Below, piece by piece: positions 1-45,450 of a stretch of 45,450 nucleotides of DNA. The notes under the pieces are model-generated. The model had not been told where the DNA came from. It saw only the letters and a list, made by a program, of their open reading frames with translations, and did no database searches. A program made the translations under genes and the position numbers. Within the stretch, counting starts at the first letter, position 1. Each line of letters begins with the position of its first letter. This DNA is from Bryobacterales bacterium (GTDB lineage Bacteria; Acidobacteriota; Terriglobia; Bryobacterales; Bryobacteraceae), in contig PMUP01000015.1 in the NCBI GenBank assembly GCA_003166865.1, positions 1 through 45,450 of the forward strand. The letters run 5' to 3'.

Positions 1-839
1 TCGTTAGCCGCGTTACCCACGTACAAATGGAGCGACAGGTAATCGATCTGCGGCTTGAGATACTCGAGCACGGTCCGATTCCAGCCGATCCAGTCGATGC
101 CGTTGTTGAAATTCGAAGAACCCGCGGCGATCAGTTTGATGCCGGGGTCGGTCAGCTTCATCAGCTTCGCGGCTTCCAGGGCGAACTTGCCGTAATCGTC
201 CGCCGTGCGATGTCCCATCTGCCAGGGACCGTCCATCTCGTTGCCCAAGCCCCAATACGTGATCTTCCACGGGTCCGAGCGGCCATTCTGCTTGCGCAGG
301 CGCGTCATCGCCGTGTCCTGCGGAGAATTGCAATACTCCACCCATTGCTGCGCTTCGGTCCACGTTCCCGTACCGAGGTTGGCGCAGACATACGGCTCCG
401 CGCCTACCATTTCCACGTACTTCATGAACTCGTGCGTGCCGAAGCGGTTGCTCTCCACCGTGCCCCACGCCATTTCGAGCCTGGGCGGCCGGTTGTCGCG
501 CGGTCCGATGCCGTCCATCCAGTGATAATTCGAGGAGAAGTTACCACCCGGCCAGCGCAGGACCGATACGTTCAGGTCCTTGGCTGCCGCCAGCACGTCC
601 TGGCGGAATCCGTTCGGATCGGAGAGCGGCGACTTTTCGTCAAACACGCCTCCCTCGATGCAGCGGCCCAAGTGCTCGATAAAGTTTCCGTAGATCTTCG
701 AGTCGATATCGCCGATCACCCGCTCGGTATCCACCTTGACGCGCGCGTGCAGGGGCGCCGGCTGCGCGCGCATGGCCCACGGTGCAGTGGCGATCGCGGC
801 GGCAAAGGAACGTCGGGATAACTTGGTTCTATTGGACAC
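1..839 (-). CDS. abfA: GH51 alpha-L-arabinofuranosidase, Tat-exported (C-terminus off window)
   Basis: The reverse strand encodes a family 51 glycoside hydrolase that would release arabinofuranosyl residues from arabinans, arabinoxylans or glycans. The N-terminal stretch reads [20 protein letters not shown], followed by RWPGGNF and then WGLGNEMDG; this last is the conserved GNE segment holding the catalytic acid/base Glu. The GTG start at 839 is chosen because it yields a twin-arginine signal (RTKLSRRSF, then an Ala-rich stretch ending near AQPA), so the enzyme is probably exported folded. No clear Shine-Dalgarno site precedes it. It lies 16 bases after the STT3 stop on the same strand and may be cotranscribed with it. 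About 280 codons are visible; the nucleophile half lies beyond base 1. The family call is firm; a role in trimming the glycan made by the neighbouring locus is only a guess. Confidence 0.9.
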
Positions 840-855
840 GGTTTTATTCAGCTTG

Positions 856-3117
856 CTAGGGTTGTTTTGGCGTTTCGGTGAATTCGTAAACTTGAACCGC
901 TGGGCGCCCGCTAGAGCCGGATCCCATCACTCGGGTGGCCGAGGAAAATACCGGCTGCAACTGGCGCAGCGGCCCGAGCGGAACGCAACTGATTCCCGGA
1001 TTCTCTCCCACCAGCACACAGCCTTCGTTGCCGCACGTAGCGGCAACAGACATAGCCTGTTCCGCCGACTCGAATCGCCGAAGCGAAGTAACTTCCAGGT
1101 ACGATTTTCCGCCCTCCTGCTTCGCTCGAAGCCACAAAATCGTTGCGCCCCCGCGCCCATCAACGGATTGCCCTCCGAAAAAGAAAAGCCGCGCCAGCAT
1201 GCTCCGATAGTAGGCGGGACGATAAAACATCCGCGGCCGGTCCTGGCCCTCGGCGTCCGATACAGCGACCGACAGGAAGTAATCGTCCAGCCGGTGCGTG
1301 CGGTCGAATTCGAAGAACGCCCGATACCCGCCGTAAAGCCGGCCGCCTTGTTGAAGCAGCATCAGCCGATCATCCGCCACCACAAAGCGGGTGCGCCAGG
1401 ACTGCAACAACGGGATCGCCTCGAGCTCGGATTGCGCGAGGAAGAATTTGGCCGCGACTTCTGCATTTGCTTGTGTGGGATTGGTGACCGGTATTCGCCG
1501 CGCTACCGCTGAAATCCAATAGCCATAGTCCCACCACGCCATCACGCTGTAGGCTCCAGGCGGGTACGCGCCGCTCGGTCCAAACTGTTGTCTGCTGTAT
1601 CGAGCGTAGTAGAAATCAGGATCTCCAAACGGCTCCGGCGTGGAAACGCGCATCCAGTCCAAGGCCTCCCGCCAGTCCGTCGAAATGCCGGAGGGTTCAA
1701 CATTCTTCACGGCAGCGTTCAGGTTGGGAAGTAGCACGAACATGGCGAAGCACACGGCGGTCACCCTCATCATTTTGCGCCCCGATTTCAACAAGCCGTC
1801 CGTGACGTAGCCAGACAACAGCGCTACTGAGATGGCAAAGTAGTAAGTCATTCGTACTTGCCCCATGGCCAGGACGAAGGTAGCGAATCCCCAGAAAAAA
1901 ACCAGCGTCCGTCCCGGGGTTGGGCGTCTCAAGGCTACTTCGGCCAACAGTAGCAGGCCCAGCAGCGCGAGAAGGTAAGCGCCGTAAAACTGGCGCAAGG
2001 CTGGCATGACAGTGAAATGGCCGTGGTCAAATACCAGCGACTGGAGCTCGGCGACTCCGCGTGAGGCTCTGAAGAGGGAAGGAATGAAATACGGAATGAT
2101 CGACCTCACGGCACGCAGCGGGCCTGGGGCGAGCCATCGAGCGAGCCCCGCTGACAACACCGTTGCGGCAAGCAGCCCAGCGAGGAACGGGAGACGCGGG
2201 CGGGCATATTTACGGCAATGATTCGCCCACAGATCGAGTGCTCCGATCGCCAAGCAGCCCAGCAACAAGGCGGCCAGGCTGAAGTTCATCCAAAGCAGGC
2301 GCCGGAACGGAAAGCAAATTGCCGCGGCGAGAAGGAATGCCACATACAGCGGCCGGAAAGATGGCACGGACTCTGCCAGGGGCCAAAACGAACGGATCCG
2401 ATCGTAGGCCGCCCATGCAATCACTATCCCAACTAGAAATGCGGAGCCGTGAAAAGTGAGCAGATAGGCTGCCAGCGTCAGTCCCGCGGCGATGGCCGGG
2501 CCAAACGAATCGGGTTGTTGGACGGCCCGCAGCATCAGGAAGAGAAACAGCGTCGAAAGCAGGGCCTCCATGACATGATGATCGGTGAACCCAAGGCTTG
2601 AAACGACTAGGAAATGGCCGGGCAAAGTCGCGACCACTGTGGCCGCGATCAGTGCGGCAGGCGCCCCAAATACGAGCTTCGCCAAGGCGAACACAGCTAC
2701 AACAATGAGCGCCCCGATGACGGCCGGATACCATGCGGCAATGACGTGCAAGAGTGATTGCGAGGGGGCGCCGGCGCCGGCCAGCCACGCGATCAGCCCC
2801 AGCAGCCAATCATAGAAGGGCGAGGTGGCAGTGTCCCCGAGGGTGCCGAAAATGACATACGGATCCACTGTAATGCGCCAGGGGAAGTGCCGGATCAGAT
2901 TCTCGGCCACGCGCACGTGGTACCACGCGTCCGTTTCCTGGAAATTTACGAAGCCAGGCTGGAATACGGCGGTGAAGCGCGGGAAGACGCGGATCCCGAG
3001 CGCCAGCAAGCATAGCGCGCCCACGATAATCCACTGCCACCGCGTCGTGATTGCAGCCAACGGGAGACCACGGTTATGTTTTGGAGGCTGCGATGGCTCG
3101 ATATGCGCCGTGCTCAT
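856..3117 (-). CDS. stt3: STT3-family oligosaccharyltransferase (AglB/PglB-like)
   Basis: This 753-residue membrane protein should transfer a lipid-linked oligosaccharide to asparagine side chains on the outer face of the cytoplasmic membrane. About a dozen hydrophobic segments (roughly residues 28-460) precede a soluble C-terminal domain. The hallmark motifs occur in order: an Asp in ETDAWYH (D63) for the first acidic motif, [10 protein letters not shown] (D179, E184) for the second, GVAEL (E357) like the TIxE/SVSE loop Glu, an Arg-x3-Tyr-Tyr segment (R422), and WWDYG at residues 528-532, which recognises the sequon Thr/Ser. The DHH and VAEL forms look more like archaeal AglB than Campylobacter PglB; that is my impression without an alignment. 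The gene is divergent from a PglK-like flippase 63 bases away, which fits one pathway. Length is normal for a single-subunit enzyme. O-mannosyltransferase and ArnT families are unlikely because they lack WWDYG. Confidence 0.92.
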
Positions 3118-3180
3118 CGTCTTGTTGGCGAAGCACCAATTATGGCATAGGCTCGCATCCGGCTAAAATCAGGAGTTGCC
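3118..3180. promoter_or_regulatory. Divergent promoter region between stt3 and flippase
   Basis: This 63-base gap must drive both genes. Rightward, a TAAAAT box at 3164-3169 sits just before an AGGAG ribosome site (3171-3175), five bases from the flippase ATG. If the box is used, the transcript would have almost no leader, so it could instead be incidental. Leftward, CATAAT (3144-3139) lies about 20 bases before the stt3 ATG. I see no convincing -35 hexamer for either. Assignment is by eye only. Confidence 0.35.
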
Positions 3181-4998
3181 ATGCGTGAAGTGGTAAGAAC
3201 CGTGCGACAGGCCCTGGCGTTGCTGGATGTTCGGCTGCGCCGGAGATGGTTGCTGCAGGCGCCTTGGGCGATGGTATCGGCGGCGCTGGAGATGCTTGCC
3301 ACGGGCGGAATGCTGGTCTTGATCCGGCTCATCAGCGACCCGGTTGCGACGAATCGCATGGCTTCTGTGAACGCGCTACGCCAATGGCTCAGGTTTGAAC
3401 CCGGTCCCGGCTTCGTCGCTGGGTTCGGCGTACTGGTGGGATTGATTTATTTGTTGAAGAACGCTCTGCGGGTGGCTGAGACCTACGCGCAGCAGCGCTG
3501 CGCCGCCGAGACAGCGGTGTGGATCTCTTCCGGTCTGCTGGAGCGGTATTTGCGTGCTCCATACAGCTGGCATCTCCGGCGTAACTCTTCCGAGATGCTG
3601 CACAATGTGAACACCGCGGCCGACCAGGTTAGCTGGGTAGTTCTGCAGTCTGCAACGGCCTTGGTTTCTGAAGCCCTGATCGCACTGGGAATTCTGGCGG
3701 TGCTGGTGCAGCAGTTGTCCACCGTGGCGCGGAGCGCGGCGGCTCTCACCGGCGGTGTGACGATTCTGTTGCTCTGGATTACCCAGCAGCGGCACCTCCG
3801 CTGGGGTCGTGCCACGCATAAGGCCGGTATTGAGGAATTGCAAACCTTGCGCCAGAGTCTGGCGGCGGTCAAAGAGGCGAAGATTCTCGGCCGAGAAAGC
3901 TATTTTGTCGCGAGAACTGCCCGGCTTCGCGCTATGCTAGGCGACCTGGAAGCGGTGCGACAGACCACCGAAGTGGTTCCGCGTCTGGTGGTGGAAACCA
4001 CGTTTATCGCCGCACTGGCGGCGCTGATCGGGATCGCGTGGTGGCGGCCCAACCTGGGTGGAGATCTGACGCTCACGCTCGGCATCTTCGCCTACGGCGG
4101 TCTCCGGCTGTTGCCGTCACTGCACCTGTCGGTCTACCGATTCAATCGGATCGGCTCGGGTGAGGCAGGCGTTAAAACTGTTTCGCGGGACTGGCAGGCA
4201 CTGGCGCCGAATCTTGCCGCTAATCTGGGAGCCGCTCCGGGAATGGTCCTCACGGAATCGATCCAGTTTGATGCGGTCTCGTTCACTTACGAAACCGACC
4301 AGGGTGGCATGGCGGAGCCAGCGTTGTACGACATCCATTTGGAGATTCGCCGTGGCGAATCGATTGGGATCGTCGGACCGACCGGGTCCGGAAAGACCAC
4401 CTTAGTGGACTTGATGCTTGGATTGTTGGAACCGACTTCGGGAAGCGTCCGCGTGGACGGGCGCGACATACGGTCGTCACTGCGCGGCTGGCAGCAGCAG
4501 ATCGGTTATGTCCCGCAGAGCGTGTACCTGATTGACGACACCATTCGCCGCAACATCGCTTTAGGGCTGGAGGACGCCCAGATCGATGAAGGCCGGGTAG
4601 CGGAAGCGGCCAACGCGGCGCAACTCGATGAATTTCTCGCTGGGTTACCGAACGGACTGGATACGGCAGTGGGCGAGCGCGGCGTGAAACTCTCGGGAGG
4701 CGAGCGGCAGCGCATCGCCGTTGCAAGGGCGCTCTACCGGCAGCCGGCGGTTCTGGTTTTTGACGAGGCAACCGCCGCCCTTGACAACATCACCGAACAG
4801 GCTCTTACGGCTACCATTCGCTCGCTGCGGGAGAACATAACGAGAATCTTCATCGCCCACCGGCTGAGTACGGTACAGTCGTGCGACCGGCTGGTTTTTC
4901 TTCGCAAGGGAAGGATCGCCGGCGTCGGCACCTACGCGGGGCTGATGAAGAATCCGGAGTTTCTGGCGTTAACTCTTGCCGGCGCCGATATTTCCTGA
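3181..4998 (+). CDS. PglK-like ABC transporter, lipid-linked oligosaccharide flippase
   Basis: This 605-residue half-transporter has six predicted membrane helices (residues 1-325) fused to one ATPase domain; a homodimer is expected. The ATPase shows GPTGSGKT (Walker A, 399-406), Q446, LSGGE (504-508), VLVFDE (Walker B, 524-529) and H560. The membrane half has features I recall from Campylobacter PglK: VPRLVVE near 266 and a Leu-Leu-Pro-Ser segment near 310, with matching length. PglK turns a pyrophosphate-linked oligosaccharide across the inner membrane before PglB acts, and here the gene sits back to back with the oligosaccharyltransferase, which supports that role. An AGGAG site five bases before the ATG fixes the start. 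The 3' end overlaps the oppositely oriented Alg1-like gene by 30 bases. A general lipid A or drug exporter of the MsbA type is the alternative, less likely from context. Confidence 0.8.
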   Translation: MREVVRTVRQALALLDVRLRRRWLLQAPWAMVSAALEMLATGGMLVLIRLISDPVATNRMASVNALRQWLRFEPGPGFVAGFGVLVGLIYLLKNALRVAETYAQQRCAAETAVWISSGLLERYLRAPYSWHLRRNSSEMLHNVNTAADQVSWVVLQSATALVSEALIALGILAVLVQQLSTVARSAAALTGGVTILLLWITQQRHLRWGRATHKAGIEELQTLRQSLAAVKEAKILGRESYFVARTARLRAMLGDLEAVRQTTEVVPRLVVETTFIAALAALIGIAWWRPNLGGDLTLTLGIFAYGGLRLLPSLHLSVYRFNRIGSGEAGVKTVSRDWQALAPNLAANLGAAPGMVLTESIQFDAVSFTYETDQGGMAEPALYDIHLEIRRGESIGIVGPTGSGKTTLVDLMLGLLEPTSGSVRVDGRDIRSSLRGWQQQIGYVPQSVYLIDDTIRRNIALGLEDAQIDEGRVAEAANAAQLDEFLAGLPNGLDTAVGERGVKLSGGERQRIAVARALYRQPAVLVFDEATAALDNITEQALTATIRSLRENITRIFIAHRLSTVQSCDRLVFLRKGRIAGVGTYAGLMKNPEFLALTLAGADIS

Positions 4999-6276
4999 GG
5001 TGTCTCGTGAGATGGGGCGGAACGCCGGAGCGGCCTCGCGTTGCCAGACTTGTTCCCAGGTCTGGGTGCACGATGCCACGATGCCTTGCTGCAGTCGCTC
5101 CAGAACGTCCATTTCGCCGGGGAATCCGTGCAAAAGCTCGTCGATCCGGAGCGCCAATTCTTGGCTCGTTTGGAACGTTAATCCGGTGAAGCCGGGTTGG
5201 AGCTGTTCGGCTAAGCAGGCTCCATAATCGAATGCGCAGACCGGCGTGCGCGCGCCAAACAGATCCATCACCTTCATGGGAAGATCCACCCCGGAGGATG
5301 AGCGATGCATGCAGAATCCGAAATGGGCGGCACAAAGCAACTCCCGGTAGCCGGCTGGATCGAGAAAGGCGGTGCGCACCTCTACGCGCTGCCAGTGAAC
5401 CCCGGACAACCGCCGCTCAAACGCCTCCCGCAATGGTCCGCGGCCGGTGATCAGCACCAACAATCGCAGCCCCGGGGATATGGCTGGAGTAGAGTCCCAT
5501 TGCCTTAAGCCCTCTAGCAGGAGATCCATGTCTTCATCCGCCGTCCAACTGGTTGGGCACACGGCCAATACCGCTCCAGCTGGAAATACGAACCCGGCGC
5601 GAGCCAGCACTCCACCTGCGAACGCGCTTCTCGAAGAGATCGGCACCAGAGGCAGCAGTTCTCTGGGGCGGTCGTAAAGTGCAATCGGAGCCGGAACACC
5701 AAACTCACTGACTAAAATGTCGCGCATCGCCATTGAAACGCAGAAGTGGGCGTCCGCTTTGCGCCCAAACAGCCGCTCGCAAGCCTTAGTCATCTGAACG
5801 GCAAAATGTTTCGGCCCCAGCCGGAGTGCCAGCATCGCGTAGCCAAAATTGTGCCAATCGACAATGAATAGCGAGCCGCGCAACCGCGCTGCTAGCCAGC
5901 CGACTGGCAACGTGGGAAGGCTGGGCGGATTCTGCACCAACAAGGCGCCGCCGCGAGGGGTTCGCGCCAGCAGGAGCCAGAGTACCTGAAACCAGAGGAA
6001 GACCGCGCGGACTCCCGAGGTGAGCAGAAACCGAAACCGCGACGTCCCTTCCTTAGCCCTACCAATAGCAGCAATCCGGCAGACGCGGATTCGCGGATGG
6101 TCCAAGACAGCGCGCTCCAGCGGCGTTTCCGAATATCCAGCCAACCACACTTCCGCTCCATCACCCGCCAAAGCCAAGGCATGATTCAACATCCGCGGAC
6201 TCCGGCCTAGATCGCCCAGAACCACTACCGTGACACAGTACCGATGTTGGGTAGCGGCCATGAGCGGGAAAGACAT
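4969..6276 (-). CDS. alg1: Alg1-type beta-1,4-mannosyltransferase (GT33)
   Basis: This protein looks strikingly like eukaryotic ALG1, which adds the first mannose, from GDP-mannose, to GlcNAc2-PP-lipid. With the ATG at 6276 it has 435 residues. Diagnostic blocks in order are VVVLGDLGRSPRM (17-29), VQNPPSLPTLP (114-124), VDWHNFGY (139-146), CPTSWTADED (240-249), ITGRGP (276-281) and HRSSSGVDLPMKVMDLFG (324-341), each close to the ALG1 consensus. GT-B fold; probably membrane-associated through hydrophobic stretches near residues 90-105. The reading frame continues upstream to 6417, but that extension is antisense to the next gene, so I reject it; 6261 is another possible start (a TATGAT box at 6283-6278 lies just before 6276). 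It is divergent from a MurG-like gene with a 37-base gap. The donor and linkage in this bacterium are inferred from family resemblance. Confidence 0.88.
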   Translation of the reverse strand: MSFPLMAATQHRYCVTVVVLGDLGRSPRMLNHALALAGDGAEVWLAGYSETPLERAVLDHPRIRVCRIAAIGRAKEGTSRFRFLLTSGVRAVFLWFQVLWLLLARTPRGGALLVQNPPSLPTLPVGWLAARLRGSLFIVDWHNFGYAMLALRLGPKHFAVQMTKACERLFGRKADAHFCVSMAMRDILVSEFGVPAPIALYDRPRELLPLVPISSRSAFAGGVLARAGFVFPAGAVLAVCPTSWTADEDMDLLLEGLRQWDSTPAISPGLRLLVLITGRGPLREAFERRLSGVHWQRVEVRTAFLDPAGYRELLCAAHFGFCMHRSSSGVDLPMKVMDLFGARTPVCAFDYGACLAEQLQPGFTGLTFQTSQELALRIDELLHGFPGEMDVLERLQQGIVASCTQTWEQVWQREAAPAFRPISRDTSGNIGAGKS

Positions 6277-6313
6277 ATCATAGCGTTGTCTCCAATTCAC
6301 TTCATCGACACGT

Positions 6314-7495
6314 ATGAAAGAAGCGGTTAGCTCCAGCCTACCTCCGCAGCCGGTGCGCAGGAGGGTCGCTGTTGCGGGAGGTGGAACTGCGGGGCATGTC
6401 ACTTCGGCCTTAGCCATTATGTCGGCTTACCAACAGAGCGTTGGCGCGGAAGTGTATTTCGTCGGTTGTCAAGGCGGCTTCGAGACCCAACTGGTCCCAT
6501 CCCACGGATATGATTTGGAGATCATCCAAGGCGGCCCTTATGCCCGTCAAAGCCTGTGGGGGAAACTGCGATCGTTGGTAGGGCTGGCCCGCGGGATACT
6601 CACTGCTCGACGGTTGCTCAAATCCAGGGAGACGAACCTGGTCATCGGTTTGGGGGGATACGCGTCGGTGGGAACATTGCTGGCGGCCAGACTTCTCGGT
6701 ATCCGCTCGGTTATCCATGAAGCGAACGTCTTTCCTGGCCTGGCAAATCGGCTGACAGCCGGTCTCAGCGACTGTGTCTTTGTCGGCTGGGACGAAGCCC
6801 GCAGTTCGTTTCCAGGCTCAAAGACGGTGGTAACAGGCAATCCAATTGAAGCGAATATTGCATCCGCGGCGAGAGAGCGGGTCGATACGTGCTGGCAAGC
6901 GGGGCCCCGAAGGATTTTGGTCACGGGTGGGTCCCTGGGATCGCAATTCCTCAATCGGAAAGTTCCAGTGTTGCTTGAGAGTGTTCGGGCGCTGGGCATT
7001 CCCATCGCGGTTCGCCATCAGACTGGAGCAGGCGAGACTGGCGCGGGTGAGACGGAGCGAGTGAGAGACGAGTATCAGCGGCTGGGCATCGCGGCGGTGG
7101 TGGAATCGTTCATTGACGATATGGCGGCGGCGTATTCTGAAGCCCACTTTGTGATCGCTGCAGCCGGTGCTCTGACGCTGGCCGAGCTGGCGGCGTTTGG
7201 CCTGCCTTCGTTGGTGGTTCCTCTCGAGGTGGCCGCCAACGGTCACCAGATCTCGAATGCCAAAGCTTATGCGGGACGATCGGGCGGGGGTTGGGTGACG
7301 GAACGGGAGTGGGACCCGGGGTTGCTGGCTGCGCTTATCGCGGCGCCTCTGAGTGACTTCGACGCGTGGCGCGCGCAAGCCCATCGGGTCCGAGAGATGG
7401 CCAACCCGAATGCGGCTCAAAAGCTGGTGGACGAGTGTGAGGCCCTGCTCGCATCACGAGCTCCCGCTGTCAAAACCGGCCACGATCTCGCGTAG
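6314..7495 (+). CDS. MurG-like GT28 glycosyltransferase, possible Alg13/14 equivalent
   Basis: The 393-residue product has the two-domain GT28 layout of MurG, which moves GlcNAc from UDP-GlcNAc to a lipid-pyrophosphate sugar on the inner face of the membrane. Visible blocks are AGGGTAGHV (21-29), GLGGYASVGT (112-121), IHEANVFPGLANR (134-146), TGNPI (174-178), TGGSLGS (204-210), FIDDMAAAYSEA (266-277), AGALTLAELA (284-293, the UDP-sugar Glu at 291) and HQ at 311-312. Small departures from typical MurG are GTAGH for GTGGH and ANGHQ for ADDHQ. The gene is not next to any cell-wall gene; it pairs divergently with an Alg1-like enzyme. Since Alg13/14 are MurG relatives that supply the second GlcNAc, that step is my inference. 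It could still be the housekeeping murG. A short tandem GAGET repeat occurs at residues 239-248. The 3' end overlaps the next gene by 42 bases. Confidence 0.75.
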   Translation: MKEAVSSSLPPQPVRRRVAVAGGGTAGHVTSALAIMSAYQQSVGAEVYFVGCQGGFETQLVPSHGYDLEIIQGGPYARQSLWGKLRSLVGLARGILTARRLLKSRETNLVIGLGGYASVGTLLAARLLGIRSVIHEANVFPGLANRLTAGLSDCVFVGWDEARSSFPGSKTVVTGNPIEANIASAARERVDTCWQAGPRRILVTGGSLGSQFLNRKVPVLLESVRALGIPIAVRHQTGAGETGAGETERVRDEYQRLGIAAVVESFIDDMAAAYSEAHFVIAAAGALTLAELAAFGLPSLVVPLEVAANGHQISNAKAYAGRSGGGWVTEREWDPGLLAALIAAPLSDFDAWRAQAHRVREMANPNAAQKLVDECEALLASRAPAVKTGHDLA

Positions 7496-8617
7496 CGATT
7501 TACAGAACGCATCGACGGTGAATCGATCGCGCTGCAGGGCTACATGCGATCGCAGGCCCTCTTCGAGCGAGCCGTCGGTGAGCACGCGCTCGATCTTATC
7601 GGCCGCCTCCTGGACCGTATTGAAGACCAACTGGGGATGCCCGCCGACGATCTCGGCAGGGCCGCCCGAGTTGTGTACGAAAGTGATGCAGCCGGCCCGC
7701 TGGATCTCGGCCGGAGCGATCCCGAAGTGCTCTTCTTCCATGGTGTGAATACCGTAGCGGTGCCGGGTCATTTCGAAGACCAGTTGCTCACGGCTCAAAT
7801 CGTAGAGCATGCGGAACCATGGCCGCGTCCGAGCCAACTCCTGGAGACGCTGTACATATGCGACGCTGTCAGGATGGCCAATCAGGGTAAAGGTAACCGG
7901 ATGGCCCCGGCGCCGGACTTCTTCGATGATGCTCACCGCGACGTCCCAGCGCTTGGTTTCGTGCAAACGGCCGGCCGCGACGAAGCCGGCGTGGCGCTCC
8001 TGCCACGGTACCCGGGGGAAGTCCCCAGGCACGGGTGGGTACACGACCATGGGAAGAGTTCCATACAATTCGCGGCAACGTGCCGCCACGAACTTCGAGT
8101 TCGCCAATGTTTGATTGCGGCCCAAGCCGGCCGGTGTCGCACGCTGCATCCGCTGGCAAAAGGCCAGATAGGCTGGATGCACGCCGGGGAGCTTGTGAAA
8201 CCATCGTATTTCGTCTTTCGGGCGCGGCAGGTAGGCCGCCGGATAGTGAACGTATTGCAGGCCGCGGCGGTGGAAATCGACTTCGTTATGGGTGCTAAAC
8301 AGGATGTCGTACGGGTGGCTCCGATCGAGATCCTGCGCAAATCGCCCCACCAGGGAGCGCTCCAGTTGTGCGCCACGAGTGGGCATCCAACGAAAGCGCT
8401 GGAACGGCGGAGGAGCGACGTGGACGGTAAAATCGCCTTCTTTAAGAGCCGTACCAAAGCTCCGATTCACGGCTGAGTAATCGATGGGCCACAGAGCGGC
8501 CAACGAAAGATCATAAGCGCCGCACAACGCCTGAAGCGCCCAGGCGGCTACGAGGTTCCCCCCACCTTGCGAGTCAACACGCGACTGAACGATGAGAACG
8601 CGCTTCTTGTCCGCCAT
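7454..8617 (-). CDS. Alg11-like GT4 glycosyltransferase (copy 1)
   Basis: This 387-residue GT-B enzyme resembles ALG11, the GDP-mannose alpha-1,2-mannosyltransferase of N-glycan assembly. Matching blocks are VDSQGGGN (14-21, nucleotide loop), QTLANSKF (169-176), VVYPPV (191-196), AAGRLHETKRW (214-224), YGIHTMEEEHFGIAPAE (288-304) and VHNSGGPAEIV (314-324). The GT4 E-x7-E pair is E296/E304. No membrane helix is obvious; it would act at the cytoplasmic face. It is divergent from an FkbM methyltransferase over a 76-base gap and overlaps the MurG-like gene tail by 42 bases, convergently. A close paralog lies at 9632-10819, so the two may add successive or alternative mannoses. ALG2-type or other GT4 specificity cannot be excluded; sugar and linkage are inferred. 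Confidence 0.82.
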   Translation of the reverse strand: MADKKRVLIVQSRVDSQGGGNLVAAWALQALCGAYDLSLAALWPIDYSAVNRSFGTALKEGDFTVHVAPPPFQRFRWMPTRGAQLERSLVGRFAQDLDRSHPYDILFSTHNEVDFHRRGLQYVHYPAAYLPRPKDEIRWFHKLPGVHPAYLAFCQRMQRATPAGLGRNQTLANSKFVAARCRELYGTLPMVVYPPVPGDFPRVPWQERHAGFVAAGRLHETKRWDVAVSIIEEVRRRGHPVTFTLIGHPDSVAYVQRLQELARTRPWFRMLYDLSREQLVFEMTRHRYGIHTMEEEHFGIAPAEIQRAGCITFVHNSGGPAEIVGGHPQLVFNTVQEAADKIERVLTDGSLEEGLRSHVALQRDRFTVDAFCKSLREIVAGFDSGSS

Positions 8618-8693
8618 CCTAAGCTCCAGTCACCAGCCTAACAAGCCAGCCTAACAAGAGTGATAGACAATATAAGAACCGAGTGCACGGCAG
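8618..8693. promoter_or_regulatory. Divergent promoter region with 13-base tandem repeat
   Basis: The gap between the GT4 and FkbM genes holds two perfect head-to-tail copies of CCAGCCTAACAAG (8633-8645 and 8646-8658), then an AT-rich box (TATAAG, 8671-8676) about 17 bases before the FkbM start. The box plus the stretch up to the ATG is recognisable again before the decayed FkbM copy (10820-10905), but the 13-base repeat is not. The repeat could be an operator or a recent slippage product. Confidence 0.4.
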
Positions 8694-9614
8694 ATGAATC
8701 CTTTTCGCGCCATACTGCGTCCGGAGTATTTGTACCGGCCACGCCAAATCTGGCGCCGGCTGGGGAGGGATGCGATCCTCGCGCGGAACGAGGTTCGATT
8801 GGCTTGGGAACTGCCGGTTGAGATAGGCCCCACTTCATGTGTCGGGGAAGACATTCGCAATCTCGGGATTTACGACCGCGTAGTTGCCGAAGCGATCTTC
8901 CGCTTGTTGGATCCAGGCGAGCAGGCCTTCGACATTGGGGCTAACATCGGGCAGAACGCCTCCATCATGGCCCTGGTTGCTGGACGGCGAGGCCGGATCG
9001 TTGCATTTGAACCGGGCCCGATCGCTTGGCGCGTTCTGGCCAAGAACGTCGAAAGCTGGGCCGATTATGACCTCGCGCCGATCGCTGTGGTGCGAAAGGG
9101 TGTGAGTTCCCGCATCGGCACGGGTCTGCTGCGCGAGGCGGCTGATTTCGGGCAATTTTCAATGGAGGCCTATCATCCGGGCACAACGTGGAGTTCGCCG
9201 GAAAAGCCGCGCGAAATAGAGATCGAATTGACGACGCTGGATGCCTTTGTGCCAGACCAAACCGAGATCGGCCTGATCAAGATGGATGTGGAGGGGCACG
9301 AATCGTCCGTCTTGGACGGGGCCAGAGAACTGCTCCGGCAAAAGCGGATTCGCGACATCATTTTTGAGGACTATCGACCCCAGCCCAGCCCCGTCACGGC
9401 GCGATTGCAAGCTGCCGGGTATACGGTGTTCGCTCTTTTTCCCGCTTGGCGCAAGCCAGTCCTTCTCACTCTGAAAGAGCATGCGGAGGGGAAGAGCGGC
9501 TCGCACGTTCTCCTCAATTTTCTAGGGACACTCGACCCCGAGCGTGCCATAGCCCGATTTGAAAGCGCTGGTTGGAAATGCTTTCGCAGCAGCGCTCGCT
9601 TCAAACAAAAATAG
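8694..9614 (+). CDS. FkbM-family SAM-dependent methyltransferase
   Basis: A 306-residue methyltransferase of the FkbM type, which commonly O-methylates sugar hydroxyls or natural products. The S-adenosylmethionine site is seen as FDIGANIGQN (79-88), with FEPGP (105-109) for the acidic loop, and the FkbM signature KMDVEGHE (196-203) follows. The N-terminus (residues 1-50) is a basic, Arg-rich stretch with no signal peptide, so it is cytoplasmic. No ribosome site is visible before the ATG; the transcript leader appears short. It is divergent from an Alg11-like enzyme and tail to tail, 17 bases apart, with a second one. In this setting the likely substrate is a sugar of the lipid-linked glycan, an inference from position. 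A frameshifted duplicate lies at 10906-11829. Confidence 0.85.
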   Translation: MNPFRAILRPEYLYRPRQIWRRLGRDAILARNEVRLAWELPVEIGPTSCVGEDIRNLGIYDRVVAEAIFRLLDPGEQAFDIGANIGQNASIMALVAGRRGRIVAFEPGPIAWRVLAKNVESWADYDLAPIAVVRKGVSSRIGTGLLREAADFGQFSMEAYHPGTTWSSPEKPREIEIELTTLDAFVPDQTEIGLIKMDVEGHESSVLDGARELLRQKRIRDIIFEDYRPQPSPVTARLQAAGYTVFALFPAWRKPVLLTLKEHAEGKSGSHVLLNFLGTLDPERAIARFESAGWKCFRSSARFKQK

Positions 9615-9631
9615 CAGGCCTCGAGCACGGT

Positions 9632-10819
9632 TCAAGAGAATTCCTCCACTTGGCGCCGGATCTCCTGCATGAAGGTTTCGATGGTCCAGCGCGCGGCGCG
9701 CGCGTTGGCCTGGGCCGCGAGTTCGCGCTGTAAATCTTCGTCTTCCAGTACGCGCGAAATCTTGGCCGCGGCTTCGGCGGAGTTCTCAAACATCAGGCGG
9801 TCATCGAAGCCGGCGATCTCCATGGGGCCGCCCGAGCGGTGAACGAACGGGATGCAGCCGGCACGTTGAAACTCCGCTACGGCGATGCCGAAATGCTCGC
9901 GAACCATGCAGTGAATTCCGTAACGATGCCGCGCGACGATCTGGATCGTTTGTTCGCGCAGCAGATTGGTGTGCACGGTAAACCAGTCTGAGTGTTGTTT
10001 CGCGAGTTGGGCCAATTGACGTTCGGTCTCCGGATGGTCCCGGCTGCCGATGAGAGTAAATCGCACGGGGTGGCCGGACGCGCGGACCAGGCGAAGAATC
10101 TCCACGGCTTGCGGCCAATTCTTTTCGGGCGCTTGGCGTCCCAGAGCAACGAAGGAGCTTTCGCGCTGTTCCCAAGGGATGCCGGGAAAGCCGCCTGGAA
10201 CGGGAGGATGCACCACAACCGAATCGATTTCATAGGCTCCCCGAATGAGTCCGCGAGTGTACTCCGAATTGGCAAGGGTGACATTCCGGCGAATACGTTC
10301 CGGCGAAATTCCGCCGATCCATTTGCAAATGCCCCAGTAAAGAGCGACGCTGCCGGCAAACTGGTACCAACGTTTCTTATCGGATTCACGAGGCCACGAG
10401 TTCCATAGCTTATGCTCATTGGCGGCACCGGGCGTCGCGTTCCAAGGGAAATGAACGTATTGAATGCCTTTGGTTCCGAAGTCAAATTCGTTGTTGGTGC
10501 TGATGATAACGTCGAAGGGCTGGCGTGCGATGAGCCATTTGCAGCAGCGCGAAAGGAATGCAGCTTTGAGGAAATCCCCATGGAATGGCATCAGGGCGGG
10601 TATCCGATCATAAATAGACGGCACGTAGTGAATCTGGAAATCACTGGGCTTTAGGGCCGTACCGTAATAGCTGTTCAGTTCATCGCAATCGACTTTCCGC
10701 TTGGTCAAGAGCGTAAGCTCGGTGGAGTCACGCAGGGCTTGGATGGTCCATGCGGCAACGGCTTGTCCGCCACCGTGGCCTTCGAGCACCGGATGTACAA
10801 TCAGGACTCTCTGTTTCAC
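9632..10819 (-). CDS. Alg11-like GT4 glycosyltransferase (copy 2)
   Basis: A 395-residue paralog of the enzyme at 7454-8617, sharing the blocks LEGHGGGQ (12-19), TLANSEYT (181-188), VVHPPVPG (202-209), YGIHCMVREHFGIAVAE (300-316) and VHRSGGP (326-332). E308/E316 form the GT4 catalytic E-x7-E pair. The GTG at 10819 is chosen because it places the protein start exactly as in copy 1, a few residues before RVLIV. The open frame runs on to 11071, but that part is antisense to the duplicated methyltransferase remnant and has no GT similarity. No clear ribosome site precedes the GTG. Differences from copy 1, such as HTM to HCM and HNSGG to HRSGG near the donor site, suggest it may have diverged in acceptor or donor. 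Specificity is unknown. Confidence 0.8.
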   Translation of the reverse strand: MKQRVLIVHPVLEGHGGGQAVAAWTIQALRDSTELTLLTKRKVDCDELNSYYGTALKPSDFQIHYVPSIYDRIPALMPFHGDFLKAAFLSRCCKWLIARQPFDVIISTNNEFDFGTKGIQYVHFPWNATPGAANEHKLWNSWPRESDKKRWYQFAGSVALYWGICKWIGGISPERIRRNVTLANSEYTRGLIRGAYEIDSVVVHPPVPGGFPGIPWEQRESSFVALGRQAPEKNWPQAVEILRLVRASGHPVRFTLIGSRDHPETERQLAQLAKQHSDWFTVHTNLLREQTIQIVARHRYGIHCMVREHFGIAVAEFQRAGCIPFVHRSGGPMEIAGFDDRLMFENSAEAAAKISRVLEDEDLQRELAAQANARAARWTIETFMQEIRRQVEEFS

Positions 10820-10905
10820 TGATTTGGTTTGAGTATCACACGGCGGAGCGCGGGCTCCATGGATTTCCCGAATCGTTACACAATAGAAGGACGAGAGCCG
10901 GGCAG

Positions 10906-11829
10906 ATGAACATTTTCGCACCATCCAGCGCCCGGAGTATTTCTTCCACCCGCGCCAAGTTTGGCGCAGGCTGCGGAGACATGCGCTGCTCGCGAGCAAT
11001 GCGGTTCGAACGGCTTGGGGATTGCCGGTTGAGATTGATCCTATTTCACACGTCGGGGAAGACATTCTCAATCTCGGAGTCTACGACCGCGTAGTCGCCG
11101 AAGCGATCTTCCGGCTGTTAGATCCGAGCGAGCAGGCCATTGATGTTGGGGCTAACATCGGGCAGAACGTCTCGATCATGGCTCTGGTTGCTGGGCGGCG
11201 AGGCCGGGTGGTTGCATTTGAACCCGGCGCAATTTCCTGGAGCATCCCTAACTAAGAACGTCGAATCGTGGGCGGATTATGACCTCGCGCCGATCGCCGT
11301 CGTGCGAAAGGGGCTTAGCTCCCGCATTGGCACGGGCTGCTGCGCGAGTCGGTTGATCTCGGTGGATTCACAGTCGAGGAAGATCCTCAGGGCATGCCGA
11401 ACATTTGGCTGGAAGGGCGCGGATCAGAGATCGAACTCACATCGTTGGATGCATTTGTGCCCGGCCAAACCGAGATCGGCCTGATCAAGATTGATGTGGA
11501 AGGCCACGAATCGTCGGTCTTGGAAGGCGCGACACTGCTTTTACGGCAAAAGCGGATTCGCGACATTGTTTTTGAGGACTTTCCACCACAGCCGAGCCCG
11601 GCTACGTTGCGATTGCAAGCTGCCGGGTATACGGTGTTCGCTCTTTTCCCCACATGGCGCAAGCCAGTGCTTCTCACTCTGAAAGAGCACGCGGCGCATT
11701 TCGGCGGCTGCGAACCTTTACGACTTTACCCAGCGACGGCAAAAACGTACCAGCAACTACGTCCTCAACTTGGCCGGGGAAACCCGGAAGCCGAAACAAG
11801 TAGCCTTTCCCAGGCGTCTCACCTGCTGA
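10906..11829 (+). pseudogene. Decayed FkbM methyltransferase (four frameshifts)
   Basis: This is a broken copy of the intact FkbM gene at 8694-9614. Reading across frames recovers nearly the whole protein: RPEYFFHPRQVWRRL near the start, VGEDILNLGVYDRVVAEAIF, DVGANIGQNVSIMALVAG, ESWADYDLAPIAVVRKG, IKIDVEGHESSVLEGA and LQAAGYTVFALFPTWRKP. The frame changes within the first five codons, after the FEPGAISW segment near 11245, near 11338 (a lost base where copy 1 reads GGGTCTGCTG) and in a degraded stretch between about 11690 and 11750; the frame after that ends at a TGA, 11827-11829. Its start context resembles that of the intact copy. Clustered sequencing errors are possible, but four independent events and a degraded C-terminus point to real decay. 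No functional product is expected. Confidence 0.82.
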
Positions 11830-11900
11830 AGACAAAGGGTTAAGCGACGAGACCCAACACTGGCTTCGCTCGCGGCCATTCAGTTGCAACATATCAACAG

Positions 11901-13718
11901 ATGTCTTTCGCGGTGCCCGCTCGCAAAACGTCTTGGAATCAACGTTTAGCGGCTCTGCGCAACGTGCCACCCGTGCTGCGGCTGGTGTGGGACGCTGCTC
12001 CCGCCGTGGTGGCCAGCGGGATCGCGCTACGCTTGGTTAGCGCACTGATTCCAGTGGCGATGCTGACCATTTCCAAGTTCATCATCGACTTGATCAATGC
12101 GAAGCATTCCTCCACCATCCCAGCGCAAATGTGGTGGCTGCTCGGCGCTGAATTTCTACTGGCCGCGGCGAATCAGTTATTGGGCCGGACCATCGACTAC
12201 ACCGACGCTCGCCTGGCCGATGAGTTTACGCGCGAGGTCAGCCTGCGATTGATCCAGCATGCCACCCGGCTCGATCTGGCGTCGTTTGAAGATCCCAGCT
12301 TCCACGACGTGCTGGAACGCGCGCGCCAGCAAGCTACCGACCGCATCGGGATGCTCAACGCGATGGGCCGGCTGCTGCTGCAATCGATCACGCTCATTTC
12401 CCTCTCAGTCGCGGTAGTCTTCTACTCGCCGTGGCTGTTCTCGCTGCTGGTGGTTTGCGTAGTGCCCGCGTTCATGGGCGAAAGCCATTTCGCGTTCCTG
12501 GGCTATTCGCTGGCGCACGAGATCACGCCGGTGCGCCGCGAGGTGGACTATCTGCGCCTCATCGGCACCAGCAAGGAAAACGCCAAGGAAGTGAAGTTGT
12601 TCGGCCTGGGCGCCCATTTGCACGATCGTTACGCGTTGCTCACCGGCCAGATCATCGGCAAGAACATAAAGCTGACGCGCCGGCGTTTGGTGTGGGGGTC
12701 CTTATTCGCCGTCATCGGCTCCATCGGCTATTACGGCAGCTACGTATTTCTGGTGTGGCAGGCGTTGCAGGGACGCATCAGCATTGGCACGCTGATCCTG
12801 CTGACCGGCGCGATCGCCGGATCGAGCACGCAACTGCAAGGCGTCTTCTCCCTGTTCTCGCACATTTCCGATCAAGCCCTGCACTTGACGGACCTGATCG
12901 CCTTTCTCAAGGTGCAGCCCAACATCCGCTCGCGTCCCAACGCCATCCCGGCACCCCGGCCCATCCGGGATGGGTTCGATTTTCGGGATGTGTCGTTTCA
13001 TTATCCCGGGTCGTCGCGATTGATTCTAAATGACTTGAACTTCCGCTTGCATCCTGGTGAGCACGTTGCACTTGTGGGAGAAAACGGACAGGGCAAGACC
13101 ACCCTGGTAAAGTTGCTGGCGCGGCTCTACGACCCTACCAGTGGCGTCATTTACCTGGATGGGAATGACTTGCGCGACTACAACGTCGAAGAACTGCACA
13201 AGGAGATCGGCGTTATTTTTCAGGACTTTGTGCGCTACGACATGCCGGCCAGGATGAACATTGGCGTTGGCAAGATCGACGGCGTAGACGATGACGAAGC
13301 GCTCTGGATCGCTGCGAAAAAGAGCGGAGCCGATAGCTTGCTTCGCCGCTTTTCCTCCGGCCTGGACCAGATGCTGGGCCGGCGTTTTGAGGGCGGCGTG
13401 GATCTTTCCGGGGGCGAGTGGCAAAAATTCGCGCTGGCGCGGGCCTATCTGCGCGATGCCCAAGTGCTGATCCTGGACGAGCCGACCGCCGCGCTGGATG
13501 CCGTCGCGGAATCCGAGGTATTCGCCCGATTCGCGGATCTATCGCGCGGCAAGATGGCGCTGCTGATCTCGCACCGCTTTTCCACGGTGCGCAAGTCTGA
13601 CCGCATTGTGGTGCTGGAGGACGGCCAGATTTACGAAGAAGGAACTCACGATCAGCTAGTGGCCCATGGCGGCCGCTACGCGAGCCTTTTTGAATTGCAG
13701 GCTGCGAGCTACCGATGA
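11901..13718 (+). CDS. ABC exporter (fused permease-ATPase), coupled to glucan synthase
   Basis: A 605-residue half-transporter with six membrane helices (about 35-320) and one ATPase domain. Motifs: GENGQGKT (Walker A, 393-400), Q441, LSGGE (502-506), VLILDE (Walker B, 522-527) and H558. The last four bases overlap the start of the following glucan synthase gene (ATGA), so translation of the two is coupled. In rhizobia the exporter NdvA/ChvA works with the synthase NdvB/ChvB to move cyclic beta-1,2-glucan to the periplasm, and the arrangement here suggests the same partnership; the sequence alone does not prove the substrate. It is clearly different from the flippase at 3181-4998, having an LSGGEWQ signature and a different membrane half. 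A 71-base gap separates it from the end of the decayed methyltransferase. Confidence 0.82.
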   Translation: MSFAVPARKTSWNQRLAALRNVPPVLRLVWDAAPAVVASGIALRLVSALIPVAMLTISKFIIDLINAKHSSTIPAQMWWLLGAEFLLAAANQLLGRTIDYTDARLADEFTREVSLRLIQHATRLDLASFEDPSFHDVLERARQQATDRIGMLNAMGRLLLQSITLISLSVAVVFYSPWLFSLLVVCVVPAFMGESHFAFLGYSLAHEITPVRREVDYLRLIGTSKENAKEVKLFGLGAHLHDRYALLTGQIIGKNIKLTRRRLVWGSLFAVIGSIGYYGSYVFLVWQALQGRISIGTLILLTGAIAGSSTQLQGVFSLFSHISDQALHLTDLIAFLKVQPNIRSRPNAIPAPRPIRDGFDFRDVSFHYPGSSRLILNDLNFRLHPGEHVALVGENGQGKTTLVKLLARLYDPTSGVIYLDGNDLRDYNVEELHKEIGVIFQDFVRYDMPARMNIGVGKIDGVDDDEALWIAAKKSGADSLLRRFSSGLDQMLGRRFEGGVDLSGGEWQKFALARAYLRDAQVLILDEPTAALDAVAESEVFARFADLSRGKMALLISHRFSTVRKSDRIVVLEDGQIYEEGTHDQLVAHGGRYASLFELQAASYR

Positions 13719-16700
13719 GCCCACAAACGCAGACCCAAATTATAGAAGACGCCCCAACCGGGACTCTGTCGCCGGTGGTCAACGGTTTTCATGTTTCCGA
13801 TCGTCTGCGTGAGTGCGCGGCGAAGTTGCGCGAGCACGTCCGTGGGCCGTTAGCCTCCCGCTGGCTGAAGGACAACTATGCGCTCCTGCAATCCCAAATC
13901 ACCGATCTGCGGCACACGCTGCGCCCGGCATTCTTGCGCAAACTTCCGAACACAAGTGCAGGCGAACCGCGCATCCATCCGATTGCGGCCGGATGGCTGG
14001 CCGAAATTGCCGCCGAGTGGCTGGCGACGGCGCCGGGCGTTGTCGATTCCGATGTCCTGATGCCGTTCGCCCACGCCTTGAGAGAAAACCATTCTTTTGA
14101 AATGGCCGAGCTGTGGGCCTTCGCCCCCATGCTGAAGTTTGCGACCATCGAGCGGCTCTGCGCCAATCTGGAAATCGAGCGCGTGGTGGCCGGCTGCATT
14201 CGCACCGTCTGGGCGATGGAAGCCATTTCCTGGAAGGCTTTCGTCGAAACGGCCTCCCGTGCAGAAGCTGTGCTGCGGAAAGATCCGGCCGGGGTGTACG
14301 CGCGGATGGATTTCCCGACACGTGATCGATACCGCCTGGAGCTGAAGCGGCTCGCGCGCCGCGCCAAGCTGACAGAAGAAGAAGTGGCCACCGCCGCCCT
14401 CGAATGCGCCGAGCGAGCGCAGGCCGCCCCAGCCCAGGACAATGACAACAGCGACACGCGGACGCATCACGTCGGCTACTATCTGATCGGACCGGGCGCG
14501 AGAGACTTTCGCCGCACGGTTGGCTCCAAGGCTTCGCCGGCCTGGCTCTTGTTAGATCTTGTCGAGAGTTACCCGAACACGTGCTACACCGCTGTCGTGG
14601 CGATCCTGACGGCGCTGCTGGTCGCTGGCTTCGCGTGGATGGCCGGGCCGATTCCCTGGTGGACGTTCGCGTTCCTCATCGTCCCAGCCAGCCAGGCGGC
14701 GCTCGAGATCACCAATGCGGGCGTGAGCCGTCTGCTGGATCCACGGGTGATCCCTTGCATGGACTTCGCGGACACGATTCCTGACGACTGCAAGACCATG
14801 GTGGTGATTCCCACGCTTCTGCTCTCCGAGGCCGGTTGCGCGAAGCTGCTCAAGGATCTCGAGATTCGTTATCTGGCCAATCGTGATCGCAACCTGATCT
14901 TCGCTCTGCTGACCGATTTTCCCGACGCCAACGGACCCGAGACCGATGGCGACGCCGTTTTGAACTCGTGCTCCGACGGCATTCGACAGTTGAACAAGCG
15001 CTATGGCTCCGAGGAACACGGGCCATTTTATCTGCTGCACCGCGCGCGCCGCTGGAATCCGCAAGAGCGCAAATGGATGGGGTATGAACGCAAGCGCGGC
15101 AAGCTGAACGACCTGAACAAGCTGCTACTGGGCCGTGGAAACTGGTTCGATACCGCCGTCGGCGATCTGTCGCGCCTGGATGAAATCCGTTTTGTGATCA
15201 CGCTGGACACCGACACGCACCTCCCTCGCGACACCGCCGCGCAGATGGTGGCCGCGATGGCGCATCCGTTGAACCGCCCGATTCTGGATCCCGTGACGAA
15301 TGCCGTCACAGAGGGCTACGCGCTGCTGCGGCCGAAAGTGGCCATCGGTGTCGACTCCGCCCACCGTTCCTGGATTGCCCGCATATTTAGCGGCCAGCCA
15401 GGCTTTGATCCCTACGCGACTTCGGTCTCCGATGTCTATTACGATCTTCACGGACAGGCTAGCTTCACCGGAAAAGGCATCTACGATGTACGCGCCTTCG
15501 ACGCCGCCGTCGGCGAGCGCTTTCCGGAGAACGCCATACTGAGCCACGATCTCATCGAAGGCGAGCACGGCCGCACCGGCCTCATGAATGTTGAGTTGGT
15601 AGAAGACTACCCGGCCACTTACGGTGCGTTTTCGAAACGCAAACACCGCTGGGTGCGTGGCGATTGGCAGCTGCTTCCGTGGTTGTTTGCTCATCCGCCG
15701 GTTCCTGACGGGCGCGCCGCCAAGAATCCCCTTTCGGCTCTATCGCGCTGGAAGATCCTGGATAACCTTCGCCGCAGTTTGCTTGAGATTTCGGTGCTTT
15801 TGCTGTTGCTGGCGGGCTGGCTCGCGGCCCCGCACCCGGTACTTTGGACTTTCGCCGTGCTGCTACTCTGGCAGCTTCCCGCCTACGCGGATATGTTGCT
15901 GAGCATCATTCGCGCGCCCGAGCGCCGCTTTTGGAGGGCTTTCAGCAAATTGCTCGGCGGGCGTTTCCTCGACAGCCACCGCGATACTCTTCTCAACCTG
16001 GTTTTTATTCCGCATCAAGCCTGCCTCATGGCCGACGCTATCGGTCGCACGCTGTGGCGCAAATATGTTAGTGGTGCGAACTTGCTCGAATGGGAGACCA
16101 TGGCGCAATCGGAGCTGGGAGCCGGACCGCGTTTCGGGATCTTCGACCGGTATCTTTACATCTCATCGCTGCTGTGGTTGCCTTTCCTGTTTCTGGTCAG
16201 CCCGCTCCCGGTTATCGTCGCGCTGATTGGCGCGGTTTGGGTTACCGCCCCGCTGGTGGCGGGTTGGCTCAACGAATCGTTGCCGAAGGGCGCGGCGATG
16301 CCGCCCAAGGATCGAGACTTTCTGCGAGAGACGGCTCTTCGCACCTGGCGTTACTTCGCCGACCATTCCACGGCGGAGCATCACTGGCTGGTGCCCGACA
16401 ACGCACAGGAAGACCCGCCGCTTGTGGCGCACAATATTTCGCCGACGAATCTCGGGTTTTCGCTGACGGCGCAGTTGGCGGCGCATGATTTCGGGTACTT
16501 GGGTTTGGACGAGTTGTCCATCTCGATCCAGCGGGTCTTGGAAACCATGGCGGGCATGCCGCGCCACCGTGGGCATTTCTTCAACTGGTATCAGACACAT
16601 ACCCGCCGCCCCCTTGCGCCCCAATACGTTTCGAGCGTCGATAGTGGGAACCTCGCCGCCTCCCTGGCGACGCTCCGCCAAGGCTGTCTGCTGTTATTGA

Positions 16701-18118
16701 CGCAACCGATTCTCGAACAGGGCACTCTCGAGGGACTTCGCGATCACGTTCGACGGCTGCGCGACGAAGTGCCGTATGAGTCGCGATCGTTCTCCACCAT
16801 GAAGCTCTTCGGAAGCCTGTTGCGGCAGCTCGAATGCCAGCCTCGGGATCTGTTCTTTTGGGAAGCCGTACTCACCGAATCGCGCGATCTTGTGCGGCGC
16901 ATCAAAACTGCCCTGGCTCCCGTGCACGCGCGGGTAAACTCAGACGAACTTCGCTATTGGGAAAGTTTGCTTTCCGAGCGCATGGACGCCGCTTTGAAGC
17001 AACTCTATCAATTGGCGCCGTGGATTGCGCCGGCCTTTGAGCCGGAGCTTCGCGTGAGCATGCGCGATGCGACGTTGACGCCGCTGATAGCGGAGTTGAG
17101 CCAGATTCCGGCGCTCGGAGAACTGCCGGAAGCGTATGAGCGCATCCGCGAACGGCTGCGTGAGCGCCTCTCGAGTCCGCGGCCGCTGTATCCAGTGTTG
17201 CGCGGCGTCCTGGAACAGCTGCTCGAACGGCTGCCCGCCGCTCGTGTCGCCGCTTTGGATTTGGCAAGCCGTTTCCAATGCGCCGCGGGCCTGGCACAAG
17301 GCTATTTCGACGACATGGACTTCGGCTTTCTGTTCGACCAAAATCGCCAGCTTCTTCGCATCGGCTACAACGTGGACGAGGATCGGCCCGATCAATCCTG
17401 CTACGATCTGCTAGCCTCCGAAGCTCGGACCGCGGTTTTCCTTGCGATCGCCAAAGGCGACATTCCGCGCGAGACCTGGCTGCGGCTGGGACGCAAGCTG
17501 ACGGCCTATCGGGACAACGTGACGCTGCTAGCCTGGAGCGGCACCATGTTCGAATACCTGATGCCGCAGCTTCACCTGCGCTCCTATACGGGCACGCTGC
17601 TGGATCGGTCTCTGAGGGCCGCGGTTCGCATTCAGCAAGCTTACGGCGAGGAGCGCCGCGTGCCCTGGGGGATCTCCGAGGCCGCGCATGCCGAGCGTGA
17701 TCAACGTGGCCAATATCAGTACCGCGCGTTCGGAGTGCCGCCCTTAAGCGCCAGCGGCGATGCCGAGCAAGGGCTGCTTGTGATCGCGCCCTACGCGACG
17801 ATGCTGGCTCTGATGCTGGAACCCGCGGCCGCCACGGCCAATCTGCGTAGCATGGCGGCGAAGGGCTGGGTTGGCCGGCACGGCTTCTTTGAGTCCGCTG
17901 ACTATTCGCGCGGAGGCCCCGCTGGCGTTCCGGAAATAATCCGTTGTTTCATGGCGCACCACCAGGGGATGGCGTTGCTCGCGATCGATAATGCGCTCCT
18001 GGGCAACCGGATGCAAGAACGGTTTCACCACGATCCGCTGGTTCAGTCGACGGAATTCCTGCTCGAAGAGCGCATGCCCGTGCTGGTGGACGTAACGCCG
18101 ATGCCCGAAGCGGCGTGA
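13715..18118 (+). CDS. Cyclic beta-1,2-glucan synthase-like protein without GH94 domain
   Basis: This 1467-residue membrane protein matches the first two thirds of NdvB/Cgs-type synthases. Layout: a helical N-terminal region ending in HVGYYLIGPGARDF (about 250), two membrane helices (about 285-325), a GT84 catalytic domain with LDTDTHLP (about 497-504), HDLIEGEHGR (about 611) and WVRGDWQ (about 646), more helices (about 690-735 and 810-850), and a glycoamylase-like domain from VAHNISPTNLGF (about 905) through DDMDFGFLFD (about 1200) to AHHQGMALL (about 1415). Full rhizobial enzymes are near 2800 residues and end in a GH94 phosphorylase domain that trims chain length; it is missing here, and the TGA is followed at once by a convergent gene. 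The product could therefore be a beta-1,2-glucan of unregulated length. UDP-glucose as donor and the beta-1,2 linkage are inferred from the family. Confidence 0.85.
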   Translation: MSPQTQTQIIEDAPTGTLSPVVNGFHVSDRLRECAAKLREHVRGPLASRWLKDNYALLQSQITDLRHTLRPAFLRKLPNTSAGEPRIHPIAAGWLAEIAAEWLATAPGVVDSDVLMPFAHALRENHSFEMAELWAFAPMLKFATIERLCANLEIERVVAGCIRTVWAMEAISWKAFVETASRAEAVLRKDPAGVYARMDFPTRDRYRLELKRLARRAKLTEEEVATAALECAERAQAAPAQDNDNSDTRTHHVGYYLIGPGARDFRRTVGSKASPAWLLLDLVESYPNTCYTAVVAILTALLVAGFAWMAGPIPWWTFAFLIVPASQAALEITNAGVSRLLDPRVIPCMDFADTIPDDCKTMVVIPTLLLSEAGCAKLLKDLEIRYLANRDRNLIFALLTDFPDANGPETDGDAVLNSCSDGIRQLNKRYGSEEHGPFYLLHRARRWNPQERKWMGYERKRGKLNDLNKLLLGRGNWFDTAVGDLSRLDEIRFVITLDTDTHLPRDTAAQMVAAMAHPLNRPILDPVTNAVTEGYALLRPKVAIGVDSAHRSWIARIFSGQPGFDPYATSVSDVYYDLHGQASFTGKGIYDVRAFDAAVGERFPENAILSHDLIEGEHGRTGLMNVELVEDYPATYGAFSKRKHRWVRGDWQLLPWLFAHPPVPDGRAAKNPLSALSRWKILDNLRRSLLEISVLLLLLAGWLAAPHPVLWTFAVLLLWQLPAYADMLLSIIRAPERRFWRAFSKLLGGRFLDSHRDTLLNLVFIPHQACLMADAIGRTLWRKYVSGANLLEWETMAQSELGAGPRFGIFDRYLYISSLLWLPFLFLVSPLPVIVALIGAVWVTAPLVAGWLNESLPKGAAMPPKDRDFLRETALRTWRYFADHSTAEHHWLVPDNAQEDPPLVAHNISPTNLGFSLTAQLAAHDFGYLGLDELSISIQRVLETMAGMPRHRGHFFNWYQTHTRRPLAPQYVSSVDSGNLAASLATLRQGCLLLLTQPILEQGTLEGLRDHVRRLRDEVPYESRSFSTMKLFGSLLRQLECQPRDLFFWEAVLTESRDLVRRIKTALAPVHARVNSDELRYWESLLSERMDAALKQLYQLAPWIAPAFEPELRVSMRDATLTPLIAELSQIPALGELPEAYERIRERLRERLSSPRPLYPVLRGVLEQLLERLPAARVAALDLASRFQCAAGLAQGYFDDMDFGFLFDQNRQLLRIGYNVDEDRPDQSCYDLLASEARTAVFLAIAKGDIPRETWLRLGRKLTAYRDNVTLLAWSGTMFEYLMPQLHLRSYTGTLLDRSLRAAVRIQQAYGEERRVPWGISEAAHAERDQRGQYQYRAFGVPPLSASGDAEQGLLVIAPYATMLALMLEPAAATANLRSMAAKGWVGRHGFFESADYSRGGPAGVPEIIRCFMAHHQGMALLAIDNALLGNRMQERFHHDPLVQSTEFLLEERMPVLVDVTPMPEAA

Positions 18119-18126
18119 CGCACCGC

Positions 18127-19548
18127 TTACTCCGTGCGAGGTTCGGCAGATTTCAGTGCGCGCGAGGAGGTGGAGCGCGGCTTTTTCTTCCTCGGGGCCG
18201 CCTTCTTCGCCTCTTTGGCCGGAGGCGTGTGCGGGGGCTCGCTGAAGCCAATCAGCTCCATGGCATGCGATGCCGGTTCATTGGCCATAAACCAACGCCA
18301 CACATTTCCCGTTAGCAAGTTCTCCGCGCTCAGCAATGTAATGCCGGCGTCAATGCCGACCACGTCGGTATCGAACCATTGGAGCGTCGGATTATAACCG
18401 TCCACGAATCCGTAGCGGCCGAACACGCGGTCTCCGAAATGTTCGCGAATAGCCTGGAGGGCCGGAATCGAAATGTCGGGTGTAAACATCAGCGATCCCC
18501 CGGGGGCGGCTGGAGCAACGGTTCCGTCCACCGGTTCGAATGTCTTGATTTCTCCGTAGATTCGATAGCCCTTGGGCCCGTCGGAAGCGGTAATGCCCCA
18601 GATCACCGGCCCGAAAGTGCTGGGCAGGCCGAAGCTGAAACAGTATTGCTGATTGGCGCGCGTGGCGTTCACCGAGTTCAGAAAGAAATCCAGGAAGCCC
18701 CGATCACGCCGGTTCCGGAAATCGATCCAGGCGTGCGAATACTGATGCGTGAACAGCGGGCCGCCGCTGATGAACTTGTAGTTTCCGTATTGATAGAAGG
18801 GCCGTTGCCATGCATACCAGGAATCCGCGGGAATCGGATGTGTGGGCGAACCGATGGCCAGAACATATAGCAGACTCAGCTCGGAGTAGGTATCCCATCG
18901 GTACTTGAGAAAACCCTTCCCGCGAACCCAGCCGTGCGAGAGCAGCAAGGGGTCGCCATCCAGCATCCACTGGAAGTCCACGCGGTTGTAGATCTCGGCG
19001 GCCAGCTTGGGGATCTCGGAATCATCGGAGAAGTACTGCGCGGCGGTGAGAACGCCCGCGAGCAGAAACGAGGTGTCGACGGAGGACGTCTCGCTGTCCC
19101 ATTTGCGATCACCGGTGGAGACGTCCATCCAGTGATAAAACCAGCCATGCTCCTGGTTCGCTTTATCGGCAAAGAACCGCAATGTCACGCGGACGCGATC
19201 GGCCGCCTCCTGCCTGGTGACCCAGCCGTGCTCCACGCCGATGCAGATTGCGGTGAGCCCGAAACCAGTGGCGGCGGTGCTCGCGATATCGCGGCTGGGA
19301 CCCTTGGCGCGTCCGCCGTCCACTCGCGCGCGATCCAGCACCAAACCCGTGCCGTGGTCGGCTTGCTCCCAGAAATAAACGAAGCTGCGGTGTTCCAGAT
19401 CCTCGAGGAAGGCGCGATCCGCCGGCGAGACCGGCGCCACTTGATCCCCAGTGAGGACCGGGGCCGTGGGGCCCACGGTGGCTACGGGCACTGCCCCTGA
19501 GAGCACCAGTAAGGCCGCGAGAAAGATTGCTGTGGCGCGGAGGATCAT
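18127..19548 (-). CDS. Exported glycoamylase-like / GH144-type beta-glucanase
   Basis: A 473-residue protein with a Sec signal (residues 1-25, hydrophobic LAALLVLSGA) and an all-alpha barrel domain of the glycoamylase/GH144 type, a family that includes endo-beta-1,2-glucanases. Recognisable stretches are RSFVYFWEQADHGTGLV, STAATGFGLTAICIG, EHGWFYHWMD, SSVDTSFLLAGVL and FTHQYSHAWIDFRNRRD. It resembles the glycoamylase-like half of the convergent glucan synthase, which ends eight bases away, so it probably cuts the glucan made next door. The last 30 or so residues are an unusual Lys/Arg/Ala/Pro-rich tail, perhaps for binding an acidic surface. It lies five bases after the GH39 gene and is probably cotranscribed with it. 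Exact bond specificity is unproven. Confidence 0.8.
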   Translation of the reverse strand: MILRATAIFLAALLVLSGAVPVATVGPTAPVLTGDQVAPVSPADRAFLEDLEHRSFVYFWEQADHGTGLVLDRARVDGGRAKGPSRDIASTAATGFGLTAICIGVEHGWVTRQEAADRVRVTLRFFADKANQEHGWFYHWMDVSTGDRKWDSETSSVDTSFLLAGVLTAAQYFSDDSEIPKLAAEIYNRVDFQWMLDGDPLLLSHGWVRGKGFLKYRWDTYSELSLLYVLAIGSPTHPIPADSWYAWQRPFYQYGNYKFISGGPLFTHQYSHAWIDFRNRRDRGFLDFFLNSVNATRANQQYCFSFGLPSTFGPVIWGITASDGPKGYRIYGEIKTFEPVDGTVAPAAPGGSLMFTPDISIPALQAIREHFGDRVFGRYGFVDGYNPTLQWFDTDVVGIDAGITLLSAENLLTGNVWRWFMANEPASHAMELIGFSEPPHTPPAKEAKKAAPRKKKPRSTSSRALKSAEPRTE

Positions 19549-19553
19549 GAGTA

Positions 19554-21059
19554 TCAGCGGGGCCGCACCTCGACTAAGGCTAGTCCAGGAGCGGAGAGCA
19601 TAAAACTGGACGCGCCGTCCAGCTTCTGGGTTGCGGCCGCCGCGCGCCGGAGCTGTTCATATTGTTCGCGAGTTGGACTTGCCGGGCTACCCATGGCCTG
19701 CCAGGCGGCGAGCGCCGACCCGTGATCGCGATCCAGGATCTCGACATGGTAATGCGGCGTGCCGGTCCATCCGTCCACCTTGAGGCGCACGTTGCGCGAC
19801 GCGCCGACAGTACCCGGCGCGGCGTAGTTCCAGACCGCCACCGCGAGCGTTCCGTCGGCGCGCTTCGTGACGAGAGCATTGGCCAGATCAGCCTGCGACC
19901 GTCGATCCCCCAATCGATGCAGCATGGCGAACGCATTGAACGCCGGTTTCGGAACGCCGCCTTCCGCGATGAGCCCAAACCCTCCGTAGAATGGCGTCTT
20001 GATCACGCCCTGCTCTTCGAAGACGTCGGAAAACGTCCAGTAGGACATGGTCGTCGCCAGTCCATCGCACAGCCGAATATTGTTGGCCAGCCAGGGTCCC
20101 ATGAAGGCCGTGTCGGTGACATCGATTTCATTCTTGTAGCTGGCATTGTACTCGGTCCAATGAATGGGGAGATCGGGCCGGGCGGACGACTTCACCTGGC
20201 TTTTGACTTTCTGCACGGCGCGGCCCACCATCTCCGAGCGATCTACATTTTCATCGGTCCCAAAGACGTCTTTCGATAGGTCGTTCCCATAGACGTGAGT
20301 AGATACAAAATCGAGCGGGACCCGGGCCTCGACGGAGTGCGCGATCATCTCGGGAATCCACGCAGCCTGCGCGGTGGCTGGACCACCTACCCGCAAACGA
20401 GGGTCGGCGCGTTTGATCGCCCGGGCCGCATGATCGTACAGCTCAAAATAAGTCGCCTGTTTCGGTTCGCCGGTCCAAAAGTCGATATTCGGCTCGTTCC
20501 AGACTTCGAAATACCATTGCGACACTTCGTTCACGCCGTAGCGGTCAACCAGATGTTTTGCGAAGTTGTAAACCAGTTCCTCCCACTTCGCGTAGTCTTT
20601 CGGCGGCGAGGGCAAGGGGTGGTACCAAAACGCGTGCGGTTTGAGCGACTGAGCTAACGCGCGTGGCATGAAGCTCATTTCAACGAACGGCTTCACACCG
20701 CTGTCGAGCAGGCCGTCATAAATCTGATCGACGTAGGACCAATTGTAGACCGATTCGCCCTGCGGGTCTTCCGCATACACGCCCACGTCGTCATCAAAGA
20801 TGGCGTGGAAGCGAACGTAGTGAATGTCGGTCGCCGCTTTCATTGCCCGCAGGTCACGCCGGTAGCTCGCGCGCAACGATAGAATCGCACGCCCGGAGCC
20901 AAACACTTGTTCCCAATAGTGAGGAAACGGGCGCCACGGCGCCTGCGCATGGACCGCGACCTCTTCGGTATCGAGAGCCTGCTGGCTGGAAAGCTGCGAG
21001 GCGGCGGCAACCACCAGGCAGCTTCCGATGAACAAGGACCAAGCAGAGCGCCGGGACAT
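19554..21059 (-). CDS. GH39-family glycosidase (beta-xylosidase-like), exported
   Basis: With the ATG at 21059 the product has 501 residues: a signal peptide (SRRSAWSLFIGSCLVVAAAS) and a TIM-barrel domain of family 39. The acid/base is E189 in FEVWNEPN and the nucleophile E303 in HWTEYN, at the expected ends of strands 4 and 7; a beta-sandwich domain makes up the C-terminus. Family members act on beta-xylosides or alpha-iduronides, and some bacterial ones trim exopolysaccharides. An upstream in-frame ATG at 21086 would put nine extra residues before the signal, so I prefer 21059. It lies 45 bases after the SulP gene and five before the GH144-type gene, in a likely three-gene transcript. Substrate not determinable. 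Confidence 0.83.
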   Translation of the reverse strand: MSRRSAWSLFIGSCLVVAAASQLSSQQALDTEEVAVHAQAPWRPFPHYWEQVFGSGRAILSLRASYRRDLRAMKAATDIHYVRFHAIFDDDVGVYAEDPQGESVYNWSYVDQIYDGLLDSGVKPFVEMSFMPRALAQSLKPHAFWYHPLPSPPKDYAKWEELVYNFAKHLVDRYGVNEVSQWYFEVWNEPNIDFWTGEPKQATYFELYDHAARAIKRADPRLRVGGPATAQAAWIPEMIAHSVEARVPLDFVSTHVYGNDLSKDVFGTDENVDRSEMVGRAVQKVKSQVKSSARPDLPIHWTEYNASYKNEIDVTDTAFMGPWLANNIRLCDGLATTMSYWTFSDVFEEQGVIKTPFYGGFGLIAEGGVPKPAFNAFAMLHRLGDRRSQADLANALVTKRADGTLAVAVWNYAAPGTVGASRNVRLKVDGWTGTPHYHVEILDRDHGSALAAWQAMGSPASPTREQYEQLRRAAAATQKLDGASSFMLSAPGLALVEVRPR

Positions 21060-21104
21060 AGGTATCCATCTTATGGGACTCCCCATTCCTAAGGTTGTTA
21101 CGTG

Positions 21105-22826
21105 TTACTTCGTGTTTCCCGGGTGGGTTGCGAGGTTATGGTAGCAGTCGAGCGCCTCGTGGAGGGTATAGAAAATCCGATTCGCACCGATGACCTCGGT
21201 CAGGTGGTGCCGGTCCAAATCGGGCTTCAGGTCCGATTGCACATGCGCGAACACCAACGCGACACCCAGGTGGGCCAGATCTTCCTGAAGTTCCCGGACC
21301 ACACGCGCGGCGGTGTAATCCACATTTGTGATCGCTCCCGCGTCCACCACCAGCCAGCACAGCGATGAAGCCGCTGGTCCAACAAGAAGCCGGATCTCTT
21401 CTGAAAACCGGCCGGCATTCGCGTAAAATAACGCCGCCCCAAAGCGGTAGATCACTAACCCGGGCTCGGTTGTAGCACCGCGAACAACGGGAGCCAACTG
21501 CCATATTCCCCCGTCGGCCCTTGTGAGCACCGCGGTGTGCGGACGATAGCTGTGCCGCACAATGCGAATGAGCGACAGCACCATGGCGAGCACGATTCCC
21601 TGTTCAACGCCCCACAGCACCACCACTCCAGCAGTGGTCAGGGCCAGCAGATATTCGCCCGGGCTCTCGCGGCGAATGCCTTGCATTCCACGCAAGTCTA
21701 CGAGCCGGATGGCCACCATGAACACGATGGCGCCCAACACACATCGCGGGAGATATTGCAACGGGCGCGTTAGAAAGAGCAGGACGAGCGCAACCACCGC
21801 CGCCGTGGCAACGTGCGCCACCTGGCTGCGTCCCCCGGAGCCTTCCAGCATGGCGGTTTGAGTTGGACTTCCGTTGACCACGAACGCGCCGCTGAGCGCC
21901 GCTGCCGTATTCGCCGCGGAAAGGCCGACCAGGTCCGCGTTCTCGTCCAATGGCTGGCGGTTGCGCGCGGCGTAGATGCGGGCGGTTGCAGCGCTCTGCG
22001 CAACGATCATCACAAAGCACGATCCTGCCACCGGAATCAGTAACTGGATCTCGTTCCAACTCATATGGGGCAAGCCCAGATGCGGCAGGCCGCCGGCTAC
22101 CGGCCCAATGACGGCGATGCCGCGCGCTGCAAAATTCCAAGCCGCGCTAGCCGCAATCGCACCCGCCACGGCGATCAGCGGGCCGGGGACTCTGGGCGCA
22201 AACCTGGCGAGAATGAGGACGCCGGCTACCACCGCTGCGGAGAGGAGCAGAGACGGCACGTGCACATGGGGAAGACCGCGGACGATCTGAGCCACTTGCA
22301 AAACCGTCCGGCGGGAGTGAATCTCCAGACCGAGCATTTCGCCAAGCACTGAAATTCCGACTTGAAATCCCACTCCGGTGAGAAAGCCAACCAGCACGGT
22401 TTGCGAGAGGAAGTCGGCAATGAAGCCGAGCCTGAGCAGCCGCGCCACCAACAGGAACGCCGCGGTGAGCAGCGCCACGGTCCCCGCCAATGCCACATAC
22501 TTCGCGCTGGCCGGAGTCGCCATGCCCGAGATTCCCCCAGCAAGAATGGCGGCGGTTGCGGAGTCGGCGGCGACCACCAGGTAGCGCGACGAGCCGAACG
22601 TTGCGAATGCCAGAAGCGGCAGCAATAGCGTGTAGAATCCGGTGACCGCGGGCATGCCGGCGATGGCGGTGTAGCCGAGAGCCTGCGGGATATTCATCGC
22701 CGCCAGCACTATTCCGGCCACCGAATCGCGGAGGGCGCGAGCGCCATTGAACGGCCGCATACCTCGGAACAGGACGGGCCAACCGCGCGAGGCGGCGTTC
22801 GAGCGATCTTGGATTAGCGGCTGCAT
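21105..22826 (-). CDS. SulP-family anion transporter with C-terminal STAS domain
   Basis: A 573-residue membrane protein of the SLC26/SulP family, carrying sulfate, bicarbonate or another small anion, usually with sodium or protons. Residues about 20-410 hold the repeated membrane bundle, with the family stretches NIPQALGYTAIAGMPAVTGF in the first half and NGSPTQTAMLEGSGGRSQVA in the second. The last 140 residues form a cytoplasmic STAS domain (VIYRFGAALFYANAGRF, then LVVDAGAITNVDYTA). Ser, the residue phosphorylated in many STAS proteins, is replaced by Asn-Val-Asp here, as is common in SulP. The ATG at 22826 is preferred to the frame opening at 22877, because the latter would overlap the divergent gene. 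The gap to that gene is only 26 bases. Confidence 0.87.
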   Translation of the reverse strand: MQPLIQDRSNAASRGWPVLFRGMRPFNGARALRDSVAGIVLAAMNIPQALGYTAIAGMPAVTGFYTLLLPLLAFATFGSSRYLVVAADSATAAILAGGISGMATPASAKYVALAGTVALLTAAFLLVARLLRLGFIADFLSQTVLVGFLTGVGFQVGISVLGEMLGLEIHSRRTVLQVAQIVRGLPHVHVPSLLLSAAVVAGVLILARFAPRVPGPLIAVAGAIAASAAWNFAARGIAVIGPVAGGLPHLGLPHMSWNEIQLLIPVAGSCFVMIVAQSAATARIYAARNRQPLDENADLVGLSAANTAAALSGAFVVNGSPTQTAMLEGSGGRSQVAHVATAAVVALVLLFLTRPLQYLPRCVLGAIVFMVAIRLVDLRGMQGIRRESPGEYLLALTTAGVVVLWGVEQGIVLAMVLSLIRIVRHSYRPHTAVLTRADGGIWQLAPVVRGATTEPGLVIYRFGAALFYANAGRFSEEIRLLVGPAASSLCWLVVDAGAITNVDYTAARVVRELQEDLAHLGVALVFAHVQSDLKPDLDRHHLTEVIGANRIFYTLHEALDCYHNLATHPGNTK

Positions 22827-22837
22827 GACGGACTGGT

Positions 22838-22843
22838 TACAAT
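22838..22843 (+). promoter_or_regulatory. -10 box (TACAAT) of the NHL gene
   Basis: TACAAT ends ten bases before the ATG at 22853, so transcription would begin about three bases before the start codon and the message would be practically leaderless. No Shine-Dalgarno site is present, consistent with that. The 26-base gap must also hold the SulP promoter. By-eye call; no good -35. Confidence 0.35.
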
Positions 22844-22852
22844 TATCCTGGC

Positions 22853-23938
22853 ATGAATTCACACATCCCCGCCGCAATCGCTTTTTTCTCCCTCACCTGC
22901 ACCGCCATCCCGCAAAGCGTTCCGAAGTTTGAACCTGATCCCTACTGGCCCAAGCAACTGCCGAACAACTGGATGCTCGGCCAGGTTGGCGGCATCTATG
23001 TCGACTCGCACGATCACATTTGGGTGACCAGCCGCCCCAGAACTCTTGATAACAACGATAAGTACGCCGCTCTCAACCCGCCTCAGGGCGATTGCTGCAT
23101 CCCGGCGCCCCCGGTGCTCGAATTCGATCAAGCGGGCAACCTCATTCAAGGTTGGGGCGGCCCGTCAGCCGAATACGAATGGCCCGACAACGAGCACGGC
23201 ATGTTCGTCGACTACAAGGACAACGTCTGGATCGGCGGAAACGGCGAGAAGGACACCAACGTCTTGAAGTTCTCGAAGTCCGGGAAGTTTCTCCTCCAGA
23301 TCGGCCACCATGGAAAAACCGGCGGGAGTAACGACACGGAAAACTTGAACCGGCCGGCAGGAATTTTTGTGTACCCGAAAACCAACGAGGTCTTCGTGGC
23401 GGATGGCTATGGCAACCGGCGTGTCATCGTATTCGATGCGGACACCGGAGCGTACAAGCGCCACTGGGGAGCCTACGGGAATAAGCCTGACGACAGCGTT
23501 CCGCGGACGCGAACCTTCGACGGACCGGGTCCACAGCAGTTCAATACGGTGCACGGGATCCGGATATCGAACGACGGGCTGGTCTACGTGGGCGACCGCG
23601 TTAATAATCGGATTCAGGTGTTCACACCCGACGGCAAGTTTGTGAAAGAGGGTTTCATCGAGCGGAAAACATCCACGCCGGAAGGCACGGCGTTCGACGT
23701 CGCTTTTTCATCCGACAAGGGCCAACAGTTCCTCTACGTGTCGGATGGCAGCAATAAGAAGGTGCAGATCCTCAATCGGCAGACACTCGAGGTAATCGGC
23801 TTCTTCGGTGGGCACGGCGGACACGGCACCGGACAGTTCTACCACTTGCACAGCATCGCCACCGACTCAAAAGGGAACGTCTATGTGGGCGAGTCGTTCG
23901 GAGAGCGCGCACTGAGGTGGAATCTGAAGAGTCGCTGA
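22853..23938 (+). CDS. Secreted NHL-repeat beta-propeller protein
   Basis: A 361-residue protein with a short signal peptide (about residues 1-20) followed by repeated propeller blades. Blade cores are visible as VGGIYVDSHDHIWV, HGMFVDYKDNVWIGG, PAGIFVYPKTNEVFVADGY, VHGIRISNDGLVYVGDRVNNRIQVF and LHSIATDSKGNVYVGE; the NRIQVF type is the classic NHL repeat. Five or six blades fit a six-bladed propeller like the lyase domain of peptidylglycine amidating enzyme or SMP-30-like proteins. An extra insertion (residues 55-85, with DCCIPAPPVLEF) contains a Cys pair. No catalytic residues can be named. A 32-base gap leads to the co-oriented M28 peptidase gene. Function unknown; binding or lactonase/lyase activity is possible. 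Confidence 0.78.
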   Translation: MNSHIPAAIAFFSLTCTAIPQSVPKFEPDPYWPKQLPNNWMLGQVGGIYVDSHDHIWVTSRPRTLDNNDKYAALNPPQGDCCIPAPPVLEFDQAGNLIQGWGGPSAEYEWPDNEHGMFVDYKDNVWIGGNGEKDTNVLKFSKSGKFLLQIGHHGKTGGSNDTENLNRPAGIFVYPKTNEVFVADGYGNRRVIVFDADTGAYKRHWGAYGNKPDDSVPRTRTFDGPGPQQFNTVHGIRISNDGLVYVGDRVNNRIQVFTPDGKFVKEGFIERKTSTPEGTAFDVAFSSDKGQQFLYVSDGSNKKVQILNRQTLEVIGFFGGHGGHGTGQFYHLHSIATDSKGNVYVGESFGERALRWNLKSR

Positions 23939-23970
23939 CATGACCCGGCGCGCTATGATTTAGAGGATCT

Positions 23971-25611
23971 ATGAAGAAGCTTCTTGCATTTTCTCTGATT
24001 TCAGTCGCGCTCTGCGCCCAAGAGAAGGTCGACCTCGGCGTCATCCAACGCATCAAGATGGAGGCGTTTCAGAACTCCAAGGTAATGGACCACCTATTCT
24101 GGATCGCGGACGTGTATGGGCCGCGGTTGACGGGCTCGCCGGGCTTCACGGCGGCGGCGAACTGGACGGTGAATCAGCTGAAGGAATATGGAATCGAGGA
24201 TGCGGCTACCCAACCGTGGGGCAAATTCGGGCGTAGCTGGCGGCTCACGAAGTTCAGCATTTCGATCCAGGAACCGGAGTATGCGCCGCTGATCGGATTC
24301 CCGCTGGCGTGGTCGGCGGATACGAAAGGGCCGCTGGTGACCGAGCCAGTGCTGGCCCCGCTCAAGATCACCGACCGGCTGGACCGCAAGAAAACGGAAG
24401 AGGAGATGCAGGCGTACTTTCAGGAACAGAAAGGCAAGCTGCGGGGAAAGATCGTTTTGCTGGAAAAGCCGCGGGATGTGACGCCGGTTACGACGGCGCC
24501 ATCTTCGCGCTATTCAGACGCGGACTTGGCGAAGGAGGCGGAAGCTCCCACGCCGCAAGTGCTGCCGGCGTTCGATCTCGAGAAGATGATCCTGCCGGAA
24601 AAGCCCACGGAACGGCGCGCTCTGTTCGCCCTCCTGCCTCTGGATGCCGAGTCCAAAGTCTGGGAGTATGAGGACCACCTTACCGATCGGATCAATCAGT
24701 TTCTGGCGCAGGAAGGCGCGGTGGCGGCAATCGTTCCCAGCTACAACGGCAATGACGGAACCGTTTTCGGCGAGGCGGCCGGCACTTATTTGAGCGACCA
24801 GCCACCGGTCGAGCCGCGCATTGCTCTGACAATCGAACACTACAATCGCATCGCGCGGTTGTTGGAGAAGAAAGTTCCCGTGAAACTGGAGCTCGAAATT
24901 CGAACCACCGCCGACGGCGCAACCGGCGAGGGCTTGAACATCATCGCCAACATTCCTGGTGCGGTGAAGCCGGATGAAGTGGTCATGATCGGCGCGCATT
25001 TCGATTCGTGGATTGGCGGCACCGGCGCCACCGACAACGGAACGGGCAGCGCGGTCATGATCGAGGTGATGCGCATTCTGAAGACTCTGCACCTCAAGCT
25101 CGACCGGACTGTCCGGCTGGGTTTGTGGAGCGGCGAAGAACAGGGGATTTACGGATCGCGGGCGTACGTGAAAGAAACTTTCGGCGACCCAGCCACGATG
25201 CAACTCAAGCCCGCGCACGCTAAGTTGTCGGGCTATTTCAATGACGATAACGGAACCGGGAAGCTTCGCGGCGTATATTTGCAGGGGAACGACGCCATGC
25301 GGCCGGTGTTCGAGGCGTGGCTCGCGCCGTTCCGCGACCTGGGCGCTTCGACCATCACGATTCGGAACACCGGTGGAACCGATCACCAGTCCTTCGACCA
25401 AGTTGGCTTGCCGGGATTCCAATTCATCCAGGACGAAGTGGAGTATGAACGAATCACGCACCACTCGAACATGGACGTCTACGACCACGTGGTGCCGGCC
25501 GACCTGATGCAGGCATCCGCGGTGATTGCGTCGATCGTATATCACGCAGCGAACCGGCCGGAACTGCTGCCGCGCAAGGAACTGCCGCCGCCGGTGAAGT
25601 TGAAGCACTGA
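23971..25611 (+). CDS. Secreted M28-family zinc peptidase with PA domain
   Basis: A 546-residue exported aminopeptidase or carboxypeptidase of family M28. A signal peptide (MKKLLAFSLISVALCAQ) precedes an N-terminal segment with DVYGPRLTGSPG, which is typical of the family, then an inserted protease-associated domain (about 130-300) and the catalytic domain. Zinc-site residues are seen in order: His in GAHFDSW (about 343), Asp in GATDNGTG (about 355), Glu pair in SGEEQGIYGS (about 388), Asp in FNDDNGTG and His in THHSNMD near the C-terminus. All five ligands are present, so it should be active on peptides outside the cell. A TATGAT box shortly before the ATG, with a leader of about ten bases, may drive it. 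It meets the amino-acid permease gene tail to tail with one base between. Confidence 0.87.
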   Translation: MKKLLAFSLISVALCAQEKVDLGVIQRIKMEAFQNSKVMDHLFWIADVYGPRLTGSPGFTAAANWTVNQLKEYGIEDAATQPWGKFGRSWRLTKFSISIQEPEYAPLIGFPLAWSADTKGPLVTEPVLAPLKITDRLDRKKTEEEMQAYFQEQKGKLRGKIVLLEKPRDVTPVTTAPSSRYSDADLAKEAEAPTPQVLPAFDLEKMILPEKPTERRALFALLPLDAESKVWEYEDHLTDRINQFLAQEGAVAAIVPSYNGNDGTVFGEAAGTYLSDQPPVEPRIALTIEHYNRIARLLEKKVPVKLELEIRTTADGATGEGLNIIANIPGAVKPDEVVMIGAHFDSWIGGTGATDNGTGSAVMIEVMRILKTLHLKLDRTVRLGLWSGEEQGIYGSRAYVKETFGDPATMQLKPAHAKLSGYFNDDNGTGKLRGVYLQGNDAMRPVFEAWLAPFRDLGASTITIRNTGGTDHQSFDQVGLPGFQFIQDEVEYERITHHSNMDVYDHVVPADLMQASAVIASIVYHAANRPELLPRKELPPPVKLKH

Positions 25612-25612
25612 T

Positions 25613-26998
25613 TCAGGCGGAACTTCGCAGGGTGTAAATGAGAACGCCGATAAGATTGCTCACCAACACCACGCCAATGATCTTGCCCGCGTACTCGAGA
25701 TTGCTCACAACATCAACGATAGGATAGACCGCGATCAGAACCGCAACGCCGCTGGAAATCAGCCCAGCCATGGCGGGAAGGCCCAGCCACCTCGGAAGGC
25801 TTTGGCGCAGGCGCGCCGAACCGAAGAGCGGAATGGCAAAGAGCGCGACATAGGCGATGCCGTAATGAACGTTGGAGGCGCTGTTGAGCAACTGCAAGGC
25901 TTCCTGCTCCCTCACGCCGAGCATGCTGAAGAAGATGAGCACCATGGCGAGGACCGTCACGAACAGGATGGAGTTCACAGGCGTTCTGCGGCGCGGATCG
26001 AGACGGGTGAACCAATCCGGCAGAAGGTGGTCCCAACCGGCTGTAACCGGCAGCCGCGTAAGGCCAGTAAAGATAAGGCTGGACGCCGAGATGGCGCGCA
26101 CCAGCAGGAACAGAATGGCAATGGAAGCGAAGTGCGATGCGAAGCCCGTATTGCCCAGCGCGGCACGAAAAGTTTGGGGGATGGGACCGATCAAGTCGAT
26201 GGGCCGCGTGCCCACAAACGTGATCACTGAGCTGGTTCCCAGGATGAACATCAGCGCGATCACAGGCGCGGCGATGGCAACCGACTTCCCGATGTTGCGC
26301 GCGGCGTCGCGGGTTTCGCCGGCCAGGATGGCGACATATTCAAAGCCGCTCAGACCGCCCACGGTGATCTGGCCGAAGATGGCGAGGCTCACCCACGAAA
26401 CTTGAGGCAACGCCAAAGGTATGGGTGCGTACGAAACGGGCCTGCCGCGCAGGATCGCCCAGACCGGCAGAGCCACAAGTATGCCGTAGCCCAACAAAAG
26501 CAGGAATCCGCCGGTGTTGAACAGCCATTTGCCAATCGACAAACCTTGCACCGCCACCCACGCAATAAAGATGAGGACGACGCCGGTCAACACGCTGGTG
26601 GCCGCGTGGCTAGCCGGAAGCCAGGCCGCGCGCGGACCGATTGAGTACGCGAGGTCGGTGGGAACAACGAAGAGAATGCTGCCCAACACGACCACCGCAT
26701 AAACCCAAAGGTTCCACGCGATGAGGAACCCCCAGAACGCGCCATAGGCTTCCTTTGCCCACTGGTATAAACCGCCCTCCAACGGTAACGTCCTGTTCAG
26801 ATAGATGACCACCAAGGCGAGCGGAACGTAAAAGAGCAGCATGGACGACATCCAAAACACGGCATGCGCCTTGCCGAGTTTGGAGGCAACGCCGACCCAA
26901 CTCGATCCAACCACGTTGAGTATCTGAGCGAGGACCAGATCCCGCAGCCCAAGCTCCCGTCGAAACTCCGCGGCGGGATTGACAGTGGGCGCGGCCAT
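25613..26998 (-). CDS. APC-superfamily amino-acid permease
   Basis: A 461-residue protein with about twelve membrane helices and the layout of amino acid/polyamine/organocation transporters. The first helix carries the unwound-helix motif region (VLAQILNVVGSSWVG), followed by YLNRTLPLEGGLYQWAKEAY, the conserved GGLYxW segment of the family, and FGQITVGGLSGFEYVAILAG, the helix-6 GFE motif that binds substrate. ISASSLIFTGLTRLP near helix 8 is also typical. It would import amino acids or amines by proton or sodium coupling; pairing with a convergent secreted peptidase hints at peptide scavenging. The ATG at 26998 gives a natural cytoplasmic N-terminus. Substrate unknown. Confidence 0.87.
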   Translation of the reverse strand: MAAPTVNPAAEFRRELGLRDLVLAQILNVVGSSWVGVASKLGKAHAVFWMSSMLLFYVPLALVVIYLNRTLPLEGGLYQWAKEAYGAFWGFLIAWNLWVYAVVVLGSILFVVPTDLAYSIGPRAAWLPASHAATSVLTGVVLIFIAWVAVQGLSIGKWLFNTGGFLLLLGYGILVALPVWAILRGRPVSYAPIPLALPQVSWVSLAIFGQITVGGLSGFEYVAILAGETRDAARNIGKSVAIAAPVIALMFILGTSSVITFVGTRPIDLIGPIPQTFRAALGNTGFASHFASIAILFLLVRAISASSLIFTGLTRLPVTAGWDHLLPDWFTRLDPRRRTPVNSILFVTVLAMVLIFFSMLGVREQEALQLLNSASNVHYGIAYVALFAIPLFGSARLRQSLPRWLGLPAMAGLISSGVAVLIAVYPIVDVVSNLEYAGKIIGVVLVSNLIGVLIYTLRSSA

Positions 26999-27094
26999 GG
27001 GTTAAGCCTGAGTGGGTAAGGCTTCATTGTACGGTGGTTCTAGCCGGAGCATGTATGCGCGATGTCGGGAACAGTGTTCTTCAAAAAGCCCAGG

Positions 27095-27103
27095 TGATAT
27101 AGT
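27095..27103 (+). promoter_or_regulatory. Extended -10 promoter element (TGATATAGT)
   Basis: TG-A-TATAGT is a good extended -10. It would start transcription near 27110, about 84 bases before the ATG of the membrane-protein gene at 27194. The leader holds a palindrome and an AGGAGG. Similar TATACT boxes precede other genes of the window. No clear -35. Confidence 0.4.
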
Positions 27104-27133
27104 AATCGAGCGGCGTCGCGGCGTTCATCCTCA

Positions 27134-27148
27134 ACGCGAACTTCGCGT
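27134..27148. promoter_or_regulatory. Perfect palindrome ACGCGAA-C-TTCGCGT in leader
   Basis: Two 7-base arms around a single base, 46 bases before the start of the membrane-protein gene and downstream of its likely -10 box. The arms are too close for a stable RNA hairpin of full length, so a protein-binding site for a dimeric regulator is more plausible. An AGGAGG follows at 27160-27165, oddly far (28 bases) from the ATG. Confidence 0.3.
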
Positions 27149-27193
27149 CGACTTTTAACAGGAGGTTGATCCGCTTCAGGCTTGAGAATTCCC

Positions 27194-28120
27194 ATGGACT
27201 TGACACACATCCATCTCTTACTGAACCATTTTCCGTCCATCGGCTATATCATTGGCGGCGGTTTGTTTGTGCTTTCCCTCATCACGAGGAGCGACGATTT
27301 GAAGCGTGCCAGCCTGGTTGTGCTGCTGGGAATCGCTCTCATTGCGATCCCCGCTTATATGAGCGGAAACGGCGCCGCAGACCACATCAAGTCCCTGCCG
27401 GGCATATCGAAATCCATGATAGAAACCCATGAAGGAGCTGCATTCGTGGCCATGGGATTCATGCTGCTCACCGGAGCGTTTGGCTGGCTGGGATTGTGGC
27501 AATTCCGGCGCCTCTCGCGCATACCGAACTGGAATCTTGCGGTGATCCTGGTCCTGACTCTGGTGTCCCTCGGCTTGATGATCCGCGTGTCCAATCTCGG
27601 CGGTGAAATCCGCCACGAGGAAATCCGAGCCGGCCAGGAAACAGTGACACCGGAAGGCGCGCTGGCGCGGACCGTGGGCTTCTTCGTTACCGATACCCCG
27701 TGGATGTGGCCTACTTGCGAAACCCTGCATTTCGTTGGCCTGAGCCTTTTGTGTGGCGTGGTGTTTCTGGTGGATCTGCGTGTTCTAGGAGTCATGCGGG
27801 GCGTGTCCTTCGCTTCCCTGCACCGTCTCCTGCCTTGGGCCGCGTTGGGATTCGGCGTGAATATCGGCACCGGTATGTTGTTCTTCGTAGGGATACCCGG
27901 CCAGTACATACACAACCCTGCCTTCTACTGGAAAATCGGACTGGCGATGCTGGCCGGAGCGAACGCCTTATACTTTACGCTTTTCGATGAGCCGTGGTCT
28001 CTGGGACCAGGGGAAGACGCGCCAATTACGGCCAAGGTCTTTGCGGCGTCCGCGATGGTCCTGTGGATCGGTGTTATGTATTGCGGAAGCATGCTGCCAT
28101 TTTTGGGCAACTCATTCTAG
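27194..28120 (+). CDS. Multi-pass membrane protein, DUF2231-like plus DUF6644-like halves
   Basis: A 308-residue protein with eight or nine membrane segments. The first half (about 1-130) resembles DUF2231 proteins: LTHIHLLLNHFPSIGYI, then a Pro-Ala-Tyr-x-Ser-Gly segment and ETHEGAAF. The second half (CETLHFVGLSLLCGVVFLVD, then LPWAALGFGVNIGTGMLFF) is like the small protein encoded at 28281. Histidines at helix ends (H4, H6, H12 and those of THE and TLHF) could bind heme b or a metal, but this is inference. The ATG at 27194 is used; TTG at 27182 in the same frame is an alternative, with AGGAGG 16 bases before it. The gene starts a three-gene set with two further membrane proteins. Function unknown. 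Confidence 0.7.
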   Translation: MDLTHIHLLLNHFPSIGYIIGGGLFVLSLITRSDDLKRASLVVLLGIALIAIPAYMSGNGAADHIKSLPGISKSMIETHEGAAFVAMGFMLLTGAFGWLGLWQFRRLSRIPNWNLAVILVLTLVSLGLMIRVSNLGGEIRHEEIRAGQETVTPEGALARTVGFFVTDTPWMWPTCETLHFVGLSLLCGVVFLVDLRVLGVMRGVSFASLHRLLPWAALGFGVNIGTGMLFFVGIPGQYIHNPAFYWKIGLAMLAGANALYFTLFDEPWSLGPGEDAPITAKVFAASAMVLWIGVMYCGSMLPFLGNSF

Positions 28121-28148
28121 CCGGGTGTGAATCAGATGGAGGAAAACC

Positions 28149-28271
28149 TTGTCATTGGTGGTCGGGACCATTCTTTGGGTGAGCGTCATAACGGTTGTCG
28201 TCGCGATTGTCGGCTACCTGCTGGACAGAAGTACGGCGCGGCAGGAGAACGTAAGGAATAACGACCGCTAG
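28149..28271 (+). CDS. 40-residue single-pass membrane protein
   Basis: A very short gene begins with TTG seven to eight bases after a GGAGG site (28138-28142). It encodes about ten residues, a hydrophobic helix (ILWVSVITVVVAIVGYLL) and a charged tail DRSTARQENVRNNDR, giving an N-out or hairpin-free single-pass topology with the tail inside. Its stop codon overlaps the AGGA that serves the next gene, so the three genes at 27194, 28149 and 28281 appear translationally linked. The composition is that of a small subunit or assembly factor of a membrane complex. A second frame from the ATG at 28136 is also open but encodes no hydrophobic segment and has no ribosome site. Confidence 0.6.
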   Translation: MSLVVGTILWVSVITVVVAIVGYLLDRSTARQENVRNNDR

Positions 28272-28280
28272 GAATAACAC

Positions 28281-28760
28281 ATGCATCATTTTCTCGAGTT
28301 CCTCGAAAACCTGGAATTTAGCCAATGGGTGAAAAACGCCCCAACCATTTGGGCGTTCCCGACGATTCTCATCGTCCACACCCTGGGGATGTCCATCGTG
28401 GCCGGAGTGAGTGCCATCATCAGCCTTGTCGTGCTGGGATTCTGGCCTGCCGTTCCGGTCAAGCCCTTCGCGCGCGCGTTCCCGCTGTTGTGGTTCGGGT
28501 TCGGCATAAACGCGGTGACCGGAACCATGATGCTGATTGCCGACGCCACAACCAAGCTCACGATGCTGGATTTCTACCTCAAGATGGGGTTCGTGTTTGC
28601 AGGATTATTCGTTCTCATACGAATGCGCCGGCAAGTATTCGACGATCCGCAACTCGACAAGGCGCCCGTGACAGGCCGCGCAAAAATGCTGGCTTGGGCT
28701 TCGCTGGGTTGCTGGTTTGGCGCCATTGTCGCCGGGCGCTTGATGGCCTACGTCAAGTAA
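28281..28760 (+). CDS. DUF6644-like four-helix membrane protein
   Basis: A 159-residue protein with four predicted helices. The segment ILIVHTLGMSIVAGVSA parallels TLHFVGLSLLCGVVF of the protein encoded at 27194, placing a His at the same point in the helix, and FGFGINAVTGTMMLIAD parallels GFGVNIGTGMLFF. The two are therefore related, and the larger may be a fusion of this unit to a DUF2231-like half. The conserved His suggests heme or metal binding, but nothing proves it. TAGGAATAACAC before the ATG provides a ribosome site. The 3' end overlaps a GNAT remnant on the other strand. Function unknown. Confidence 0.72.
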   Translation: MHHFLEFLENLEFSQWVKNAPTIWAFPTILIVHTLGMSIVAGVSAIISLVVLGFWPAVPVKPFARAFPLLWFGFGINAVTGTMMLIADATTKLTMLDFYLKMGFVFAGLFVLIRMRRQVFDDPQLDKAPVTGRAKMLAWASLGCWFGAIVAGRLMAYVK

Positions 28761-28932
28761 CTAATGATGTATGGTAAAGCCGCGACCAGCCTTTTGACTT
28801 CATTTCCTCCACAAGCCAGTCGATTAACTTCTTGCCGGCCCCGGCAGACCTTCGCTCTGGCTCGATGAACAGGTCCTGCAGGCAGCAGATAGGAGTAAGC
28901 TTCGAGGTGCTCTCCTGGACGACATCTTTCAG
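28753..28932 (-). pseudogene. GNAT acetyltransferase remnant
   Basis: Between the membrane protein and the cupin gene, the reverse strand has an open stretch reading CCLQDLFIEPERRSAGAG and then KKLIDWLVEEMKSKGWSRLY. This is the acetyl-CoA-binding core (motif A, R-x-x-G-x-G with the following helix) of a GNAT N-acetyltransferase. There is no start codon in frame: a stop lies at 28935-28933, and both halves of the usual 150-residue domain are missing. It is a dead fragment, left by deletion; its upstream part was lost where the cupin gene now ends. Confidence 0.65.
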
Positions 28933-29306
28933 TCACCGGTTGGAATAATTCCGGCGTTCTCCACCATCAGAACAACGGTTCGCTCTCCGGCGCGCGTCCG
29001 GTGCATTACGCCCTTTGGGATCACAAAGCCCTGTCGCGGGGCGAGAGCAACAACGCGGCCTTCGAGATCGATCAAGAGACGGCCTTCCAGGACGTAAAAG
29101 AATTCGTCGTCATCGTCGTGCTTATGCCAGTGATATTCGCCCTCGAATACGCCCATGCGGACGACCGAATCGTTCACTTTGCAAAGAGTTTGGTTGAACC
29201 ACTTGAACGTGCACGCATCGGCGATGACCTTCTCGTCAATGGTTTCCAGCGGGCCGAACTGAATGTTCAGGCGTGTTTCGTACGGATAATCTTTAGGATC
29301 GCTCAT
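28929..29306 (-). CDS. Cupin-domain protein
   Basis: A 125-residue single-domain cupin. The metal-binding motif 1 is GEYHWHKHDDDDEFFYVLEG (His, His and Glu present), and motif 2 is the segment PKGVMHRTRAGE with the fourth ligand His. The protein would be a small beta-barrel binding a metal and perhaps a sugar or organic acid; enzymatic versus sensory role cannot be told. ATG at 29306 is preceded by GGAG; a TTG one codon earlier is less likely. It lies 23 bases after the carboxylesterase stop, on the same strand, and may end that operon. Confidence 0.82.
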   Translation of the reverse strand: MSDPKDYPYETRLNIQFGPLETIDEKVIADACTFKWFNQTLCKVNDSVVRMGVFEGEYHWHKHDDDDEFFYVLEGRLLIDLEGRVVALAPRQGFVIPKGVMHRTRAGERTVVLMVENAGIIPTGD

Positions 29307-29329
29307 CAATAAGACTCCTTCAGCAGCGA

Positions 29330-30898
29330 CTATCGCGCCGTCAGCTTATCGAAATACGATTGGAAGAAGGCCAGCTGCGCCTCGCTCGGTGACTCGGCGC
29401 CCTCCGGCGGATTGCCAAACACCATAACGCTCTGGTTCTTCCCGTTGTACACGGGCCACTTGGCCAGCTTTATTCCATTCAGCCTTTTCCCGTTCGGGTC
29501 GCCGCTCCTGGCGAAGTTCACCCAGTAGGACGACATCGCGTCCGCCACCTGCCGGTCGCGGTCCGTCCACGTCCGGCTCCCATCCAGATGGCCGAATGCG
29601 TAGAGGATCTCGGAGACATGCGTGGCGCTGCCGTGCGGCCCGGGCGCGAACGGCCCTCGCGCGTTCGCGAGTCGCGGCGGCTGCTCCGTGAAGTAATATA
29701 CGAACGCTTTCGACTTGCCAGGCTTCGAGGATGAACCAGCCGCCAGCCGCGCCCAGTTCCGCATCACGAACGCCATCTCGTCGCGCCCTGAATAGAACGC
29801 CGATTCGCGCGCCTGTTCGTCGGAATCCGCCGGGTAGAGTTTCAGGTACGCATCCGCCAGGTCGCCGAACCGCTTGCGCGCCTGCTCCACAAAATCCGCC
29901 GCTGATTTCGGATTGCCCCCGAACGACTCGTCGCGATTCGATCCCGTCAGCACCGGCACGTCGATCTGCTTACCTGCTGCAAAGACCTTCCCCGGATCTT
30001 CCGGGATCAGGTATCCGTCCACCACCGGCCCCTGCCCGCGCCCGGCCTTCTGAATCGCTTCCGCTGGTTTCGCACGCAGCTCCGCCAGCGACTTCGCACC
30101 CACTCCGTCAGCCAGCTTCACGCCTTCCAGTTCGGCATCCGCCAGCGTGCTCAACGGAGCGATCCTGGCGGTGGACCAGGCGCTGCTCTCGCCCATCGCG
30201 CGCGCGAACAGGCCCTTCGCCGAGGGTATGGTCATCAGGTTCGCCACCATTCCGGCGCCGGCTGATTCGCCGAAGATGGTCACCCGCTTCGGGTCGCCGC
30301 CAAATCGCGCGATGTTGTGCTGCACCCACTCGAGCGCCGCGATCGCGTCCATCACGCCGAAGTTCGCCGCTCCTCGCCGGTCCGATTCTTTGGTCAGCTC
30401 CGGGTGGGAAAAGAAGCCGAGGACGCCCAGCCGGTAGTTGAACGTCACCACCACCGCGCCCTTTTTCGCCAATGCCTCGCCATCGTACATGGGCTGCGAG
30501 CCGGAGCCGCTGGTGTAACCGCCGCCGTAGATCCACAGCATCACGGGGCGCTTGTCACTCGTCTTCGATCCGGCCGCCTTCGCGCTGGTCCAGACGTTGA
30601 GGTACAGGCAATCCTCACTCATTTTCTGATCGCCGCCCTGCATGCACACCGGGCCGAACTGATCCGCCGCGCGGGTTCCTTCCCAGTGCGCGGCCGGCTT
30701 CGGCGCGCGCCAGCGCAGATCGCCCACGGGCGGCGCCGCATAAGGAATACCCTTGAATACACGCACGTCCGGGCTGGCCGTGGTGGCACCGGAGATCAAT
30801 CCCGTGTCGAGCCGCACCGGATCGTTAATCGCCGCGCCGAACATACTGAATGCGGCGAATAAGGTAGTCGCGATAAGCGCTACCCGCGAAGCGATCAC
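29330..30898 (-). CDS. Exported type-B carboxylesterase
   Basis: A 522-residue esterase of the para-nitrobenzyl/cholinesterase family with a signal peptide (residues 1-22). The oxyanion loop is IYGGGY (123-128), the nucleophile S212 lies in GESAGAG, E324 in SNRDESF is the likely acid, and H427 in GSATHVSE completes the triad. C86 and C97 (FGPVCMQ and SEDCLYL) match the N-terminal disulfide of the family. It would hydrolyse carboxyl esters, perhaps plant-derived feruloyl or similar esters, outside the cytoplasm. Its start overlaps the stop of the upstream sugar dehydrogenase gene by four bases (translational coupling). Substrate unknown. Confidence 0.9.
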   Translation of the reverse strand: MIASRVALIATTLFAAFSMFGAAINDPVRLDTGLISGATTASPDVRVFKGIPYAAPPVGDLRWRAPKPAAHWEGTRAADQFGPVCMQGGDQKMSEDCLYLNVWTSAKAAGSKTSDKRPVMLWIYGGGYTSGSGSQPMYDGEALAKKGAVVVTFNYRLGVLGFFSHPELTKESDRRGAANFGVMDAIAALEWVQHNIARFGGDPKRVTIFGESAGAGMVANLMTIPSAKGLFARAMGESSAWSTARIAPLSTLADAELEGVKLADGVGAKSLAELRAKPAEAIQKAGRGQGPVVDGYLIPEDPGKVFAAGKQIDVPVLTGSNRDESFGGNPKSAADFVEQARKRFGDLADAYLKLYPADSDEQARESAFYSGRDEMAFVMRNWARLAAGSSSKPGKSKAFVYYFTEQPPRLANARGPFAPGPHGSATHVSEILYAFGHLDGSRTWTDRDRQVADAMSSYWVNFARSGDPNGKRLNGIKLAKWPVYNGKNQSVMVFGNPPEGAESPSEAQLAFFQSYFDKLTAR

Positions 30899-32136
30899 TT
30901 GGGTGTCACATGGATCAGAGCGCCCTCAGCGGCGTCCTCCAGCATCCACAGCGAGCCATCGGGGCCCTCTTCCACATCGCGGATGCGCTTACCCACACTC
31001 CAGCGCTCGGCGGATTTGGCGCCGCCATGGCCGTCAAAGATGATGCGGTTGAGCGAAGTGGTCCCCAGGCCGCTGACGAAGCCGTTGCCGTTCCATTGCG
31101 GGAAGGTCTGAGTGCCGTGGTAGAACATCAGATTGCCCGGCGCGATCACGGGCACCCAATACAGCACCGCCATCGCCAGGTCGGGCCGCATGTCGGGCTT
31201 GGGAATGGGGACGCCGTTATAGTTGTTGCCGAAGGAGACGAGCGGCCAGCCATAGTTCTTGCCCTTCTGGATCAGGTTCAGCTCGTCGCCGCCGCGCGGG
31301 CCATGCTCCACCTCCCACAGTTCGCCGGTGGGCGAAAACGCGAGTCCATAGGGCGTGCGGACACCGCTGGCCCAGGTTTCAGCCGGCGTCAGGTTGGGGG
31401 TGGTAAAGGTATAAGTGCTGACCACCTTCGCGGTCTTGGCGGCTTCGGTGTCGCTGGGCGGATCGATCAGAGGAATGCTGGCAGCACCGGTCTTGCCGAA
31501 GTTGGGATTGTCGGGCGCGGGTTTGCCATCCAGCGTCAGGTGCAGGATCTTGCCTTCGGGCTGGTCTGGATCCTGAGCGGGGGTGAAGCGCTGGCGGTCG
31601 CCAACCGTGAGGAACAGAGACTGGCCGTCGGGCGCGAAGGCGATCTGTGCGCCTTCCTGGCCGCCCTTGCCCTTGGGCAACTGACGCCACAGCACTTCGA
31701 GGTGTTCCAGTCTGGCCGGGCTGGCGAAGGGCCCGGTCGCGTTCGGGTTCAGGGTCAGCTTGGCGCGCGCCAACGCCAGACCGCCGCCATAGTCACCCGG
31801 CTCGGCATAGGTGAGATAGATATTCTGGTCGGTGGCATAGGTGGGCGAGAGGAAGACGCCCAGCATGCCGCTCTGGCCCTCCCAATAGACTGGGGGCGTG
31901 CCGCTCACCTGGATCTTCTTTCCATCCTGGGAGACCACCCAAAGGGGCCCGACCTTTTCGGTGATCAGCATGCGCCCGTCGGGCAGGAACGCTATCCGCC
32001 AGGGCAGGTCAAAGGTGGCCACCGTGGTCATATTGAAGGGCAGGCTGGCTTCGGGCTTCTGTTCGCCAATATTCACCTGGGCCGAGGCTGCCACCGACGC
32101 CAGCGTGAAAAGCAACGCCGCTTTCGCCAATTTCAT
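30895..32136 (-). CDS. Periplasmic PQQ-type soluble sugar dehydrogenase (GDH-B family)
   Basis: A 413-residue six-bladed propeller protein with a Sec signal (KLAKAALLFTLASVAASA). The family signature is clear: WRIAFLPDGRMLITEKVG in blade 1, FAPDGQSLFLTVGDR, ASGVRTPYGLAFSPTGELW and then EVEHGPRGGDELNLI, which lies by the PQQ and sugar pocket of soluble glucose dehydrogenases. It would oxidise aldoses in the periplasm and pass electrons to a quinone or cytochrome. The second of two in-frame ATGs (32136) is chosen because it stands eight bases from AAGGAG. It heads a likely operon with the esterase and cupin. Confidence 0.87.
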   Translation of the reverse strand: MKLAKAALLFTLASVAASAQVNIGEQKPEASLPFNMTTVATFDLPWRIAFLPDGRMLITEKVGPLWVVSQDGKKIQVSGTPPVYWEGQSGMLGVFLSPTYATDQNIYLTYAEPGDYGGGLALARAKLTLNPNATGPFASPARLEHLEVLWRQLPKGKGGQEGAQIAFAPDGQSLFLTVGDRQRFTPAQDPDQPEGKILHLTLDGKPAPDNPNFGKTGAASIPLIDPPSDTEAAKTAKVVSTYTFTTPNLTPAETWASGVRTPYGLAFSPTGELWEVEHGPRGGDELNLIQKGKNYGWPLVSFGNNYNGVPIPKPDMRPDLAMAVLYWVPVIAPGNLMFYHGTQTFPQWNGNGFVSGLGTTSLNRIIFDGHGGAKSAERWSVGKRIRDVEEGPDGSLWMLEDAAEGALIHVTPK

Positions 32137-32218
32137 CGTCATTTCTCCTTGCTTCTCCTGTGCTTCTCGAGCGCCCGGCCTTAGGCGTCCGGCGCTGTTT
32201 CTAATCCTACAACAGCGT

Positions 32219-32275
32219 GATTGGTTGTTGGTTCTTGGTGGTTGGTTGTTGGTGGCTGGTTAATGGTTCTTGGTG
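32219..32275. repeat. GT-rich degenerate microsatellite (TTGGT units)
   Basis: The run consists of about ten imperfect units of the form GGTTGTT, GGTTCTT or GGTGGTT on the plus strand. It interrupts otherwise ordinary sequence and has no coding frame of interest. Such runs arise by slippage and may vary in length between strains. Confidence 0.7.
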
Positions 32276-32321
32276 GGACCGACGTTCTCCAACGAGACAT
32301 CCGGTCCGGCGAGCAGGCGAA
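32274..32321. repeat. Hairpin-like repeat, copy A
   Basis: It shares with copy B (34036-34085) the blocks TGGGACCGAC and GCATCCGGTC (here ACATCCGGTC). GGACCG at the left pairs with CGGTCC at the right, and the inner part GTTCTC...GAGAC can pair as well. The two copies differ in the inner arm but keep the ability to pair, as in a mobile or regulatory palindrome. Copy A is upstream of lysC. Confidence 0.45.
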
Positions 32322-32508
32322 ATCCGCGAATAGGGCGTTTTGCGGGCAAGTGGGGCCTGCTCAAACATGCGATTTCCCCATTGTAATAAGTGGTTTAACA
32401 ACCTTAACGAAAACTTAGTCCTAGCTTAATGCCTTCCTAATGCTTTAGGCAGTATCTTGATAGCGGATCAGCAGACACTGCTCCCGGCCTTGAAAGGATC
32501 TACTCTCT

Positions 32509-33993
32509 ATGATTGTCATGAAATTCGGCGGTACTTCCGTGGAATCAAGCGACGCAATCGCGCGCTTGGTCGGAACGGTGAACGCGCATCTTGCCGAGCG
32601 GCCTGTTGTCGTGGTGTCCGCGCTTGGCAAAACGACAAACAGACTGCTGGAGTTTGCCGAACACGCCCGACGAGGTGAACTCTACATGGGCTCGAAGTGT
32701 CTTACGGAACTGCAAGACTATCATTTCGAGGTAGCCAGTCAGGTCGCCAATGACGAAGCTCTGCATAGTCTCGAAACCTCGCTGCAACGCTCTTTCCGCG
32801 ACCTCCGCGTGATCCTGTCCGAAGTTGTGGACGAGGGCCGCAAGGTCACTCCCGCGCTGTTGGACGAAATCGCCAGTTTTGGCGAGCGTATGTCCAGCCA
32901 GATCGTGGCTGCGGCGCTCGAGAGCGCGGGTATTCCATCCGTACACTTGGATGCGCGCGAATTGATTCTCACCGACGACCGTCACACGCATGCCAGCCCG
33001 CTCTATTGGGAGTGTTATGCCAACCTACGGCGGGTGATTCCTTACTTGAGCGACGGCGTGGTGGCGGTCCTGGGCGGCTTTATAGGGTCCACCAAAGATG
33101 GTGTAACCACCACACTGGGCCGAGGTGGTTCGGACTTGACGGCGTCCATAGTGGGCGCGGGCATTTCGGCCGACGAGATCCAAATCTGGACGGATGTTGA
33201 TGGAATGCTAACCTGTGATCCACGCGTTTTTCAGGGAGGCTATCGCCTGCGGTCGCTCTCCTATCAAGAGGCTGCCGCACTAGCTGGATCCGGCGCGAGG
33301 GTCCTGCATCCTGACACGGTGACGCCGGCGATCCGGCAACGGATTCCTCTGGTCATAAGAAACTCTCGCAGGCCCGAAATGGAGGGCACACGCATCGTTC
33401 CGGCCGTGCCCCCATGTTCCAATCCTGTCAAGGCGATCGCCTGCAAACCGGACTTGACTGTCCTGGAGATCCGGCCGAAGGATGAACGTGACCCCGCGGA
33501 GCTCGCGGCGGCGCTAGGTGAGATGTGCGCACGGTACGGCATGCCCGCCGAGTTTCTATGCCAGAACGAGCGAACTATCTTTCTGGCATTGAAGAGTTCG
33601 ACGCGCTACCGAGACCTTCCCATTGAACTTGGAGGATGCGTCGAGGTGCGTCTGCACACTCGATCGGCGGTTCTCACCCTGGTCGGAGAAGGTATTGACG
33701 GCACTGCGGAGGTAGTCGCCCGCTCGATGGCCGCGCTGAAGCAGATTCCGGTGACGATTCTGTCCAGCACGCGCTCCAGGTTGGCCGTGAGTCTCATCGT
33801 ACCGGCGACGGAGATGCAGAGAAGCGTCGAGATGCTGCACCGGGAGTTCTTCAAGCAAATCGACCCGGTGGTCTTCGCTGAATGCCTAGGAGTTGAGAAT
33901 GCTCAGCCCTCCTCGACTTTCACCGAGCCGGGCGCGAGTGCTGTAGCGACCTCGCGACGATTTCGTCCCCTCACGACCGTGTCCCAGAACTGA
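32509..33993 (+). CDS. lysC: Aspartate kinase
   Basis: A 494-residue monofunctional aspartokinase, phosphorylating aspartate for lysine, threonine and methionine synthesis. The kinase fold shows MKFGGTSVESSD at the N-terminus (ATP/aspartate site), SFGERMSSQIVA (about 125), GRGGSDLTAS (about 205, catalytic) and WTDVDGMLTCDPR (about 228). Residues about 315-465 carry two ACT domains, so allosteric feedback by lysine or threonine is expected; the length and order match the single-chain (LysC class III) type. The tail after about 465 is low in similarity (TFTEPGASAVATSRRF). No homoserine dehydrogenase is fused or adjacent. An alternative start three codons in (MKFGG) lacks a good ribosome site. 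Confidence 0.92.
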   Translation: MIVMKFGGTSVESSDAIARLVGTVNAHLAERPVVVVSALGKTTNRLLEFAEHARRGELYMGSKCLTELQDYHFEVASQVANDEALHSLETSLQRSFRDLRVILSEVVDEGRKVTPALLDEIASFGERMSSQIVAAALESAGIPSVHLDARELILTDDRHTHASPLYWECYANLRRVIPYLSDGVVAVLGGFIGSTKDGVTTTLGRGGSDLTASIVGAGISADEIQIWTDVDGMLTCDPRVFQGGYRLRSLSYQEAAALAGSGARVLHPDTVTPAIRQRIPLVIRNSRRPEMEGTRIVPAVPPCSNPVKAIACKPDLTVLEIRPKDERDPAELAAALGEMCARYGMPAEFLCQNERTIFLALKSSTRYRDLPIELGGCVEVRLHTRSAVLTLVGEGIDGTAEVVARSMAALKQIPVTILSSTRSRLAVSLIVPATEMQRSVEMLHREFFKQIDPVVFAECLGVENAQPSSTFTEPGASAVATSRRFRPLTTVSQN

Positions 33994-34035
33994 GAGATCG
34001 ATTAGATGGTTTGCCGGCTTTTTCGGCGAGTAATG

Positions 34036-34085
34036 TTGGGACCGACTCCCTTGGCCCTTTAACAGGGCATCCGGTCGCGGCTCGG
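34036..34085. repeat. Hairpin-like repeat, copy B
   Basis: It starts at TTGGGACCGAC and ends past CATCCGGTCGCGGC. GACCG pairs with CGGTC and an inner arm GCCCT pairs with AGGGC around a short loop (TTTAAC), forming a two-part hairpin. The distance between the conserved blocks is eight bases longer than in copy A. It lies just after lysC and could act as a bidirectional terminator, though no T-run follows. Confidence 0.45.
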
Positions 34086-34136
34086 CAAACACCTGCAAAT
34101 CGCTTGCTGACGCGCGCGGTTCAGAATCGCGAGCGC

Positions 34137-34991
34137 CTAAGCGGGCTGATGCGCCTTGAGGAACGAATGAATCTGGCGCACCGCGAGCGGGATTCGATCC
34201 TTGGGTTCTTTCCAAGGGAACAGGCTCACTTCGGCTTTTGGCGCGAGCATCGCGCATTCCATGGCGACGGCGTATGGGTGCGCGGGGACCTCGTCGGGTA
34301 GAACCAGGATTGGGTTTTGGCAACTACGCACGAAATCGCGCGTCACGGTGAAGACGAAGTCGGGATTGGTCTCGAACATGTTGGTCACAAATTGGTCGGT
34401 CGTCTGTATCGTGATCTCGGGCCGCTTGGCAACCAGCGTCGCACCCCAGCTCTTCCAAAATGTGCCTGGGTACTTCGGGTCGCGCATCTCCGGACGCCAG
34501 CCCACCGGCTGCGCCAGCACGGCTGCGGCAATACGATTGGGCGCGCGCTTCAGGAGACTCCAGATGAACGGGCCGCCGATGCAGAAGCCCATCACCATGA
34601 ACTTGTCGATTCCCAGATGGTCCATCAGGCCGAGCTGGTCGTCGGCGTAGGATTCCCACGGCCGTTCGACCTCTACAGGGCCGGTGGATTGGCCGCTGGG
34701 GGCGTTGCGCAGGTCTGCCGTTATGCAACGATACTGTCCCTTGAACTCCTCGATCGCGTTGAAGGGCGAGTTGCCGGTGAAGAAGGCAATGGTGGAGTTC
34801 AACCCTCCGCCCGGCATCAGTAACAGTGGGAAGCCGGAACCAGCCTCCTCATAGTAGATGCGAACCGGGCCCCGTTCATAGAACTTGCCGGTTCCTGCTT
34901 GGCCCGATTGCTGAGCGAATACGCGCTGCACGGCGCTGGTTGCCGCTGCCGCGGCTCCCGCTGCCAGTATGGTGCGTCTGGTGGAACTCAT
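34137..34991 (-). CDS. Tat-exported alpha/beta hydrolase with Cys nucleophile
   Basis: A 284-residue protein with a twin-arginine signal (STRRTILAAGAAAAA, cleavage near AQ at 26-27). The fold is alpha/beta hydrolase: LLLMPGGG (57-63) is the oxyanion loop, the nucleophile elbow is GFCIGG with Cys137 instead of Ser, and D233 and H238 in LPDEVPAHP look like the remaining triad members. A Cys elbow is a feature of dienelactone hydrolases, but the rest resembles esterase/epoxide-hydrolase-type proteins. The usual late His is not obvious. AAGGAGG stands nine bases before the ATG. It follows the secreted unknown protein at 35049 and may share its transcript. Substrate unknown; reduced activity is possible. 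Confidence 0.8.
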   Translation of the reverse strand: MSSTRRTILAAGAAAAATSAVQRVFAQQSGQAGTGKFYERGPVRIYYEEAGSGFPLLLMPGGGLNSTIAFFTGNSPFNAIEEFKGQYRCITADLRNAPSGQSTGPVEVERPWESYADDQLGLMDHLGIDKFMVMGFCIGGPFIWSLLKRAPNRIAAAVLAQPVGWRPEMRDPKYPGTFWKSWGATLVAKRPEITIQTTDQFVTNMFETNPDFVFTVTRDFVRSCQNPILVLPDEVPAHPYAVAMECAMLAPKAEVSLFPWKEPKDRIPLAVRQIHSFLKAHQPA

Positions 34992-35048
34992 AATCGGTGT
35001 CCTCCTTGAGAATTGACGTCCGCATGCTTACGCATGGCGGTTCAGTAA

Positions 35049-36788
35049 CTAGTGGCGAATTTGGGAGCTAATGCTCTTGGTCTCGTAGACCTCGCAGTTG
35101 CCTCGCTCTCGGACCAGGCCCGCGTTGGGATTGGGGTTGCGCCGCACTACTCGTGTCGGATACACATACGGCTCCGCCAGCACTTCAGGGTCTTCCACCG
35201 TCACGTCGTACAGGAGTGCATCGCCTTCACGCTTGAATCGCTCCACGACGTGCATCTGATCGGAGTGGAAGAAACCACCGCGACCCAGCCAGGTGGTATC
35301 GGTGAACGCGACGGAGTCGAGCACCAGCGTGTCGCCGTCCCAGTGTCCCACGGTATCGCCCATATACGTGATATCGAGCTCGGCCGATTTGGGGTGCGGG
35401 CGGCCATCGGTCGGGATCACGCGAAACTCGCCGTATCCGCCTCCTGCATCGCCTCCAGAATAGAGAAAGGTAATATCGTGGTCCGTCTGGTAGATGCGCC
35501 GCGGCGGGCCCTCGCGCGGGACTCCCAGGGGCTGGCACGTCATGACAGGGTCATTCTTGTTCGTCCACATGTCGAGCTGTTGAACTTTGTCCCAGTGCTC
35601 CGGCTTGTATATTGGACGGCCCAGATTGCCGAACCGCGATGGCGAGTAGAGCTCGAAATCTTCGGTCTGATTAGTAGTCCGGTTACTGTCCGCGGCCTGC
35701 CAGGGGCTGCGCCGGCGTCCTCCCCCATTCATGTAGTTCCCAATCCAGTCGTTCCAGGACCAGCTGCCCGTCAAGTCCGGATGCTCGCCCAGCCGAGGCG
35801 TGGACGCCGCCTTGTTTACGGGAGGTTCGGTCTTGGCCATCACTCCGACCGGAAGTTTCCCCGTGGCCTGCATAGCCTTCTGCACGCTCGCCGGAACAGG
35901 CGCAACCACATACACGTCGCCCGTCTCCGTCACGTTCGTTGTCAGGTCGCGGATGACCGCGCCGCTCCGGCGCTCGGTAATCTTTCCGGCGTAAAGCACT
36001 CCGATTTTGTTCAGCGGGTTGTTCCAGTCTTGATAGTCGCCGTAGGTGAACTCGGTGGTCGTCGAGCCCTGTTTCACCACCACGCGATCGGTGGTGAAGT
36101 TCTTCGGATCAAGCGTGGCTGTCGCGGTGGCTCCCGGAACGCCCGGAATCGGGAACGAGACCACCGGCTTGCCGTCCTCCCATGAAAGCGACGTCTTGCC
36201 CGCAGTCGCGACACCGTCGGCGAAAAGAGTTCCGGGGTTAGCCCCCAACCAGAATGTGTCCGTGGTCCCTGCCAGCGCGGCCTTGGGTGCGCCCTGGGGA
36301 CTGGCCCAAATTCGGACCAGCCGCTCCTCGACGGTCCCAGGCGTCGGCATTATCTTTCCCTTCGTCCCATCGATCCCGGCGCCGGGCGTGTCTTCGTTCC
36401 AGGCGTACAGCCCGCTGACCACTTCGACGTTCGAGTACGTTGCTCCATTCGGCCGTGTGCAGGCGTAGTTAATCCGCTGGCTGAAGGTCTGGTAGTTCGT
36501 GCTCGCGCGATATTTCGTGAGCGTGCAAGGTTGTCCGTCCACCTGAAGCGTGCCTTTGCCCTGATATTCGAGCGATGCCACCATGTCGCGTTCATCATGG
36601 CCCTTCAGCATGCCCATGGCCCACATCCACTTGAAGAGCACGGCCTTCAGGTCTTTGGCGTCCGCCGCGGGCGTGTAGGGTTCGGCAACCGGCCCGAAAC
36701 CCTGCGCACCAGCTTTAAACGGCCCGCCGATGGTGAAAACGATTGCGAGCGCGACCCTGGTCCAAATCATCCTTCGTCGCAAGGACAT
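35049..36788 (-). CDS. Large secreted protein of unknown function (paralog 1)
   Basis: A 579-residue exported protein, clearly paralogous to the one at 43393-45117. A signal peptide (residues 1-28, ending GAQ) is followed by an N-terminal domain (YQGKGTLQVDGQPCTLTKY with a Cys, then YACTRPNGATYS with a second, probably disulfide-bonded), a central segment with TEFTYGDYQDWNNPLNK, a HPDLTGSW linker and a C-terminal domain containing DPVMTCQPLGVPREGPPRR, VGHWDGDTLVLDS and FFHSDQMHVVERF. Both paralogs end in SSQIRH. I associate the C-terminal half with lipocalin-like secreted proteins of Acidobacteriota. I do not recognise a function or catalytic residues. ATG at 36788 is fixed by TAGGAGG; an in-frame upstream extension is rejected. 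Confidence 0.78.
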   Translation of the reverse strand: MSLRRRMIWTRVALAIVFTIGGPFKAGAQGFGPVAEPYTPAADAKDLKAVLFKWMWAMGMLKGHDERDMVASLEYQGKGTLQVDGQPCTLTKYRASTNYQTFSQRINYACTRPNGATYSNVEVVSGLYAWNEDTPGAGIDGTKGKIMPTPGTVEERLVRIWASPQGAPKAALAGTTDTFWLGANPGTLFADGVATAGKTSLSWEDGKPVVSFPIPGVPGATATATLDPKNFTTDRVVVKQGSTTTEFTYGDYQDWNNPLNKIGVLYAGKITERRSGAVIRDLTTNVTETGDVYVVAPVPASVQKAMQATGKLPVGVMAKTEPPVNKAASTPRLGEHPDLTGSWSWNDWIGNYMNGGGRRRSPWQAADSNRTTNQTEDFELYSPSRFGNLGRPIYKPEHWDKVQQLDMWTNKNDPVMTCQPLGVPREGPPRRIYQTDHDITFLYSGGDAGGGYGEFRVIPTDGRPHPKSAELDITYMGDTVGHWDGDTLVLDSVAFTDTTWLGRGGFFHSDQMHVVERFKREGDALLYDVTVEDPEVLAEPYVYPTRVVRRNPNPNAGLVRERGNCEVYETKSISSQIRH

Positions 36789-36922
36789 GATGGCCCTCCT
36801 ATTCCGTTTTGACTTTTCGTCCCGAGTCATTTTACACCCAACCGCCTCCGCGTGCGCCGGCCTGACGGGACACTTCGAGCCTGGAACAGGAGTTGCGGTG
36901 CGAGGGTGTTACTGTTTCTTGT

Positions 36923-37663
36923 ATGAAAACAGCGTTGTACGGGCGGATCGTCTTCGGCGGGTCGGCGGTGCTGCTCGGCATCATCGCACTGATGTGGTAC
37001 GACTCTGACACCTGGCAAACCCTGCGTCAGCTCTGGAGCCTGCCTTTTGGAACCATCATCGGCGGGTGTCTCATGATCGTTCAAATTGCCGGTGGGATTG
37101 GGATGCAGTACCCAAGGACCGCGCATTTGGCGTCGATCGTTCTCGGCATCGTCTATTTGCTTTTCTCCCTGGCCTGCATCCCTGGCATCATTGCCGCACC
37201 GGCCGTCTATGTGCATTACGGGAGCTTCTTCGAACAGTTTTCCGCGCTCTGTGGTGCGATTGCCCTGTACGCTGCAACCGAGGCAAATGCAGTACAGGCG
37301 GTAGCGTTCGGCCGGGTGGCGCGCCTTGGACTCGGGGTCTGCGCGATTTCATTTACGCTGAGTCAGATACTCTATCTTTCTGCGACAGCTGACTTGGTTC
37401 CAAAATGGATTCCGCCAAATCAGACTTTTTGGGCGATACTCACGACGATCGCATTTGGACTCGCGGCGGTTTCCATTCTCATCAATCGCCATGCACGGCT
37501 TGCGATTCGCCTGATGACCCTCATGCTGGCACTCTTTGGTGTGTTGGTTTGGGTTCCGCGCCTGATCGCTCACCCAGAAGCCCATCTGAACTGGTCCGAA
37601 TTCGGCTTGACTTTCCTCATTACAGGGGCCGTCTGGATGGTGGGTGATTTGAGGTCTGTCTGA
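36923..37663 (+). CDS. Six- to seven-helix membrane protein, DoxX-like
   Basis: A 246-residue hydrophobic protein with about seven helices. It starts MKTALYGRIVFGGSAVLLGIIALMW and has a Gly-rich second helix, recalling DoxX-family small membrane proteins, though longer. No cofactor motif is visible. Its stop codon TGA touches the GTG start of the NSS symporter (37664), so the two genes are expressed together and the protein could be a partner of the transporter. The preceding in-frame GTG at 36893 is unlikely. Function unknown. Confidence 0.7.
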   Translation: MKTALYGRIVFGGSAVLLGIIALMWYDSDTWQTLRQLWSLPFGTIIGGCLMIVQIAGGIGMQYPRTAHLASIVLGIVYLLFSLACIPGIIAAPAVYVHYGSFFEQFSALCGAIALYAATEANAVQAVAFGRVARLGLGVCAISFTLSQILYLSATADLVPKWIPPNQTFWAILTTIAFGLAAVSILINRHARLAIRLMTLMLALFGVLVWVPRLIAHPEAHLNWSEFGLTFLITGAVWMVGDLRSV

Positions 37664-39034
37664 GTGTCCACCAAGAATTCCACGCCCCTCTGGTCTTCCC
37701 GGCCCGCATTCTATCTCGCCACCGTCGGCGCCGCGGTTGGCCTGGGCAGCATCTGGCGATTGCCGTATCAGGTTGGATCGAGCGGCGGAAGCGCGTTCGT
37801 CTTCGTCTTCACGATCGCTTGCTTGTTGATCGCGACGCCGCTGCTGGTGGCCGAGTTCCTGATCGGCCGCCACTCACGTCTTAGCCCGCCGGATGCTGCC
37901 GGCGCGGTAGCCGTCGAGTCGGGACTCACCAAGCGATGGAACGTGATCGGCGTGCTCGGCACCATCGCGGCCTTTGCCATCATGGCCTCGTACACCGTGG
38001 TGGCCAGCTGGGTTCTGGCTTACTCGTGGAAGTGCGCGAGCGGTGCGTTGACGGGGTTGCACCGGCCGGAGGTTGCACACCTCTGGCGGACTTTTCTCGC
38101 CAGCCCGCTTGAAATGGGGGCGTGGCATGTCACGTTCCTTTTTCTTGTCGGTGTGATCTCGGCCGGTGGTGTGAGCCGGGGCATCGAAGTGGCAACCAAG
38201 GTGCGCGCGCCTATTCTCCTCATCCTGCTGGTGGTGCTCACGGTATATGCCTTGGCAACCGGAGATGCTCGCGCGGGCCTGAGATTTGCGTTCGCGCCCA
38301 ATATAGCCGCGATCACTCCGCGGGTTGTTTTGGCAGCGATCGGGCAGGCGTTTTTCGCCACCGGCGTCGGTGCGGCCATGATGCTAGCGTACGGCTCCTA
38401 TGTCGCGAAGGGCACCTCGCTGGTGCGTGCGGCGCTCATCATCACTGGATCGATCCTGCTGGTTTCGCTCTTGGCCACATTGACCATCTTCCCACTGGTC
38501 TTCCGCTACGGGATGAATCCGGCCCAAGGCCCGGAGCTCGTGTTCGACGTATTAGCCACAGTCTTCGCCGAGATGCCGGGGGGACGGCTGGTTGGAACAT
38601 TGTTTTTCGTGCTGCTGGTGTTCGCGGCGCTAACGCCCACGATCGCTGGATTTGAACCGCTGATCGCCTGGCTGCAGGAGCGCCGGGGTGTCGCGCGTGT
38701 GCCCGCAGTGGGGATCGCGGTTTCCGCGGCATGGCTTTTGGGCATTGGCGGGGTGCTGTCGTTCAGTGGATGGTCAGGATGGCATCCGCTCGGCTGGCTG
38801 CCTTCGTTCGAGAACCGGACATTTTTCGACGTTCTGGATTTCGTAACACCCAACGTGCTGCTACCGGTCGGGGCCTTGGCCACGAGTGTATTTGCGGGCT
38901 GGCGGATCAGCCGCACCATCCTGGACGACGAGCTGAGTGAAACCACGTCTTTTGCGCGACGGGGGTGCGTATGGGCGCTCAGATATGTGTGCCCAATCGC
39001 GATCGCAGCGGTCTTGGCCGCGGCGTTATGGTGA
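37664..39034 (+). CDS. Neurotransmitter:sodium symporter (NSS/SNF) family protein
   Basis: A 456-residue transporter of the LeuT type. Helix 1 carries VGAAVGLGSIWRLPYQVGSS, matching the NSS signature around the unwound helix, then an SGGSAFVF motif. In LeuT, Asn21 and Asn27 frame this site and Asn27 binds the first sodium ion; here these positions are Ala and Ser, so the Na1 site is altered. Helix 6 (FFATGVGAAMMLAYGSYVAKG) is the familiar GxGxGxxxxYGSY segment. It is likely an amino-acid or amine symporter with changed ion dependence. GTG start immediately follows the upstream TGA. The 3' end overlaps the oppositely oriented STAS gene by nine bases. Confidence 0.83.
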   Translation: MSTKNSTPLWSSRPAFYLATVGAAVGLGSIWRLPYQVGSSGGSAFVFVFTIACLLIATPLLVAEFLIGRHSRLSPPDAAGAVAVESGLTKRWNVIGVLGTIAAFAIMASYTVVASWVLAYSWKCASGALTGLHRPEVAHLWRTFLASPLEMGAWHVTFLFLVGVISAGGVSRGIEVATKVRAPILLILLVVLTVYALATGDARAGLRFAFAPNIAAITPRVVLAAIGQAFFATGVGAAMMLAYGSYVAKGTSLVRAALIITGSILLVSLLATLTIFPLVFRYGMNPAQGPELVFDVLATVFAEMPGGRLVGTLFFVLLVFAALTPTIAGFEPLIAWLQERRGVARVPAVGIAVSAAWLLGIGGVLSFSGWSGWHPLGWLPSFENRTFFDVLDFVTPNVLLPVGALATSVFAGWRISRTILDDELSETTSFARRGCVWALRYVCPIAIAAVLAAALW

Positions 39035-39745
39035 GCGCAGGAGCGAGTTCACCTGAGCTACAAGATCCTGCCCCGCCTGACCCGCTTCCGCGGTGTGAAA
39101 ATCGGCGGGAAGCTCAAGAATCTGGAGATGCCCAATTTGCCGGAACTTCTCGATCATCGCCGGACCCCTGGGAAGGTCCATGATCCCCGGTCCACAAATC
39201 AGCAGCGCGGGTGCGACGGCTCTCAGCAGGGTTGAGGCGTCTGGGAGGCGAGGCGTGGTGAAGACTTCATAACCGGAGTGCGTCAGCAGCGCGCTCAGGC
39301 TAGCTAACAAATTACTCGAAGGATCCACGCATAGGACTCGGGTCTTAGACGATCCCGACGAATCACGGGGCGTTCGATGCCCGCTTGAAAACGCTGCGAT
39401 CGCGTGCGCCTCCGTGGTGTAGGGGTGAAACAAGGTCTCCAGTTTGGTGAGCACGATCACCTTGGCCACGGGCGGCGACAACTGGCATAATTTCAGCCCG
39501 CCGCCGGCGGCCCGCAAGACGCCTAGCAATCGAATCAATGCTCCTAATCCGGAGCTGTCAACGTAATCCGTCTCGGCCAACTGAATCACGACCTGCTTGA
39601 CGGTTAAGATGTCCGTGCCGGCGATCTTAGTGTGTTTATGCACCTCGGCTTCAAGAGCTTCGACCTCGTTGCCGAACGAGATACGGCCTTTGCAGCGGAT
39701 CACCAGTACGTCGTCCTTTACGTGGCTCTCGACAGTCAATTTCAC
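39026..39745 (-). CDS. STAS domain fused to degenerate receiver domain
   Basis: A 239-residue cytoplasmic regulator. Residues 1-110 form a STAS domain of the anti-sigma-factor-antagonist type, with the phosphorylatable Ser in YVDSSGLGAL (64-65). After a Ser/Arg linker, residues about 135-239 have the alternating pattern of a response-regulator receiver (RVLCVDPSSNLLASL), but the acceptor Asp position at the end of strand 3 reads LLICGPGI, giving Gly, so it cannot be phosphorylated there. GTG at 39745 is preferred over the in-frame GTG at 39787 because a promoter lies inside the longer version and because STAS proteins usually start KLTVES-like. Its 3' end overlaps the symporter by nine bases. 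Confidence 0.75.
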   Translation of the reverse strand: MKLTVESHVKDDVLVIRCKGRISFGNEVEALEAEVHKHTKIAGTDILTVKQVVIQLAETDYVDSSGLGALIRLLGVLRAAGGGLKLCQLSPPVAKVIVLTKLETLFHPYTTEAHAIAAFSSGHRTPRDSSGSSKTRVLCVDPSSNLLASLSALLTHSGYEVFTTPRLPDASTLLRAVAPALLICGPGIMDLPRGPAMIEKFRQIGHLQILELPADFHTAEAGQAGQDLVAQVNSLLRSP

Positions 39746-39764
39746 GTTGAATAAACTCGGGCCA

Positions 39765-39794
39765 AGTATAGCCCCGAGCAGTTCCACCGGGCAA
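39765..39794 (-). promoter_or_regulatory. Promoter of STAS gene (TTGCCC-18-TATACT)
   Basis: Reading leftward, TTGCCC (39794-39789) and TATACT (39770-39765) are separated by 18 bases, a good sigma-70-like arrangement. Transcription would start near 39757, giving a leader of about 12 bases that contains GAG before the GTG at 39745. Confidence 0.5.
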
Positions 39795-40030
39795 CCTACA
39801 CGCCGGCAGGCGGAAGAAAGTCACTTGCCCGCAGCTGGGTTATTTCCGGTACCATTCTCGGGAAACGGGTTGGTTGGATAGTGGAAGGATTGCCGACCAT
39901 CCGGACGGAATCCGATTCTGAGGCTCCCCAGAACGGCGGATCTTGAGAGCGTCAGGCCGACGGCGCGTCTACAAGAACGCCGACGAACCCGCCAAGTGGC
40001 GCATTGCGCGTGCTAGCCGGTAAGTATTGT

Positions 40031-40613
40031 CTACCAGACGCCAGGAATGAGACGCTTCGTCCGTGCCGAGTACGCCGCGTATTCGTCGCCAAACTCCTCA
40101 ACCATCATCCTCTCCTCCGCGCGGACGCGAAGCGCGCAGAGGATCGCGAACGCGATCAAGTTCGACGGACCTGCCACCCAATTCGGGATGACGAGCGCCT
40201 GGCCGATGGAATACAGCGCTAGCGCCAAGTACATCGGATGGCGGATGCGGCGATAAACGCCTTGCGTGATGAGTCGATGTTGCTCGTGTACCTCTAGGGC
40301 GATCGACCAATTTGTACCAAGGTCAGCGTGCGACCGGTAGAAGAGCCAGAGGCCGATCACCAAGCACATCACACCCGCGACGAGCGGGCCGGTGCCCAGC
40401 GCGTACTCAGCGAACGAAAACGCTGGCGACGCGACCCAGATCAGAGGGACGAAGAATCCGACCCAAGCGAGAACCAAGAGGCCGGTCTCTAACGGAGTTT
40501 TAATAACTTGTGGCGACCTTGACAGTTCGACTCCGGTGCCCGCGCGGCGCACGAATGGTGATCATCACCACTGAACCTGCGAGCACCAGCGCCTTCGCGA
40601 TCCACGGATTCAT
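40031..40613 (-). pseudogene. Isoprenylcysteine-carboxyl-methyltransferase-like gene, frameshifted
   Basis: Most of the protein reads in one frame (40552-40031): four helices, then GTNWSIALEVHEQHRLITQG and RRIRHPMYLALALYSIGQAL, the SAM-binding motif of the ICMT/phospholipid-methyltransferase family (RHPMY with the following E-E-R-M segment, EERMMVEEF). Its natural N-terminus, however, is in another frame: an ATG at 40613 begins MNPWIAKALVLAGSVVM and continues IRAPRGHRSRTVKVATSY to a TAA at about 40516-40514. The family normally has exactly such a start joined to PLETGLLVLAWVGFFVP. A one-base insertion in the TTATTAAAA stretch explains the break. It could be a sequencing error, a true mutation or recoding. 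If functional, the enzyme methylates a lipid or prenylated substrate in the membrane. Confidence 0.65.
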
Positions 40614-40842
40614 GGCCAGGCACCGTCCCTTTCCCACCGTAATGCGACTGTCCTCAAAGTGCTTCCGTCCGTAGCTCGCTGTAATGCCGGACTCGCAGAA
40701 CCACCACGCGGTCCTATAGCCTGGGAGTCGGCCGGCGAATGAGTGATGCAGTTCAGTTTATCCGATCAGAAAACGGTTTGCTCCTGAATGACGGCCTATC
40801 CTTCCACTACTTTGGATCTGTCGCGGGTGATACGATGCCTGG

Positions 40843-42087
40843 ATGGCCACGCCGCACGCGCCAATAACACAAATCGCCGCTCCCGAATCTCAGGGCTTCG
40901 ACCCCCGGCGCCTCGCCCGCATCAAGCCTAAGATGCAGGCACATGTCGACTCTGGCAATTTCTCTGGCATCACCACGCTCATCGCCCGCCGCGGCAAAAT
41001 CATCCATTTTGACCACAGCGGCGTCCGCGACAAGGCCAGCCAGGAGCCTCTCGACTCCTCGACCATTTTTCGCATCTACTCGATGACCAAGCCTATCGTC
41101 TGTACAGCGCTCATGACGCTCTACGAAGAAGCGCGGTTCCACCTGTTCGATCCCCTCACCAAGTACCTTCCCGCCTTCGCGAAGGTAAAGGTTTGGAACG
41201 GTGACGGCCAGCCCCTCGTGGACCCTGTTCGTCCCGTACTCATCCGCGATCTCTTTACCCACACCGCCGGATTGACCTACAGCTTCCTCGAAGACACGCC
41301 TGTTAGCAAGATGTACCTCGATGCCGGACTTCTCAGCAACAGCGAGGCCTCGCTGGAGTCCGTCATTACCGAGCTCGCACGTCTGCCCCTCGCCTACCAG
41401 CCTGGCTCTCGGTGGCATTACAGCATGTCAATCGATGTCCTAGCCCACCTTATCGAAGTTCTCTCAGATCGCCCCCTGCAGGACTTTCTCAAGGAACGCG
41501 TTTTCTCGCCTCTCGGGATGAGTGACACCGGCTTCTCGGTGCCCGCACAAAGTTGCTCGCGTGTCGCCGCCATGTATGGGCATCCCGACATCGCAACGCA
41601 TCAGTTCACGGAGATGGTAACTTCGGCTACCGGTCCAGTCGATGTTTCGAAGACCTACCCGGTCGACAATACGACCACCTTTGCGCGCGGTGGTCATGGC
41701 CTCTTTTCAACCGCAGCAGACTTTCTGCGCTTCGCCCAGATGCTGTTGAACCGGGGCGAACTTGACGGCGACCGTATCATCAGCCCCGCCATCGCCGATC
41801 TAATGCACAGCAACCACCTGCCGTCGAATCTCATGCCCTACAGCATCGCGATCGTAGCCATGCCCGGCTACGGCTTCGGTCTCGGCTCGCGGGTGCTGAT
41901 GGATCCGGCCGGATCCGGGCTGCCCGGCTCGGCAGGTGAGTTCGGTTGGGCCGGGGCGGCGAACACATACTTCTGGGTGGACCCGAAACTGGAACTGGTT
42001 GGAATCTTCATGACCCAGCACATGATTAGCATCGAGCCCGCGCAACGCGATTTCCAGGTGCTTGCCTACCAGGCGCTGGTTGAATAG
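40843..42087 (+). CDS. Class C beta-lactamase-like serine hydrolase (esterase type)
   Basis: A 414-residue protein of the beta-lactamase/DD-peptidase superfamily. The active-site SxxK is S80-M81-T82-K83 in FRIYSMTKP, and Tyr193 in HYSMS replaces the YxN element, as in EstB-like esterases; no classical KTG triad is visible, and a GxG near GWAGAANT is the probable substitute. There is no signal peptide, so it is cytoplasmic, unlike true AmpC enzymes; ester hydrolysis is more likely than antibiotic resistance. Leu is mostly CTC in the first two thirds and CTG later, unlike its neighbours, possibly reflecting acquisition by transfer. A GATACGAT box stands a few bases before the ATG, and no ribosome site is seen. 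Confidence 0.85.
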   Translation: MATPHAPITQIAAPESQGFDPRRLARIKPKMQAHVDSGNFSGITTLIARRGKIIHFDHSGVRDKASQEPLDSSTIFRIYSMTKPIVCTALMTLYEEARFHLFDPLTKYLPAFAKVKVWNGDGQPLVDPVRPVLIRDLFTHTAGLTYSFLEDTPVSKMYLDAGLLSNSEASLESVITELARLPLAYQPGSRWHYSMSIDVLAHLIEVLSDRPLQDFLKERVFSPLGMSDTGFSVPAQSCSRVAAMYGHPDIATHQFTEMVTSATGPVDVSKTYPVDNTTTFARGGHGLFSTAADFLRFAQMLLNRGELDGDRIISPAIADLMHSNHLPSNLMPYSIAIVAMPGYGFGLGSRVLMDPAGSGLPGSAGEFGWAGAANTYFWVDPKLELVGIFMTQHMISIEPAQRDFQVLAYQALVE

Positions 42088-42149
42088 CGGGAGTCTCCGT
42101 TCCTGCTTAGACGCCCGTCGCACCTTACCAGGCAACGACGCGCCTCGGG

Positions 42150-42155
42150 TATACT
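42150..42155 (+). promoter_or_regulatory. -10 box (TATACT) of the PEP-CTERM gene
   Basis: TATACT would start transcription near 42162. A TTACCA at 42125-42130 is a weak -35 at a long 19-base spacing. The leader holds two ribosome sites: GGGAGG (42168-42173) before an ATG at 42179 and GGAGG (42217-42221) before the main gene. Confidence 0.4.
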
Positions 42156-42230
42156 GGAATGACGCCGGGAGGCCAAAAATGGAACCCCGGTTGAGTCCCT
42201 CGTATCTGTTAAGCGCGGAGGATGTGTTTT

Positions 42231-42827
42231 ATGACCAGACATCGGGGTTACCGGCTGGCATGGTTGGTTGCGGCCATATTAGCGGTTTTCGTTTTGGAGT
42301 GTCATGTGGCACGGGCAAACTCCCTGATCGGTGACACCGTCACGGCGACCTACCTGCACAATTCCGCTGTCGTCGGCTCATCCAATATCCTGGTTGAGTC
42401 GCCGTTTCCCGAGTTATCGTGCCCAGGCGGGTTCTCGGGGACGGGTATCTGCGGCGCCTTCGCGGAGGTAACAACGTTCGACATTGGCGCACTCAAAATT
42501 GACATGAACGAAGATGCAGGCAACGCCTACTCCGCCGGATACACATTTAATGGCGTTGATTTCACCAATTTGAACTTCGGAGGCGGGGCGCACCTCACAG
42601 GGTTTATTTTATCGACGACCCTGCCAGGGCTCACGGCGTCGGACATTAGTTTCACCAGCAGCTCCATCGCGTTCAATGCAGCGGGGTTATCATTCCCAGA
42701 TAATAGTTATGATATCGACTTGACTCTGATTACGTCGACAGTGCCCGAACCGAGCTCGCTTGCGCTGCTTGGCGCGTCTCTGGTTGGATTTGTGTTCCTA
42801 CGGGTGAGACGTTCAAGTAGACGGTGA
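42231..42827 (+). CDS. PEP-CTERM sorted exported protein
   Basis: A 198-residue secreted protein. A signal peptide (about residues 8-29: RLAWLVAAILAVFVLECHVARA) precedes a beta-rich domain and a C-terminal sorting signal VPEPSSLALLGASLVGFVF ending in the basic RVRRSSRR (last 28 residues). The VPEP motif, hydrophobic helix and Arg-rich tail are the target of an exosortase (EpsH type), which is not in the window. A Cys pair in LSCPGGFSGTGICG could form a disulfide. The second ATG (42231) is used as it lies nine bases from GGAGG; the first (42222) overlaps the site. Function is unknown; such proteins are often tied to exopolysaccharide surface layers. Confidence 0.85.
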   Translation: MTRHRGYRLAWLVAAILAVFVLECHVARANSLIGDTVTATYLHNSAVVGSSNILVESPFPELSCPGGFSGTGICGAFAEVTTFDIGALKIDMNEDAGNAYSAGYTFNGVDFTNLNFGGGAHLTGFILSTTLPGLTASDISFTSSSIAFNAAGLSFPDNSYDIDLTLITSTVPEPSSLALLGASLVGFVFLRVRRSSRR

Positions 42828-42903
42828 GCAGAGCTCGGTCCCACCCCACTGCCGCATACAGTCGCATCCAGTAACCAAGATCGCCCGGCGCTCGTCTTCG
42901 CGA

Positions 42904-42912
42904 TGATATACT
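42904..42912 (+). promoter_or_regulatory. Extended -10 (TGATATACT) of the DUF6152 operon
   Basis: TG-A-TATACT gives a start near 42920 and a leader of about 50 bases ending in a GAGGAG ribosome site before the ATG at 42971. No convincing -35, as often with extended -10 promoters. Confidence 0.45.
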
Positions 42913-42970
42913 CGCTTTCGGTCGCTACGTGATGGCATCTGCCGATCACAATTCTTGAAGAGGAGCATCA

Positions 42971-43378
42971 ATGATTAAGCGAACTCTGGGATCTGTGGCC
43001 TTGTTCGGGTGGTTGATGACTGCCGCCGTCTCGTTGCAGGCTCATCATTCCCTGGCGGGCGTGTACGACATGAAAAAGGAAACGAATGTGGAGGGGACCG
43101 TCGCCAGTATCAAGTTTTCCAACCCCCACGGGTCGCTGACTCTCACGGTCAAGAATGCAGACGGCACGACGACCGACTGGGTGATGACGCTCGGCTCCGC
43201 CACGGCCCTGGCCCAGAGGGGGATTGGTAGAACCGGACCGAATGCCCTCCACCCCGGGGACAACATCAAAGTGATGTTCCTCCCGGCGAAGGACGGCAGT
43301 CCGCTCGGGTTTCTCAAGACGGTAACCATGCCGGATGGGCGCCTGGTCCAGATCGCCGCGCCGAACGCCACCGAATAG
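42971..43378 (+). CDS. DUF6152-family exported protein
   Basis: A 135-residue protein with a Sec signal (GSVALFGWLMTAAVSLQA) followed by HHSLAGVYDMKKETNVEGTV, the recognisable DUF6152 start, then ASIKFSNPHGSLTLTVK and LHPGDNIKVMFLPAKDGS. The mature part is a small beta-barrel (OB-like) with an N-terminal His pair that might bind a metal. Family members are often found next to the large secreted protein encoded immediately downstream (14 bases away) and to cytochromes. GAGGAG precedes the ATG. Function unknown. Confidence 0.83.
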   Translation: MIKRTLGSVALFGWLMTAAVSLQAHHSLAGVYDMKKETNVEGTVASIKFSNPHGSLTLTVKNADGTTTDWVMTLGSATALAQRGIGRTGPNALHPGDNIKVMFLPAKDGSPLGFLKTVTMPDGRLVQIAAPNATE

Positions 43379-43392
43379 ACAAGGGGCGGAAT

Positions 43393-45117
43393 ATGATGGC
43401 TTCGCGAAGAAGGATCATTGGGACGAGAATTGCGATCGGCTTCGTTCTTACGATCAGCGCGCTGTTTCCGACCGGTGCGCGGGCGCAGGGGTTCGGCGAT
43501 TACCCAGTGATCTACCGACCTGCGAAAGGCGCCAAGGATCTGCGGTCAGTGCTTTTCAACTGGACCTGGTACATGGGCATGCTGCGCGGCGTGGATGAGC
43601 ACGAGCTGATCTCCTCGCTCGAATACCAGGGGAAGGGCGCCATCCAGGTGGGCGGACAGCCCTGCACACTCACGAAATATCGTGTGAGCACCAGCTACCA
43701 GACGCCGGGTCAGCGGGTTCAGTACACCTGCACCCGGCCCAATGGACAAACGGCTTCGGGCGTCGAGGTGGTCAGCGGACATTACGCCTGGAACGAAGAC
43801 ATCGCGGGTGCGGAGATCGTTCCGGGGAAAGGGAAGGCGACGCCGATGCCGGGCGCCGTGGAGGAGCGGCTGATCCGTCTATGGGCCAGTCCACAGGGAG
43901 CGGCCAAGGCAGCGATCGCTGGACTCATGCCGGCAGCCCAGTTGGGGGCGAACCCAGGCACGCTGCTCAAGGACGGCGTCGATAAGGTGGGCGAAACTTC
44001 TTTGTCGTGGGAGGGCGGTAAACCGGTGGTGACCTATCCCATGCCGGGTGTCCCGGGCGCCATCGCGACCGCCACGTTGAATGACAAGTATATGGCCGAG
44101 CGCGTGGTGGTGAAACAGGGCTCCAAGACCACGGAGTTCACCTACGGCGATTATCAGGACTGGAACAATCCGCTGAACAAGGTAGACGCGTTATACGCCG
44201 GCAAGATAACTGAGCGCCACGATGGCGCTGTGGTTCGCGATCTGACCACGGTGCAGACGGAAACTGGCAGCGTTTATGTGGTGATGCCCGTACCGGCCAG
44301 CGTGCGCGCGGCAATCCATGTGGCGGCCCAGCAGCCGGCAGCCCCGAAGACTTTGGAAGCTTCCGGCGAGACGCCGCGGATGGCAAACGGGCACCCGGAC
44401 CTGACGGGCAACTGGGGTTTCAACGCCATGAACTGGCGCTATGGGAATCGCCGATGCGACCCCACGCAGCAGGAGGGCTGTTCCCGGGCACTGAATCAGA
44501 CCATGGATTTTGAGTTCGAAGCGCCTTCGCGGTGGGGACCGAATCGTCCAATGTACAAACCCGAGTACTGGGACAAGGTCCAGGAGCTCGACATGTGGAC
44601 GAACAAGGAAGACCCGGTGATGACCTGCCAACCGCTGGGGGTTCCGCGCGAGGGCCCGCCCCGGCGCGTCGTTGAATCGGCGAACGACGTTATCTTTTTC
44701 TACGGGGAATATGTGGATGGCGGCGGCGGCTACGGTGAATATCGCGTAATCCCGACCGACGATCGCAAGCACGACGAAAAGAAGGCGATCGAGAGCACGT
44801 ATATGGGGTATACCGTGGGGCGCTGGGAGGGCGACACGCTGGTGCTCGACTCCATCTCATTCGTCGATACCACATGGCTGGCGCGCGGCGGTTTCTTCCA
44901 TTCCGATCAGATGCACGTGATCGAGAAACTTACTCGGAAGGGCGACAAGATTCTGTACGAAGTCACTGTCGACGACCCCGAGTCGCTGGTGGAGCCGTGG
45001 GTGATGACGCCGCGCACGCTGACAGTCAGCACGTTCCCCGACGCGGGACTTCTGCGCGAGCGAGGCAACTGCGAGGTCTACGAGACGAAGGACATCAGCT
45101 CCCAGATTCGGCACTAG
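43393..45117 (+). CDS. Large secreted protein of unknown function (paralog 2)
   Basis: A 574-residue paralog of the product of 35049-36788, with the same domain order: signal peptide (to about residue 31, GARAQG), an N-terminal domain with two Cys (QPCTLTKY and YTCTRPNGQ), the EFTYGDYQDWNNPLNK segment, a HPDLTGNWGF linker and a C-terminal domain with VMTCQPLGVPREGPPRR, VGRWEGDTLVLDS and FFHSDQMHVIEKL, ending DISSQIRH. A Cys-bearing insert (NRRCDPTQQEGCS) replaces a Gly/Arg-rich one in paralog 1. It sits 14 bases after the DUF6152 gene and 31 before another exported protein, a clear operon. The position with a DUF6152 partner hints at a joint extracytoplasmic role. Two ATGs begin the frame; the first (43393) is used. 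Confidence 0.8.
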   Translation: MMASRRRIIGTRIAIGFVLTISALFPTGARAQGFGDYPVIYRPAKGAKDLRSVLFNWTWYMGMLRGVDEHELISSLEYQGKGAIQVGGQPCTLTKYRVSTSYQTPGQRVQYTCTRPNGQTASGVEVVSGHYAWNEDIAGAEIVPGKGKATPMPGAVEERLIRLWASPQGAAKAAIAGLMPAAQLGANPGTLLKDGVDKVGETSLSWEGGKPVVTYPMPGVPGAIATATLNDKYMAERVVVKQGSKTTEFTYGDYQDWNNPLNKVDALYAGKITERHDGAVVRDLTTVQTETGSVYVVMPVPASVRAAIHVAAQQPAAPKTLEASGETPRMANGHPDLTGNWGFNAMNWRYGNRRCDPTQQEGCSRALNQTMDFEFEAPSRWGPNRPMYKPEYWDKVQELDMWTNKEDPVMTCQPLGVPREGPPRRVVESANDVIFFYGEYVDGGGGYGEYRVIPTDDRKHDEKKAIESTYMGYTVGRWEGDTLVLDSISFVDTTWLARGGFFHSDQMHVIEKLTRKGDKILYEVTVDDPESLVEPWVMTPRTLTVSTFPDAGLLRERGNCEVYETKDISSQIRH

Positions 45118-45148
45118 GAGCTGAGCCGTGACCGAAGGGAGCGGTTGA

Positions 45149-45450
45149 ATGATCAGAGCAGTATTGGCGCTACTCGTCGCGAGCGCAATGTCCACGTCTT
45201 TGACAGAGGCTCAATCACCGGCGCAGGGAGCGGCCGCGACTCCGCCTGCGAACCTCGCCCAACTGATGAGGGGGACCTTATATCCGGAATCCAATGTGGT
45301 TTTTGCCGCGCAGGACGTGAACCCGGAGGATGTTCCACACGCCAAGGATCCAAGCATGGCCACCGACCCTCTGGCGAGTTCCTATGGGAAATGGCAAGCC
45401 GTGGAGAACAATGCTTTGGCGATCGCTGAAGTCGCGGACCTCCTCACGCT
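45149..45450 (+). CDS. Exported protein, N-terminal part (cut by window edge)
   Basis: About 100 codons are visible: a signal peptide (MIRAVLALLVASAMSTSLTEA), a Pro/Ala-rich stretch and then LAQLMRGTLYPESNVVFAAQ, with KWQAVENNALAIAEVADLL near the edge. This N-terminal pattern reminds me of acidobacterial proteins with a cytochrome-c'-like C-terminal heme site, but no CxxCH is seen in the visible part, so this is only a suggestion. It follows paralog 2 by 31 bases with a GGGAG before the ATG and is the third gene of the operon. The rest lies beyond base 45450. Confidence 0.65.
   Translation, partial: MIRAVLALLVASAMSTSLTEAQSPAQGAAATPPANLAQLMRGTLYPESNVVFAAQDVNPEDVPHAKDPSMATDPLASSYGKWQAVENNALAIAEVADLLT

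Follow-up and report, generated by a model that had tools for sequence, protein, structure and literature searches.

The window analyzed here is a 45,450-nucleotide stretch of an Acidobacteriota (Bryobacterales-like) contig, and the gene set under study occupies positions 856 to 11,071. A preliminary description of this DNA had placed STT3, exporter, Alg1-type, MurG-type, GT4, and FkbM genes together, and all were found at the coordinates given below. The coding strands alternate across the cluster, so that neighboring genes diverge or converge in pairs and do not form one operon. Two further genes, an ABC gene at 11901 and a large one at 13715, were considered as members and rejected, as they resemble a separate glucan synthesis/export group. 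In the best-hit table of 22 loci, the former had one weak match (28%, in L037) and the latter had none.

The gene at 856 to 3117 (minus strand, 753 aa) encodes a protein of the STT3 family, scoring above the cut-offs of PF22627 (73.2 bits; cut-off, 27) and PF02516 (57.7 bits; cut-off, 24.5). Its score with TIGR04154 (392.8) was below the subfamily cut-off of 450. A phmmer search against the PDB matched the archaeal-type oligosaccharyltransferase 5gmy (3.2e-46), which we take to be Archaeoglobus fulgidus AglB, and no PglB was among the proteins listed. D63, D179-H-H, E357, R422, and WWDYG of the window protein align with 5gmy, presumably representing the catalytic residues and motifs of the STT3 family (first Asp, second DxD/DHH, EL5 Glu, Arg, and WWDYG). 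This residue set is kept in acidobacterial relatives where aligned, some of which have WWDFG or TWDKG. The family scores and the aligned residues thus bear out the STT3 assignment, and indicate that the protein is an AglB-type enzyme with its catalytic residues present, for which transfer to Asn is predicted.

The gene at 4969 to 6276 (minus strand) encodes a GT33 protein; the reading frame is open from 4969 to 6417, and the ATG at 6276 is the likely start. Pfam and NCBIfam listed no GT33-specific profile for this protein, only generic GT4-type Pfam domains, and a PDB sequence search returned no Alg1 match. For this reason, sequences that did not come from a database served as comparators (human ALG1, ALG2, and ALG11, and yeast). 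The window GT33 aligned end to end with human ALG1 (35% identity over 435 aa, 248 bits), with motifs shared along the whole length, and with an unchecked yeast Alg1 sequence (33% over 421 aa, 213 bits). Of 13 window proteins used as queries, it alone matched ALG1. As a control, 10 reading frames of the glycosyltransferase-rich locus L025, whose families are unverified, gave one ALG1 match of at most 52.8 bits. The human ALG1 comparator was judged by paper-backed residues only, all of which fitted (G44, Q50, S258, and A360; 4/4); among 15 variant names with no paper behind them, 6 did not fit (E342, T443, H260, L385, Y162, and V429). The GT33 of another locus, L031, was closer to human ALG1 (45%) than the window protein, and the ALG1 letters had been fixed before the L031 sequence was consulted. 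The predicted structure was of the GT-B type (pLDDT, 89.2), with GT-B matches in the PDB. The earlier assignment to the Alg1 type is upheld by this end-to-end homology. These results indicate that the window GT33 is an Alg1 homologue, scoring far above other GT4-fold enzymes, with a predicted beta-1,4-mannosyltransferase activity.

The gene at 6314 to 7495 (plus strand, 393 aa) encodes a GT28 protein (PF03033, PF04101) scoring 234.7 bits with the MurG model TIGR01133, under the equivalog cut-off of 250.25. It belongs to the same family as peptidoglycan MurG but is paralogous to the MurG that this genome encodes on contig C104 (31% identity). In a tree of 18 GT33-type and 12 canonical rows, the latter being those that came with the loci, the GT33-type MurGs formed a clade separate from cell-wall MurG (100/100). 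Given this clade and the score below the cut-off, the protein is not a peptidoglycan MurG. Two MurG homologues were found in 18 of the 20 distinct GT33 genomes searched (all 25 except G125, G206, G208, G210, and G212), and the paralogue was absent from the other two, G207 and G209. The gene had been described as a MurG/Alg13-14-like enzyme. The MurG half of this description stands, as a candidate for a GlcNAc transferase distinct from cell-wall MurG, probably adding the second GlcNAc, but the Pfam scan listed no ALG14 domain and the protein is not Alg13/14.

The ABC exporter at 3181 to 4998 (plus strand, 605 aa) carries ABC_tran (112.2 bits) and ABC_membrane (34.2 bits) domains and has a 75% identical orthologue in three congeners. 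Its MsbA (253.6 bits) and PglK (212.4 bits; cut-off, 1000) scores were both under the cut-offs. An exporter stands where a PglK would be expected and is probably the flippase for a lipid-linked oligosaccharide, but it is not specifically PglK as proposed.

The two GT4 genes, GT4a (7454 to 8617, minus strand, 387 aa; PF00534, 52.5 bits) and GT4b (9632 to 10819, minus strand; PF00534, 51.4 bits), encode real GT4 enzymes that are 42% identical to each other. The GT4b frame is open from a TTG at 11071, and comparison with GT4a suggests the GTG at 10819 as the probable start. Their description as Alg11-like goes too far: the matches to human ALG11 were distant (49.7 and 65.1 bits, with 24% identity in an alignment that covers only part of the protein), the Pfam scan listed no ALG11_N domain, and the two fall in a GT4 clade of their own (100/100). 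A PDB search with GT4a found nothing. As described earlier, an intact FkbM-family methyltransferase gene lies at 8694 to 9614 (plus strand, 306 aa; PF05050, 63.2 bits; TIGR01444, 80.1 bits), and a broken copy at 10906 to 11843 (plus strand). The latter aligns with the intact copy at 81% DNA identity in 794 columns (about 10906 to 11694), with in-frame stops and a frame change, leaving a fragment frame at 11394 to 11843 (PF05050, 37.5 bits). At the threshold used, FkbM was found in only 1 of 25 GT33 loci, that of the window, and the methylation that had been proposed from it is not a conserved feature. Elsewhere in the genome, WecA/Alg7-superfamily genes are present on contigs C24 and C22, and an Alg2 orthologue is absent (best match, 46 bits).

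We compared 25 distinct GT33 loci carrying the labels of several phyla. The cluster recurred across these loci, which include other genera and genomes labelled as other phyla, and chance co-location was therefore rejected. The ABC exporter was present in 20 of the 25 loci and the GT4a/b group in 12. Five loci, none of them acidobacterial, contained an Alg2 homologue (32-49% identity and 110-322 bits to human ALG2), and five contained a PF00953 (GlcNAc-1-P-transferase-type) gene. PDB searches with the Alg2-like proteins returned GT4-type enzymes, none named ALG2.

STT3 was in the same locus in 17/25 and somewhere in the genome in 23/25; in the six further genomes it was not within the locus retrieved, which in some cases sat on a short contig. 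Searches with PF02516 and profile A4 found no STT3 in genomes G200 and G233, so the association holds for most orthologous loci but not for all. In the family sample, all eight accepted GT33 genomes had STT3 (E under 1e-30), compared with 22/200 overall (Fisher 6e-9, uncorrected for kinship), and 14 of those 22 lacked GT33. Two weak GT33 matches (G024 and G076) were dropped before counting, as were seven STT3 matches that did not reach 1e-30. The two STT3-less genomes, which have GT33 and the MurG paralogue, and the six with STT3 elsewhere would fit an oligosaccharide that mainly feeds a surface polysaccharide or glycolipid, with STT3 as a bystander or a non-Asn transferase. We consider this very improbable, because STT3 shares the locus in most cases with most catalytic residues kept, because a scan of 20 window proteins listed neither a polymerase nor an O-antigen ligase family, and because the assemblies of G200 and G233 consist of many contigs and may have gaps.

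Taken together, the data point, with a probability of roughly 0.7, to a bacterial pathway whose product, a lipid-linked GlcNAc-GlcNAc-Man core, serves N-glycosylation of the AglB type. GlcNAc-PP-lipid would come from a WecA/Alg7-type enzyme with its gene elsewhere in the genome, the MurG paralogue would add the second GlcNAc, and the GT33 enzyme would add a beta-mannose. The two GT4 enzymes would then extend the chain, one of whose sugars may in this strain be methylated by FkbM; the ABC exporter would flip the oligosaccharide, and STT3 would transfer it to Asn in N-X-S/T. The observed basis is the protein families and catalytic residues, the end-to-end Alg1 identity and GT-B model, the co-occurrence of GT33 and STT3 and co-location under several phylum labels, and the separate clade of the second, GT33-type MurG; clusters in which GT33 is accompanied by a PF00953 gene or by an Alg2 homologue also count in its favor. 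The donors, linkages, glycan structure, and Asn acceptor are predictions from these. Counting against this N-glycosylation pathway are the two STT3-less genomes, the 14 STT3 genomes lacking GT33, and the two genomes lacking the MurG paralogue. Furthermore, the STT3s adjoining GT33 fall into two dissimilar types, in one of which (non-acidobacterial) the EL5 Glu column failed to align, so either type may serve other glycans; TWDKG (L038) and PWDFG (L032) replace WWDYG in two STT3s.

N-glycosylation could also proceed with a core unlike that of eukaryotes, if the MurG paralogue and GT33 kept their folds with a changed donor or acceptor (another HexNAc or hexose). Donor changes come easily in glycosyltransferase families, GT33 is only 35% identical to ALG1, and this genome combines a missing Alg2 with GT4 enzymes that are not Alg11 orthologues. 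By contrast, motifs are shared along the whole GT33 protein, and the MurG paralogue travels with GT33 (18/25 loci), which fits a role in producing the acceptor for GT33. A non-eukaryote-like core appears unlikely.

Campylobacter pgl loci likewise have a single-subunit STT3-family transferase near glycosyltransferases and an ABC exporter. The present cluster differs from them in its GT33 and GT28 enzymes, and with its low PglK score and an STT3 nearest an archaeal enzyme, it does not belong to the Campylobacter type. With the eukaryotic dolichol pathway (Alg7, Alg13/14, Alg1, Alg2, Alg11, and STT3), the cluster shares an Alg1 homologue and an STT3-family transferase, to which some relatives add a homologue of Alg2 and an enzyme of the Alg7 superfamily (PF00953). 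It differs in having a MurG-type GT28 in place of the split Alg13/14, an ABC exporter, and an AglB- or PglB-core-type STT3; the complete eukaryotic set was not found, as this genome has no Alg2 and only distant relatives of Alg11. Archaeal AglB pathways (A. fulgidus AglB and the Sulfolobus Agl24 route) have the same type of STT3, but here the host is bacterial and a MurG paralogue and GT33 are present. Agl24 is reported to form chitobiose and to be a relative of Alg14/13 and, more remotely, of MurG (PMC8993221), and a section of Lombard 2016 (PMC4973528) has archaea lacking Alg1.

In the abstract and section 11 of that paper, the closest prokaryotic relatives of Alg1 are given as undetermined and Alg1 as a possible eukaryotic innovation. 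In our rooted and unrooted GT33 trees, from which the partial GT33s of L046 and L047 were left out, the eukaryotic pair grouped with L031, L034, and L045 (96/95; 98/97), inside the non-acidobacterial GT33 set (96/95 and 98/95). When the acidobacterial GT33s were constrained to one group, the resulting tree exceeded the free tree by 2.7 log units (p 0.56), which means that the free search had missed the optimum. L031, L034, and L045 as one clade were not rejected (p 0.36), and in a quick tree without yeast, human ALG1 was in no starred group. A scan of viral contigs with the GT33 profile found no authentic eukaryotic-type Alg1. Eukaryotic contamination was rejected, as genes for trigger factor and ClpX come after the clusters of L034 and L045, with Lon as well in L034.

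Eukaryotic Alg1, and perhaps Alg2, may tentatively be traced to a bacterial N-glycosylation cluster of the sort now found in Deltaproteobacteria- and Proteobacteria-labelled genomes, at somewhat less than even odds; bacteria would then have built the GlcNAc2-Man core (MurG paralogue, Alg1, and Alg2) before eukaryotes arose or alongside that process. The opposite direction, acquisition of alg1 and alg2 from a eukaryote with later spread among bacteria, is less likely still. A single all-bacterial GT33 clade was not rejected (AU p 0.088), and the Alg2-like proteins of bacteria form one group next to the eukaryotic pair (85/93), as that direction would have it. Against it, the trees place the eukaryotic pair inside the non-acidobacterial GT33s, and GT33 in bacteria occurs under the labels of several phyla and is accompanied by a MurG paralogue that forms a separate clade.

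With GT33 proteins encoded next to STT3 in bacteria, the question of Alg1 origin becomes testable. The sugar chain of the window bacterium may begin like eukaryotic N-glycans. If the enzymes act as proposed, they would provide bacterial tools for eukaryote-type core glycans, and N-glycosylation with an Alg-type core would extend to Acidobacteriota and other, mostly uncultured bacteria.

The window covers positions 1-45,450 of a 94-kb contig in a 6.67-Mb genome, and ORFs were found at the gene positions that the preliminary description had assigned to the putative N-glycosylation set. From 856 to 11071, adjacent genes of the set strictly alternate in strand, and two convergent ends overlap slightly. 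The GT4-FkbM pair is present twice in tandem (7454-11843), the second FkbM being decayed and its GT4 still open; the pair seems to have been duplicated, with decay of the second FkbM following. After the locus come genes that presumably represent a separate cyclic-glucan-type group (11901-19548); they encode an ABC exporter, a protein of 1467 aa, and a glucoamylase-like protein with PF10091. Two similar, secreted-looking proteins with an identical C-terminal end are encoded 6.6 kb apart (35049-36830 and 43393-45117), and a small protein (42222-42827) carries a tail (VPEPSSLALLG...) that we take to be PEP-CTERM-like and that suggests an exosortase system in this genome.

The GT33 ORF (4969-6417, reverse strand) showed only generic GT4-type domains in Pfam, and a PDB sequence search with it gave no match. 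It was 35% identical to a provisional human ALG1 sequence over 435 columns (248 bits), and 33% identical to a provisional yeast Alg1 sequence over 421 columns (213 bits). None of the other window proteins among the 13 compared matched ALG1. A check against residues printed in PMC10816918, PMC7616334, and PMC13218555 covered the human sequences and found agreement for the provisional ALG1 (G44, Q50, S258, and A360; 4/4), ALG2 (G347), and ALG11 (L86, Y279, Q318, L381, E398, and the peptide INIPFDELK at 374). The predicted structure was confident (pLDDT 89.2), and Foldseek returned GT-B enzymes, BshA and MshA first, with Campylobacter PglA also among the matches. Matches begin at ORF residue 38-41 in congeners and at ~60 in more distant relatives, so translation probably starts from the ATG at 6276, with 37 bases between it and the divergent MurG-like gene. 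By GT33 identity, the nearest named records were MAGs labelled Terriglobia and Bryobacterales (Acidobacteriota).

Furthermore, co-occurrence of GT33 with the rest of the set was examined across genomes. GT33 matches were obtained in 10/200 genomes of the family sample at E 1e-3, and eight were accepted (E under 1e-50). All eight encoded STT3, against a background of 22/200 genomes stronger than 1e-30 and 29/200 at 1e-3. A non-exhaustive scan of named genomes with two degenerate patterns gave at least 22 GT33-encoding loci, labelled Acidobacteria, Deltaproteobacteria, Proteobacteria, Binatia, Phycisphaeraceae, Bacteroidetes, or uncultured bacterium; no archaeal GT33 was among these 22. In the phylum of locus L034, GT33 was detected in 3/297 genomes, L034 included, which added two loci; the STT3 background there was 51/297 over the cut-off. 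Among the 25 distinct loci thus compared, window included, an ABC exporter was present in 20, the GT33-type MurG in 18, STT3 in 17, the GT4a/b group in 12, an Alg2-like gene and a PF00953-type gene in 5 each, and FkbM in 1, as counted from retrieved DNA with several loci on short contigs. The FkbM step is the weakest part of the proposed pathway. At the whole-genome level, STT3 was detected in 23/25 GT33 genomes; G214 was PF02516-negative yet STT3 positive within its own locus, and two profiles detected none in G200 (Phycisphaeraceae label) and G233.

The window STT3 scored above two Pfam cut-offs, and its match to TIGR04154 spanned residues 30-745 with a score under that model's own cut-off. 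Its best solved relatives were 5gmy (3.2e-46) and 3waj (7.8e-46), which we take to be A. fulgidus AglB. D63, D179-H180-H181, E357, R422, and WWDYG (528-532), to which we ascribe catalytic roles, align on the AglB equivalents. Acidobacterial relatives conserve the same columns as far as their sequences extend, those of L023 and L043 being incomplete; the last motif reads WWDFG in L027, L043, and L046, and TWDKG in L038. Among the non-acidobacterial STT3s, alignment covers the first Asp, a DND, and the Arg; WWD-G is conserved except in L032 (PWDFG), and the EL5 Glu column gave no alignment. The window's genome has a second STT3 (G000:C65:3-662, L023), cut by a contig end, that shares 70% identity with the window copy. 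In two congeners (L094 and L095), a second STT3 is full-length, and the 18 and 12 kb of surrounding DNA retrieved showed no other gene of the set. L034 carries tandem STT3 genes (3180-5963 and 6035-8824; 61% identical) beside one GT33 cluster.

The GT4 directly following GT33 in L030, L031, L033, L034, and L040 resembles the provisional human ALG2 sequence (45%, 49%, 41%, 41%, and 32% identity, respectively; 110-322 bits), the L031 and L040 proteins being partial at contig ends. No Alg2-like gene was found in the window's genome (best match, 46 bits). PF00953-type genes were recognized by similarity in L034, L039, L041, L045, and L092, and Pfam confirmed the domain in L034 and L045. In the window's genome, contig C104 carries the canonical MurG close to a PF00953 gene, presumably MraY; two further PF00953 genes on C24 and C22 (ORFs of 503 and 510 aa) are candidates for the first-step enzymes absent from the locus.

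In the GT33 tree rooted with Alg2 proteins (29 rows), the eukaryotic ALG1 pair grouped with L031, L034, and L045 (96/95) within the non-acidobacterial set (96/95); removing the outgroup gave 98/97 for the five-row split and 98/95 for the wider set. These trees contain two eukaryotic rows, both provisional sequences, and no archaeal rows. Against a placement of eukaryotes inside bacteria, monophyly of bacterial GT33 was not rejected (p 0.088), nor was a clade of L031, L034, and L045 (p 0.36), and in a quick tree without yeast, human ALG1 lost the starred group. A literature search on GT33, Alg1, or Alg2 and bacteria matched, among others, the Agl24 paper (PMC8993221) and Lombard 2016 (PMC4973528), which states that the closest prokaryotic relatives of Alg1 could not be determined. 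No bacterial Alg1 appeared in titles or abstract openings of the literature surveyed, which included PMC10307638 and PMC7495880 and lay mostly outside subscription journals; CAZy may list bacterial GT33 entries. A search of similar scope for Acidobacteria with PglB found no paper.

MurG homologues were searched in 21 genome handles, equal to 20 distinct genomes (G162 and G215 share coordinates) of the 25 with GT33. Two homologues were present in 18 of these 20, and one each in G207 and G209 (E 1e-10). The GT33-type MurGs, including the window copy (6314-7495, forward strand), grouped in a single clade, separate from the canonical MurGs (100/100; 18 versus 12 rows); in G186, the paralogue and GT33 are on different contigs. 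The analysis established families, residues, neighbourhoods, and clades; the sugars, linkages, lipid, and acceptor of the pathway are predictions. A GlcNAc-GlcNAc-Man core would need a dedicated MurG-type enzyme adjoining Alg1, as was found.
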